Shown one piece after another: positions 1-64,000 of a DNA stretch of 64,000 bases. Location of the stretch: the NCBI GenBank assembly GCA_019059635.1, contig JAGVRJ010000011.1, positions 124,001-188,000 of the forward strand, written 5' to 3'. Made by a program: the position numbers and the translations under genes. A model generated the notes under the pieces. It was given only the letters and a program-made list of their open reading frames with translations, was not told where the DNA came from and did no database searches. This DNA is from Proales similis. Lineage: Eukaryota; Rotifera; Eurotatoria; Ploima; Proalidae. Position 1 is the first letter of the stretch. Each line of letters opens with the position of its first letter.

Positions 1-3000
1 AACGAGGAAAAGAAATAATTCACCTGCACCAAGAAGTAGATGATGCCCATGGGCACCAAAGTGACCAGGAAGAGGGGTGTCGAGAGCGAGACCATAATGA
101 CCGTGACTAGAACTTGGAAACCGGTGCGAACTAACATTCGAAACGAGCTGGGGATCTGATTTTCGACTGCTTCGATGTCTTTAGAGAAACGGTTTATGAT
201 TCGGCCGAGCGGCGTGGCGTCGAAAAACTGCATTTTGGTGCGTAGAATTGAGTAGAGCATGTTATTGTGAAGGGAACGAGCCGATCTCAGAAGCGATATC
301 AAAAAAGACGCGTCGCCAAACACCACGAACACGTACTGCACCAAATTGATGAGGCCATAGATGCCGAGTCTAAAGAACTTGTTGTCGCCCTCTCGGTCGA
401 TATTGTCGCTCCAGTCGGATAACCAGATGCTCGAGCCGCCCATTGCCGTGTTCAATATCAGATAGCAGCTGAAAGTGATTACATTCAGTGTGAGCGAGCC
501 CGATTTGAAGTAGTCAATTAGAACGTTGAGCTTAACGCTGCCGGTCTCCACTTTTTCTTTCTCGATGAGTTTTTTCTCGGCCGGATCGGTCTTTGCTTTG
601 TCCTGCTCTGCGTTTTTCTCGCTTTCTGTCATTTTCGCTTCTTTCTCCCTTTCAGAAAATTGAATTTTGAAAAGTTGAAAAAAACCACTTGCCATCCGAC
701 GTGCATCAGCTTACTTGGACTTTTCTTCTTGGCTTTGTTTCTCTTTGAAAGCTCACAATTGAGAAGAACTGTAAAGACGGCTGGAAGGCGAAATGAGTTG
801 ACTTACTCAGTTCCTCCTTTTGGGCTTCCTTTTCGCTTAAATACTTGCCCATGAAGGTGGAAAATGAGCCGACAGAGCTTCTTAGCGCTTCGTAACTTCC
901 CTGCGCAGCGATCTGGCCTTTCTCTAGGTAAATGATCTGGTCGCACTCGGGCAAAAAGTTGAGCGAGTTGGTCGCGAAGAACCGAGTAGAGCCGGCTAGA
1001 AGGCCGTATGGTCCGATCACTTGCTCAAATATGTGCTTGCCCACGTGGGAATCAACAGCACTGAGAGGATCGTCGAGTAAAAGAATCTTCTTTCGCGAGT
1101 AAACTGCCCGAGCAAGGCTGATACGCTGCTTCTGCCCGCCCGACAGATTGATGCCTTTCTCGCCAATCTCGGTCTGATCGCCAGCCGGCAGCAGAGCCAA
1201 ATCGGGCCTCAGAGCGCATGCGTCGATAACACGATCGTACCATTGCTGGTCGAAATTCTCACCGAACAGGATGTTGTCTCGCAGAGTTGCGTTAAGTATC
1301 CAAGCCTGTTGGGGAACGTAGGCGACAGAGCCGTCCAAGTTTATCTTGCCTTTGAACTTGTGCATTTCACCAAGGCAGCCAGCGAGAAGGCTCGACTTGC
1401 CACTTCCAACCATACCGACCACTTGTTGTTTTAGGGCAAATTCAAGGAAAACATTTCTCAAGTCCGACTGGATTGGTTCACTTACCAGCGGCCAAATGAC
1501 CCTTTTTAACCTCAAAGTCGGCACTGGTTTACCAAATGAATTGACTCAAGCCATGAATCGAGAATGTTGTGTTTTGAAATTTACTTTGAAATGGTGGCCT
1601 CTAGCGTGCTCCATCCCAGGTCGGCTTGTTTGCATGAAATAGCCACGTCACCGTTGGACGATCGTGAAATGGTCTCCTCGTCGATCTCTTCGCGCAGCAA
1701 AAACTGTCTAATTCTGGTCAACGAAACATTTGTCTTGGAAGCTTGTCAGTCAAAGCCACACAACAAGTCTAAGAAGGACGACAAGTGGCCTTACCATGAT
1801 GTAAAAGGTGATGATTTGAGGAAGAGCTATGAGCGGAAATCGAAGCATATTGAAGAGAGTGAGGCTAACAAAGGCAGTCGAGGCGTCCAAGTTGTTGTTC
1901 TCGTCAATCAGGATGTAGACTAGAAACGAAATGATGGTGACCTGAACAAAATGAGTAAGAGGCCGAAAGGATGATGGTGCAATCGAGCCATACGGCGAAC
2001 GAGGCAAAACTCCACGAGAACGACATGGCCACGTTGTAGAAGCCGAATTTCTTCAACATTTGCAGCTCTTCTTCTCTGGCCTGGTTGACAATGTCACGGA
2101 ACGAAAACTCCCAGCCGTAGAGCTTGAGCACTTTCATGCCATTGAGCACTTCGTTTATGAGTTTGATCCTGGCGTCTTGCTTTTTCAATTTGCTCGTTTG
2201 AATGTCTTTGCTCTTTTTGGACAGGTATATGTTTATGAACACGAACAGGACGAGAGAGCCGAGGCCGGCCAAGCAGGCCACACCCAAATAGCTCCACAGC
2301 ATCACCATTGTGACAATAATTTGGAACGGTGCGCTCCAAATTATGTTGGCGTAGGCTGAAAATTCCACAAATGATTGCGTGTTGACCTTGTTGTTGAGTT
2401 GAATTAGCGATCTTGACTTGATTTAAAGGTCTCCAGTCAGATTACTTGCATCAGATTGACCATTTCACCGACGCTGGCCGCCTTGCGAGATTTGTTGGAG
2501 AGACGAAAGCTCTTTTTGTAAATGAGGCCCATCAGCGCAGTGCGCACCCGAGCGCCCACTATGAACGTGCGATGGAAATAGTGCTGGAGGCAAATGGTCT
2601 GCGCTACGCTGCTCAAAAACAGCAGTGCCGTGTAAAAGTAGCCGACAATCGAATCTTGCGACGGATCTTGAATGAACTTGATCAAAAGACTGTCAAAGTA
2701 GAAAAGTTTAGTTGTTGAGATTAGAGAGATTGAGAGGCCAGCCAGCTTTACTCGAGCACAGCAGGACCCACGAAGGCCAAAGAATCCTGAACGATCTTGA
2801 GAAAGGCTCCGGCGAGGAACTTGCCGTAAAACACTTTGACCAGACACCAGGCGAGCGACGGCTCTTTTACAGACGGTTTGAACTGGTCATCAGTGATCTG
2901 ATTCTTTAATCGAGAATTTAGTCAAATGGTTAAGTTGAGCTGATTAAAATCGAATAGCTTGCATCTGTTTCAATTGATTCCGATTCAACTTTGAACTTGG

Positions 3001-4130
3001 TTAGCCGCGTGTATTGCTCGGTCTGACGGCTGCATTCGTCCATGTAGGCTTTGGCGAGTGAGTTCCACTCTTGTTCAAGCCGTGTAGTCAGCGTTTGTCC
3101 TTTCTCGCTTGACTCGAGCTCCCACATGTCTTGGCGTTCGAGCGATTTCCGATAGCCGGTCAATATCATTCTAAAGCAGACCGACTCAGAGTCTATGAAC
3201 GAAATGGGCGCAGAAAACTGTTCGCTTACGGATTGAGCCACCAGAATGTGAGACGCGACAAAATGGGCGAGTCGTTTTCCGGATATTCTTTCTGTTTAAT
3301 GAGAAAATAGGTTATTTTTGACAAGTAACAAGCATCGAAATTTTTGGCCAAGATTAGGTTGTCGACCTTGAACATATTTCGATTCGATCAAGTTTACTCA
3401 CCAGGCTGCTCTCGGTGATTTTGGCCTTTACAGATCGCTCGGAAAATGCACTGAGTCCGACAATCACAAGCAAAAGACTGAAATTGGCGAAGAACAGCGC
3501 AAAGTCAAACCGATCGTAATCGGGCACGTTTTGACTTTGGATAATATTTGAGCGAAAATTGACTATGTCGCCGACGAGGACAAACACCCAGAAAAGGAAT
3601 GAGAGCATGCTGGAGGCAAGGCCGTACTTAGCCTCATAGAACAAGAAGAAGACGATCAGAGCCTGCAGACGTGGATTTGAAATGAATGCTCAGCGTGAAG
3701 AGAGTGCTGAATGCTCGCTTACGTAAGTGAATATGAACAGCAGCGGGGTTATGAAGTGAACCGGATATCGATCGACTTGTTGCTGTGAGGAGTCGACAAT
3801 CGCTTTGATGAACATGATCAGCTGGCAGACAACCAGCAAAGAGATGATGATCTGCCGAATGAACGTGATCAAGAGACTGACTTGAGCTGCTCAATTGCAT
3901 TAAAGTACCAGCTTAGAGTAGCTTAGCGCGGACAGTTTGACCACCGTGTTCCTCTTGCGCCGGATCATGTAGATCCAGGCGGGCGAGAGAATCCACACCA
4001 AAAGACATGTGCCCCAAGGTATGAGCGAGTATCGGATGCAAAAACTCAAGTCGGATATGGTCCGATTCTGGTCGGCTTCTACAGTTGGCCAAAGGCCCGA
4101 GCCGCATAGTTCTTCGTAAAATCCCGACAT
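1..4130 (-). CDS. ABCC (MRP1-type) ATP-binding cassette transporter, 3' part beyond the window
   Basis: Membrane exporter of the ABCC/MRP family, which moves organic anions and glutathione conjugates. The start is the ATG at 4130 (MSGFYEELCGSG), which gives an MRP1-like N-terminus before the first TM helix. Exons that close in phase are 3909-4130, 3723-3851, 3402-3662, 3230-3291, 2963-3170, 2752-2903, 2446-2689, 1994-2386, 1795-1941 and 1585-1733, then the NBD1 exons (about 1500-660) and the start of TMD2 (about 650-1). Order: TMD0, L0 linker (LSRLTFWW), TMD1 (ANIIWSAPF, KVLKLYGWEF), NBD1 with Walker A GMVGSGKSS, signature LSGGQKQR and Walker B ILLLDD, then TMD2 (LGRIINRFSKDIEAVENQ). The NBD1 switch histidine is replaced by Asn (967-969). 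The second NBD lies beyond position 1. The intron at 2904-2962 may have a GC donor. The presence of TMD0 points to the MRP1/2/3/6 subgroup; the exact orthologue is not determined. Confidence 0.93.
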
Positions 4131-4488
4131 TATTGCATAAGAACTAAACAAGCACGTATTCTCTCTGTGTTTTTCTCTTTTATTCGTTGCCCAAATTTTC
4201 TTAATCAAACCTCATTCAAAGATAATTTCGTCATCTCAGTCTCATAAATTGCTCAAGTTGACTCGATTATCTAAGCCCTTGATAAGCGCCCGCGTTTTAT
4301 TTTCGCAATTAGTCGAGTCAGGTTCTCGCCTCGGAGTTCGCTCCTCTCAATTTTATCAAGCTGCCACCGAAAGAAGTGACCACCAGTGCGAAAGATTTGC
4401 GTTCAGATCCAACTTGCTAGCTGGGTTTAAAAGTCAATTTATTCTAAAAGCTTTCAATTTACAATCGGATGAGTGACTATCAATGGGA

Positions 4489-5340
4489 CTAAACCGCACT
4501 TTCTCTTACGACTTGCTCGTAGGGCGGGGGTACTTCGTTGTCGCTCGTCTTGATCGACTCGTTGTCCTCATGCAAACGAGTGGCTAAGTCGGTCGTCGAA
4601 CATTGGCCGTTAGTCGAGAAAGCTTGCGTCGAATCAGGCAGGATTCGCTGAATTGCATCCGGATCGAGTCGAAAATTCGGAGCCAAGAGCCAGTCGGTCG
4701 TTGTAAGATCGTTTGATTTGGCGAACTTAACCGGTTGCGGTGGAGGCACATTGGCCGTTAGAGTCGGTAGATGGTTTGACGAGTCTTTCGCTGGCCGATC
4801 ATAGCGACCGGGCACATCGTATTTGCGATTAATGACTGTTTTCACCGGCTTGCAAGGCAGTTCGCTTTCGAAGGCCATGTTCTCGTAAAATGTGCCAAAC
4901 TGGCCGTAGAACGAAGGCTGCTCGCAATCTGATGAGCAGCTAGAGGCCGAGTCGTCCGAGCACGAAGACGAGCTGGCGTAGTTTGGCGAGCCGAAAGCAC
5001 TTCGATTTGTCTCATTTGCACTGTTCTGACTGCTCGCTCTGGCTCTTCTTTGCGCTCGTCTGGCTCGTCTCTGTCTACCTCTCTTTTTGAACAAGTATCG
5101 ACAGCAAAGGCGGCGAATTTGCTCGCACAACTGAACGCACTTGATCATTATGAGCATCACAATAAAGAACACCGACGAGGAGAGCAGGAAGGTCAAGGTG
5201 TAGACGAACCATGCGTAGCCATGCAGCTCCATGTCGCCGCGATCGACTCTAAATATGCAGAAGAGAAACGAGATGAGAATGATGATTGTAGACGCTGGCC
5301 ACCCAAGAAGAGCGTGCGAACAAACACAAACGATCGCCAT
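4489..5340 (-). CDS. Unrecognised two-helix membrane protein with C-terminal PPxY motif
   Basis: The open frame codes for 283 residues from the ATG at 5340. Residues about 15-32 and 44-68 are strongly hydrophobic helices. They are followed by Cys-rich, then Arg/Lys-rich juxtamembrane sequence (KKRGRQRRARRAQRR), a Ser-rich acidic stretch, and a long disordered tail ending in PPPYEQVVRESAV. PPxY is the classic ligand for WW domains of NEDD4-type ubiquitin ligases, so trafficking or ubiquitin-linked turnover is possible (inference). A plausible 3' splice site (CTCTCAACAG) lies directly upstream of GTCATGGCG, so a 5' exon, coding or untranslated, may be missing from this model. I do not recognise the family. 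It lies 358 bp upstream of the ABCC start on the same strand. Confidence 0.6.
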   Translation of the reverse strand: MAIVCVCSHALLGWPASTIIILISFLFCIFRVDRGDMELHGYAWFVYTLTFLLSSSVFFIVMLIMIKCVQLCEQIRRLCCRYLFKKRGRQRRARRAQRRARASSQNSANETNRSAFGSPNYASSSSCSDDSASSCSSDCEQPSFYGQFGTFYENMAFESELPCKPVKTVINRKYDVPGRYDRPAKDSSNHLPTLTANVPPPQPVKFAKSNDLTTTDWLLAPNFRLDPDAIQRILPDSTQAFSTNGQCSTTDLATRLHEDNESIKTSDNEVPPPYEQVVRESAV

Positions 5341-6915
5341 GACCTGTTGAGAGAGAGCGCACGTTTGGCGCTGGTGATAACCAAAATGATGACAATCATC
5401 ACGACTATGAGAATGACAATCATGGCCATGATCGTATTAGGCCAGGCGTTCGCCCATTGTGTGTGTGTGTGTGTGTGCGCGCTGTTTTTAGGTGGTCGGT
5501 CAAAGTCACGGCTAAACATGGAGTTGAATAATTGCGCGCACCTAAGCCGCCGGCCCATATGATCGTTGCACTTGCGAAGCAAATTGGCACAAATGCGCCG
5601 TAACTCGGTCATTCGGTCAAGTGTCTTATTATTACTCTCGCTCACTCTTTTTTGTACCTTTTCTACTTGCTGCACTGCTCTCCCCTCCCCTGCGCCCTCT
5701 CTCCTCTCGATCCTACCTCCGCACTAACCGCTTCTCCTCTCTTTCCCCTCCGTCCCTTTCGGTCTAGCCGGTCTCTGTGGGCCGCTCTTTGGTCGTTGAC
5801 GATGGCCGCGCTCTATTTGAAGAGTTCGGAACGCGGCTTCGTCCTACCGACTAAGGCCAAACACTTATTATTGCAATCTGATACCGAGCACGTATGGCGT
5901 GAGGTAGAGGCGATGTTTGTCCATTTAGAGAGAGCGAGAGCAAGCAAATCGATTTAATTATGACCAAGTCCGACACAAATGCATACACCATGTCGTCCGG
6001 CTCTGCCTTACAAGCCGATTGCTTGCCTTTTATTAAATCTGACTCAAACGCGAGCCCAATTACATGACGGCTCATTGTAGTTTTCTTTTTCATTTCGTTT
6101 TTTTTTTCTTAGTTTTTACTTCTTTTTTTGTTAATTTTAATTAAATAGAGGCAGCAATTAGAAATAAAAATGAGAAAAAAAGAGAAGAATATCAGGGAGG
6201 TGAGAGCTCTTCTCACAGCCGATGAACGCCGCCTCGACTTAATTGTTTTTGACGGCCACGGCTAGAACAATATTAGGCGCTCATGCGTTTCCTAAACCAA
6301 TTTGCACGCAGATTTGCCAACGAGCTAGGGCTTGCCACAACCCACTTAGGTGTCTCAAATTGGGCCCAAATAATCCTCTTATGCTCACTTTAAGAAGGGC
6401 ACGTTTGCGTCGTGCTCAAACAAGAATACTCTTGCCACCGATCTGATCGGGTCGTTGAAGCTTAAATCGATCACATATGAACAGTACGCTTGTTCAGTTG
6501 GTTCAGCCTCTTTTATTTGGTCGATAAACGGCGCTCTAAAACAAGCTGGGCCTGTGTCGCTCGATTCAGATTCAATTTGTTGGCTTGCCATGTAAATTTG
6601 AAAGCAAGAGTGCTTAAAACTGCATAAAAGTGAAAAACAAGAGAGAATATATATTAAGAGAGATCAGAGAGAAATGCGGTGAACATAATGCCTAGGAAAC
6701 GAGCAGTCGACTGCGGGGATAGATTAAGGCTGCAAGTGGCTCATAATTAGCAACTGATCGCATGGTTGATTCTCTCTTCTCCTTTAATTTTGAACTTTGC
6801 TTTTCTGTCCTCGACAAGCAAAACTATTCAAAACGACATCTGAATTGTGAATTGACATAGAAAAGTCGCACCTTCAAGGTCGAACTGGACAGGAGTAATT
6901 GAACAAGCCTCGAAC
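5341..6915. other. Intergenic stretch, divergent promoter region
   Basis: No convincing gene. This separates the PPxY membrane protein (minus) from the first acyltransferase (plus). It holds a GT dinucleotide run at about 5459-5477, a pyrimidine-rich stretch at about 5640-5770 and A/T-rich sequence at 6090-6180. The 160-codon minus frame at 5193-5675 is partly repeat-driven and could at most include a 5' exon of the neighbouring gene. Confidence 0.5.
5459..5477. repeat. GT dinucleotide run
   Basis: Short GT microsatellite upstream of the PPxY membrane protein; translated on the minus strand it gives the HTHTHT run of a frame that I do not accept as coding. Confidence 0.8.
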
Positions 6916-8389
6916 ATGAGCAACGCTCTGATTGGCTTCCTTAAAACCCTTCTTCCACTTCAGCTTATGCTGTTTTACACGTTTGTCACCAGTGGCCTCA
7001 TCGTCAATTTCCTGCAGCTACTCACGCTCCCGATCTGGCCGTTTAGCAAGAAGCTCTACAGAAGAGTAAACTGTGGCCTTGCCTACCTGCTCTGGTCGGG
7101 TAAGCCTGTCTTGGTTGGTCGTGAGACTTTCAGTTGTATTTCATCTCATTAAACGCGAGCCAGAGTTCACGTTCCTCGCACAAGAATGGTCCGGCAGCGA
7201 TGTGGTCATTTACATGAACGAAAAGGACTTTGCCAAGGTGAACAAAGAGCACACAATCGTGATAATGAACCACAAATACGACGTCGACTGGCTCATGGGC
7301 TGGATAGTCTGCCAGAGGACTGGCCTCTTGCCCGGTTCTAAGATTGTGGGCAAATCGTCGCTCAAATTGGTGCCACTGATCGGCTGGTGCTGGCTATTTA
7401 CCGAAAGTGTCTTTATCAAACGCAAATGGGAAGTGGACAAGACCAAGCTGATCGAAGGATTCGACAAGATTCTCACCGACTATCCGGACGATCAGTTTTT
7501 CAATGTAAGCTTCCCACCCGTTCACTCAAAGCGAGAGCGTTCATTTACGTTCAAATTGGCAGATATTGATGTTTTGTGAAGGAACTCGCTTCACAGAGAA
7601 AAAGCACGAGGCGAGCATGAAGATTGCGAAAGAAAAAGGCCTTCCACAGCTAAAGCATCATCTCTTGCCGCGTTCCAAAGGCTTCTCGCTGCTCGTCAAA
7701 GGCACAGCGGGTCGAAGTAAGCAGCCGGTCGACTAATAGACTAGATCAAGACTTCAAATTAACCTGAGCATGAAACAAAGTCGAATCTATTCTCGATTTA
7801 ACCATTGGAATCAAATCGGCTGACGGCGGCAAGCCGAGCTTGAACGCTATTCGCAACGGCAAGCCTGTTCAAAGCGAGATATTTGTTAGACGCATTCCAA
7901 TGAGCCAAGTGCCTCAAGACGACGAGGGATCGGCCAAGTTCCTCTTCAACATGTACAAAGAGAAGGTGAGAGCTCGTCCTGTCGACTCGGCTTGGTTCAA
8001 CTTCAATGCTGGCTTTGCCTTTTGAACAGGACGAAATATTCGACGTATACGCTAGAACGGGCAGCTTTGAGTCGCTGGGCGAGACCAAGATCAAATTGAA
8101 GAAAAACTATTTCGATCTCTTTATCTGCATCGTCTGGCTGACGGTTCTTTGCTTGCCAATGACCTACTGGCTGCTTACGTTTCTGGCAAGTGCAAGTCTC
8201 TACAGCAAACTGATTGTGCTCGGCCTCTTCTTTTCAAGTAAACGCTCATTCGCCGTTGGCTGCATCTCTTGTTTGCTCTAATGGCGATTCGTTTAAGCAA
8301 ACATCCTCGTCAATTTGTTCGTTCGAGTGACAGAAACAGACGCCGGCTCTGAATATGGGCTCAATTCAAAAGTAAAAAAAGCCGACTAA
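6916..8389 (+). CDS. 1-acyl-sn-glycerol-3-phosphate acyltransferase (AGPAT3/4 type), copy 1
   Basis: Transfers an acyl chain to lysophosphatidic acid to make phosphatidic acid at the ER membrane. Six exons close in phase: 6916-7099, 7164-7504, 7563-7716, 7781-7965, 8030-8237 and 8298-8389, giving 387 residues (human AGPAT3 is 376). An N-terminal hydrophobic helix precedes acyltransferase motif I, NHKYDVDW (NHx4D catalytic pair). Motif II (SVFIKRKWEVDK) follows, then EGTR within FCEGTRFTEKKH for glycerolipid binding, and KGLPQLKHHLLPRSKG. Two C-terminal hydrophobic segments end the protein. The start at 6916 gives the family-typical MSNALIGFLKTLLP. A related gene follows 538 bp downstream on the same strand. 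Whether it is AGPAT3 or AGPAT4 is not resolved. Confidence 0.94.
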
Positions 8390-8927
8390 TGAACGCCGGC
8401 CGCTCTGGCTGCGGCTTTTTCCTCTTTTTGAATTCCTACAGTTTCTTTGTTCGTTCGATTTGTCCTCCAGACATCGATGCAATCATGGAATAAATTAAGA
8501 AAATTGGAAATCAATTCTAGCGGAAATTGGATTTAAGAACGATCGGGAATCGAAGATTAATCAGCAGGGGGACGGCCGCCGGGCTGGTCAAACAAAAAGG
8601 ACGCAAACGAGGTGAGAGGGATCGTAAGGGTGTTGCAAACTAGCTCACATCTGATGACTTGAATCGAATTATTCGCTCGTTAATTTAACGTCGGCGGCGA
8701 CTGCGAGCCGAGAATAAATAATTTTTCCAAGTCACCTGAAAACGACAAGTGTGTTCGATAAGAGAGAGCGAGAGAGAGAGCTCGTTCTCGTCTTAATTAT
8801 TTGAAACGACTCGGAGCGAGCTAAAAAACGCGAGAAGGGAGTAGAGCGCGCACGAGCTTTTTCGCCAACGCCAAGAGGCAGTCACAAGTCTTGAGTGTAG
8901 GAATAACAATAATAATTTTTATTAATA
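8390..8927. other. Intergenic region between the two acyltransferase genes
   Basis: 538 bp with no gene seen. It contains a purine-rich GA tract at about 8761-8780 and presumably the 3' UTR of copy 1 and the promoter of copy 2. Confidence 0.5.
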
Positions 8928-10720
8928 ATGTGGTGGCGCGAGTTTAAGAAGCAGTTGCTGCCTCAACTGCTCATATCTTACACATTTGTTGTATGCGGAA
9001 TATTGGTAAACATCGCGCAGACCATCACCTGGCTGTTTGTGCGTCCGTTCGATCGCTACTTGTTCAAGAGACTAAACTACTACTTGGCGATTGCGTTCTG
9101 GTCGAGTAAGTAGACTTTGCCGTTTTTGTTCTTTGGTTTCGTTCTAGCTAAATACGCTCGGAATTGCCAGATTTGACCGCACTGGCTCAATGGTGGGCTG
9201 GCGTGGACATGGAGTTCTACATGAACACTGAGGATTTCAAAATGATCAACCAAGAGAACATGGTCTGCGTGCTCAACCACAAGTACGATCTTGACTGGAT
9301 TGTCGGCTGGGTCATTTGCCAGCGAGCCAACATACTTGGGGTTGATGAGCAAGAATACCTCCTCTCGTCTCCTGCTAACTCTTCAATTAACAAAGGGCTG
9401 CAAAGTAGTGCTCAAGGAGAGCCTCAAGTACGTGCCCTTTTTGGGCTGGTCGTGGGTCTGCAGCGAGTACATATTTCTGAAACGAGTCTGGGACAAAGAC
9501 AAAAAGGTTCTAGAGCGTGACTTGCGTCAGGTATTCGACTACCCGAGTGACCTTCATTTTAACGTAAGAGCACAGAACATGCTGTAAGTATATGGACGTA
9601 TGGTCAGTTTTATTGCTCAAGGTCACCATATTCTGCGAGGGCACCCGCTTCACCCAAGAGAAGCACCAAGTGAGCATGCAAGTCGCGCGTCAAAAGGGTC
9701 TTCCAGTTCTCAAGCATCATTTGTTGCCACGCAGCAAAGGCTTTTGTTTGCTCATGAGCCAAGTGGGTGACAACGGTGAGTACAATAGTACGCCTCTTCA
9801 TAGTCAGTCAGCGACATTTCAGCTCGTTCTAGTCAAGTTTCTGTACGATTTGACCATGTACATGGAAAATGTGAACGGCCAGGAGGTGAACTTGAGCCAC
9901 ATACGAAACGGAGTTCCGTTAAAGTGCAGAGCAATGATGCGTCGAATACCGATCTCGGACATTCCGATTCACGATGCGGAACAGTGCGCCCAATATGTTC
10001 ACAAGCTCTATCGCGAGAAGGTTCGTTCCAACTTTTCAATTATTTCGCTTGCTCGGGCACAGCTCAGGCCGAAAGATTACATCTGAGCGGATGTGATGTA
10101 TGAGGCATGGTCAATCTGACGATCCTGTGCGAAAAGAATTCGATCTAGCCAATTAGAAACAGGAGACGAAGAGTTAGAAGTTGAGAGCTACAGACAGAGA
10201 ACGAGAGAGAGAGAGAGGGGGGAAGGGAGGAGGCTAGAACTCAGCCTGATAGAACAAGAGCCTATTTTAACGCTCGATTGACCTTCGCTCGATCGAATCG
10301 ATGATGGAGCCAAAGGCCGATCGGCCGATTAATTGGACGGATGAATTAATTTGCTTAATTTTGTGTGATGTTTCTAAAAGGACGAGATATTCGACAGGCT
10401 GAAGAGCGGAGGCGATCTGAGTGCGCTCGGGGCGAGCAAATGTGATCTAAAAAGGAACAAGATTGATTTGGTCATCTCGCTCGCATGGATGATTGTCATA
10501 CTTGTACCGTCCGGCATCTACTTCTATTCTCTGCTTGTGTGGGCCTCTTGGGGCCTCAGGCTGAGTTTGCTGCTTGTTCCGGCCTTGAGTAAGTGGCGCC
10601 ACTCGAGACAATCAGCATGGCTCATCATTAATCGTTTCTCTCGTTTCAGTCATGGGCCTCATTAATTTCATGATCGCCCGCGCGGACAACAAGTCGGAAT
10701 TCGGACTCAAACGCGAATGA
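8928..10720 (+). CDS. 1-acyl-sn-glycerol-3-phosphate acyltransferase (AGPAT3/4 type), copy 2
   Basis: Second acyltransferase of the tandem pair, with the same predicted reaction. Seven exons close in phase: 8928-9105, 9171-9340, 9396-9563, 9622-9775, 9833-10020, 10381-10588 and 10650-10720, giving 378 residues. NHKYDLDW supplies the NHx4D catalytic pair and FCEGTRFTQEKH the EGTR motif; RRIPISDIP matches RRIPMSQVP in copy 1. The exons carrying EGTR (154 nt) and the C-terminal membrane region (208 nt) have the same lengths as in copy 1. The single 341-nt exon of copy 1 is split here into 170+168 nt, so one intron was gained or lost after duplication. The 360-bp intron 10021-10380 is long for this locus. 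The copies are clearly diverged and likely both functional. Confidence 0.93.
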
Positions 10721-11116
10721 CAGCCGATTAATTACCATCACACATTGACGCTGCCAGCATCATCACCACCACCACCAGCAGAGAGCGACATGTCCTAAAC
10801 AAGTCGTTGTCTTGACCATTCAACAATTGGTGACCATGAAGCGTTGATAAGCACCTCTCAAGTTTCGAATTAACGCTCTTGATGGCCGCCAAGCCGCAAT
10901 TAAACTTGTTCGCTTCGCGAGTTTTGATCATCGTTTTGTGTTTTATTTTCAACGTAGCAATTATAATATCTTTTGCGAAAACAAGAAAATTGTAACGAAA
11001 CCATCGAAAAGAATAAATAATTTACATCGACTGATAAAATTAAATAGAAAAGCTTGTAACTTGTTTTTGTGTGTGTGTGTAAAATGCGAATGGAGCAGGG
11101 AATGGACGCGTTCGTC
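10721..11116. other. Convergent intergenic region
   Basis: About 400 bp between two convergent stop codons, holding the two 3' ends. It contains AATAAA-like and A/T-rich sequence near 11010-11050 and a short GT run at about 11070. No gene seen. Confidence 0.5.
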
Positions 11117-13728
11117 CTAGATATTGGGTGGAGGCGATGTGCTAGAGAAGGAGATCAGCGGCTGATTGGAGGACGCGATCGAAGATGAAGAAGAAGGTGA
11201 AATGTCGCCGTATGCGGTCCCTTGTGGAGCTTTGAGCACCATCACGGCCGGGTTGCAAAAGTGAAGCGACGCGTCAGAATTCGGCTGAATCAAAATGAAC
11301 TGCTGTCCGTGCTGGTGATGCAGCGTGGACAATTGGTGCTGTAAATGCTGCTGCTGCTGCTGCAGTTGGGGCTTGATCAAAGTGAACTGGTCATTTTCGC
11401 GCGATATTGTTTCGTAGTAGTGGTGCGGGTTGCTGCCCTCGGCGTAGTGGTTCGCCGACGGCGCTCGCTGTTGAAAGTAGTTTCTGACCAGCTCCATCTT
11501 GACTCCTGCCGATGCGCCATCGATACGCGTTCTGCTAAGCGTTTCATAGGGCAGCGCGCCCTCCGCCAACTGGCTACCTCCCAGAGTGTAGGCCATCGGA
11601 ATCTTCACATACGAGTCGGCGTTCGACGAGAGCGTCCTGTTTGCGATGCCGTCCGCGCGGCTGCCGCGTAGCATTGTGCTGGTGCGGTACGAACTGAACT
11701 CGCCCGCTCTCTCCAGCGTTTCTTTTTTCAATTTTTCTCGCTTCCGGTAAAAGTTGATGAGGCAAAAAGCGTTCAGAGCGATCAGCATGAGTGAGATTGC
11801 TGTAACAATTGCAATCACAAGCGCTAGAGATAAATAATCGAAATAAGTGATCTGCTGGAAACGATAAAAAAACGACGACTCAACTTACCGATTTCTTTGT
11901 TTCCTATTTGAGCTTGAGTACGATGCTCGGTCAGATCGGTTTCGACTTCAATTCTTTCGTTTTCTGGCATGGTTTCGGGCACGCTGTTCAAAGTGGGAAT
12001 CGGAGAGCTGACGTACTGAACAGTAACGATCGTCGGCTCGTTTGTCATTGCACCAGTTCGGCTGATCGAACTTGAAACTGGACTGCTGCTTGTTCGGCTC
12101 GTAGATGTCGATACGGAAGGAGAAGAGAATATCTGGGCCGACGAGCCACATGCAACTCGAATGAGCCGTTTGCTGTTGACTGCCGGCAACACTGGCGGGC
12201 TGATTAAAGCATCAAACTCACAAATGTATGCCTGTTTGAGTTGACAGGAGGTCTGCTGCCAGCTTCCAACCAATTTGCTCATGCAATCACTGTGGCTGTC
12301 GGCTGTTGAGTTTGAGAGCTGAATGTTCAGCTCTTCGATATTTGATGCGGCCATGTCAATGCGGGTCCAGTAGCTGGGTCTTAGCTGGCTCAATTGTCCA
12401 GAGACGAGACTATCGTCCACAAGATAGTCGTTTATTCGATCGAACAAGAGCTGGTTAAGCTGCTCGTCTTGAACGAAATGGTCTATGGCCAGTAGCCGGC
12501 CGCCGCTCAAGCGGCACGATTGTTCGGCCTCGTACTGGTTTAGTTTGGACTCGAACTTTGTGTCGCCAAAGTACTTTATGCATTTGCTCGAGTTAAAACG
12601 AACAGTGCCGAGTGGACACTTGCTTTCTAAACGACCGGACATTTCGTTAATTGGACCAGTGAGAGAGAGGCGGGCAATCGCTTTGACGCTTACCGAGCAC
12701 TGGGGAGATTTTCAATAGGAAACCGCGTCGCGATATTGCGTCATCGGTCGTAAAGTTCAGTCGCAGCTGGTGGCCGCGTGCGCCGAATTCTTTGAATTTT
12801 TTTATTTGTCCGCACATTTTCAGTCGGCTCTCGTCCGACTCGACGGCCAAAAAGTCTTTGCGACATGCGTCCAGTTCATAATCCTCCAAGTCAAATTCAT
12901 AGGCCTGAGGGAGAGAGGAGATTGAAAATTAGCATTGGCCAAAGCTCGAGGCGTCAAATGAGTCTCTTACGCTAAAAGCCAAATTCATCGGCTGCGGGGG
13001 CTGACGTGTGTCCTGCTCAAGCCGGACGTAGTCGAGCGTGCATGAGCAGTTGTCTAGATTGTTGGCATACTCGTCCGGGTAGTCGGGCGTGGTGAGGTAA
13101 AAAGAGCCGAAGCGTGAAGCCAGACGGCCATGCTGGGCGGAAGCGTCTAGAACAAACAGCTCATTGTTCGAGCAGACGTCCAGTTTCTTACTGCCCGGGA
13201 TACATTCGTAAGCAACGTTCAAGTAATTGCTCTGGTTCTTGCAGGTGTGAAGGTACTGCGATTCGAGCTGAATCTCACACTCGTTGCGGCCGTTGCATTC
13301 GTTTGACAGGTAGTCTATGTTGACTAAACAGTCGTTGGCTCGCACCTGACATTCGCCCGTCTGACTCACTCCATATTGAGCGAGGCCGATGAATATGAAG
13401 TCGTTGAGATTATTGCACTTGAGCCGCATACGCTTTGAGCTGGCTCGATCAGGCTGGTCGCCGCGCTCGAATAGATCTGGCTCAAAGTCACGCGCGATTG
13501 AATAGGAGCCTACGAACGGCTCGTACGGTTGTCGGTCGTTTTGGCTGGGTCGAGTGCACTCTGTTTGTCTCTTCCAGCCAGTGGTGCCCTCCAAGCTGCC
13601 GGGTGCTATGTACGAAGCGAAACTGAGATTAGGAACGAAGCTTATCACGGAAACAGGGCGTCTGCGTCATTACCTGAGGCGAGCATCGCTATGTAAAAGA
13701 AGAAGCAGGCGATCGAGTACGAATGCAT
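11117..13728 (-). CDS. SUEL lectin - CUB - C-type lectin single-pass membrane receptor
   Basis: Five exons close in phase: 13674-13728, 12971-13605, 12694-12904, 11889-12626 and 11117-11823, giving 781 residues. The ATG at 13728 opens a signal peptide (MHSYSIACFFFYIAMLAS). Next comes a SUEL/rhamnose-binding-type galactose lectin domain (about residues 65-145: MRLKCNNLND, CNGRNECEI, YLNVAYECIP). A CUB domain follows, split over exons 2-3 (DNCSCTLDYVRLEQD, then AYEFDLEDYELDACRKDFL and MCGQ), then a C-type lectin-like domain starting SKCPLGTVRFNSSKCIKYFG. A Ser/Thr-rich stalk leads to one TM helix (LVIAIVTAISLMLIALNAF) and a cytoplasmic tail of about 210 residues with Tyr sites and Gln/His runs. 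It is probably a cell-surface glycan-binding or adhesion receptor (inference). I do not recognise a named orthologue. Confidence 0.87.
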
Positions 13729-16700
13729 TTTTCTCTCTGTTCAATCGGATGGCATCAGCCCGCTTTATATGTGTCACTCTATCTAGTAGGCAGAGAGAGC
13801 GAGAAAGAAAGTGATTAGATTAAATTTGCGTTTGAAAGGGCGACAAGGTGCCAATTGGCTTTTCGTTTGTGTCACAGAAAAAAAAAACTGTGAACTGTTA
13901 AGTTGACACGCAAATAAGAAGAACACAGTAGCCAAGTCGAGTCAAGTTGGCAGGTAGCGAGCCAGTCACCAGGCGAGAGTCAGTTAGACCAAGAAGCGCA
14001 GTCTGTTTGCGTAAACAAAGCACCTTTGTGCACAAACAGACTCGACGAACAGAACAAAATAAAGAGAGAAAGAAAAATAGCAAATGTGCTTGACTGGAAC
14101 TGTGCTTATTTGTTAAAATAAATGCAGTAATCCAATTTGGCCACTCGTTAAGCGCTCGAGAAAACAGAGCAGCAGCAGCAGTAGAGGGCGGAGAGCAACG
14201 GATTAGGTTTCGTAATATGTAAATTAAATGTCGTCGTTTAAATCTCATTGAGTAGGCAAGTGGATCTCGTTGTCAGAGAGCGAACGGTCATCTGCAGAAG
14301 CACCAGCAGGAGTCGAACGCATTAGGGGCGGGCAAAACCGATCGACAACAACAGCAGCAGCAGCAGTACCAGCAGTGCGAAAACACGCTACTGATTTGAA
14401 TAAATATTTGAGAAAATATTTGGCATCGAGATGGCAATAAAGCAAATCGAATGAATATTTGCCCAGCCAGGTAATTAATTCGCCTCTCTGATGAGGTGCA
14501 ACATCGTACCCGAGTGCCGGAGCTGCAGTAGTGTTTACTCGTCCGGTCAGTTTTAATTACGACTAATCATAAAAAATAACAATTAGGAGCGACTAGAGAG
14601 CGTCCCTGTCTACTCGCTCTCTCTTCATCACTGGTTCGCTCTTGGTCACTGATGTCTAATTCTCAATGGCTCGTTTGCTCTCTGAATGTCTATTCGAACA
14701 AAGTTGACCATGACTGGCCGCGATCATCTGCGCATCACACCGAGGGGACAGAAACGAGCAGAATTGAGGACGAGCGAGGCCAACAAAAAGAAATAGATTC
14801 ATCGGGCACGCTCGACTGAACATTCCAGGTTGACAGATCGGACTCGTTAGTTTGAGAATACAAATCGTTTGCCTGAGCAAACGAGCCAGAAGATAACGAG
14901 CTTTTCATCGACACACATTTCTCATTTATCTGGTTGCTGCTCTGGCTGCCTGTCTACCTGACTGCCTGTACATTCCTTCTTCCTGCGCAAACAAGCTGAA
15001 AGATAAGAAGAAGAAGAAGAAGAAGAAGAAGAGTTTAAATCGTGCAGTGTCGATAGCGCGGAAGTGATTGCATCGTTCGTCTTTAGGTCCGAGTAAATCT
15101 CGCGACGGTGGGAAACTCTGGAGTGTAAACACAGTCACAATAAAGAACCAAAAGCTATTTGCTCAGCTTAAACGTGCACACAGAAAAAAAAAAGAACCAA
15201 AAGTTGGTGCTGCCCACTCGAACTGAACGAATGGGCAAACAAAGCAACAAAATGAGAGAAGTAAACGAATATTGGTTATTTAAGGGTCGAAACTCGAGCA
15301 GATTGGAAATAATGGCTGAATGAATGAGGCACAGTAAACACACACCTAAGCACAAACATAGACACGTCTGACGAGTGGCCGTCCGGCGGCAGCAGTGGCT
15401 CAGGCCTGTGCAGATTAGTGAAGCTTAGACGCAACCAACATGCTGGCCAGAGGGCGTTCGTCTAAAGGATTGGCCAACAGCGACTGCCTTCTTTTTTCAT
15501 CCATGATGATGATGATGTGAGTCTCATCATCAATAGAAACGCAGATCGTCTAGGCTTAACGCTCGACAATATGCAGCAGCAATAGCGCCACGCTGGGCGC
15601 CATTCACTAAACGCTCCAAATAGAAAGCACAATGAAAGAATTGTGTGCAGACTCAGGTCGAGCCAAGGCCCAAGCTCGTCGAGCCCAGCCGAGACTGACT
15701 TATTCATTTAATTCGGCGCTGTTGATTAATTAGAGTGAAGAGGCAGATACTACTGGTTGTGCAGAAACGACCTGGACGGCCGTGGCGGCTATACCGCTTT
15801 CATTCATCACCGGGCCGACCCGAGCGCGCTCATTGTTCGCTTCTGGTCGGTTGGCGGTAACAAGCTAGAAGCATCGAATTGAGGGGCGGCAAAGCAATAC
15901 ACAAATTAGAAACAGCGCTTTTAGGACTGTTCTGATGTACTGATGGCTGGAGGCGAATTAATCGAATTTCATTGAAGACTCATGTTTCACACAGACGCGC
16001 ACACACACACAAAGACAAGCACTTGAAGAACTAAACGATCATGGGGCCAAGTAGCGAGTGAACAAGATGGCCAGTCGCCGTCTGTTTTCATTCGGTGCGC
16101 GTTAGCCAGCGCGCGTGAGGCAGGATAACGCTGCTGCTGTCGTTTAATCCCTTCAAAGAAGAAAGCGACTACCGACGCTTACGTAAATCTAAAGCGAGCG
16201 TCTGTCCAAAGCTTTGACTGTAATTAGGCGAGAGACGACGCACAAGCACGTACACTGTGTGTGTGTGTGTGGTGGGCGCGCGCGCGCGCTTCAGGATGAA
16301 ATGTTTTTAAATCGGATTTTTCGCGACGTTCCATTTCCTGCGGCCATTCACATCGTTTACCTTTAATATTCAAATGAATTTATGGCCGCTTTAGAGGCAG
16401 GCGAAGAGAAGCGAATGTGTCGGCCGCTTGTTTGCTGTGCAAGAGGCATGCGCTGCTCTTCATGCTCAATTAACTTATCCTTTCAGTGGTCACCGCCTGG
16501 CATTGTACGCTCGTTCGATTGTTTGTTGAGAAATAAAAAAAAAAAAGAGTAGAAAGTAAGCGTGCGTGTGCATTGACGTTTAATTGCGCTCCCATAAAAA
16601 AAGGAAACATACAGGCAATCAGTAAATGGTCAATTGTTGAAATAAAGGCGCGTTTGTTTAAAGAGTTAATAAACGCTAAATGGAAAGGAGCCTTGGCCGG

Positions 16701-19268
16701 CTACAAACGCAATCGACCGCCGGGTCATAAATTCAATGCGAAGGAAACTGGTGCCGGTTATGGATCAGTCGGTGGGTGAATGGATCGGTCGACTGCCTGT
16801 GGGGGCCGTCTGAAAGCCATGCCGCGTACCTCAACCGAGTAAAGTTCACTATTTGCATACCAGGCCGGTGTGCGCCAGCATTTAAGCGACATGACTCCGA
16901 CTGAGCCGATAGCTGACAGACAGGCGGCTTATTGGCCGCCATCTAGACCGCACGCTCGCTTAATCTGCATTAACGACGACGAGCACGACGGCTAGAGTTA
17001 AACACGAGCATCAATGAAATATAAATTCCAAACAAAAACAAGCGATGCGCTGCGGGCGATTAACGGCAGGCTCTCCAATATGGCTAGTTAGAGATGGATA
17101 GAAATCGAAGCGAAAGAAATCGACAGAGAGAGAGAGAGCGCTGGAGGGGTCGGAAAGCAAATGACCGATTGAGTAGTCAGTAAAGCAATGAAATGGGCGA
17201 ATAGACGAGATGGCAGCTGACCTTGCGCGACACACGCACAGACACGCGCGCCCATACAAGCACACATACACACGAAGAGAGCGAGCAAATGGACGGAGGA
17301 GCGCAGCATGCGAGCTTCACTCGATTGACAGATCATCATAAGCTCTAGAAGAACATACGGCCGAAAATGCTACACAAGTCAACTCATTTGCGCAGAGTGC
17401 ATGTCCATCCGACCGCCTGCCCGAGCGGACGCGCCTGATTCGCTGATCTGACCAAGCGAGCAAATGAAGCATGAAGTTATTCGAAGCAAATTGTTTTTTT
17501 TTCGCTCTAATCTAATCAGAGAGTTGGCGTACACTGCCGACGCTCAATCTGTTGATGACGATGATGGCCCGAGTCAAGTTGAATTGAAGCGCTCATCCTG
17601 TATGTATTAGGGAGAGAGAGAGAGAGGGAGGGCTCTAGGCTTTGCTAAGTAGTAAGAGAGCGAATAGGAGGAGGGACAGGCCGAGCGAAGCAGCGGCGGC
17701 GATGAGACAACTGTCAGACGTCGCTTCTATCCGACTTATCTACTGAGGCGGCGAATGCAATCGATCGTGAACGCGAATTAGGTGCCGTTCGGGCGACTAA
17801 TTTGACGGAAATGATAAATTGAAGGCGTGTGTGTCGGCGATCAGCAGCGGTTCGCAAATCTACAGACTAAAAGGGCAACAGCATTAGGAGCAGCGGCTCA
17901 AGTCACTAAGCGAGCAACATCAACAAAGGAGAAAGAAACAAAACTGTGCCCAGCACTTTACGCTGTCCAACGAGTAAAAAGAAACCGAAATAAATGATTT
18001 GAAAGTAATTAATGAGTTCAGTGGTCAACGCGGCGCAATGAAATAAAACGCGCAACCAGAGAGAGAGAGCAGTAATCTAAACAAGGCATCTTCTAAAGCT
18101 GATCGTGCGGACTTGGAGGAAGAGGGTGGGCGGTTAACCTCCTCATCGAACATTAATCGCCGTTCTCATGCTGTTAATGGCCTCTCTCCGAATTCACATT
18201 AAACATCAATCATCAGCTGCTCACAACCAAGCCAAACACACAGCGGCAGCAATAAAAACAAAACTTGAGCCCTCTAGCTTCGACAGCAGTAGCAGTCATG
18301 GCCCAAACACTCAAACCTATTAAAAAGAATGCCATCACTTCCTTACTCGGCCTTTCGAACGACTTTGAAATTCGATGCAAGCCATTTAATTGTGAATTGT
18401 TTGTGTGCATGTGTGCGTGCTTGTGTATAAAAGAATCGAAGGAGGATGGGATAGTGGTCGCGGTCATTATGATTTATTTGAATTTGATGCTCCCGGACAG
18501 ACCATTTCGATGAATAATTATCTTCATTTCCGACAAGAATGTATTCACATTAAATTAGGCTGGCAGCAGGCGTGTGGGGACCGCTTACTAGAGGTCGGTA
18601 ATAAAGAGATTGCTGGCAGAAATCTACGATATCGAAGAATATAACCGGTCGAACCGAAAAGAGGACGGGTCAGGCCGGTTGGGATTAATAAAGATGTTTG
18701 CTGCCCATGCGGACGTCGTGGTGTTTTATTTGCGCGTCGTGAGCGCAAATATTTGAGAACGATTGCAGCAGGCAGCCAGGCACTGGCCAATCGATCGGGT
18801 TACGGCCTTCTCATTTCTGCAAGCTGCGTCGGTGCCGAACCGACGCTGGCGTCAAGTGCCAATTTGTCGACTCAAAGTGCTTCGCAAAATTTGACTTCAA
18901 TCAGTAGCAAGCTCATTAAAACCTCACTAATGAGTAGTAAGGCGATCGGAGCGCATTTGTTGTTCAGGTGAATAATTGCGCCAAAAGAGGACATAAAGTC
19001 ATTGTTGGAAGAAATAAAATAAAACGAAAAGAAACATTTCTTTGTTTGATTGGCCGCCCCCCTCTTGAGGACATCGTTCATGTCGATCAAAAGGAAGAAA
19101 GTATTGGCGGCTTCAAGTGTTTTTTATTCTCTTAGGAGCATGCAGCCATTTAACATGAGCGTCGACGAAGAAAAAAACATCAAGAGGCCCAAGAAAGTCG
19201 GCGAGCAGGCGCGCACACACACACACAAACACACGCGCGAGCGCGCACATATAGACAAATGAGTGTGC
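13729..19268. other. 5.5 kb gene-free stretch upstream of the lectin receptor
   Basis: By far the longest gap in the window. No frame here shows recognisable protein similarity or a credible exon chain. It contains many simple repeats: CAG-type triplets near 14170 and 14350, an AAG run at about 15006-15031, GT runs near 16255-16271, GA tracts near 17120 and 17610, and CA-rich sequence near 19211-19240. Between them lie stretches rich in TTAATTA-like motifs. A regulatory region for the downstream receptor gene, a non-coding RNA, or a gene I cannot recognise are all possible. Confidence 0.45.
15006..15031. repeat. AAG trinucleotide microsatellite
   Basis: Nearly uninterrupted AAG units inside the 5.5 kb gene-free stretch; read on the minus strand as CTT. 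Seen directly. Confidence 0.9.
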
Positions 19269-22208
19269 TCAATTGGCCTTGGCCGTGCTGCCCGCTTCTT
19301 TGATGGGCTCGGCATCGCGGACCGACGATAGGATCTTATCGAGCTTTGGTATCTCGAGCTCAGCGCCCTTTGGACCTTCTTGGCCTTTCTTTTGCTTTGG
19401 CTTCTTGCGCAAGTTGGGCGAGAGCTTGAAGCTCATCACGTTGCCCCTAAAATCGACGCGCGAAATCAATTGCGAATGCGTTTAGCCATCTTAATTACGT
19501 GTGACAGCCGATATTAATTTGCTCTTACTTGTCATCGCCAACGATCAATATCGGATAAACTGGGTTAAATGCCACGTGGGTCAGCTTTCCTTTCTTCTTT
19601 TGTACCACAGTTTGCTCGCACACAGGCTCGTATTTGTTCACGTTCAAATCGAACACAAACACCTTGCCATCGGCGGTCACCGCAGCGAACACTGTCGAAG
19701 AGTAGGGCGCCCACGCGACATCGCCCACCGCACTGCCGAGGTCATATGTGAACAGTGGCTCCCTTTTTTTTTCAAAAGGCGCAAACAAATTAATCACTTA
19801 AACTCAAACTTGATCAAAAACCAGCCGACCTGTACTCATGGTCCCAGATTTTCACGGTCCAGTCGGCCGAGCATGTCATGAACACTTTCGGATGGTAGGA
19901 GTTCCAGCACACTGAATAGACGGCCATGTGATGCGCGTCATACGTCTCAAGGAATTGATTCTTGTACGCTTTGGAGCATTTCATAACTTTGCCTTCCTCG
20001 GTGCAGACCAAAAACAGCTGCTCGTGCTGATGATTAAAATCAAAGCAGGTGCCCGATTCAAAGACAGGCGCCAGCTCAGAGCCCTTTGATTGATCCGCTT
20101 GGTCGGTCCCGCCGCCTAGCAACAGCACGTCCGAGTGTACCAGTTCGCTTTTGTTTATGGTCCAGCAAACCACTCGGCCGTCGGACGAAACAGAGAAAAA
20201 GTTCATGTTTCCGTCCAGATCGTCTTTTTGCCACTTGACCTGCCAGACAGGATCAGTGTGCTTGCCGACTGTTGAGTTGCTCGTGTAGCGGGCAGACGCG
20301 CTCTTTTCTGCGCTGTTGAACACCGCCACTGATCCGTCGTAGTAGCCGGCCGCGATCAAGTTCGGATATGAATCGTGAATGTCCAGACTCATCACGCCCA
20401 CGTCCGTGTAATAGACCGTCTCTGGGTACGATGGGTTCTTGAGCGAGAAGAGCAGAATAATGCCGTTCGACTGCTTCAAGAAATCGTCTAGTTTCGTTTA
20501 AAAGGAATTGAGCAAAAGCGAAAGACTGAGACGGACGTCCACGGCTTACATGAGCCGAACGCGACGGCAAACAAGTCGGGATATCGTTTATTCCAGGCGA
20601 GAGCAGTCACACTCAACTTGCGCGCCTTCTCGAACCAAAAACGCCACAGAGGCAGGAGTGTGCCCTCTTGCTCCCTGAACTCGTCCGCTTCGTCTTCGTA
20701 ATATTTAAAATCTTGCGCAATCTCGTCAAATGTGTTCTGGTTGACCATGCGCTCCAATATGCGGGCGGCGTTGGTCACCCGATCCAGCTCGTGTGCCTTT
20801 GAAATATTTAGTACAAAGTGAAAAAAAAGAACTAGTCAAGCACCAATCTACCATCACGTGGTGGTTTGTTCGCTTCTCTTTTCTCGTCTCGTGAGATTTG
20901 GACTGCTTTTTGTTTTTCTGTTTTGGTCACACAAATGCACGAGCGATCGATGAATTAAAATGCGACTAGTAGAACAGAAAATGCGAGTTGCAACCTGTTG
21001 CTGCTGCTCAAAGTCTTCGGTATAGGCGTCGAATATCTCCCATTGGGTGGCGTTGGACGAGAAGGTGAGCCTTGGCGGCGGCTCGGTCATGGTCGCCCGG
21101 TCTCTGTTCGGATTGTTGTAGGTCTGCGAGGCGCGCTCGCTGAAATTGAACTGATTGGTGAGCTTCTTCTCGCCGCCTTTTCCTTGTTTTTCGCTTTCTT
21201 CGTCGTCAGCACCTCCAGCATTTTCTGCCTCATCCCTGCGCTCCTCTTCACCTTCTTTCTCCGTGTCGTGGCCTGTTTTATTGATTGCGCGTTGAAATTT
21301 CTGACAATTTTGCCAAGTTGTAAGATACTCACTCGCATCGACTTTCTTCGACTCGTCCTGTCTCCTGGCTTCTTCTGAGTCTTTCGGAATCAGATGGCCG
21401 TCTATTTGAAAGTGAACCGAAAGCTGTTCAATGTGCGGAATGGGCCTAAACACGCGATCCTAAGCGAAATTGGTCAAGTCTGTTCACTAGCACGCGAGCA
21501 CGCGTCCAAGTGCTTACCTTATGGCTAAATCGAACAATGTTCTGCGGTGCGTTTGGATTATTCGCTTTCAAGATTCTGGTGTGCTCCTCTTTAAGCTCCT
21601 GAAATCGGCGATTGACGCTGGAGAGAGAACGTGATATTGAACGAGCTTAGACATCTACCGCTTCGGTTAGTTGGAGTTGATCGTCCGGCTTGAGCAGAGG
21701 CCGACTCTCCCAAGTGACGTCCTCGTCATCTTGTTCGTTTTCCTTTTGAAGTTAGTTCGCCTCTTGAACACATGGACCCAATCGCAGAGTATTAGCTTCA
21801 AACAAACCCTGGTCGATGGAAGTGTTCGTGCGCCTACTCCATGCGGTCGGCTCAGACCTCCCTAAAAAGAAAACGAACAGCATTAGAGCGATAAATACCA
21901 GCAAAAGTAGCAACAAGTCTTAGAAGCAAGCGTTAGAGAGGTGAGAAACAGGCGAGACAAACAGCTTGTGCAGCGGCGTGAGATGATCAATGCAGAACTA
22001 TGAGCTAGAAAGGAGCTTCATGCCAAACAGGTTTACTTACTGATTGGGTTGGAGCGATCGATTTCTGTACGACACAATACACAACAGAAGACAAATTCGA
22101 TAGCAAACAAATTCAACCATTGAGGGCTAAGTGATTTGGAAGGTTTTTCTAGTTTACCCGAGGATTGCTCGCATTACGTCCTGACGCGTTTGTGGTGCTC
22201 ATAGGCAT
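19269..22208 (-). CDS. DNAI1: Axonemal dynein intermediate chain 1 (outer dynein arm)
   Basis: Intermediate chain of outer-arm dynein, needed to assemble the motor on ciliary and flagellar doublets. Eleven exons close in phase: 22158-22208, 22041-22064, 21808-21861, 21659-21742, 21518-21598, 21333-21459, 20995-21272, 20550-20796, 19830-20487, 19529-19762 and 19269-19446, giving 671 residues (human about 699). Diagnostic blocks include [47 protein letters not shown], and WD-repeat blocks [22 protein letters not shown] and [19 protein letters not shown]. The C-terminus is the basic [16 protein letters not shown] segment. Exon 2 is a 24-nt microexon. The extreme N-terminal exons rest only on phase-compatible splice sites; the rest is firm. 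Confidence 0.95.
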
Positions 22209-23774
22209 CTTGTGTTCAATTCAGCGTTTCTCGTTTGTACTTTGAGAAATGTTTTGAATTTTACTATTTTGGGTCTGTTTGGATTTGGGCTAATTTCACT
22301 CGCCTGGTTAATAGGTCTCTCGGGCTGCGCGCATCAGCCAGTTTATCCAAAACGCATCAGTATCCATGGCGACCCGAGCCTACCCTCCGCAAGTAGAAAG
22401 CGTAGTCGCTAGAGAGCATAGAGTCGGCCCAACTGACTGATCTTTTCCCATCGGCATTCGTTGCGGTTTGAAGCAACAGCTGCTGCATTCCTATCGACCG
22501 CCCTTCTACTCAAGCTGGCGATGTGATAAACGAATGACAAACTAGTCCTCCTCCTCTCTCTCTCTCTCCCCCAATTCGCTGAATACCTTGTTCGCGCATA
22601 GAATACTATCTGCTTTCTTTTTTCCACAGAGTTCCACCGAATTTTACATAAAAAATTGCTAGATAAGATAAGAAGAGGCCAAGTGAATGGGCTGAAACGG
22701 GAGGGAACGAATGGCCTGGGAGTGATCTAAATTAGACTGCGCGAGTCAACATATTCGTGCATCGCCACAGCCCCATCATCTCTGTTGACATACGAGGGTG
22801 TTTGCCAACAGGTGACAATGTGACGAGTTGGCGTCGGCATTCTAAAAACATGCCAAATTTATCCAAGCGATTTCACAATCGGATAAGCATGACAGCCAGC
22901 CAGTTAAGCGATTGGCCCGCAGTCCGAGTGGGCATCTTATGCTTATAAGAGGGCACTTGGAGAGATGGAGCTTACTCGCCCACAGTACTCTAACAGTTCT
23001 AATGGTTGCATAATTATCGCCGGCCCTGGGTCATTCGTGCGTGTATAAATTAATTAATTAGTTGAAGACTACTAACGGGCGCTTTCAGTCGAGGTGCCGG
23101 CAACTAGCGGCCAAACCCACCGCCAGCGAGGTTTCTTTTTCTTTGTTTTTTTTTATTTATTAAACCGAGCAGAGATTAGACAAGAAGAACAGATGGGAAC
23201 ATGTTGGCTCACAAGATGAGATAACAAGCACATCTTTGTCACGTCGAGAGCATATGCGCTACATTTGCGGCCACTCTAGTCGTCATATAAGCAGAAAGCG
23301 GGCCGGTGCGATTCGCCTCTTTTGAAATATTCGAGGCGGCGATGGCCTGACCTAGCCTGCCGGGCGAACATTCCTCATAGCCTAGTTCGCCTGCTCTGAG
23401 AATAAGCTCTCTCTCCCCCCTCCTCACTTCTTTCTCTCTCTCTCTCATTCGCTCAATAAGAGCAATGGATTTGTTCATGAATTGCATAATTTAAGGCATC
23501 TCGGACGCAAGTGAGCATCGTCGAGCCAAATTAGCTCGAGATTTGGCTTGAGCCTATTCACATTGGCATGTTCGGCCAGCTCGCATCTCACTCAAATCCT
23601 CCCTGTTTAAAGCCGATCATTGAACTTTAGAAGGCCACGTGCTCATCTTTTAGTTTATTGGCTACCGGCTGTAGATAGTTCAGCGTTGGCCACGCTACGC
23701 TGGCGCGAGAAGCGAATAAGAAAGAAAGAAATTAATGCATTCGCTATTTGTCTGAGTGCGGTCCACTCTGGCAA
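22209..23774. other. Divergent intergenic region between DNAI1 and TBC1D25
   Basis: 1.57 kb between two divergent start codons, so it should hold both promoters. A CT-rich tract lies at about 22545-22570 and again at about 23408-23450. An A/T-rich TTAATTAATTAATTAG block lies near 23050. No coding exon recognised. Confidence 0.5.
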
Positions 23775-26651
23775 ATGGAAACGTTCGGCAAACTTCGACC
23801 GCCCGAGACGGTTCGCATAAAGCTAAAGGTAAGCCTATCGGGCCCCGCCTTTGCGTCAATGCTCATATGCACAACAATTACTGCGATTTAGCTGATTGCC
23901 GAGCCTGATCAGTGTCAGCAAGTTAGGCGCTTGTGTGTTGACCCGGCTGCGACCAACTTCACCGCTCTAGTCGAGCTCGTTCAGCAAGAGTTCGAGATTG
24001 CCAGGTAGCCGCTTGGACAGTCGCCGACTTAAAATGGCCCTCTCTCTTACCAGGCTCTGCCTAGTGGCTTCAAGCTTAGGTACAGAAAGCGTCAGCTCGA
24101 ACCAGGCGAAGAAGAGTTTGTTTCGCTATCCAACGACTGGGATCTAGACGCTGCATTTCATAGGGCATCTGATCCTCATTTGAGTATATTGGTTGAGCCA
24201 GTGAAGCGAAGCGACTCGATGAATACCACCAACGGCCTCCTGTCCGAATGGGACGTGATCGAAGACGACGATGTGGCTCGAACCATTGAGCGCGAGCATC
24301 GGCCCAATCTAGGAGAAATGAACAAGTCCGGGACGAGCTTCAACCTGTTCAAGCTTGACAACGAGGAGTCCTCGACCATCGCTCTGCGATCAAGCCAATG
24401 CGCAGATCGGGCATTGTCCGTATTTCAACGGCTTCTTCAACCATTCACTCGCTCATTGTCGTACAGTGGCACCACCAATAACAGCAGGCAGTCGTCCAAA
24501 CGAAACAGCCGCTCATTGGACCTGTTTGACATGAACGTGATGGAAGCCAACTACAAGCTGTCGCCGTTGGGCGAGACCGAGCTAAAAAACTTCATGGACT
24601 CGGACGGACGAATTGTTCAGGCGGTCGAGCTTCGCCAGCGCATATTCGACGGCGCTGGCCTCGAGGCCAACATTAGAAGAGAGTTGTGGCCTTTCTTGCT
24701 TGGCGTCTATCCGAGCGAAAAGATGTCTCAGAGAGAACGGCTCGAGTTCATGTACCAGCAGCGCGTTCGTTACTACCGCCTCAAGAACGAGCTCTGGTTC
24801 GGACAGAATCGCACACTTATGCAGCTGTCGCAGAGTTCACGTGATTCTGGCGACGAACGCCTTCATCTTCTGGCGCACAAAATCTACAAGGACGTGCAGC
24901 GAACTGATCGCACCCATCGCTTCTACTCCGGCCATTCCAATCGTAATGTCGAAGGCCTGTTCAACATATTGCTCACGTACGCGCTTGACCAAAGCTCGTT
25001 TGACTACTCGCAAGGAATGAGCGACCTCCTCTCGCCCATATTCTTTGTCATGCAGGACGAGGCGTTGGCGTTTGTTTGCTTTGAAGCGTTGATCGAGCGT
25101 CGTCGCGCCAATTTCCAAGTCCACTCGGACATGATAAAAGCGAAGCTGGAAGCGATCGCTGCACTCTTGAGCAAGTACGATCCCAGCTTCTGGTCCTATT
25201 TGGTCGAGGCGGGCGCTGATCATCTCCTGTTCACCTACCGCTGGCTGCTGATCGAGTGCAAACGCGAGTTTGCATTCAACGACATGCTTCGTCTTTTCGA
25301 CGTCATGTGGAGTACAATGGTGCCCAAGCATTTTCAGCCGCGCTGCTTTTTCCGCTCCGATTCGAACGCAAGTAGCCTAAGTGCGCGTCTGATGCGTCAA
25401 ATGAACTCGAACGAAGGCCTAATCTCGTCGGACGAAGACGACAAATCGCTCAAACTGCGCCATTCGAGCCAAGAGAGTCAGCCAATCGGTTTTGTTAAGC
25501 AAGCGGAGAACAACAACCGCGGCGAGTTTGACCATTCGTGCTGCGAGATGTGCTCGGGCTCACATCTCAAAGACAAGTGTGAGGAAGACGGCGAGTCGCT
25601 GGACGAGTCGAGCTCGAGTGACCACCTCGACTCGTCCTACGAGACGAACGGAAGCGATAAATTCGAAGAGCATCACTACGATCATCACACTTACTGCGGG
25701 CGTCGAAACACGCGTCCCATGAATCGCAGTCTCAGCCTTGACTGCATTCGGTGCCAGATAAACGACGAGAACGAGTTCCTGGCTCCTCTCAAGCAGCCGG
25801 TTGACATCAAAATGAGCATGGTCAACTTGAACAAGCAACGAGGCGAGCATTCGATAAGCGAGACAGAGACGCTGGTCAACCAGCCTCAGCAGAATCTCGC
25901 TCGCTTTATTTCGCCGCAGTCGTTCCCGAGCAACTACTACATGCCGCGCTACATGGACACTCGTCACCAGACATTCTCCGCTCGAGGCAAAAAGTGCAGC
26001 TCGCCCAAAAGTCACACAAGTCGCAAGTCAAAGAGGAAACACAGAAAACAAAAAATCGACGATCTGATGGAGATAAATGGCGCCAAACAGATGACAAGCG
26101 GCCACCCAGAGCAGTCGGCCACACCTCACATTGAACTGTTCGGATGCGAAGAGAGCGTGGACGAGAATCTGAACGAATCGAACAGCAATCGGAGCAAGAG
26201 TGTGCTCACCACAAGCTCCAAAGCGGACAGTATGAACACGCCGGTCACGGCCACTGGTTCATCCAAATCGTCCACATCTGCGTGCCTATCGGTGACCTCG
26301 GTTGGCTCCGCATTGTCCAATTGCTCAAGTCCCCTGCTGCCCACTCAGCCGATTGAGATCAGAGTTCCAGACGAGCTCGAAGAGGAAGAACTAATCTCGT
26401 CCCTCTCCAAGCTCGACAATCCTTTCCTCATATTTGTCTGCCTTGCAATTCTATTAGAACAGCGCAACTATGTAATGCGTAATCGCATGGACTCAAACGA
26501 GATTGCTTGTTACTTTGACAAAATGACGCGCAAGCACAGTCTGAAGAATGTGCTCTTGCGCGCTAGGTTCATGTATACAAAACTCTATTTAGCCAAAGCC
26601 AACCTGATCGATTTCGTTCACCACGTGATCGACATTCAAAACAGTCCGTAA
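23775..26651 (+). CDS. TBC1D25: TBC1 domain family member 25-type Rab GTPase-activating protein
   Basis: Rab GAP acting in autophagosome maturation in the human family (RAB33B). Three exons close in phase: 23775-23828, 23919-24004 and 24065-26651, giving 908 residues. The short N-terminal exons encode the ubiquitin-like/PB1-like region (METFGKLRPPETVRIKLK; LCVDPAATNFTALVELVQQ; SLSNDWDLDAAF). The TBC domain starts near residue 190. It keeps the arginine finger (KDVQRTDRTH) and the glutamine finger (YSQGMSDLLSP). After RLFDVMWSTM a Ser/His/Asp-rich insert of over 300 residues separates the conserved tail (NPFLIFVCLAILLEQRNYVM). A short motif EWDVIEDDD near residue 85 sits where the human protein has its ATG8-binding LIR (WDII). 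The first ATG of the long exon is internal; upstream exons clearly extend the frame. Confidence 0.95.
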
Positions 26652-27648
26652 TTTGGTCATGCTACTCAACGAAAATGCTCTGCCGCCGTCTGCCTTCATG
26701 CACATGCAAAATAGACTGAATTCCGAGCACGCCCGTCCGTTCATTTTCTTCCATCAGCCCAGATTACACCGCCAAAAATTAGTAGTCAGAATACTCTTCT
26801 GTTTCTTAATCTATTTTTTTTCTTTCGTTTCACTCTTGCCTCGGCCTCTGCTGCCGTTATTTTCTGCTATTTTTCGCTCTCTCTCTCTGTCTCTCCTTTG
26901 TTTCCTAATTTCCTTTCTTATTCGTGACGAACAAGCAATATTTAAAAAGCAGAAATTCAGTTCAAACTACTCAGTTTTTTCTCCAATTCAGTATTACTCA
27001 AGCCAAACGGAAAAAGAAAAACTGCAAAACTCTTCAAAAGTTTACAAAGAAACGCATCTTTGCAAATATTGAATTAAAGCAAAATTGCACTCAACTGTTC
27101 GTTTAATTCTATTGAATAGCTCCGTAATTTAGCGAGCTTGCTTATTGATCCCATTTCTTGCTGCCACAAGTGCCTGACGAGCGATTCGGAAATCGTCGTT
27201 AAACCATTGGCAACCAAATTTTCGTCATACGCAATCAAGAACCTTCAAGTCCTAAGTGTTGGCAAGTCTGACTTAGCTTAAGCTTTGTCAACTTTCACAT
27301 AAGAACCTGTTTCCAACTGATTGCCATATTCTTCATGATCTAGTCCCTCAGCTGCACTTATCAAGCTCGTTTCATAACCAGTCACATGATTCAAGCTATT
27401 GAGCAAGAAATAAATTATTTCTTTATTTATTTATAAGCCATTTCACTCGTCTGGCTTTGCATCTTGACCGGTTCAGCAACGTCTTTTCTTAAATTCACCA
27501 AAAGCAACTATCTCATTTATCAGATGATTTTCTCGTAATACTAACAATTAATTAATAAAAACTCAAGTCGATGAGACTTTTTTTAAATTCGTATTGGGCA
27601 CTCTCTGGCCATTTCCTTGCTCAACTTGGCTGAATGTGAGCAAAAAAC
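26652..27648. other. 3' region of TBC1D25 and spacer before the tRNA pair
   Basis: About 1 kb, with 3' UTR-like T-rich and A-rich sequence. A 139-codon frame directly follows the TBC1D25 stop but is low-complexity (Phe/Leu/Ser) and is not supported as a gene. AATAAA-like motifs occur near 27410 and 27555. Confidence 0.5.
27642..27647 (-). terminator. Pol III oligo-T terminator of tRNA-Glu copy 1
   Basis: Six T residues on the minus strand, two bases after the discriminator base; the context matches that of copy 2. Confidence 0.85.
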
Positions 27649-27720
27649 TTCCCACACCGGGAATCGAACCCGGGCCTTCTGCGTGAAAGGCAGAAATCCT
27701 AACCACTAGACCATATGGGA
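27649..27720 (-). tRNA. tRNA-Glu (anticodon UUC), copy 1
   Basis: A 72-nt cloverleaf read on the minus strand. The acceptor stem TCCCATA pairs with TGTGGGA (one G-U pair), followed by discriminator A. The anticodon loop CTTTCAC gives UUC (reads GAA/GAG). The T arm carries GGTTCGATTCC. No intron. A T6 run (27642-27647 on the plus strand as A6) directly downstream is a Pol III terminator. It is identical over its full length to the plus-strand copy 268 bp away. Confidence 0.97.
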
Positions 27721-27988
27721 CTACGTGGGCACCGTGTTAGAACGTTTAGAAACATCTGGGAGTTGATCCTTAAGAGAACAATTATTATTTGGTGAAGGCA
27801 GAACTCAAACCCAACCTTTCCATCAACCATATACTGCTCTGTTTGTTATAAATCAGTTGGCTCCCTCCAGTGATATGATATAGCTCTGTTTACTCGTCTA
27901 CTTGAATTTCATTCTGTTTCACAATTATGGCTTATTAAAGGTAGTCTTTATGCTTTTTGGGCTTCAAGAAAAGTACTATTCAATGTAG

Positions 27989-28060
27989 TCCCATATGGTC
28001 TAGTGGTTAGGATTTCTGCCTTTCACGCAGAAGGCCCGGGTTCGATTCCCGGTGTGGGAA
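27989..28060 (+). tRNA. tRNA-Glu (anticodon UUC), copy 2
   Basis: 72 nt, same sequence as the minus-strand copy at 27649-27720. Internal promoter boxes A (TGGTCTAGTGG) and B (GGTTCGATTCC) are both intact. It starts with TCCCATA and ends TGTGGGA plus discriminator A, followed by GTTTTTTG. Short identical flanks (GTAG before, GTTTTTTG after) show that the duplicated unit is slightly longer than the tRNA itself. Confidence 0.97.
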
Positions 28061-28061
28061 G

Positions 28062-28067
28062 TTTTTT
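28062..28067 (+). terminator. Pol III oligo-T terminator of tRNA-Glu copy 2
   Basis: T6 run one base after the tRNA 3' end. Confidence 0.85.
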
Positions 28068-28348
28068 GTCTGCCCAAGACTCGCGTCAATTTAATGCCAA
28101 ATGTGAATTCAATTAAAACCAAAATTTACCCCCTAAACCTAAAAAGTACAGAGAACGCAGAATTATTTCTAATTATTTCTAATGCTATTTTAAATTCAGA
28201 ATCGACAGAGGGTCAAACTGAAACAAAACTATTCTGCGTAAAAGTGAAGACTTGTTCTGTTGACGTACTCATCTCCGGGAGACACGATTGTGTTAGGGAA
28301 GGACTCCTTAAGTTGAGTCTTAAAGTCTGTGAGTGACCCCCAAGAAGA

Positions 28349-29500
28349 TTAAGCAATTACGTGATTGACTGCATCCGGGTAGTTGTGGCATTCAATGCAA
28401 AAGCCCCCGTGAAGGTCATATACTGTGCCGTTCGTTTTTGTCGAACAGAGGAAGTTACTTGTGTAGAATTGAAAGCCCTTCTGATTTGTGCGCACATCCA
28501 TTCTCAAGCCATTTTGAGCATTTCTCACGCTATGCGTTGAATTTCAATTCAGAATTCAAGCATCTATTCAAAGACAGCAATAAATACCTGGCCACAACAT
28601 CGTCGCCGGCTTTAGCGGAAATCACAAAAAAGTTGTCGAAGCCCTCATCTGGCCATTTGCCGCCCTCTTTCATTCTATCGCCGAGACGAGTAAACTGAGC
28701 AAAGTCGTACTTGGTGTTGGCAACCGGCATCAGGCTGCCAGTAGGAATAGAATCTGAGTCCGTTTGCAGAATGTGCGATGCGTCGAATTTAAATTCATGT
28801 CCGTAGACCGCTTGTGCAGACTCGTTTCCACTCAGGTTGAAGTAGCCATGATTGGTCAAGTTGATCGGCGTTGGTTCGCTTGTCACTGCTCTGTATTCAA
28901 TATTCAGCACATTTTGATCCGATTCCAGAGTGTAGACTGCCTCTACAGCCACATCGCCTGGAAAGCCGCACTCATTGCTCGGACTAAAGTAAGTGAACTT
29001 CACCCCGTTCGACTCTATAGCACTTAGCCAGTTCATCTATGAACAGGTGTTGAATAGCAGACTTGAGTTTTGCGAGATCGACTGCTACCTTGGCCATTGC
29101 TTTGAATCCACCGTGCAGACAGTGAGAGCCGTGATTGGCATCAACATTGTAGACCCGCGAGCCGATCTGGAACTTGGCGTTGCCGATGCGGTTCGTCACT
29201 CGGCCGACGCTACAGCCAAGGTGGGCGTTTATTTTCGGATTGGTGTATTCTAGACCAAATTCAGTTTGAGTAGCGTTCAAGTGAGCCAAAGAAAAACTGC
29301 CCACCTTCAAGTGTGTCCAGTCCAAGGTGAACAGATACAGGGCGGCCGTCTCTATCATTGACAACAATCGACTGAATTGAGGCGCCGTAGGAGACGAGTG
29401 AGACAGTGAAATTATTCCGATTCTTAAGTGTGAACTTTTTCACTGCTTGGCCATCTTCGAGAGTGCCAAACACGCTTTCCTCAATTTCTATCTGCTTCAT
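28349..29500 (-). CDS. GALM: Galactose mutarotase (aldose 1-epimerase)
   Basis: Interconverts alpha and beta anomers of galactose and glucose at the entry of the Leloir pathway; cytosolic. Four exons close in phase: 29305-29500, 29089-29249, 28588-29036 and 28349-28529, giving 328 residues (human 342). Family blocks in order: SLVSYGASIQSIVVNDRDGR, GCSVGRVTNRIGNAKF, CLHGGF, catalytic-His block NLTNHGYFNLSG, GFDNFF, FQFYTSNFL and the catalytic-Glu block GFCIECHNYPDAVNH. The introns are 52-58 bp. The first ATG at 29500 matches the family start. It is divergent from the first carotenoid oxygenase, with 472 bp between. Confidence 0.95.
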
Positions 29501-29972
29501 GCTGCTCTACGAACAAAGAATAGACTAATGACGCTCTAGACTCTTTCTAATCGATTTGCATTCGTGTAAAGCGAATTCATTTTTGAAAGATGATCAGAAC
29601 AGACATAATTCAAACTGCGCGATACATGAACCGTTCAAATCTGTTCGAATTTTTCATTCATTCTCTATTTGCTCGTCAAATCTTTTCGTTTTGGTAGTCG
29701 CACGTCGTTGTCTCTTCTCTATCCCTCCCTGTCCCAATATCCAAGAGAGAGAGAGAGAGATAAAGAGAGAATCCTGTCGGCGCTGAAAAGGATCAATATA
29801 TTCGCAGTGAAATGCATTAATCATTTGTGATAATGGATAAGCACCGAGCGCCTCTATCCGACAGTTTTCCTCTTCCGGGCGGTGACATTTTTGCCCGCAG
29901 TAGTCGTTGCCGCTGCTGCTGCTTCTTCATTTCAAGCGCTAGAACGTCTCAATCGATTTCATCTTATCCACG
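29501..29972. other. Divergent promoter region between GALM and carotenoid oxygenase 1
   Basis: 472 bp between two divergent start codons. A GA dinucleotide tract lies at about 29744-29762. No coding exon seen. Confidence 0.5.
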
Positions 29973-31499
29973 ATGAACAAAAGACTGCCACGCTCTCTTG
30001 AAAAGAGCATTAAAGCACCAGTCGAAGCTGAAGTCGAGGGCACACTACCTGAATGGCTGAACGGCACGCTCTATCGAAATGGACCGGGCCGATTTGAGTT
30101 CAACGGACGCCGCTACGAGCATCTATTTGACGGTCAGGCTTGTGTTCATAGATTCCTTTTTGAACGAGGACGAGTGTTCTACTCGAACAGAATCTTGGAG
30201 ACGAATTCGATCAAAGAGACCTTGAGAACAAATCGTCTCTATCCGAACTTTGGTCTTCCTGACCCGAGCATAAAAGGCTTGAGGAGACTGGCGCGTTTCA
30301 TTTGCCAGCCGAACACAAATGACAACGTCAACATAAACGTGAGCGCACTAGGTGACGAGCTCTACGCCTTGACTGAGACAAACCTCTTTTGCCAACTTGA
30401 TCCGGTCGATTTAGGGATTGTCAACACGATCGACGTGAGAAAGCACGTGTGGCGAATCAAGACCTCAATGGCGCACCCACACGTGGATCACGATGGCAGC
30501 TGGCTGGCGGTCGGCATGAATCCGCTCGGCATTAGGCCTCGCTATGAAATATTTCGCTTCAGAGGAACTGGCAGGCCTTCGGCGAAGGGATGCCGCGTCG
30601 AGCCGATTGTGAGTGTGCGCTCAGCTCATCGATTCGCGCTCTCTTATTATCACAGCTTTGGCCTCACTCAGAACTACATTGTGTTCTTGGAGCAGTCGCT
30701 GATTCTCAGCTTTTGGGAGCTTTTTCTGGCTCTGGTCAGAAACAGGCCGCTGAGCAATGCGTTCAAGGCAAATGAGAAATTCAAAACCCGAATTCATCTA
30801 ATCGAAAGGTCGAGCGGCAAACTCGTCTCCACCCGCTACACATCTCGAGCTCAATTCACATTTCACGTAATTAACTCGTTCGAGCAGCTCAACCAAGATG
30901 GCAGCTCTGAAATATTGGTCGACTTGTGCTCGTACGACATGCGCAATTTCGATCTGGAGATATTCACTCGAGCAGATTTGTACAAACTGGAAGGAGCCCA
31001 GCTCGACTCGATTCGGTCCACTCTTCGCCGCCTGAGAATCCCTCTGGTGAAAGCAGTTGAAAATAATCGGCCCACTCAGATCGAATGCGAAATGAATGAC
31101 ATTCAAATGGGTGTCGCAGTCGAGCTGCCAGCAATAAACCCAAACTACACCAGCTCTGCCTACCGCTACTTGTACGCAGTCAACTACCTCAAGGCGCCAT
31201 TTTCGATCCTGAAAATTGACATCCAATGCGGCATAACGGTGGCCGAGAAGCGTTTTGAGTCACAGGGCCTTGAACAGCCAATACCCAGCGAGCCAGTGTT
31301 CGTACCGCGACCTAACGGACTGAGCGAAGACGACGGCGTCTTGCTTGTGATGATCTTGAGCGAGAGCGTCGACTTTGTGGACGTGATAGACGCCGCCAAC
31401 GAGCTCAATTTACTCGCCCGAGTGAAACTACCTAACGGGGTCAAGAGCGCATTCACCTTTCATGGCTTTTTCTTGCCTCGCAAGGAGCACCTTGAGTGA
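29973..31499 (+). CDS. Carotenoid cleavage oxygenase (BCO/RPE65 family), copy 1
   Basis: Non-heme iron oxygenase that cleaves carotenoids or related apocarotenoids. Single uninterrupted frame of 508 residues, the usual family length. The four iron-ligand histidine blocks are present: AHPH (residues 168-170), YYHSFG (His227), FTFHVINSFE (His298) and FTFHGFF (His497). The N-terminal family signature YRNGPGRFEF and HLFDGQA are clear. LPDPSIK sits at the place of the metazoan PDPCK motif, with Ser for Cys. The closest feel is BCO2-like (9',10'-cleaving), but substrate and cleavage site cannot be assigned. It has no introns although its neighbours do. An AATAAA signal follows at about 31557. Confidence 0.93.
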   Translation: MNKRLPRSLEKSIKAPVEAEVEGTLPEWLNGTLYRNGPGRFEFNGRRYEHLFDGQACVHRFLFERGRVFYSNRILETNSIKETLRTNRLYPNFGLPDPSIKGLRRLARFICQPNTNDNVNINVSALGDELYALTETNLFCQLDPVDLGIVNTIDVRKHVWRIKTSMAHPHVDHDGSWLAVGMNPLGIRPRYEIFRFRGTGRPSAKGCRVEPIVSVRSAHRFALSYYHSFGLTQNYIVFLEQSLILSFWELFLALVRNRPLSNAFKANEKFKTRIHLIERSSGKLVSTRYTSRAQFTFHVINSFEQLNQDGSSEILVDLCSYDMRNFDLEIFTRADLYKLEGAQLDSIRSTLRRLRIPLVKAVENNRPTQIECEMNDIQMGVAVELPAINPNYTSSAYRYLYAVNYLKAPFSILKIDIQCGITVAEKRFESQGLEQPIPSEPVFVPRPNGLSEDDGVLLVMILSESVDFVDVIDAANELNLLARVKLPNGVKSAFTFHGFFLPRKEHLE

Positions 31500-31735
31500 C
31501 CTGGTCCAAATCGTTGAGCTCACATTTTTGTGCGGCTCTTGAACAAACTAATCTAAAAATAAAATATCTAATCACAGTTGCTGTTTAAACTCGAGTTACT
31601 TTCGATCGTCTGATTATTATGCAAACGATTGGTGAGCACAGACACGAGACTCGGAGCATAATCTGGCCCTCAAGTGAGCTTGGGTAACAAGACAATCGAG
31701 CGGCCAAGAGCAGGCACATTGACTAGCAGCAAGAA

Positions 31736-33253
31736 ATGACTGGTTTTAACAAGCTATTGCGATCTCTAAAGCAGAGCACAGACAAGCCCGTCAGGGCGGC
31801 TGTGAGCGGAAAGCTGCCCGACTGGTTGAGCGGAACTCTCTACCGGAACGGACCGGGTCGATATGAGTTTAGCGGCAAGACCTATCACCATTTGTTCGAC
31901 GGACAGGCGTGTGTGCACAAGTTTCGCATCGACCAGGGCCAAGTGTTTTACTCCAATCGCTTGCTGGAGACAAAGTCGTACACCAACACGGTGGCACAAG
32001 ACCGCCTGTTCCCCAACTTTGGCAGCACTGACGTCAAATCGAATGTAATCGAGCGCTTCAGGTCGGCCGTCAATCCGCCCGAGACCAACGACAACGTCAA
32101 CGTCAATGTGGTTCCGTACGCAAACGAGCAGCTCTACGCCCTTACCGAGACAAATCGCATTTGCCGCCTTGATCCGGCCAATCTGGACATAATCAGCACG
32201 ACCAACATACAAGACTACCTGAAGCAGTTGAGCTCAACGATCGCTCATCCGCACGTGGAAACTGACGGCAGCTGGATAACGATGGGCATCAGCGGTAAGG
32301 GCAAAGTGCCACAATACCAGTTCGTTCGCATGAAGGGCAGCCAAGCGGCGTCGAATGCGTGCGAGCAAGCACAGCTGATCGCCAGCATTCCGTCTAGTCA
32401 CAAGAACGGCTTCAGCTACTTTCACAGTTTTGGCCTCACGCAGAACTACATTGTGTTCCTGGAGCAGACGCTCAAAATCGACTTTAAGACTCTGTTCAAA
32501 TCGCTGCTGTTCAATCGGGCCCGCTCCGAGGCGCTTGTTATGGACCGTGAGTTTCGCACCCGCGTGCATGTCATCAACAAGCACACCGGCCAAGTGATCG
32601 ATCGTTCGTTTAGCGCCGAGCCTCAATTCACTTTTCACTACATAAACTCGTTCGAGACCGAGTCGGGCCAGATTTGCGTCGACCTGTGCTCGTACGATCC
32701 AAAATACTTTGACATAAACAGTTTCACCTACGACAAGATGTACGAGGGCGAGCTGCAGAATTCGGCAATGATGAGAGCCACGGCCAAAAGATTGATTGTG
32801 CCGCTCAAATCCGACCAGAGGCACGTCGACTGCGAGCTGGTCGACTTGAACCCCAACGAGCCCTTTGAGCTGCCGGTCATCAATTACTGGCGATTCAACG
32901 GCCGACCCTACAAATATGTGTACGGCACCTCGCACTATCAGGCGCCGTTCAGTGTGGTCAAGATGAACGTTCAGAGGCCAAGCGAATTCGTCAAAGTTCA
33001 TTACGACCACCTACACAAAGGCCATTACCTTCCCAGCGAGCCGGTGTTCGTCGAACGGCCCGGTGCCACCACCGAGGACGACGGCGTTCTTCTGGTGATG
33101 GTCTTGGCCGAGAACGGCGACTTCCTGTCCGTGCTGGACGCTCAAAGCATGAAGGAGATTGCCCGGGCCGAACTGCCTGACGAAGTCAAAGGCGCTTTCA
33201 CTTTCCACGGCTTTTTCGCCGACTCGTTTCAATTCGAAAAACTGCATGTCTGA
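31736..33253 (+). CDS. Carotenoid cleavage oxygenase (BCO/RPE65 family), copy 2
   Basis: Second intronless family member, 505 residues, starting 236 bp after copy 1. All four histidine blocks are intact: AHPHVETDG, YFHSFGLTQN, FTFHYINSFE and FTFHGFFA. YRNGPGRYEFSG and HLFDGQACVHKF mark the N-terminal blade. The PDPCK-like motif is lost (GSTDVKSN occupies this place). The C-terminal block PSEPVFVERPGATTEDDGVL is typical for the family. AATAAA at about 33314 probably serves as polyadenylation signal. Predicted cytosolic enzyme; its substrate is unknown. Confidence 0.93.
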   Translation: MTGFNKLLRSLKQSTDKPVRAAVSGKLPDWLSGTLYRNGPGRYEFSGKTYHHLFDGQACVHKFRIDQGQVFYSNRLLETKSYTNTVAQDRLFPNFGSTDVKSNVIERFRSAVNPPETNDNVNVNVVPYANEQLYALTETNRICRLDPANLDIISTTNIQDYLKQLSSTIAHPHVETDGSWITMGISGKGKVPQYQFVRMKGSQAASNACEQAQLIASIPSSHKNGFSYFHSFGLTQNYIVFLEQTLKIDFKTLFKSLLFNRARSEALVMDREFRTRVHVINKHTGQVIDRSFSAEPQFTFHYINSFETESGQICVDLCSYDPKYFDINSFTYDKMYEGELQNSAMMRATAKRLIVPLKSDQRHVDCELVDLNPNEPFELPVINYWRFNGRPYKYVYGTSHYQAPFSVVKMNVQRPSEFVKVHYDHLHKGHYLPSEPVFVERPGATTEDDGVLLVMVLAENGDFLSVLDAQSMKEIARAELPDEVKGAFTFHGFFADSFQFEKLHV

Positions 33254-33544
33254 TCCCGGTGTTGCCCATTAGGAGAAAATTAGGAGAAAATTGAATAGAC
33301 CTTGAGCCGAACCAATAAATTAACTGCAACTTTTCTCTTTTTGTTACGCTTCGATCGACTGCGACGAGCTGATCCAATTTGGACAAATTTGCCGCTTTGT
33401 GGCCGCTTGCAAGCGTTTGAAGCGAATACGCGCCTCAGACCTCGAATTATAATAAATTAGGTAATAGAGACAGCAACGCGCTGTGCTCATCTGCGCGCAA
33501 GCGATTGCGTCCGCACATATTACATAAACGACGAAGAGAAGCGA

Positions 33545-35083
33545 ATGTCGAACAAATCGGGCTTGCTGCGTTCATTGAGCAAGAGCTCCCAAGGTCCAGT
33601 CGAGGCCGTAGTTCGTGCGGGCCAAGTGCCGGCATGGCTGAGAGGAACATTGTTTCGTAACGGCGCCGGCCGGTTCGAGTACGGCAAGCTGAAGATGAAG
33701 CATTTGTTCGACGGCAGCGCTTGTGTTCACAAGTTTAAGATCGACAACGGCCGAGTGTTTTACTCGAATCGCTTCCTGGAGACAAGCAACTACACAAAAG
33801 CGCTCAACGAGAATCACATCTCGGCCAACTTTGGCACCGGCGATTTGTGCGAGAGCGTATTCGGCCGAGTGAAGACCATGTTCAAGGTGCCCGATTCGTC
33901 CGACAACGTGAACGTGAACATCGTTCCGTTTGGCAATAAGCAGCTCTACGCGCTCACCGAGTCGAACAGAATCTGCCAAGTAGAGCCGACAACGCTGGAC
34001 GTGCTGCGAACAATCAAGGCAGAGAAATTCGTTCCCAGCATGAGCTCAAACATTGCGCATCCTCATTTCGATCAGCAAGGCAACTGGATCAACGTGGGCA
34101 TGAGCTTGGCCGAGAAAAAGGCCGCCTACGTTTTTGTAAAGTACTCGTCGGACGGAGCGGCTCATTTGTGCGACAAATCTCAAGTTTTGGCCACTTTGCC
34201 GTCGAGCTACGATGCCGATCTCTGCTACTTTCACAGCTTCGCTCTCACCGACAATTACATTGTCTTCTTGGAGCAGCCGCTGGTGATCGACGTCGGCAAG
34301 CTAAAGCGCTTGTTCTTGATGCGCAAGGCGCCAGTCGAGGCGTTCAAAATGAAGCCACGCGTTCGCACTCGTGTTCATGTGATCAACCGCCACACCGGTC
34401 AGATTCACAACCAGCGCTTCCTCACCGACCCTCTCTTCACCTTTCATCACATAAACGCGTTCGAGTCGTTCAACTCGGACAGACAGCGACAAGAGATTCA
34501 AGTTGACGTGTGCGCCTATGACCCGCTTTACTTTGACATAGGCCAGTTCACTTACGAGAACTTTTTCGGCGATCAGCTCGAAGCGGCGGCGTCCACGAGA
34601 TCGCTCGCCAAGCGAATCACAATCCCGCTCGAGAAGAGCTCCAGCTCATTGATCGAAGTTCAATGTCCCATCAAAGACCTCAATTCAAAGCTCTCACTCG
34701 AACTGCCCGTCATCAACTACGGCAAGTTCAACACCAAGCCGTACAAGTTCGCCTACGGCGTCAATTACCACAAGAAGCCCTATTCGATTGTTAAAGTGAA
34801 TGTGACCGACAGCGGCGACTTCCTCGAGAAGACCTACACAGATGAGAGCGGAAAGACTCTGGTGCCCAGTGAGCCGGTGTTTGTTGAAGCACCCGACGCC
34901 CAGAGTGAAGACGACGGCGTGCTCTTGGTCATGGTCTTGGCCGACCAGAACGATTACCTGTCGATATTGGACGCCAAGAGCTTCGCCGAAATTGCACGTG
35001 CCGAGGTGCCGGCAGACGTGCGGGGCGCCATGACTTTTCACGGTTTCTTCGCCGACCAGACACAGTTCGCCGAGCTCAACTAG
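33545..35083 (+). CDS. Carotenoid cleavage oxygenase (BCO/RPE65 family), copy 3
   Basis: Third tandem member, 512 residues in one exon, 291 bp after copy 2. Histidine blocks are AHPHFDQQGNW, YFHSFALTDN, FTFHHINAFE and MTFHGFFA, so iron binding should be preserved. Two normally conserved spots differ: DG after the first block is QG, and RNGAGRFEYG replaces RNGPGRFEF. It ends 450 bp from the convergent NME8 gene. Sequence divergence between the three copies is substantial, so they are not recent duplicates and may have separate substrates (inference). Confidence 0.93.
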   Translation: MSNKSGLLRSLSKSSQGPVEAVVRAGQVPAWLRGTLFRNGAGRFEYGKLKMKHLFDGSACVHKFKIDNGRVFYSNRFLETSNYTKALNENHISANFGTGDLCESVFGRVKTMFKVPDSSDNVNVNIVPFGNKQLYALTESNRICQVEPTTLDVLRTIKAEKFVPSMSSNIAHPHFDQQGNWINVGMSLAEKKAAYVFVKYSSDGAAHLCDKSQVLATLPSSYDADLCYFHSFALTDNYIVFLEQPLVIDVGKLKRLFLMRKAPVEAFKMKPRVRTRVHVINRHTGQIHNQRFLTDPLFTFHHINAFESFNSDRQRQEIQVDVCAYDPLYFDIGQFTYENFFGDQLEAAASTRSLAKRITIPLEKSSSSLIEVQCPIKDLNSKLSLELPVINYGKFNTKPYKFAYGVNYHKKPYSIVKVNVTDSGDFLEKTYTDESGKTLVPSEPVFVEAPDAQSEDDGVLLVMVLADQNDYLSILDAKSFAEIARAEVPADVRGAMTFHGFFADQTQFAELN

Positions 35084-35532
35084 TCCAATCCAGAGCGTTC
35101 AACGTTCACTTTTTTTTTATCATTTATTGAATATGTTTGAACCAAAGCCAAATAGAGAGGGAGACAGAGATGAGAAGCATTCGGTATTGGTCGTCTCCTC
35201 GAGTTCATTCTTTAGTTTGAATCATGTGACCTGTTTACAAACGCAGTTTTTAGTTTCGGCAGCATTTCAGAATTTTCAAAAGAATAGAAAACAAAAAGAA
35301 AATAAAAACGCAAATAGTTTGTCTAAAGCAGTGGTCTAAATTAGCAATAGCGGCGACAGTACTGGCAGCAGCGCTAGACAGATTCATGTCTGGCGATAAA
35401 GCGCAAATTAGATAGACCAAACAAACAAAATAGAGAATTCAACCAAACATTCACACACAGGTGGCGAATATTCGGTTAGCGCGCTTTTTTCGCTTTAGAG
35501 GTTAGAGAACTAGGCTACTTGATAACAGCGAG
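35084..35532. other. Convergent intergenic region
   Basis: 449 bp between carotenoid oxygenase 3 and the NME8 stop. It is A-rich near 35290-35310 and has no gene. Probably two 3' UTRs. Confidence 0.5.
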
Positions 35533-38500
35533 CTATTGATTACCTATGGCATTGAGACGAGAATAAAGAGCAAAAAGAAGAAGAAGAAGGAAGAGGAGAA
35601 GGAGAATATAGAAATGAGTCTCTCATTTATCTTTTTGGTTAGAGCCGGTTATTTAGAAACGCAAACTCGTCTGAGTTTTAATTTAAAAAGTTTGCACTTA
35701 CCAGTCTCGTCGAATTGAACATTGCCGAAGAAGAGCTTTATTTCGTGCTCAGCTTGAGATTGGTCAGACGGGCCGTGGACTGCGTTTCGAAGAGTGTCCA
35801 CACCGTAGATTGCTCTGAGTCTGAAATGCTGTGAGGAAAAGGCACATGGCGCAATTTTTAAAATCGCTTGCTTACGAGTCCGGATTATCTCTCTTGGCCG
35901 CCTCCGGGTCTACCGGTCCAATCGTGGCGCGCCATCGCTCAATCGCATTCTCTTGCGATAGGACGTAGATGGTCGTCTCGCCGCTTGTGTCAGCCAGTTT
36001 TAGAATCAGAACGGACAAACTGATCTCAGACTCAGCTTTACCTGGTCATCAGCTCGATCAGGTCGTTGAAGTGAGGCGAGCCTTCCTGTTGCTTGTAAAT
36101 ATCGCGCGCGATCTCCTCGGACAGCTTGGTCGACTTTTTGGAAGCGATCACGAATCCAGAGCTCTTGATCCTCTCCTCAATCTCAGCTGGCCACGAGAGT
36201 AGACTGTTGCTCAATGAGGAGAGACAGCAAGTCTAACTACCTTGCTTCTCTGCTGGCAGTCCTGGCTTAATCAGGCCGACCGTCTGCTCCATCGGAAAGA
36301 ACTTCTTCAACTCCTTGATGGCTTCGTCTCGACTTGACGGTCCGTGAAGTGCATTCACACGCGAGTCTTCCACATCGAACTCGTTTCGCAGTCTACAAGC
36401 AAATCCCGATGCTCAACGAATTGGTTTAGAATGAAGGCCATTGATGGATGAGCTTACGTGCCGACGGCTTCCTTGATCTCGCCCTTTTCCTTGGGTCCGA
36501 GCTGCTTGCGCCATGCGGCCACCGCATTTTCGCCGGCCAAGCAAAGCACAAGAAGTGGCCCACTTGAATCAAAGACAAACAAATGAAATCAAAAGGTCAA
36601 AGTCGACAGTGACCAACCAACCTGCTCATTTCGGTGACCAGGTCGTCGAAAAACGGCTTTCCTTGGTGCTCGGCGTAGAAATCTTCGGCTTGTTGGCGTG
36701 TCAACTGCACCTGTTTGGCCAAGGCAATCTCAAAGCCGCTCTCCCTAATCCTCTCGATTATCTTGTCCTTGTGCTTGGCGAACGCCGACGGCCGAATAAG
36801 AGCCAGAGTCTTTTCAACTTTCACATCATCCGGCTGGTTGGACTGCTTGGCCGAAGGAGGCCGACTCGGCACGTCCTTGTTCGGAAAGAAGAACGCCAGC
36901 TCTCTGGACGCAGACTCAGTACTATCACTGCCATGCACGGCGTTCATCAGCTGATTGGTCGCGTACTGAGCTCTGAACGATTCGCTTGCTTCACCAGCGT
37001 CCTGTTCGTCGACAATGCCCACGTCTTGTCTCCATGCGTTCACCACGTCCTCATTGTTTCCAGGCTTACTGAGGGCGAGCACGCAGGACACATCGCTGGT
37101 CATAAACGCGACCAGCTCTTCAAAGTCAGCCTTTGCAATATGCCATTTTAAGAGCGAATCGAGCCGCTGCCGAGACAAGGGAACGTACCGACTCGGCGCG
37201 ATGCTGGTAAAAGTTTCGCGCCATCTCGTCCGTGAATTTCACTTCTTTTTGCTCTACAATCTCGTAGCCGCGCTGCTTTATCTTGTCGATGATCTCGTCC
37301 TTTTTGCCCTGCGCCATCATGTCCGGCTTTATGATGCAGATGGTTATCGGCTTTTGCGTTTTGACTGCGAAACACACACGATCAGGTTAAATTGGACTGG
37401 TGGCGACGGTCGCTCTGCTTACCGAGCTTCTTCACTTTGCTCTCCGCCTCTTCTTTGGCCTTTTCTTTGCGAATTTTCTCAATCAACGGATCACTGATCT
37501 AAATCAAAGCGGAGTGAGCCGATTCAATCTGCTTGACACTCTGCTTGAGAGCGTGGTCGAGTTAACTGACCACTTTTCGCTGGGACTGGCCACTTTGCAC
37601 AGCCTTTTCCGCCTCGATCTGCTCTTGAATGGTTCGAATGATGAGCGGGGCGTTGGCACCGCGAACCACTGCCACCAGTTGTCCGCCCTAGGAGCCAAGT
37701 CAAGTAGAATAGTCAAGTACGCGGCTGAGATCAGCCTACCCCGAAAAAGAGATAACAGGGCTCGCATCGATCCTTGTAGTCGGCCAATGTGCTGATGTTC
37801 TCCGCTTTTGCCTTTTAAATTGTCCGGTTAGTCCGGTCTTGACTAATGCAGTCGACTCATGCAATAAACTGGAAACTAGTCTACAAGCTAAGCAACTGAA
37901 AGCACCAACAGCAACAACAATGACAGCAGAGCGTGTTAAAACGAAAAGCAGCTGGTCACTTTAAGTGAAGAATTCAAAGGCTCGATTAGTTTGTCTATGC
38001 AAATCAGAAAACCGAAAGAGGCAGAGAGGAAAACTAAGAGTAGCTTGTGTTTGTAATAGACGATTAGTGAGCTTAGAAGAGCAATCGAGAGAGACTCGTG
38101 TATTGATCATTGAAGGCGCGAGTGCGAGGCAAACTCACAGTGGCAAAGTGCAGACGAGCCGAGTCGCCAATTTGATTTGAGAGTGCGCGAAGCCTGGGCT
38201 CCATGGCCTTCAAGGGTCCGCCGTACGACTGGTACACATCGACCACTAAAACGAATTGCGATGAGTGCGCCGCGAGCAAACTCGTTCAGTCAGTGAGTGA
38301 GTGAGATCGGTCAGATCGGTGTGTTGTTGTGTCGATCGCGCGTGTTGGCAGTGAATTCAATTGGACGAGTTTGCTCAATGTGATACACACAACAAGGTGA
38401 GGGCAGGGAACACAATGTACTCTTCTTTCAGCTGTGCGCAAGGTAAACTCGAAATTACGTTGGCAAACTGAACAAATTCGGAGCTCTGTTCCATCTTCAC

Positions 38501-39015
38501 TTTTCTCAGCGTGTTCTCCATCGCCTTGCACGAGCCGGCCCATTCTTGATAGACCTCGACAACTAGGAGAGAAGCGTTTGATAACAAATATTGCATGCAG
38601 CAGCCAGAAAGCGGCGGCAAACAAACGGCAAGCGGCGAATGCCAGTCGTTGGGACAGAGATACAGCGCGTACAGTGAAATATGAGAATCGACTGAACAGC
38701 TGCTGATGAATGGCCTCGAGCAGCTTGTAGGCCGTGTTGGAGTTGCACGCCCATCCCTGGTAGACGTCGACCACTTTAAAATGGCGATCGGTGTTCAAAT
38801 TTCACAACGCACAGTTTCGATCGTCGTCGGGCGCATGATGATGAACAAATGAAACGCAACTTACCGATCAGGCCTTCTCTCTTGAGCATCTCGGCCCATT
38901 GCTCGTCGTTCTCAATCTCTTGCTTTAAGCCAAACGGCAATTGATTTCAATTAAACTAAAGCCTCTGACACGAGTCGGTTACTTGCAGAGCGAGTTCAGC
39001 CTTTCGCCGAGCCAT
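35533..39015 (-). CDS. NME8: NME8 / thioredoxin domain-containing 3, axonemal dynein-associated protein
   Basis: Thioredoxin-NDK-NDK-NDK protein, equivalent to sea urchin outer-arm dynein intermediate chain 1. Exons close in phase: 38983-39015, 38865-38922, ONE of 38673-38773 / 38459-38562 / 38139-38245, then 37740-37811, 37571-37687, 37423-37498, 37189-37364, 36622-37130, 36458-36562, 36392-36241, 36042-36186, 35876-36019, 35702-35820 and 35533-35543. Product length is 605, 606 or 607 residues depending on the variant (human 588). The N-terminus MARRKAELALQ and GGQLVAVVRGANAPL are family-typical. Each NDK domain keeps its NxxHG block (NAVHGSDS, NALHGPSS, NAVHGPSD). The final 11-nt exon (GNQ-stop) is the least certain part. 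The three variant exons are listed separately. Confidence 0.93.
38139..38245 (-). other. NME8: NME8 alternative thioredoxin exon, variant C (107 nt)
   Basis: 3' splice site TTCGTTTTAG and donor GTGAGT; phase 1 in, phase 0 out. It encodes VDVYQSYGGPLKAMEPRL and ends RLHFAT. The active-site place reads GGPL: no cysteine. This variant has the best overall splice signals. Confidence 0.87.
38274..38376. repeat. Perfect 12-bp inverted repeat in the intron between variants B and C
   Basis: Arms at 38274-38285 and 38365-38376 are exact reverse complements (GAGCAAACTCGT / ACGAGTTTGCTC), separated by 79 bases and lying wholly inside the intron. In the transcript they could form a 12-bp stem. Seen directly; its role is inference. 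Confidence 0.85.
38459..38562 (-). other. NME8: NME8 alternative thioredoxin exon, variant B (104 nt)
   Basis: Strong 3' splice site (CTTCTCTCCTAG) and a GTAATT donor; phase 1 in, phase 0 out. It encodes VEVYQEWAGSCKAMENTL and ends EFVQFAN. The active-site place reads AGSC: only the second cysteine remains. Confidence 0.85.
38673..38773 (-). other. NME8: NME8 alternative thioredoxin exon, variant A (101 nt)
   Basis: Bounded by a TTTTAAAG 3' splice site and a GTACGC donor; enters in phase 1 and leaves in phase 0. It encodes VDVYQGWACNSNTAYKLL and following helix sequence ending FSYFT. Aligned to the family pattern WCGPC it reads WACNS, so both active-site cysteines are replaced and a cysteine sits one position later. 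Its donor is the weakest of the three. Confidence 0.8.
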
Positions 39016-39439
39016 CCTCTTCTAGCGTCTCTTTTGAATCGCGTTCAACTCAATTCCTTGTGTGTTAGTCTGCAATTTGCCGGACTTGACCAAGCGTCTC
39101 TGATTGCAACGCTTATTCTCTTCTCCTTTATGATCGTTTCAAGTTGCTTGGTCGCTTTTCAAGTTTCCATGGAAACAGAGGCAGCCACCACAATTCGCCG
39201 ACGCTTGCAGCCCAGATCAGACTATTGTCGACGCGCGTTTATGCTCGTAAGCAGCCAAAAGAGTCAAGCCTCGCCTCTCTCCTCATGTCACATAATCCTC
39301 GTGTATCCTCCTCATCGTGTAAAATGATTGCGCGAAATTCAACTGTTCAAAAGGAAACTGGTCATTTTATTTAACAAATGCAACATTCAAAAGCAGAAAC
39401 GAACGAAAAGGTCGAGCAGGAAAAGAGAAGGCGAATCGA
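39016..39439. other. Spacer between semaphorin 3' end and NME8 start
   Basis: 424 bp. It should hold the NME8 promoter and the semaphorin 3' UTR. No gene seen; the plus-strand frames of 76-128 codons look like chance. Confidence 0.5.
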
Positions 39440-41948
39440 TCAAATGTAAACCTTCTGCTGATAGAGGCCGGTCGAGGAGTCGATGAGTCGGTTGTCGCGC
39501 TGTTCGACAAGAAACCGTTCATTCGAAGGTTGAACCAGCGAGAACGAATGGGGCGACGGAGCGTCCGAGATGAACGTGGACGAAGTCGACTCGGTCGACG
39601 AATAGGTCGCGTTTGATGTGCGGTGCTCGCCACCACACCAAGTCGGACGTGCGGACGTGCGTTTAATCGAAAAGTATTCGGTCGAGTCGTAGTCCATGAA
39701 TCGAGACGGGCGTTCAGTGGGAGTCACTTGAACATATCGAATAGGGTCGCTTTCAACAGCGGTCGCCGCTTTCGGCCTGTCGTTCGACGACTGAGCACTG
39801 CACTCGGACGACGAGGAGTTGAAGTAATTTAGGATTGACTTTTTGCCGACAGCAAAGCCCAAGATGCCAACTGACAAGGCAACAGTGAGAAGAACGATCA
39901 TAACCAAGAGAGGCACGGGCAGCTTGAGAACAAGCTGAGAGCGCCCGGTCGCCTCGGTCATGTCCGCCTGCTTCTCTTGTCGCCGGTGCTGAGTAGAAAA
40001 CATCTGTGCTACGGGCGTAGAGCGAAACCGGGAGCAGTTTAGGTTTTGATTGTCCAAACAAGAGGAAGGCGGCAGCGGCCAAACAAGCAGCTGATCCTTG
40101 CTCAGCAGCAATGCGTGCTCCTGCTCATCGGCTGAGCTGATCACTTTCAGCGCTCTGATGTTGGAGCTGAATGCAGACGAGAACAACTCGTTCGGCAATG
40201 AATAAAGCTCTGTTCGGTTCAGCAGGCGCCCTGTCTTGGGCTCAATAAAGACTCGAATCAAGTTGCCGCTGTCTAAATTCGAACGAACGAAAAGATTGAA
40301 GACACAACTCGTTAAAATTGATTGAATAGAAGACTGACCAGTGCCGATCAAGAGGCGATCTTGATCACTTTGGTAGTGGGCGTCGAGTGAGACAAATCGC
40401 TCCGAGCGGCCGGTCTCAACCAGCAACGCCTCCGATCGAATCTCGTCTCGCATCTTGACATGGCGTCGTGTAAACACCAAATGCGAATAGGTCAAGTTTG
40501 TGGGGCATTCGCTCGGACGCGGCTTGGGCACTTGATGGGCGCCGGCCGACTTGTATTCGCCGTCAAACGAAGCCATTAATTGTTTGAGCGTGAACTTGCA
40601 GACCGCCGAAGCGGTCACCTGTTGCTTGGAGGTTGTGAACAGTGCATAGAAATAGGCGTCGTTTTGGTTATCGGCAGCCTTCAGCTCGCCGACTGAGTCT
40701 GTGTTCGAATGAAGCAGATGAAGGCTATTAGTGCAAACAGTTCAAATTCTCGCATTCTTACTCAGCTCGTTGAAGTAGAACGCTTTCGATGGGTCGCCGT
40801 TTGTCTCAGGCGAGCTGAGACGGTCTGTTCGAACGCAGGCCAAGTCTGCTTTCAGAAAAGTGGTCCAAACGTTGTGCAACGAGTTGAGAGGCGCGCCGTT
40901 GTCATTTCGGCACACGTGAGCCACTCGAGTGACGGCCTAGAAGAGCGCAACTGTGTAATATGGCGACGATGGTTGAATTGGACAAGTGGCTACCATCGAA
41001 TTGGAGTCCAGCTCCTGAAAGAAGAAGAACATGCGCTGTTTGGTAGAGATTGAGCCGACGAACTTGGAGCCTGTGCAAGCCATTTGAGAAAGAGAGATGA
41101 GAGAAGCGACCGAGGGCAGATAGCGAGCGAGCGGATTACGTGTGAGCCAGGCGTCGTCATTCATTCGGCTGTTGATGCTGTTCGATTGACTCAGTTTACT
41201 TAGGCTGGTAAAGAAGCCGCTTGGATCGAGCGCATTGCCCGTGTAGAACGATTTCGACTCGTTCATGTATTCACTGATGAAATGAACTTGACTGCCTCTG
41301 AAGGGCACGAAGCCGATGCCGCTCTCTTCGTTCACAAGTCTCTGTCGAGATGAGTCCACCTGTTCGAATCGATTATTTGGACCGGCCAAGCAGATTAGAA
41401 GCTGTTCAAACCTCTGCGCCGGCGTACAATCGGCATTTGGGCCGCAGTGAATTGGTGCCACAGACGAACCAGTTTGTTTGGTTTATCCACACAAAAAGAC
41501 GAATAAAGTTGGAGCAGTCGGCCGGCGGCTGATTGACCACTGGCCTTTGCTGGCATGCGATAACTTCCTCTCTCGAGCTTGGCCAATCGATTTGCTATTT
41601 ACGGAATTTTGAAAAGTTTGCTCGCCATCGAAGAGAATCGCATCCTACTTGCTGAATGTCAAGTCGAGACTTGGATAGCGAGTAGAGGCTGTTGCGGCCG
41701 CCTATCGAAACTGTGTCCGGACGATCATTTGTCAAAAAAGCCAATTCCTCGTCGGTGCCGTACTGAGTCCGGAACACTTTGAACTCATCTGGAGCCGGAA
41801 GTTGACATTGAACGATTGTGGCAGTATTCAAAAGGCGACGTTTACCTGTTCGTGGACTGTGCTTTTGCTTGAATTGAATCGATTCGTGCCAGGCCAGAAC
41901 ACAACTGCTCGCTGTCAAGAAGAGCACAAGCGAGCAAAGTGGCCGCAT
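39440..41948 (-). CDS. Transmembrane semaphorin with a Sema domain only
   Basis: Six exons close in phase: 41649-41948, 41412-41594, 40994-41359, 40762-40936, 40339-40698 and 39440-40272, giving 738 residues. The signal peptide is MRPLCSLVLFLTASSCVLA. The Sema beta-propeller carries typical blocks: IDWPSSREEVIACQQR, NFIRLF, CGTNSLRPKCRLYAG, EESGIGFVPF, MFFFFQELDSNS, RVAHVCRNDNGAPL and WTTFLKADLACV. After the propeller only a short SSCLDNQNLNCSRF segment remains where a PSI domain is expected, and there is no Ig or thrombospondin module. A TM helix (PVPLLVMIVLLTVALSVGIL, about residues 580-605) and a Ser/Thr-rich tail of about 130 residues follow. Likely a membrane-bound guidance or contact signal via plexin (family knowledge). 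Most like invertebrate Sema-1 in topology. Confidence 0.88.
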
Positions 41949-43468
41949 TCTTCAAATCGCTTTCTAAATGTGTTTGACAATTCAAGTTAGCTAACGCGTG
42001 GTTCCCCAGGAACTTGTAGTCGAACGAAAGTCGTACGAATCTCGACCTCTGACGATAAACCAAGGCGGAATCGCTAATTGCCAATAAGAGAGAGAGAGCG
42101 GCGGTTCGATTCGACTGAAAGGCAAATATGAGATCGCCGCCGATGACCACACAAGGTCGTTCGATTTGACCAGAACACAAAGGCACATAGATAAACATGG
42201 CACAGTTTACAATTGCAACCAAGCAGCACATGCATGATTGAGCGCGGCAAATCGGTTCGTGCTTATTGTTTGCGATTGAAATTAAGGAAGAGAGACCCAG
42301 CAAATGCAATAAAACATGAATTGGCCTCGACAAAAGGTCAGATGTTCGATTGCTTGTCGATGATCGAGCCAACGAATTGCTTATTTGCGGCGGTGGCGGT
42401 AGTGACACTGCGAGCTAGCAAGAGAGAAACAAAAAACTACTTGGGGACGAAGAGGTCGAATGAGACGCGAGCGCTCCTATTCTCGATCGCCGACTTGGAT
42501 CTGTGTTTGATTTGAATGCGATAAAAATTAGATTAATCTAAAGAACGACGATCACCAAGCACGCCAGCCGAGAAGGACGTGCGCTCCGAAGGCGGTAACC
42601 TCTTGGCACGGTCAGTCGCCCGCGCACCCAATCGCCTGTGTGCCTGCCGTGCACGTCATTAATTTCGCTCGGCCTCACGCTCCAAAACAATTAGACCTTG
42701 CTAAATAGTAGTTCGTCCCTATCAAGGAACGTTGCTCTCGATGAAAGGGAAATTGGCTCACACGGCCAGTGTCTTCGATCTCTGACTGACTTGACGCGTT
42801 CAAGCATTCTGCTCAAAGAAGCAAATTAATTCAAAGCAACAATGAATTGAAAAGGCGAATAAAAAAGACAATGAGGAGGGACCAGTGCTCTGCCATTCAA
42901 ATTAGAATGCGGCCTTCTGCTTTTTGTTCGAGCCGTGCGAAATAGGCCAAATCGTCGATCTGACTGCCCTAGATTGGCGTTTTGAGTGTCGGCATAGAAG
43001 AGAGAGACTCGTTTTCAACAAATTTAATGATAAAGTATCCACTGCCCAGCGACCTTCCTACCGCCATCGTCCTCACCTCTCAGCCTCTGTCTCTCTGTCC
43101 CCTTGTCTCTCTGCTCCCTTGTCTCTCTCTCTCTCGCTTTTGTTTGTCCTTGCCTTCCCTCGTCGTCTAATTTCTCTATCTGCACTCGAAACATTCACGG
43201 TCATAAAACAAGCGTGTGCGTGTGTGTTTCTGCTCGTCGATTATTTTCTTCTTCTCTCAAGACGTGTGCGACGTTTAAATGTGGAAAAACAAGTCGCTGA
43301 AATGAATTTCGACGGCGAGCGGCTGTGGCCTCGGTTCAAAGTCAAATATTTGAGCGATGAGTATTCAAACAGACGAACGCATAGAAATGAAGAGCTAAGC
43401 GTCAGAAAGAAGACAACAAATAAAGAGGAGAAATACGCCAGAGCGTTGGCGATTGGCCCTTTTCCGGA
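41949..43468. other. Intergenic region upstream of the semaphorin gene
   Basis: 1.5 kb. It contains a strongly pyrimidine-rich CT-repeat stretch at about 43078-43160 and a GT run near 43215. The 206-codon plus frame at 42924-43544 runs through this repeat and antisense to DUS4L, and is rejected as a gene. Confidence 0.5.
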
Positions 43469-44609
43469 TTATTTATTCTGGTCGGATAGAATGTCGCGAA
43501 GGAAGTCGAGCGCGGCACCAGTGCTCAGAAGGCTGTTAAAGTAGCGGCGATCGCTTTTGCCCAATACATTCTTGAGCATTTGACTCAGCACCGAGTGAAA
43601 ATAAGTGAACGAGCATCCGTGGCCAACCGCCAGCCTGATCCACTCTTGTATGCACTCGATGGGCGTGTGCTCGTAGCCGGCGAACAAGGCCGGATTCTCA
43701 AGCAGACCCCGCGCGCACATAACGCCCCTCGCATTGGTCTGCTGGCAAATGGCCTCGCAGTCTCGTAAACTAAACAGGTCCCCGTTGGCCACCACTGGCA
43801 TCCGCTTAACACATTCGGTGGCCAGCTTGAGCTCTTCAAGGTGAATCGGATCGTGGCGTTCGCTTGTGTAGCGAGCGTGCACTGTCAAGTAGCTGCAGCC
43901 GGCCGCTTCCAGTTGACGACACAAATCGATTGTTTGACTGTTTAGACGAAGCGGCCAACGAAGCAAATGATTTTTAGGCAGAATGCAATATCCAAAGAGC
44001 AGTTTAGAACAGTTGAATTTCAATGCTCGTGAGAATTGACTAACCGCAAGTCCTCGTGCAATCTGATCTTGACGGCCACAGTGAACTCAGGGTCGTAGTT
44101 TAATCGGCGACGAGTTTCTTTCACCATTTCGCATATGAGTGAGTTGTTGCGGATGAGAGCGGCACCGATGCCCTCCTGAATGGCCCAGCGCTGAGGGCAG
44201 CCGCAGTTCAGCTCGACACCATCGCAGTGCTGCCGCACAAATTGCGACGCGGTGGCAAACTCGTCCGGCTTGTTGGCCGCGAACTGAGTTATGAGAGGCC
44301 GGTCCCATTCGTTGGTCGTAAATTCAACGTCTCGCGCCTTGCCCGACCGGATGAACGAGTCGCACATGATCATGGGCGTGTAGGCCAAGTCGCAGTCGAA
44401 CTTCCTAATCAACTCCCTAAACGGCAGCCTGCCATGGCCAAACGAGAGAAAGGACGCCTTCAGACTTGGAACGGCCGCGTTAATTCAATCGATCGAGTCA
44501 CTGACTTGGTGTAGCGAACCATTGGTGCGCACAGTTTAACCATTTTCTTCTCTTCGAACAGTTGCATGGGCTTTTTGTAAGTGAACAGGGGCACCGATCC
44601 ATCCTGCAT
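43469..44609 (-). CDS. DUS4L: tRNA-dihydrouridine synthase 4-like
   Basis: Flavin enzyme reducing uridine to dihydrouridine in the tRNA D loop. Three exons close in phase: 44506-44609, 44045-44428 and 43469-43937, giving 318 residues (human 317). Blocks match DUS4L closely: LCAPMVRYTKLPFRELIRKF, CDLAYTPMI, PLITQFAANKPDEF, the catalytic-Cys block ELNCGCPQRWAIQEG, FTVAVKIRLHEDLR, YLTVHARYTSERHDP, PVVANGDLFSLRDCEA and GVMCARGLLENPALFAGYE. The start at 44609 is the first Met after an in-frame TGA. The adjacent SSBP1 gene lies 245 bp upstream on the same strand. Confidence 0.95.
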
Positions 44610-44853
44610 CTTTTTGTGAACTAGATCTAATGCTCGAGCGAGCTCAAGTCAATTGGCCCATTTAAACGTACAGACGAACAGAGAATTGCCTGCTAGAACA
44701 ACTCTGGTCAAATCCAGCTGAGAGCGATCAACTGTTGAACGTTTTATTTCTCATCGCTTGCTGGCAAATTTCAGACCCGCTTGCTGTGTGTTTGAGAGGT
44801 TTAATGGAATGTGACAATCGATCAGATGAGCGTGTGGACAGTTGAAAAAGAAC

Positions 44854-45297
44854 TCAAGAGCTCTTGGACAGGAATATGATGTCGTCGGCAATGACCGAGG
44901 TCACGTAGCGCTGCTCGCCCACCTTGTCCTTGATGAGATTGTAGTGAATGCGACCGGTGACGTGCACTCGGTCGCCTTGTCTCAGATTCTTTTCGACCGT
45001 TTGCTGAAGACGAGGAAGGAAAACGGCCACTCGATGCCAGTCTACTCTGATGCGCGCCTCGTTCGCCTCGTTTTCGCCCATGTACTCGTTGGTGGCCAAC
45101 GAGAACAAGACAACTTTTTTATTTTGACCCTCGCCGCCTAGCTTGGGGTCTTGGCCCACTCGACCGATCAGCTGAACGAGATTGAGCGAACGCTCGCGAC
45201 TCGGCGCCTCATTCGCAGCTGCGGCCGCATTCGAGTATTGCCGAAGCAGCGCGCCCAACAAGCGGCCCGATCTCACTGCTGCAACTGGTTTGTTCAT
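44854..45297 (-). CDS. SSBP1: Mitochondrial single-stranded DNA-binding protein
   Basis: OB-fold protein that coats single-stranded mtDNA during replication. Intronless. From ATG 45297 it codes for 147 residues; an upstream in-frame ATG at 45327 would add ten residues. I prefer 45297 because MNKPVAAVRSGRLLGALLRQ is a good basic, hydroxyl- and alanine-rich mitochondrial presequence. Family blocks: ERSLNLVQLIGRVGQDPKL, VVLFSLATNEY, DWHRVAVF, LRQGDRVHVTGRIHYN and SVIADDIIFLS. Length agrees with human SSBP1 (148). Confidence 0.93.
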   Translation of the reverse strand: MNKPVAAVRSGRLLGALLRQYSNAAAAANEAPSRERSLNLVQLIGRVGQDPKLGGEGQNKKVVLFSLATNEYMGENEANEARIRVDWHRVAVFLPRLQQTVEKNLRQGDRVHVTGRIHYNLIKDKVGEQRYVTSVIADDIIFLSKSS

Positions 45298-45327
45298 TGT
45301 GGTCTTGTCTACAATCAAGTTTATCAT

Positions 45328-45752
45328 TCGATGAGAAGGAGAAGTGACTGCTGCGGGTTGGTCTCAAGGGTCTTATGCCTCTTTTTGGCTACTAATCGCA
45401 ACTCGCAATTTTTTTCTTTTTTTTTTATTCTATTCTGCTTGCTGAATCAACATTGTGAGGTTTATTTGCGCGACTCGATGCCTCGATTACGGATATTCAA
45501 GACAAATTAGAGAGAATAAAGAAACACTGATTCGAACCGAGTCAAAACAACAATTTTGAGTGAATTGAAAATATTAATTAGTTAAATTGCGTTCGCCTGG
45601 GAGTTGTTGTGGCCACCGTTAACCGTCTGGTGTGTAATTGATCGTTTGACGGTCTGAAAGCGGCTTTTCATTTAAATATCAAAAATCGAGCGAAGAAGAA
45701 GGAGGAAGAGGAGGAGGAACGAACGATGTAGTAGACGGACATAAACGGCCAA
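45328..45752. other. Spacer between EFR3 and SSBP1
   Basis: 425 bp, T-rich at 45408-45440; a GAGGAG-type purine stretch at 45693-45720 lies in the EFR3 3' region. No gene seen. Confidence 0.5.
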
Positions 45753-48700
45753 CTAGTACATGAACAGCTTGGGAAATTCAATGTCGTTAAGGGCCATTGA
45801 GCGGCTCTTGCTGTTGACACTCGGTGAGTTGTAGGACTGATTGCTGGCGCCACTGAGCAGACTGGTATTGGCGGCGCCGTTGCTGTTCAGACTGAGCTGG
45901 CTCTCGCTTTTGCTGTTCAACTGCGGACTTATCTCCTTTGAGATGAGCTCGAGCACTTGCTGGTATTTGTCGCGGTTGGCGTCGTTCGCTCTCGACAGAG
46001 TTTGACGCATCTCGTCGAACGTGCTGCTCTTGAACTCGTCGATGATGTTCAAGTTGTCCTCGGAGCGCAGGGCGCGTATCTGTCTCGAGATGGCGTTTAC
46101 CGACGCAGTTGCTCGAGCGCTGTCTGTGGTGCTCGCCACCGCGCTCACGTTTCGACTCTCCTTTTCGTTGAACAGCACTTTCTTGATCAACTCAAACGAG
46201 CTGAGGTCTTCGCTTCTTTGCTCGTTGTGCGAGCCGCCATCCAAGTAGAACTTGAGATCGTTCTGCTCGCCGACATCGACGCTCAGCTGACTCGAGCTGT
46301 CGTACGACGTTTCGTCGTCCTGATTCGACTCGGCCTCAATCGATCGACGCGGCGTGTTGATCAACTGGTTGAAGCTGGCCGACTGAAACATGCCGCTCGG
46401 CGTTCGACTACTGATCGTGCCTGCTCGTGCCGAGCCCAGCACCGGATCGAGGAGATTGTCAGTATCAGCCGCAGCCGAAATTGCCTCCAGCGAGTGAGAG
46501 TACGGACTCCGGTATCTGAGTATTGACTGAATCGACGGAATGCTTTGGCTGAGATAGACGTTGGACAGCGAGTACTCGCTCACCGGCGAGTTGAGGCTCT
46601 TGACCTGGTAGCCGGCCTCGCACAGAATGTCGGCCACTTTCTGCTTGTCAAACAGCCACTCGGACAGTTTGGTGGCCGGAAAGGTGCGCTCGTGGCCGAA
46701 ATCATCAAAGCTCTCGTCAGCGCCCTCTCCTCCTTCTTCTTCTTTCTTGTTGAAGCTCTCCACCGTCTGGGAGTAGAGCTTGGCGCACTGGCTCAAGTCT
46801 CGCTTGAAATCAGTTTCGATCTCGCTCGGCGACTTGGACGTGCTCGACAGCTCGGTGGGCGACAGGCCCTCTTCGCCCAGCAGTATGTACTCGGGATAGA
46901 CAAACTTGAAGAGTGCACGCGAGCGCCGCTTGTCGCAAATCTCGCTGCAGTATTGAAACAGCTTCACAATGCCGGTCGACTTGCTGAGAAGAAGAAAGTA
47001 GGCGCAGAGAAACTTGTGCACGCAGCACTGCGACATTAGACTGAACGAGCTCTCTTCGTGGTTGAGAAGCGCCAGCTCTTGCACATGAAAGCCAAAGCGG
47101 ACAAGATCAACAGTGAACTCTTTGTCGCCGAACAGGCCGATCAGGACGAGCGACAAGGTCAGGTAGACCGCCTCGTAGTTTTCGCGTCTATTGTTGCTCA
47201 GGAACAGATTCTCGTTGAGGTGCGCCAACAGCAAGCGGCAATGCTTGCGCATGAACAGCAAGTCATCGGTGTTTAGATTCAAGCGCGACTGCTCCTTAAG
47301 ATCGAGCTGACTCAAATAGGTCTGATTGCGGCTCTTGCGTCGTGCCTCGTCGCGTTTGCCCTCAGTCGGACTGACTCGCACCACCTCGGCATAGCTGGAC
47401 CTCACCAGGCTCGGCTTGAGTTGACGCACTTTGCTCATTACTTGATACTTGTCGAGCAGAATTTGAAGAATCTCGTGTGCCTTGAGACGAGAGCTCCAGT
47501 CCGGCACCAGAGTGAGCCGGAGCATGTCCTCCAGGAATTTGGTGCTGCCGAACGCGCTGAACAAATGCGTCGGCCTGAACAGGACACAAATGCGATGCAG
47601 ACATTCAAAGTATTTGTTTCTGAGTCGAGTGTTGACCTGCTCTTTGCCGCTCTTCTCTGAGCCCTGTCTGACCAGATCGGCGTAGTTGAACGGCTGCGAG
47701 TTGATTTGATGCGCGACAAACATGATCACGTCGTTCTTGGCAAAGTCGGGCAAGTGACTCGTGAACTGACTCATCGCCTTGATGATTTCGTTCTCTAGCC
47801 GCTGCTGTTCGACCAGGTCGGTGTTGAGCTGCTGCCGAGAGCCGTTCATTGAACTGGCCGACGAGTGTCGTTGAATGAGCTGGTTGTTGAGCTCGGCCGT
47901 TCGCTCCACGGCGATGTTCAAATGTTTCAGCAAATTGGTGAATATCTCGATTATTTGACCGGCAGTGCCGACTGACAAGAGCATTGCGGCCACTCTGATG
48001 CAAATGGCCACTGCCTTGATCATTTGACATTTGAGGCTGGGCGCCGAGTTGCGATGAGAGTCGATGTGCTTGATGAGCTCTTTGATCACAATCGAGTGCT
48101 GCTGCTTCACGTTGTACATGATGATCAGGAAGGTCGCTCTGATGAAGCGTGTGTTGAACCATTGGCTGCGATTGTCGTCCAGATAGGCCAAGACGGGCAC
48201 CACAATCTTCGATATGGTTGTGTAGTCGGCCTTGCACGCCAAACTCTTTAGAAGGAGTTTGGCCTCGTTGAACGGGTCCATGCCGAGTCCGGCGCCATTC
48301 TCTTCGTCGCTCACAAACATGACTGCGTCGCCCGAGTCTTCGCTTCGCTTAAACTGAACTTTGACCATGTCGAGGTCACTTCGCAGTTCGGAGCTGATCA
48401 TTCTGCCCGACGCATGAGTGAGAAGTTCGCGCGCTTCCAGTTCGTCGCCGAATGCTTCCTCGTCCTCGTCCTCCCTGCTGCTCTCCGCCAGGCTGCTCTT
48501 CTCGCTCAGGCGTTCGTTGAGAATGTGAAGTAGAGCCGGGACGATCTTGTCGGTGTTGTCCCACAAGTAGCCGGCCTGAAGCGGATCGTCAGGCACGAGC
48601 TCTTTGATCATCGTGGCCAAGCATTGCAGCCCGCTCGAACGAATCTCGGCTCTTACTCGCTCGTCGCGGCTGTTGTTGAAACACATGGCACTGAACTGGC

Positions 48701-49190
48701 AGACGAACAGGTCGAGGCTGACGTTGGACACCGAAAAGTTGGACGCTTCTTTCTCGCAGAAGCGCTTGAACAAGTCGGCGGCCAGCTTCTGATAGTCGAG
48801 CGTCTCGCTGCTCGCCTGGCCACTGCTGCTTATCGAGTGGCTGCTCACATAGGCGTTCTGCTCGAGCAGACGCTGCACAACCTTTAGGTAGCTGGCGGCG
48901 AAAAAGTTCACGTTCTGAGGCGAGATGGCGAGCAGGATCTTTTCGAATATTTCGCAAGTGTTCTTCACGTAGTTGCGAGTCTTGTAGGAGCCCGACAGGC
49001 CCCACTTGAGGTTCTGGTTCAAGTAGTCGCCGATTTTGGATAGCTTTTCGGGGTGAACTTGCGCGTAGTACTGAAGCTTGTCCATTTCATTGCGTACAAG
49101 AGGCGCGTCGATGTTGCGCGGATAGACATTGTCCACTTTGCGCTTGTATTTTGGATGAAAACAGGCGCAAGCGCAACAAGATGACGGCAT
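45753..49190 (-). CDS. EFR3: EFR3 / Rolling blackout homolog, PI4-kinase membrane anchor
   Basis: Plasma-membrane scaffold that recruits the PI4KA-TTC7-FAM126 complex to make PI4P. A single exon codes for 1145 residues (human EFR3A is about 820), a longer version with expanded low-complexity linkers. The N-terminal cysteine cluster (MPSSCCACACF) is the expected palmitoylation anchor. It is followed by the basic PKYKRKVDNVYPRN block and the HEAT/ARM-like helical rod (MDKLQYYAQVHPEKLSKIGD, RNYVKNTCEIFEKIL). The C-terminal third is Ser/Asp/Glu-rich with several acidic runs. A gene of this length without introns stands out here, where other long genes have many. The frame is uninterrupted and codon use looks like that of its neighbours. 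Confidence 0.93.
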   Translation of the reverse strand: MPSSCCACACFHPKYKRKVDNVYPRNIDAPLVRNEMDKLQYYAQVHPEKLSKIGDYLNQNLKWGLSGSYKTRNYVKNTCEIFEKILLAISPQNVNFFAASYLKVVQRLLEQNAYVSSHSISSSGQASSETLDYQKLAADLFKRFCEKEASNFSVSNVSLDLFVCQFSAMCFNNSRDERVRAEIRSSGLQCLATMIKELVPDDPLQAGYLWDNTDKIVPALLHILNERLSEKSSLAESSREDEDEEAFGDELEARELLTHASGRMISSELRSDLDMVKVQFKRSEDSGDAVMFVSDEENGAGLGMDPFNEAKLLLKSLACKADYTTISKIVVPVLAYLDDNRSQWFNTRFIRATFLIIMYNVKQQHSIVIKELIKHIDSHRNSAPSLKCQMIKAVAICIRVAAMLLSVGTAGQIIEIFTNLLKHLNIAVERTAELNNQLIQRHSSASSMNGSRQQLNTDLVEQQRLENEIIKAMSQFTSHLPDFAKNDVIMFVAHQINSQPFNYADLVRQGSEKSGKEQVNTRLRNKYFECLHRICVLFRPTHLFSAFGSTKFLEDMLRLTLVPDWSSRLKAHEILQILLDKYQVMSKVRQLKPSLVRSSYAEVVRVSPTEGKRDEARRKSRNQTYLSQLDLKEQSRLNLNTDDLLFMRKHCRLLLAHLNENLFLSNNRRENYEAVYLTLSLVLIGLFGDKEFTVDLVRFGFHVQELALLNHEESSFSLMSQCCVHKFLCAYFLLLSKSTGIVKLFQYCSEICDKRRSRALFKFVYPEYILLGEEGLSPTELSSTSKSPSEIETDFKRDLSQCAKLYSQTVESFNKKEEEGGEGADESFDDFGHERTFPATKLSEWLFDKQKVADILCEAGYQVKSLNSPVSEYSLSNVYLSQSIPSIQSILRYRSPYSHSLEAISAAADTDNLLDPVLGSARAGTISSRTPSGMFQSASFNQLINTPRRSIEAESNQDDETSYDSSSQLSVDVGEQNDLKFYLDGGSHNEQRSEDLSSFELIKKVLFNEKESRNVSAVASTTDSARATASVNAISRQIRALRSEDNLNIIDEFKSSTFDEMRQTLSRANDANRDKYQQVLELISKEISPQLNSKSESQLSLNSNGAANTSLLSGASNQSYNSPSVNSKSRSMALNDIEFPKLFMY

Positions 49191-49929
49191 TATTCACAAT
49201 ATCGGCAACAACGACGACGACGAGCAGGAGCCAGAGTGGAGGCTTGCTTCTTCTAAACAACAATCAGTCAGATTAATTTGGCCATCGTCCTACTCGGCTC
49301 TGGTGAATAATTTTCCCTCTCAAGTTCAGTGTCACTGCTCAAGCAAAGAAGAGAACAATGGCACAATGAAATGATAAGCGAGCATTGATCGCCTCAATTG
49401 TGTGTGACTAAGTCTCTATGTCTGCGTGTGTGTGTGTGTGTGTGTAGAGGGGCTCCAATCTAAATAATCACGATTGCGCGAGCAAGCAAAGTAATTATGA
49501 AAACCATTCAGAGCTTAATTATGCATGCTACTCTTCTCAAGGCAAAGCAGCCTGTAAGCATCCACACACACACACTCGCACACACACACACTCGCCGTGG
49601 CAAACATACATAGGCACAGGCGGCCTGAACATGCCGAAAAGTAGAAGAGCGAGTGAAATAACAAGCCGACTGGCAGACAGGTGATTGCTAAGGAAACTGA
49701 TCGAACATTAAGTCATTCACGACCCATTGAGCGAACAATATAGAGCAGAATAGAGTCGAATGGAGCTCAAGCGAGCTGTTCGAGTTGTCCTGAACGATTG
49801 TTTGAATTATTATTATTATTATTTTGATTTCTTCGAAATAACATGTTGTCATCGCTTTAAGTTAGTTGAATCAAGTCAGCTGTTGGTAGGCAGACTCGTT
49901 TCGATTTAGAATGAGAACGGAGTGTGAAA
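49191..49929. other. Promoter region of EFR3 and 3' region of LSM3
   Basis: 0.74 kb with dinucleotide repeats: GT run at about 49426-49444 and CA runs at about 49563-49591. No gene recognised. Confidence 0.5.
49563..49591. repeat. CA dinucleotide microsatellite
   Basis: Two CA runs interrupted by CTCG, upstream of EFR3; a complementary GT run lies 120 bp away at about 49426-49444. Confidence 0.85.
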
Positions 49930-50433
49930 TCAGACCGAGTTTCGCGTCTGCGGCGAGACCAGGACCACGCCGTCACCTCTGACAAACAGCATCGGAATCT
50001 TGCGCCTGGTCGACTATTGCGGCCGTTGACGAAAAGATGCGTGTGAGTGCGTGAATTGGGTGAATTGGCAAGCTTTGGGCTCACCTTGTAGACCTCTTCG
50101 TAAGTTTCCTCGTCTATTTCGACAGAGATTATTGTCTCTTCGACGTCGCCCAGAATCATGTTCAAGTGCTGGTCATAGGCCTTCGTTGGGCTTAATTAGA
50201 GACACATGCTGGGCGGACTGAGAGCAAAGCGAGCCACGTACGTGCAGTCGACCTTTGAGCTCGCGGTCGCTCTTCATCTTCACGTAGACTTGCTCGTCTA
50301 AACTAAGTCGGATCAAGTCGAGCGGCTCCTCCACCGTCTGCGTCTGTGGGTTCTTGACACGAGCGGGTTGGTGCACAGAGACGGTCTAGCTCGGCACGGT
50401 TCGATTAGCGCTTACCTGTTCATCGTCGGCCAT
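49930..50433 (-). CDS. LSM3: U6 snRNA-associated Sm-like protein LSm3
   Basis: Subunit of the LSm1-7 (mRNA decay) and LSm2-8 (U6 snRNP) rings. Four exons close in phase: 50416-50433, 50242-50385, 50085-50180 and 49930-50013, giving 113 residues (human 102). The Sm1 and Sm2 motifs are plain: [50 protein letters not shown] and [16 protein letters not shown]. The first exon codes only MADDEQ. The extra length is in the N-terminal linker ([14 protein letters not shown]) and a short tail. The frame between exons fixes all splice sites. Confidence 0.96.
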
Positions 50434-51314
50434 GATTGTGCGAATCGTTTTTCTCTAAAGATAAGCAGACGAGCCGAATTAATGGTGAAGCCGCCGCCGC
50501 TCTCTTCGGTTGGAATATTCATAAGTTCATTTTTGTAGAATTGATATCAAACCGTATGCTCCGAGTCGTGCAGGCTTGAATTAAATGAAATAAACGCGCG
50601 CATTAGCCACTCGACGCGCTTAGTCTTTGTCTCCTCCTCCTCCTCTTCTGTTTCTTCTGTTTCTTCTCCTTTTTGCTGCCTCCTTTTGAATTGGCTCCTC
50701 TCTGCTCGAATCAAGTACAAGTGAGAAAAGAGAAGAGAGCACACGCGCTCGAGCGCCAGAACTGGAAACCACTCACGCACAAGGTCACATAACCAGATAC
50801 GCTCGTGCTCTTCAGCCTCTTCAACTCTGAGTGTAGTTAATTTGGTCTTGAAATTTTCTATTTTTGACAATAGCTCTTTCAGTCGACTGCCGTGGTAGGA
50901 GCGGGCAGACTGACGCCAATAACCTGCTTGACTTTGAATAAAAATTTCTCTACTTTTCTTTGAATTAATAGTCGAAGCGAGGAAAAATTTAATTTCCCAA
51001 AACCGCCATCGAAATCGAACTGGAAGGCAAAGCTGACGCTTGTCGATTGAGGTCAATTTGAAATCGAATCGAATTCTGATGGTCTGAGTCGCAATCTGAG
51101 CCTGTGCAGAGGGCAGCCTTGACCTTTTCCAGGGCGTTGCTCAGCATTGCAGTGCTTGTGCGGTCGCCCCCTCTCTCTCTCTTCAAAGATGGACGAGCTC
51201 GACTGGATGCTGCGGACAGGGCGAATTTGGTTCTGACACGTGCGATCAGTCTACAGTAGTCGTTCGAATTTGCCGCATAGTCGACTCTGAGCGGACTGGT
51301 TAATCAGGCAAAGA
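50434..51314. other. Divergent region between LSM3 and MED23
   Basis: 0.88 kb. Two minus-strand frames (50547-51056, 169 codons; 50989-51186, 65 codons) overlap here. Part of the first (KIENFKTKLTTLRVEEAEEHERI) looks helical, but it runs into GAGGAG-type low-complexity sequence. I cannot support a gene, though a small unknown one is not excluded. Confidence 0.4.
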
Positions 51315-54300
51315 ATGACCGCGGTCGGCGAGCAAGTCAATCACATAGTCAACTCGTCGCTTGACTTTACAACCTTCAACAGCTTCACGAGCGTGAACAT
51401 AAGCGGCGAGTCGCTGGAAGATCGTCTTGAACGAGGCATAAATGACCTGAGCGAGGCGATCAATCAGATGGTGACGCAGGCGGTTGCTGCCACCCAAGAG
51501 GAAAACGTGGAGCACCGTCTGCGAAAAGAATTCGCCATCGAGCTCGTCAGAGTCTTGTTCAACCAAGGACACCCAAAGCGCGAGCTTCTCTTACTTAAGC
51601 TCATCTACAAGCTTGTTCAGACGCGAGCGCTCGAGCCAAAGAGCGTCTGCGAGGCGCTGATGGGCAGCCTTTCACTGGGCGAGTCCTCTCTCGGCAAACA
51701 GACCAACATTGTATTGAACTTGAGCGCACAGGCGGCCAATTCTTACAACATGGCCCTGGCCAACAAGGTGGTCAATCAGGCGCTCACACGCAAAAAGGAG
51801 ACGAGCGATTTCCTCTGGTGCAAAGTGCTCGACTACGTTGTACTGATTGCCAAGAGCCACGACTACAAGTGCTGCAGGGACATCTTGCGCTTCATGCTTG
51901 AGATGGTCAAGCGGCTGCCTCACTCTAACACGAGCTTTCCTCCTCAACTCAACTGGCAGCCGCATTTATACTCGCGAGTAAAGCACTTTCGACAAGAGCA
52001 CTACGGCGCTCAAGTGGACGCGCAGAGCCAGACGGACAACGCCAAAATCGAAAAACTCTACGAGTCGGTAAAGTTCCTGCTCGACTCGGACAATTACTTG
52101 CTGCCGCGCTATCTGGCCGTCAACGAGATAAAGACGGCGCTTCAATTCGGACGCGAGTCGTATCATCCTCGTTTCCACGCTCTGCTCAGTGAGTTCATCG
52201 CTTCGTTCGTGCCGTTGGCCAACTTGATCTCCATATCTGGCCGTGATCGACTTTTGCCAGTCGTCGGCGTGTCCAATCTCTACTCGCTCTATTCCCAATG
52301 GCGCTTCGTGGCCAACACCTGCAAATTCAACATGAGCGCACCGCTGCCCTATTTCAAGGTCAGTTAATCCGTTCTTGACCGCCTCTTTCTTTTCATCGCT
52401 TACAACCGTTCGGACAGAAAGTCAGCCGGCCTCATTCGGACGTGCTCACTTGTCTGGTGCGTCAGAACACGCCGCAGTATTCGATTCTCTCGCTCGTCTC
52501 GCTCTACCGAAACAGTCGCACTCGAATGCCCGTGTTCGAAGAGGAGTTTGCCAACTGCATCTACAAGACTCTTGAATTGACCGAAAAGAGCAGCTCCAGC
52601 GAGTGGCGCAGTGAGTCAATTTCTTCATTTCATCTCCTCCTCTCTGGCGTTCTTCAATCTCACTCTCGTTAATCTGCAACAGAGTGCCTCCGACTATGGA
52701 ACAATCTCATCAGCCATTACATTTCGCTCAGCAATCTGTTTCTCTTTTCCGGTCTGCTCGGTCATTTGATAAACAAGGCAAGGCATCGTTTGGAATCGTT
52801 CAATTTGATTCAATTGATCTGACGCTGGCCGAATCTAGATTCGTCGAAGCAACGAGAATTTCAAACTCAGTCGCGATTGGCTCATGTGGTTCTGCTACTC
52901 TATAATGGCGAGTCAATATAGCCAAGAGTGTGTTCGTCCGCTCACTGAGCTGTTCGAAATGCTCTACACGGGCGAGAATGAAATTGAAGTTCCAGAGGCG
53001 AGCTCGCCGCAAATGCCCGTCAAGGCTGCGCCGGCCTACATTTGGTTTTTGTTCAATTTCAAATTGAACTCGGCCAGCGACGAGGAGGCGAGCAAGGCCA
53101 AACGCACTCAGCTCGTTGCGCCCCGAGTTGTGTGCAAGCTTGTCGAACACATCAAGGCCAACATGCAGTCACTCACTCTTGCCGAGTTCAACCTTCCCAC
53201 TTGCCTTAACGCTTGTAAGTGCTTCCACTCGGCCTGCTGACACACTTTTCTGCAATGATGCAAATTGCTTCAGACAGCCCCGACACGCCGGTGTTTAACA
53301 ACGCGCTGATGAGCTCGCTGCTGGAGAGCCTGGGCAAGAACGCGTTTCACCAGCAGCAGACAGCGCACTCAGACCAGCTGACCACGGTGTTCACCGCTCA
53401 CCAGCCGTGTGACTACGAGCTCATCAGCTCGTTTACTTTGCACGCGCGAATCCACCTGGCCAACTGTCTCAGCTTCATTCTCAATCAAAAGGCCTATGTG
53501 AACAAGAATCTGACACTGAACATCTCGGCAGCGATGGTCGAAACATTCGTTCGCTTTCTCATCTACGATCCGGACAACATCATCAAATTTCTGTCTCAGA
53601 ATTTGTGGCAAACGTTCGTGAACTTGAGCACAGCCAGCGCGGCCAGCGCGCCCTCCGCCACGCTCGTCTCGTTTGTCTATCAGCAATTGAACTTGCTAAT
53701 TGAAATAATGGCCTTCCGCCTCAAGCATCTGAGCTTCACCCACAAGACCTCGCTTTTGTACTACCTCAACAACTTGTTCACGTTGAGCAGCAGCCAGACA
53801 GCACCGTCGCAAACTGGCGCTCACCAAGCCAATCCACAACGAGCCGACTCGATAAATTTCCTCAAATACCCCCACATCTACCTCAAGTCAGTCCTTTCTG
53901 CGCTCAGCCTGCAGCTCAGCACACTTTAACCCTCAAACAGCGTTCACAGCGCAATGCTCAAAATCATGTCCTCGTTCACCGGCTCTGATTTCTACGAAAC
54001 TCTAAACAGCATAACGGGCCAGACAAAGCATTCGCCTCGCTTCTTCATTTCGCCAGAGTCAGAAGAGCTCAACAAGGCCGTGGTTCTGTTCATGGCCAAA
54101 TCGGTTCGACTCATTGGTAAATTGCCATTTCTTTCTTTGCTCAGTTCAAACATTGGCACAATACTCGACCGAACGAACAATATCACAGGGTCCGAGTCGA
54201 GTCCATTCGAGCTCAAGGAAAAAGAGGAGGCGATTAAATTGATCCTGGGCGAAATCATGAAATCGACTCCCGTCCACTTTCATCAGCACGTGCTCGTCAA

Positions 54301-56891
54301 CTTTCCGACTGTGATTCGCAACTTTTTCGCCGAGCAGCATTCCAATCGCGCCGAACTGTTCTACACCGACTCATCCAATCGTCAATACAAACTGATGCTG
54401 AAAAAGAAAGTCGACGAAGACTACAAGCGCTTCCTGGGTCAGTTCAGTCTTGGCCTCTTTTCTTTCAGACCAGTCGAGTCTAAAGGCGACTGCTGGAATA
54501 GATTGCCGTCACGAGTCGCAAACTCAGACCATCTTCCAAAACAACTCGATCGGAGCGCACACCTTGTTCTGGTAAAATGCCCTCTCTGTGCTGTGACAAA
54601 GTGAATATTGGCCAATCTCTTGCAAAGTATTCTATTCAATTTGCTGCAGGACGAAACAGCGAAACACAATCTCAACACCTATTTGGGCTTTGTGTTCAGG
54701 TGAGTCGTTTCTCACTTGCTCTGTTGCGAATTGAATTTCATTTCGCATTTCATTCCACAGCTATCTGAATGGCTGCGAAGGCAAAAAAGTTTCACAAGCC
54801 ATGCGAACGTTCTGTGATTTCCTCGTCAGCGAACTGACCAGCGGCGACGCACTCACAATCGACGCGGTTAGTCTGAGCAGCATGTGAGCCGAAATTCTAA
54901 GCGATTGAAACAACTCTGCTCGTCTAGACAGTTGCGCAGCTTCTTCAGCTCATCGAAGTCTACAACGTGTTCACCTACGATCGCTTTATGATGGTGATGA
55001 GCTTCAGAAGCTACGACCAGTCGGACGCCACAGTCGCGTTCAAGCTCTTGCATGCGCTGTTCGTTCGCAGCACCGAGTTCTCGGCCCGACTCGAAGACTT
55101 CATAACTGTGAGTGTGAGTGTGTCCCAGTGCGATTACCCAGACTCTTACCCGTCGACTTCAAGGCATGGGCCAGCTCTGCACGGGGCTCCATAGACGAAT
55201 GGGATCCGAACGTCTTCTCCCAATACATTCAATTCCACGCAGATCGTTTGTTCAACGAAGGCCTCAAAGAGAAAATCGGCGTGCAGTCTCAAGACCTGCC
55301 TAGAGTGAACATTTATTACGGCTCGATGCCTCTTCGAATCGTGCCTCTGCTCGACTATTTGAATGACCGGTTGATTGAGCTGAGTCTGGCCAACGATCAA
55401 GACGCCAATCAGCTGCTTGATCGTTTGAATTTGTTGTTCAAATTTCACAACAACCCGATCGCGTACGTGTACAAGACACTGGTCTACTACGACCAGAGCT
55501 TGAGTCAAGAGCCAAGCAAGAAGCAGCGCCTATTGCACATATTGACGAGTAAGTGACGAGAAATCAATTTTCCCCTCATTCCGAGCTCATTCAACAAATG
55601 CCATTAAAAGACAACAAGTCAACAAATCTTGTCCAATTCTCGTCTCTGTTCGCCAAGTACACTGGCAGTGAGAGCCAAGCAGAAGCGATCGACGCATTCA
55701 TCGACCGAAACTACTTTTATCAAATGCTCAAGGACCTCACCGAGCATCTACTGGACCGCAACACAGACTTGGAAAATTTCAAAATTCTGAGCGAATTCGA
55801 CAACCCGTCGTGCCACTTGCTCTACTCTTTCTCTTGCGAGCTCATGTTCCTCTCGCTCTACTCGGCGAATCCGGACGAATTGAACGCTCGCGTCTGCCCT
55901 CAAATGATCAGCCTGTTCATAGACGGGTGAGTTGCTCATCTCGATAACCGCTAGCTCGTTCTTACCATCAATGCCGTTCGTTCTGGCAGTTATCTCAGCA
56001 ATCAAGTTCAAATCGCGCCCGAAGAGTTTCTCTATTGGACCAGTGCTTGCGGAGTGTTGATCTCGCACTTGCCGGTAGGCCAGCCTCTTTGCCCTAAAAC
56101 TAATTCACTCGACTCGAGCGGAGGACGTTCTGAAAGGGCAAGTTTTGGAAGTCGGCCTACGAGGTCTTGTTTGACCTGATGAGAAGCGACGAGAGCTTAC
56201 AAGCGAGCGACACGGACTGCAGCGATCCGGATAATCTTCTTCGCCTCTTGAACCAATTCGATTTTTATCAGGCGTATGCTGGACAAATGACAAACAGAGT
56301 GACAGTCATTTTGACCATCTTCCACTCAATACTTACTCACGCGAACGCCGACCACTTTCATTATCTGACTCAGTAAGTGAATGCTTTTTGCCTCGTCAAA
56401 GTGCCTTTGCCGAGCCCATTCGCGTCTAGAGCCCTGAGCGAACGTCAAGAAGAGCTGGTCAAGACCGAGACTCAGTTCTTGTTCACCTGCAAACTCGTCG
56501 GTCCGTTCATTCACAAAATTCATTTGGAGAACTCCAATCTTCTAATTGAGGTGAGTATTTCGGTGTAGAGTCACCACGTCGATCTCTTACTGACCTTCTC
56601 GATCAGCTCGTCAAGATTCTCTATCAAATGCTTCATCGCGTGGACAGATTGAGCGGCAACCTCTGCCACACAGAGACAATTTGCAATTTTTTCTATCATC
56701 TCAAATACAGACACATTGGCGAGTCGGTGAAGGACACTATTCACACACTTATGCCCGAACTTCGTGCCGAGTTGCAAAACCGCTTCAAGTACATTACGAG
56801 CGAGATAAACCAACAGCAGTCTCAGCAACATCAACAGCAGCAGTCCCAGCAACATCAAGAGCAGCAACAGCAGCTAAACAATTCAGAATAA
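51315..56891 (+). CDS. MED23: Mediator complex subunit 23
   Basis: Tail-module Mediator subunit linking activators to RNA polymerase II. Sixteen exons close in phase: 51315-52358, 52418-52610, 52683-52777, 52839-53214, 53274-53886, 53941-54437, 54469-54571, 54628-54699, 54761-54866, 54928-55107, 55164-55548, 55611-55926, 55990-56074, 56137-56372, 56430-56550 and 56607-56891, giving 1568 residues (human 1368). Matching blocks include SISGRDRLLPVVGVSNLYSL, SPESEELNKAVVLFMAKS, MRTFCDFLVSEL, YGSMPLRIVPLLDYLNDR, FKFHNNPIAYVYKTLVYYD and TICNFFYHLKYRHIGESVKD. The intron 52778-52838 uses a GC donor (AAG/GCAAGG). The protein has a longer N-terminus and a Gln/His-rich C-terminal tail of about 30 residues. 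The intron 54438-54468 is short (31 bp) in this model, so the exon 6/7 junction is less sure. Confidence 0.92.
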
Positions 56892-58923
56892 GGTCTTTGA
56901 AAAACGAATCGGGGCTTTGATTTTCTTATTGAATTTATTGAATTACGAAACAAATAAAATGAGCATCAAGCCTTTTAGATCGATGCTAAATTGGCTTGAT
57001 TCAAAAACAAAAGAAAACAACGGACAAGTGTCCGAGCAAACTTGTGACAGAGAGAGAGAGAGAGAGAGACTAAAGGAAAACGGAAGAAGAAGAAGAGAGG
57101 CCGCATGAAAGCTCAGCATGAATTTAAGTGAAGTTAGTTGAATCTCATCAGTTTGAGGAATAGGCTTCTATTTTTAGAGGAGATCCAATACTTCACCTGA
57201 ATTCGCGGGCGATGCTGCATGAACGCGAGCGCAATTGAGGGACCGGCACACACAAAGTAGATGGCTGGCCCAGTCATGGACTTTCAGGTGATAGAGAGAA
57301 CGAGCAGCGCGAGCGCTCGTCACGGAGGCAAAAGATCACTAATGCCAAAGAGGTAGATCTGACAAACCTTAAAAAGCTTGGCGTCCGTAATGCACTGTCA
57401 AATCCAGCTATTTGGCTTAGTCGCGGCCTTTCAATTCTCGCACTCGGCTTCGTCTCAACCAAGTCGAGTGCGACAATTTCAAGCAGCCGCTATTTATAAA
57501 CACCGCCGATCGACTTATCTGCTCGCTGCGTTGCTTCTTCTTATCGAGCCGGGTCGTTCGTTTAAGCACGGGTCGAACTAAATCGCTCTTTTACAGTCAT
57601 GTGACGTCCGCAAGCTCACTGCAACTTGACTTGGCTCTATTTGTTATCATCAACGAGCCAAGTGACAAAATGATTTTTTTCCATTTAAAGACAGCGGCAA
57701 GTTATTTGGCCAAGAAGAAGAAGCAGAAGAGCCGGGCCCACTTGAGTTGTTGGCAAAGCGAGCCGCCCGCTTCGTTAATTTCAAAAGGTTTTCGATAACG
57801 ATACCGAGACATGCTCGCTCTGCTCAATACAACAGATAGGCAAGGCGATTGATAGACGGATGCTGAAGAGATAAATGGCCGGCCTTCTCGTAGCCTCAAC
57901 CTAAAACAAAGCGTCGTTAACAAAAAAAAAGAAGAAGATAATGGCGCCAAAGACGCTGCGAGCACATGAGTGCCTCACACAAACACAATTGAGCATCAAG
58001 AGGCCGGCAGTTTAGCGTGCGTTTTTATCTCGAGCTAAAAAGTCGCGATTTCTTCAGGAATTAAAGTGCGCGCACTTGAATCTGAATAAGCGCGCGCTCG
58101 TTAAATAGCGCAGATTGGCCTCCTTTTTATCGGCTCGAGTGATTAGTCGTCGTCGTCAACACCAATAATAAACAGCGTGTGTTGTCCTCCGTCGCTTGCT
58201 TCTCCCTCTATTCCGATCTTGATGACCGGCTCATCCACCCGGCCATACCTCCTGCCTTCTTCTCTATGCTTCTTCTAGACCAAACGCGCACACACACAAA
58301 TACGAGAGAGGGCCATAAGTGTTTTTATTTTGGCTTTATGGATTTTTCCAAGATATGCCCGCTGCTATTTGACGCAATAAAATACAAAAGCAACGCGTGC
58401 GCACCTAGATCTTTAAGATAAGCCGACTCGGCTGATAAGCGCGACAACTATTTGCTCAATTCATTTATTCCTCTCTCTCTCTCTCTGTCTGTGGCTTGTT
58501 CGTTCTTTTCCCTCTTTAATGACCACCTTACGAGTGGCCACGTGGACTTGATTGTTTGAGTTCGATTAGATACGATAATTCTAAAGGACCTGTCTCTCTC
58601 TCTCTCTTTCTTGCCGCTTCTCTCATTCTGTCCGCTTGTTTGAGATAGAAATGCTGGCCCGTACGAGTCTGTTCGTTTCGGTCTGGTGTTTGGGCTTAGG
58701 GCCGAATTGAATTTTAACTTTTGCAAACAAGTTTACGCATCCAAGACCACTCCTGATCTTGAGCGATTCTGAAATTAGCCAGCCAATGGTCGACCAGAGC
58801 CGACCAAGCTTCTCCCAGATCTCCTGAACAAACGCAAATTCTGCGACCTAACCAAACCCTTGAGTCTTAGTTATTTTTTTTTTTTCAAAATTTATTTCAA
58901 TCTAAGCCGATATAGAAGCGAGC
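56892..58923. other. Convergent intergenic region
   Basis: 2.0 kb between the MED23 and RPL30 stops. An AATAAA at about 56953 follows MED23. A GA run lies at about 57049-57069, CT runs at about 58473-58487 and 58591-58607, and there is an A-rich and T-rich stretch near 58870. No exon chain recognised. Confidence 0.5.
57049..57069. repeat. GA dinucleotide microsatellite
   Basis: About ten uninterrupted GA units in the MED23 3' region. Confidence 0.85.
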
Positions 58924-59716
58924 TTAAGCGGTCTGAACGGCCGTCTCGCCACCAGGCATGCTTCTGATGATGTCCGAATCACCTGCGAAGATAATTTGGA
59001 CGATTGAGCCAAGTGATGGGACAAGCAAGCGAGTCGAATAGGGGACTTACCCGGGTCGGTGATGGCCAGAGCGCCGACTTGGAAGAGCTTACCGCAAGCG
59101 GTGCCGAGGTCGGTGTTGTTGCCCGAGTAGTGGTGGACACCGGTCTTGGCCAACATAGAATAGTATTGGATCTCGCTCTTCCTAAAATAGATTGGCCGTT
59201 AGGAGCTGCTGCACTTGGAAGAGCTTGCACTCGCTCGGCCGTGTGTTGAGGTGGATGGAGTGAAACACGAGCGAGCAAAAGGCATTCACTCGTCCGCTCG
59301 CTGATTACGCCTCGTCTAAGAGCATCTGGTCGAAGTTTAAATTAGTTGCTTCAACACGCTCCTCTTCGCAGCGAACCATTTTAAATCGCTCCGAGGCCAA
59401 CCACTTGGTCACACACTCTCACACCGAGTCGGGCATGGGCCGCAAGGTCGCGCAATCAACAGCTTTTGAGAGGCCGATCGCTTACCTGAGCTGGGGAGTG
59501 TTGTTGGAGAGAATGACAAGTTTGGCCTTGCCAAGTCTCAGCGCCTTCAGGGTCTGTCTGTAGCCGAGCACGTACTTGCCCGACTTGACGACAAGAGCGA
59601 GCTTGCTGTTGATGCCCTCAATGGTCTTCTTCTACTCGATTGGAGCCGATTTAGTCGCATTTTGGCCGAGATTGGCGTCCAGTTCAACTTACGCTTCCTT
59701 TCTTTGCGCCTGACAT
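58924..59716 (-). CDS. RPL30: 60S ribosomal protein L30 (eL30)
   Basis: Large-subunit ribosomal protein. Four exons close in phase: 59693-59716, 59486-59631, 59051-59181 and 58924-58982, giving 119 residues (human 115). The sequence is highly conserved: [69 protein letters not shown] and [11 protein letters not shown]. The start MSGAKKGS at 59716 precedes a short intron. Intron 2 (59182-59485, 304 bp) is clearly longer than the others; intronic snoRNAs are common in ribosomal-protein genes, but I see no C/D box pair there. AATAAA on the minus strand at about 58891-58896. Confidence 0.97.
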
Positions 59717-60473
59717 TCTTAGATTCCTGCTTTTCTAGCAACACCGCAACGGCTGTGTCTAAAATGCAAATCGACCGATTAATTCGATTCCGATCGGATT
59801 TAAATGCGCCCCGCTCGCTGCTTATTAGTTTGAGCTCTCTTCAACTTGCCAAATGGTTTTGCACGTTCGTCTCTTCTCATTTCTGTCCGTGTCTGCAGTT
59901 TGAGCTGCTCTCTCTCCCCATCATACGCGCGCAACTAAACGAGCACACAGCCCCATCGGACGATGAAGCGCCCTCGTTTCAGTCTGAACCTGAACCGCGT
60001 TCGATTGGGGCCATTCGAGGCAACTCTCTCTTCCCGATTGTATCCAACCCAAACACTCAGCTAGCCAATCAACTGCCCAATTCAGAATGATTGCGATTTT
60101 TTTTTTTAATTAAATACTCAATCGCCCAGTGGTCACTGCTTTCATTTTTACTTCTCTATGAGCTATGATCGTAAATGTCAACGATTCAGTGGCTCGAGTG
60201 AACTCGCTGCGGAGATTAAGGCGCTCAGCTGCAAGAATTGTCAACAGAGTTTTAAACCAAGACAAGAGGAGGCTCAGAGAGAGAGAGGAAGAGGAGGGCG
60301 CAAGGCGAGTGAAAAAAAAGGGTCAGATAAAGAGCTGGCTGCGAGTCTGCTGTGCAGCACGCATTCACTTAGCATAATTTGATTTTGGCCTTCAGATCGG
60401 CGTTTAGAAATGCGCCGAGACGGATTCTAGCCGATCAAACAGAGCTGAGTGTGGTCGTCCTATACTAAAGGAG
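59717..60473. other. Divergent promoter region between RPL30 and FBXO42
   Basis: 757 bp between divergent start codons. T-run at about 60098-60106 and a purine-rich GAGAGAGAGG stretch near 60275-60300. The plus frame 59662-60090 starts antisense to RPL30 exon 1 and is rejected. Confidence 0.5.
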
Positions 60474-62219
60474 ATGACTAATTCGATCGAATCTGCTCTC
60501 ATCAACTCGTTACCTGAGGAGATACTCGAGCGCATATTCTCTCTCACTCGAGCCTACAAGTAAGTGAATTGAACTCCAATTGATTAGTGAGGCTCCAATT
60601 ATTTCGAACAATCAAGCGACTACACATCTCTGGGGCGAGTTTGCCGCAAGTGGGAGCGAATAGTTCAAGGCCTGTATCAAAGACAAAGCGCCTCTTTCAG
60701 CGACTGCTTTCAGAACGGCAACGTCAAATGGACAAGTTTGACCGGCAAACTTGCGCCGTCTAATCGGCACTCTCATTCAGCCGTCAGGCTCAATGATCGC
60801 TTGTACATATTCGGCGGTTTGTCGGCAACCTCGACCTCGTACAACGACCTCTGGATACTGGACCTAAACTCGTTGGTCTGGTTCCGTCCGAGCACGGCCG
60901 GCAGCTATCCGTCGCCGAAGGCGGCCGCCACTCTGCTCTCTTACGACAATCGCAGTTTGATTCTATTCGGCGGCTACTCTCACCCGTACTCGTACCCTTT
61001 CAGTCAGCAGGTGAACTTTTTCGACGAGATTCACTCATTCGATACTCAAGAGCACTCGTGGCGTCAACATCTCTACACAGAGCAGGCGCCCAAGTTGGCC
61101 GGACACTCGGCCTCACTGGTGCGTCGAGACAAGATGATCTTGTTCGGCGGGTGCAACGGATCTCTAGGCAACAAAGTCAACACTGTCCACTGCTTTGATT
61201 TGAGCTCAAATCAGTGGATCCGAGTGAACGTGGCGGCCGGCTGCCGTCCAGAGCCGCGATATGGCCACAGTCAAATAACTCTGGACGACAATCGGCTGCT
61301 GGTTGTCGGCGGCTGTGGCGGTCCGAACAAGCAGTTCGACGATCTCTGGATTCTTATGATCGACGCCCATTTCGAAGCTCACTGGCAGCAGATTATGGTC
61401 GCCAACTATGTGAACTCGCCCACGCAGCTCTACTGTATTCCGTTCGTCAGATTCGGAAGTAAACTGGTCACGTTTGGCAAAGCGCGCGAATCCAACTCGA
61501 TCACGCAGCCTCAGCCGATTGCGCTCAACAATCCGTTGGCGAGTATGCTCGGCGACGGATTTCACTTAAACAGCAAATACGACTCGTCATCGACCACGAG
61601 CACATCCTCAACAGCATATACGATCAGAAGCGGGCAAAAAGAGGCGCGAGAGTGCACATGCAGCCCTGAGCTTCCGTTCAAGAACGTTGATCTGTCCACC
61701 AGAGCCAGCAACGACCGCAACAGCAGCAGCAGCAGTGATGAAAAGTGCAGTTCTAAAATGGACTGTGACGAGCAGCAGCTAAAAATGCTCAACAAGTCGC
61801 AGCGCAACACCATCAAGCGGCTGGAGGTTCTGCGAAAGATCGCAACCAAGTTCAACAAGCTAAAGGGAGAAGAAGGGAAGCTCGTGCAGCAGCTTAGCTC
61901 GGCCGCCTCGCTCACTAGGTCGCAGAACAAGTGCGTGCTGCATTCAAAGACGATGCAAATGTTCACATTGGACATAAGCGCGCTCACCGACCCCTCTCTA
62001 GACTGCTTGAGTCCAGTGGCCAGCTGGCAGACGCCCGTGGTTGAGTTCGAGCGCGCTCCCACAGACACAATCCTGTACACTCTGTGCGAAGGTGTTAACG
62101 AGCTGCTGCTATTCGGTGGAATGGAGCTCGAATCCCCCCTGATGTACGCTAAGCCAAGCTGTAACTATCTCAAGCATAAAATAAGCCAAAAACTTTTTAT
62201 TCTGAGCGCGTCAGAGTAG
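60474..62219 (+). CDS. FBXO42: F-box only protein 42-like (F-box plus Kelch propeller)
   Basis: Predicted substrate receptor of an SCF (SKP1-CUL1) ubiquitin ligase; the human protein binds p53. Two exons close in phase, 60474-60559 and 60617-62219, giving 562 residues. The F-box spans the intron: SLPEEILERIFSLTRAY, then GRVCRKWERIVQGLYQ. Kelch repeats follow: HSHSAVRLNDRLYIFGGLSA, NDLWILDLNSLVWFRP, GSYPSPKAAATLLSY, FFDEIHSFD, AGHSASLVRRDKMILFGGCN and LLVVGGCGGPNKQFDDLWIL. A Ser-rich linker and a last propeller strand pair (KTMQMFTLDIS, NELLLFGGMELES) complete the FBXO42 layout. It is shorter than human (717) because the linker is shorter. AATAAT/AATAAA signals lie at about 62250-62265. Confidence 0.93.
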
Positions 62220-62468
62220 CCGCCACATATCCAGCCAGTTCTTGATCTCCGAAATAATAAATCGTTTTAGTTCATTCAAAATAGGCACGTTCAGCTTGCT
62301 TGTCTTGTTCTTGTTCAACTGCGACTATTGAATAAAAGGGGCCAGGAGGGGACTGCGCGAAAGGCAACAAAGACTTGCAACGAGCAATTTGCTCTGTGCG
62401 CATGCTTGCAAGTCAAACTTGAATTGAAAAAGATAGCTTGTGCTTTGATAAATAGGAAACAACAAAAC

Positions 62469-63300
62469 ATGGCAAAGGTAAATAAATAAAACGCCAAATA
62501 GTTCGACCGGCAGCAGCCTAATTTTTGCTTTGCCAAGTCAAAAGTGAGCCGAGAAGACGACGAAAAGTAACTCTATTCGAATAGCCTAGTGGGTCGCAAT
62601 TTCAAAATGTAAAAAGGCCCAAAGAGCTGAGCGCCAAAAAGCCGGTCAAAACCTTCCGCAACATATTCAAGGTGCCGAAAAGGGAGACGATTGATCCTCG
62701 ATTCAGCGCTGCGTTCGGCGACTACAGGCCAGAAGTATTTAGAAAGCAGTACGGTTTCCTAAACGACATGCGCAAGCAAGAGAAAGAGGTAGGTGCGACT
62801 GAGCAAGCGCTTGAACAGTCAGAAGCTTCACGTTTCAAAGATGCTGACCGAAGAGCTGAAAAAGACGAACGCAGAAGAGGTGGAGAAGAAGGCCAAAATG
62901 AAAGCAGCTCTAACACGAATAGTAAATTAGACGTGAATACCACCGACCTGAGCAAGACTGAGCCACTTTATCTGGTTGCAGAAGCAGCAGATAAAATCGT
63001 TCGAAGAAAACGAAAAGAAGGAAGAGAGCAAGCAAGCGCTCAAAAAACAGACAAATGAAGAGGCCAAACAAGGCCAGCGTCCTTACTTTCTGACCAAATG
63101 TAAGCAAGTCTGTCTCGCTAACTCATTTGCTCGTGTCATTAAATAAACTGAAATTAGCGGACCAGAAAATGCTGCAGCTGGCCGAGAAGTACAAAGAGCT
63201 GAAAAAGAGCGGCAAAACGGAAAAGTATTTGGCCAAGCTGCGCAAGAAGCAGTTGAGCCGAGACAGAAAAAAAATCGACTTTTTGAATAAAAAAGATTAA
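62469..63300 (+). CDS. RRP36: Ribosomal RNA processing protein 36 homolog
   Basis: Component of the early 90S pre-ribosome required for 18S rRNA processing; nucleolar. Five exons close in phase: 62469-62477, 62585-62788, 62823-62921, 62982-63099 and 63158-63300, giving 190 residues. Family blocks: RPKELSAKKPVK, DPRFSAAFGDYRPEVFRKQY, GFLNDMRKQEKE, GQRPYFLTKSDQKMLQLAEK, YKELKKSGKTEKYL and the basic C-terminus. The first coding exon is only nine bases (MAK) and is inferred from a clean AAG/GTAAAT donor and the frame requirement. Intron 62789-62822 (34 bp) is unusually short, so the exon 2/3 junction is less sure. The charged middle (EEVEKKAKMK, EENEKKEESK) is coiled-coil-like. Confidence 0.9.
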
Positions 63301-63889
63301 AACTTGACAGAAAAGCTAATTGTCTAGGCCAAGAGCGAGACTTGACAGGAGAAGAGGAGGAATAAACGAGTCTTGTAATCAAGTAAAACGGGTCAGCTGC
63401 AATAAGAAGATAAAACTGTAAGAATGAGAATTCAAATTGGAATGGATTCAAATGCTTATCTAGAACAGCGGCAATTCATACTGGCATTATTTCTGATTCA
63501 TCCGCTTGAAAGAATTCTAATTTATGAAAAAGAAGCAATCAAAGACAATGAAAGTGATAAAGAAAGCCCAAAGAGTTGCAGAGCTGCAAATATTGTGAAG
63601 CCTCTTTTAGTAATGGGCTATAGGGGCCAACCTAAAAGTGAATGAAAAATTAGGCAAAATTTTTTGAACCAAATTCAGTGGCGCGGAAATCTAAAACACC
63701 TGGCAAGGCATAGAGAAGAGCACGAAACGTCAACGATCATCTATCAATCAAAGGAGGTGTAATTTTTACTAAAAAAAAAAACTGAGTGAACCTTTAAAAA
63801 AGGTAGCAAATGCCGGGCGAGAAGCTAAAAGCGAAAGGGAAGCCAGCACAGCCCTGGCGTCTGACAGCAAGGTCGCTCTTAAAGGAGCT
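63301..63889. other. 3' region of RRP36
   Basis: About 590 bp, A-rich, without a supported gene. A 73-codon plus frame at 63424-63645 shows no recognisable similarity. Confidence 0.45.
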
Positions 63890-64000
63890 GGACTCAAAGT
63901 GGCCTTACTTTCTTACCAAATCTAAGCAAGTCTGTCTCGCTTGGTCATGTGCTTATTTTATTGAATCATCTGAAGTTTAAGGATCAGAAAATCCTTATCT
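63890..64000 (+). pseudogene. Degenerate copy of the RRP36 exon 4-intron-exon 5 region, cut by window end
   Basis: The sequence from about 63903 follows RRP36 63081-63170 closely: CCTTACTTTC, ACCAAAT, TAAGCAAGTCTGTCTCGCT, then GGATCAGAAAATCCT against CGGACCAGAAAATGCT. The copy includes the intron, so it arose by DNA duplication, not by retroposition. The 5' splice site GT has become CT, and the frame runs into a stop inside the former intron. Similarity fades upstream of about 63890. More of the copy may lie beyond the window. Confidence 0.75.

Follow-up and report, generated by a model that had tools for sequence, protein, structure and literature searches.

An intact gene of the NME8/TXNDC3 type on the reverse strand of the window, the 64,000-nt stretch of DNA that was analysed, contains three tandem homologous exons, termed A, B and C. 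These are very probably functional exons of the mutually exclusive kind, from which three NME8 isoforms would arise, a reading drawn from sequence. The three exons are old copies of one another that have been retained as coding sequence, and the reading frame stays open only in messages with one of them. The features of the spliced model are as follows.

35623..39015, reverse strand (-): NME8/TXNDC3-type gene; spliced model open in three isoforms, last exon predicted
38983..39015, reverse strand (-): exon 1 with the start codon, 33 nt
38865..38922, reverse strand (-): exon 2, common upstream partner of the cassette, 58 nt, phase 1 at its end
38673..38773, reverse strand (-): alternative exon A, 101 nt, VVDVYQGWACNSNTAYKLLEAIHQQLFSRFSYFT, ACNS at the position of the active-site motif; most diverged copy
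38459..38562, reverse strand (-): alternative exon B, 104 nt, VVEVYQEWAGSCKAMENTLRKVKMEQSSEFVQFAN, motif AGSC; closest to outside thioredoxins
38139..38245, reverse strand (-): alternative exon C, 107 nt, VVDVYQSYGGPLKAMEPRLRALSNQIGDSARLHFAT, motif GGPL
37740..37811, reverse strand (-): exon downstream of the cassette, common to the isoforms, 72 nt, phase 0
37571..37687, reverse strand (-): 117-nt exon after the common downstream exon, phase 0 to 0
37423..37498, reverse strand (-): exon holding the stop of the skip-all message (37493-37491) in the spliced model

Gene identity and reading frame of the cassette

The gene starts with an ATG at 39015 and its exons continue to 35702, with the reading frame open through exon 35820-35702 in each isoform; a short last exon is predicted from 35630, with a TGA at 35625-35623. 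Alignment of the predicted protein with TXNDC6 begins at residue 1. With isoform C as query, the top PDB match was TXNDC6/NME9 of 8j07 (E 9e-70), a structure of the human respiratory doublet, and the PDB matches listed did not include an NME8 chain. Pfam searches of isoform B identified an N-terminal thioredoxin domain (E 6.5e-9 to 9e-8) followed by NDK in three stretches (E 3.1e-109), which is the layout of one thioredoxin and three NDK domains given for NME8/TXNDC3 in the available part of PMC2777172. Because NME9 has one NDK domain (PMC13256974, in excerpt) and three are present here, the gene is classed, by domain layout, as NME8/TXNDC3-type rather than NME9-type. A role of the product in the outer dynein arm and cilia is predicted by homology only.

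Each of the three alternative exons is preceded by AG and followed by GT, enters in phase 1, leaves in phase 0 and is open throughout; they encode 34 (A), 35 (B) and 36 (C) amino acids. All eight combinations were tested in exon order, and the frame was open with A, B or C alone only. The A+B message reaches a stop at 38508-38506 in B, while A+C and B+C both stop at 38212-38210 in C, each of these three with 11 exon junctions downstream. The A+B+C message stops at 38508-38506 in B with 12 junctions downstream, and the skip-all message at 37493-37491 with eight (all counts include the junction to the predicted last exon). By reading frame, a working NME8 message needs exactly one of the three exons, and messages with mixed or no cassette exon would be removed by nonsense-mediated decay (NMD).

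An earlier note on this DNA had proposed an NME8-type gene in which three exons encode the same thioredoxin stretch and exactly one fits. The gene identity is borne out by the thioredoxin and three NDK domains and the TXNDC6 match, and the shared stretch by protein homology (z 6.8-10.9) and identical phases. The coordinates, lengths and phases that it gave for the three exons and the common exon were all reproduced in the spliced model, the stops in double-exon and skip-all messages lie where it had placed them, and the open combinations (three of eight) are all single-exon. According to excerpts of PMC3228551, mutually exclusive exons can be recognised by lengths within 20 amino acids, compatible splice sites and frame, and homology, all of which are found in the A/B/C cluster. 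Non-exclusive neighbouring exons of such kind are given there for only 6 of 1705 Drosophila X genes.

Homology, age and the thioredoxin face

Protein identity between the copies was 11/34 for A-B, 11/34 for A-C and 15/35 for B-C, with alignment z scores of 6.8, 7.3 and 10.9, respectively (500 shuffles each). Under a codon model trained in part on the NME8-type gene itself, the expected frame scored highest and the other two forward frames were negative in all three exons. On the antisense strand, only B and C each had a single frame above zero (5.9 and 1.9), compared with 16.0 and 7.5 for their coding frames. With seven other long frames of the window as the only training set, the bias per codon was 0.40 for A, 0.43 for B and 0.23 for C, with 0.36 for the constitutive exons. 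Of 3000 stop-free base shuffles per exon, none reached the expected-frame score for A or B, and five did so for C. When the first nine codons were removed, A and B remained above 3000 of 3000 shuffles and C above 2803, its score being reached by the other 197.

Silent sites are near saturation (dS 1.9 for A-B, 2.3 for A-C and 1.9 for B-C), and dN is below dS for each pair (0.76, 0.82 and 0.55 in the same order). In neutral simulations (4000 runs per pair), mutations free of selection were added to one copy until it showed the nucleotide identity found for the pair; the observed protein identity was reached in 1.6 % (A-B), 0.2 % (A-C) and 0.1 % (B-C) of runs, and the frame was still open in about 20 %. 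Since dS is near saturation, dN is lower and few neutral runs match, the copies are old and have been kept as coding sequence. Homology, shared phases, open frames and old divergence point to a single ancestral NME8 exon that would have given rise to A, B and C by tandem duplication. Chance similarity or intronic junk is ruled out by the codon bias, homology and selection tests. A search with a profile that includes A, B and C found exactly three copies standing out in the window and nothing else of note, hence no hidden fourth copy there; the scores of the three are circular, because the profile was built with all of them.

Alignment to TXNDC6 and the outer-arm thioredoxin light chains places the cassette across the VV[DE]VYQ strand, the loop of the active site, helix α2 and the start of the next strand of the thioredoxin fold. 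By this alignment, A, B and C would each supply the same strand, loop and helix. Where TXNDC6 and the two light chains have CGPC, A has ACNS, B has AGSC and C has GGPL; the CxxC pair of a redox-active thioredoxin is absent from the cassette in all three isoforms. Thioredoxin activity was not detectable for human NME8 and NME9 (excerpts of PMC13256974 and PMC2777172). Because CxxC is absent in all versions and the human proteins show no detectable activity of this kind, a binding role is the simplest reading, and the thioredoxin domain probably serves for binding rather than as a redox enzyme. The isoforms would then differ on the active-site face of the domain, presenting different outer dynein arm binding surfaces rather than differing in redox activity. 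The significance of the thioredoxin domain in NME8 and NME9 is described as unresolved in the available part of a 2026 review (PMC13256974). A three-way swap of the active-site face, with the redox cysteines lost throughout, would favour binding over redox chemistry, and three natural versions of that face would be a ready set of variants for testing the role of the domain.

The copies differ in how far they can be recognised as thioredoxin. An outside profile, built from TXNDC6 and two Chlamydomonas light chains and excluding A, B and C, matched B (E 1.2e-8) and C (E 4.8e-5), and in A the first eight residues only (E 0.23). Pfam thioredoxin was found in isoform C (E 1.6e-6) and was absent from isoform A at E up to 1. 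Against TXNDC6, the product scored 78 bits without the cassette; with A, B or C in place the score was 106, 123 or 115 bits, respectively. The best stretch of the cassette-less product was 30-93, leaving the N-terminal flank unaligned; much of the gain with A may come from this flank, and the gain is weak support since the flank aligns only once the gap is filled. The amphipathic moment of the helix segment was reached by 2.6 % (A), 11 % (B) and 22 % (C) of 2000 shuffles. Exon A is strongly diverged and hardly recognisable as thioredoxin past its first residues.

Splicing control and competing explanations

The cassette introns of 110, 213 and 327 nt are the three longest counted in the gene. 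The introns before the cassette are of 60 nt and then 91 nt (into A), and the nine counted after it of 52-72 nt. Long cassette introns are as expected if control elements sit there, and splicing regulators in them would pick the exon. Mechanisms of exclusion surveyed for human genes in the accessible part of PMC5740500 were used for comparison. A steric block by a short intron was rejected, as the A-B intron is 110 nt long while constitutive introns of 52-72 nt are spliced in the model; exceeding all other counted non-cassette introns, it leaves A-to-B splicing free of a size block. U2/U12 incompatibility was also rejected, as none of the donors (GTACGC, GTAATT and GTGAGT) resembles the U12 consensus. 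Frameshift plus decay is compatible with all exon combinations, and exclusion probably rests on frameshift/NMD plus splicing factors.

In Dscam-type control, one docking site is complementary to several intronic selectors (PMC6071210, in excerpt). In six docking tests on the present introns, 32, 49, 31, 51, 3 and 52 of 60 shuffles were at least as good as the observed pairing, the sole marginal result (3/60, uncorrected for the six tests) being a B-C intron site near 38286 against the two upstream introns. Six intron-intron duplex tests were equalled or bettered by 16 to 99 of 100 shuffles, and neither the introns nor the region folded with unusual energy (z scores of -0.1 to -0.8). Docking/selector pairing is thus not supported, five of six docking tests and all six duplex tests being ordinary against shuffles. 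The likeness to Dscam drawn in the earlier note holds only for the one-of-several logic, and the cluster consists of three exons. One further element was identified in the B-C intron.

38274..38376, reverse strand (-): candidate hairpin within the intron between B and C, a perfect inverted repeat of 12 nt with arms 38376-38365 and 38285-38274

Shuffling the B-C intron gave an inverted repeat of this length once in 500 trials, and shuffling the 1183-nt region as a whole did so 17 times in 300; the marginal docking site near 38286 sits at one arm of the observed repeat. As a check for a repeat family, its 12-mer was counted in the window and occurs four times with at most one mismatch, both arms included, against 0.56 expected. 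One arm with its flank had a single exact match in the genome, at the NME8-type locus; with up to three mismatches there were 269 genome matches, against 167 for a reversed control pattern. The docking site and the repeat are a lead only.

Competing RNA pairings of the Dscam kind, with one docking site and several selectors choosing the exon, are very unlikely on these results. The single marginal docking test and its coincidence with an arm of the inverted repeat speak for them; the other five docking tests, all six duplex tests and the unremarkable fold energies speak against. It is somewhat less unlikely, though still improbable, that the cell uses no more than one or two of the three, with A, the most diverged, a relic or rarely spliced. 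The missing Pfam match and the mere eight residues recognised by the outside profile speak for this, but A retains an open frame, its acceptor and donor sites and undiminished coding bias, the score of its diverged part was reached by 0 of 3000 shuffles, and its helix segment is amphipathic (2.6 % of 2000 shuffles).

A different view is that the double and skip-all messages themselves serve to shut down NME8 through NMD, with the isoforms secondary. Every non-single combination does stop with 8-12 exon junctions downstream, and the other introns are 52-91 nt long, so that inclusion of all three exons might be the default. However, there is no need for a poison exon to keep homology, frame and codon bias as a stand-in within a fold, and A, B and C have kept all of these; control by poison exons is the least likely of these explanations. 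Three functional mutually exclusive exons remain the preferred reading. The isoforms would then likely be used according to tissue or cilium type, and one gene could yield three variants of the same cilia and sperm-tail motor part if all three are used. With other introns mostly about 60 nt long, the locus would also be a clean three-exon case for the study of how cells choose one exon.

Genome context and comparison with known systems

The genome searched comprises 32.7 Mb in 15 contigs. Apart from the NME8-type gene, protein search with the thioredoxin region found only a weak match (E 1.3e-4, 27 % identity) and another at E 0.32. By this search no second NME8-like thioredoxin was found in the genome, nor a second gene copy or allelic contig. 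In mammals, this kind of gene exists as a pair, NME8 and NME9. An NME9-like thioredoxin-NDK gene was not detected by an exon-wise search of limited sensitivity in a possibly incomplete assembly, and among at least 38 thioredoxin matches in the genome none of those listed had another NDK locus (on C2, C11 or C12) at a distance of up to 150 kb. The genome is that of an animal, as shown by at least seven exon-level Wnt matches at three places, at least 43 innexin matches and at least 106 homeodomain matches.

A scan for tandem exons covered 264 kb in total, consisting of the window and a further 200 kb (20 stretches) drawn from 15 sites elsewhere. No other tandem internal exon pair of the A/B/C kind was recognised by eye in these 264 kb, in a scan that detects B-C and misses A and that undercounts diverged cassettes accordingly. 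The other rows comprised tandem genes, repeats of NDK within NME8, one short pair in L021 and another pair close to the end of the window. The L014 and L019 stretches had similar neighbouring segments, with no splice-frame fits among those listed. Tiles left out of the scan were L026 (194 fits, a tandem-repeat locus) and window positions 28001-38000 (18 fits, mainly an RPE65 gene triplet).

A broader interpretation is that one NME8 gene gives three cilium-type-specific outer-dynein-arm subunits through a redox-dead module, with splicing doing what the NME8/NME9 pair may do in mammals; within the literature searched, it would be the first such axonemal dynein cassette. This is possible, although doubtful as a whole; if true, cilia within one animal would be diversified through splicing of a motor subunit. 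Neither NME8 nor TXNDC is named in the main text of PMC5740500 or of PMC9741552. No cassette of mutually exclusive or duplicated exons in NME8/TXNDC3, thioredoxin domains or dyneins was found in open-access literature searched with partial coverage and mostly at abstract level, in agreement with the earlier note, which knew of none described in NME8/TXNDC3. As far as these searches go, mutually exclusive exons are known as a class and none have been reported for NME8. In human NME8, by contrast, alternative splicing consists in leaving out (TXNDC3d7) or retaining exon 7.

Human NME8/TXNDC3 is of the same gene type and is also alternatively spliced, into full-length and TXNDC3d7 transcripts, and the balance between the two is of importance in primary ciliary dyskinesia (PMC13256974 and PMC11457495, as excerpted). 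A variant of the human gene, c.271-27C>T, is placed in intron 6 in the available part of PMC11457495, so exon 7 should begin at c.271. The 117-nt exon 37687-37571 begins at c.265 with A, c.268 with B and c.271 with C. Because both begin at c.271 (isoform C), the human exon 7 event most likely matches this 117-nt exon, two exons past the cassette, and not the cassette itself. For the thioredoxin region, the accessible part of PMC2978717 reports good conservation of exon structure across the choanoflagellates and metazoans covered there.

Dscam, myosin heavy chain, unc-32 and the human set of PMC5740500 (in the part available) share with the present cluster tandem homologous exons of similar length and phase within one folded domain and, as here, a shift of frame on combined use. 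In contrast to Dscam and the others, the gene found here encodes an axonemal dynein component by homology, and the cluster has three exons only and no docking/selector signal beyond one marginal test. The closest sequence matches, NME9/TXNDC6 and LC3/LC5 of the Chlamydomonas outer arm, are likewise thioredoxin-fold subunits of the outer dynein arm. They retain CxxC (excerpts of PMC10886578, and the sequences), while the cassette isoforms are without it, and their variety comes from separate genes, whereas here it would come from exons of one gene.

Duplicated and repeated sequence

Three long, tandem open frames matched the RPE65/carotenoid-oxygenase profile, each covering nearly the whole of it, with lengths of 518, 508 and 540 aa measured from stop to stop. 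They form a local triplet of genes, which apparently lack introns. A further tandem pair, each copy consisting of several exon-like pieces, showed identity of at most 67 % and carries motifs that we take to resemble those of acylglycerolphosphate acyltransferases.

29943-35083 (+), three tandem RPE65/carotenoid-oxygenase frames
6937-10572 (+), two tandem acyltransferase-like sequence copies
63081-63174 and 63903-63996 (+), short repeated frame close to the window end

The short repeated frame had 71 % identity across 21 aa, and 67 % across 27 aa in another frame; it is perhaps a duplicated gene or element. Outside the window, the tile L026 from the tandem-exon base-rate scan (G000:C7:300001-310000) contains a tandem array with a unit of approximately 123 nt (41 codons) at about 2780-7490, and this locus also includes a large duplication (77.6 % across 460 aa).

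tRNA genes and the Sema-domain neighbour

The two tRNA genes are divergent, with equal Rfam scores (66.6 bits each).

27649-27720 (-), tRNA gene
27989-28060 (+), tRNA gene
39443-40741 (-), Sema-domain protein gene

A stretch of the Sema-domain protein was judged by eye to be hydrophobic and transmembrane-like. NME8 starts approximately 425 nt downstream of the end of the Sema-domain frame, on the same strand (-).

NDK domains of NME8

Sequence inspection showed that an N-A-[VL]-H-G motif is retained in all three NDK domains of the Proales similis NME8, within the following segments.

36947-36882 (-), NME8 NDK-domain segment
36358-36293 (-), NME8 NDK-domain segment
35816-35721 (-), NME8 NDK-domain segment

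The histidine of this motif is the catalytic residue in active kinases.
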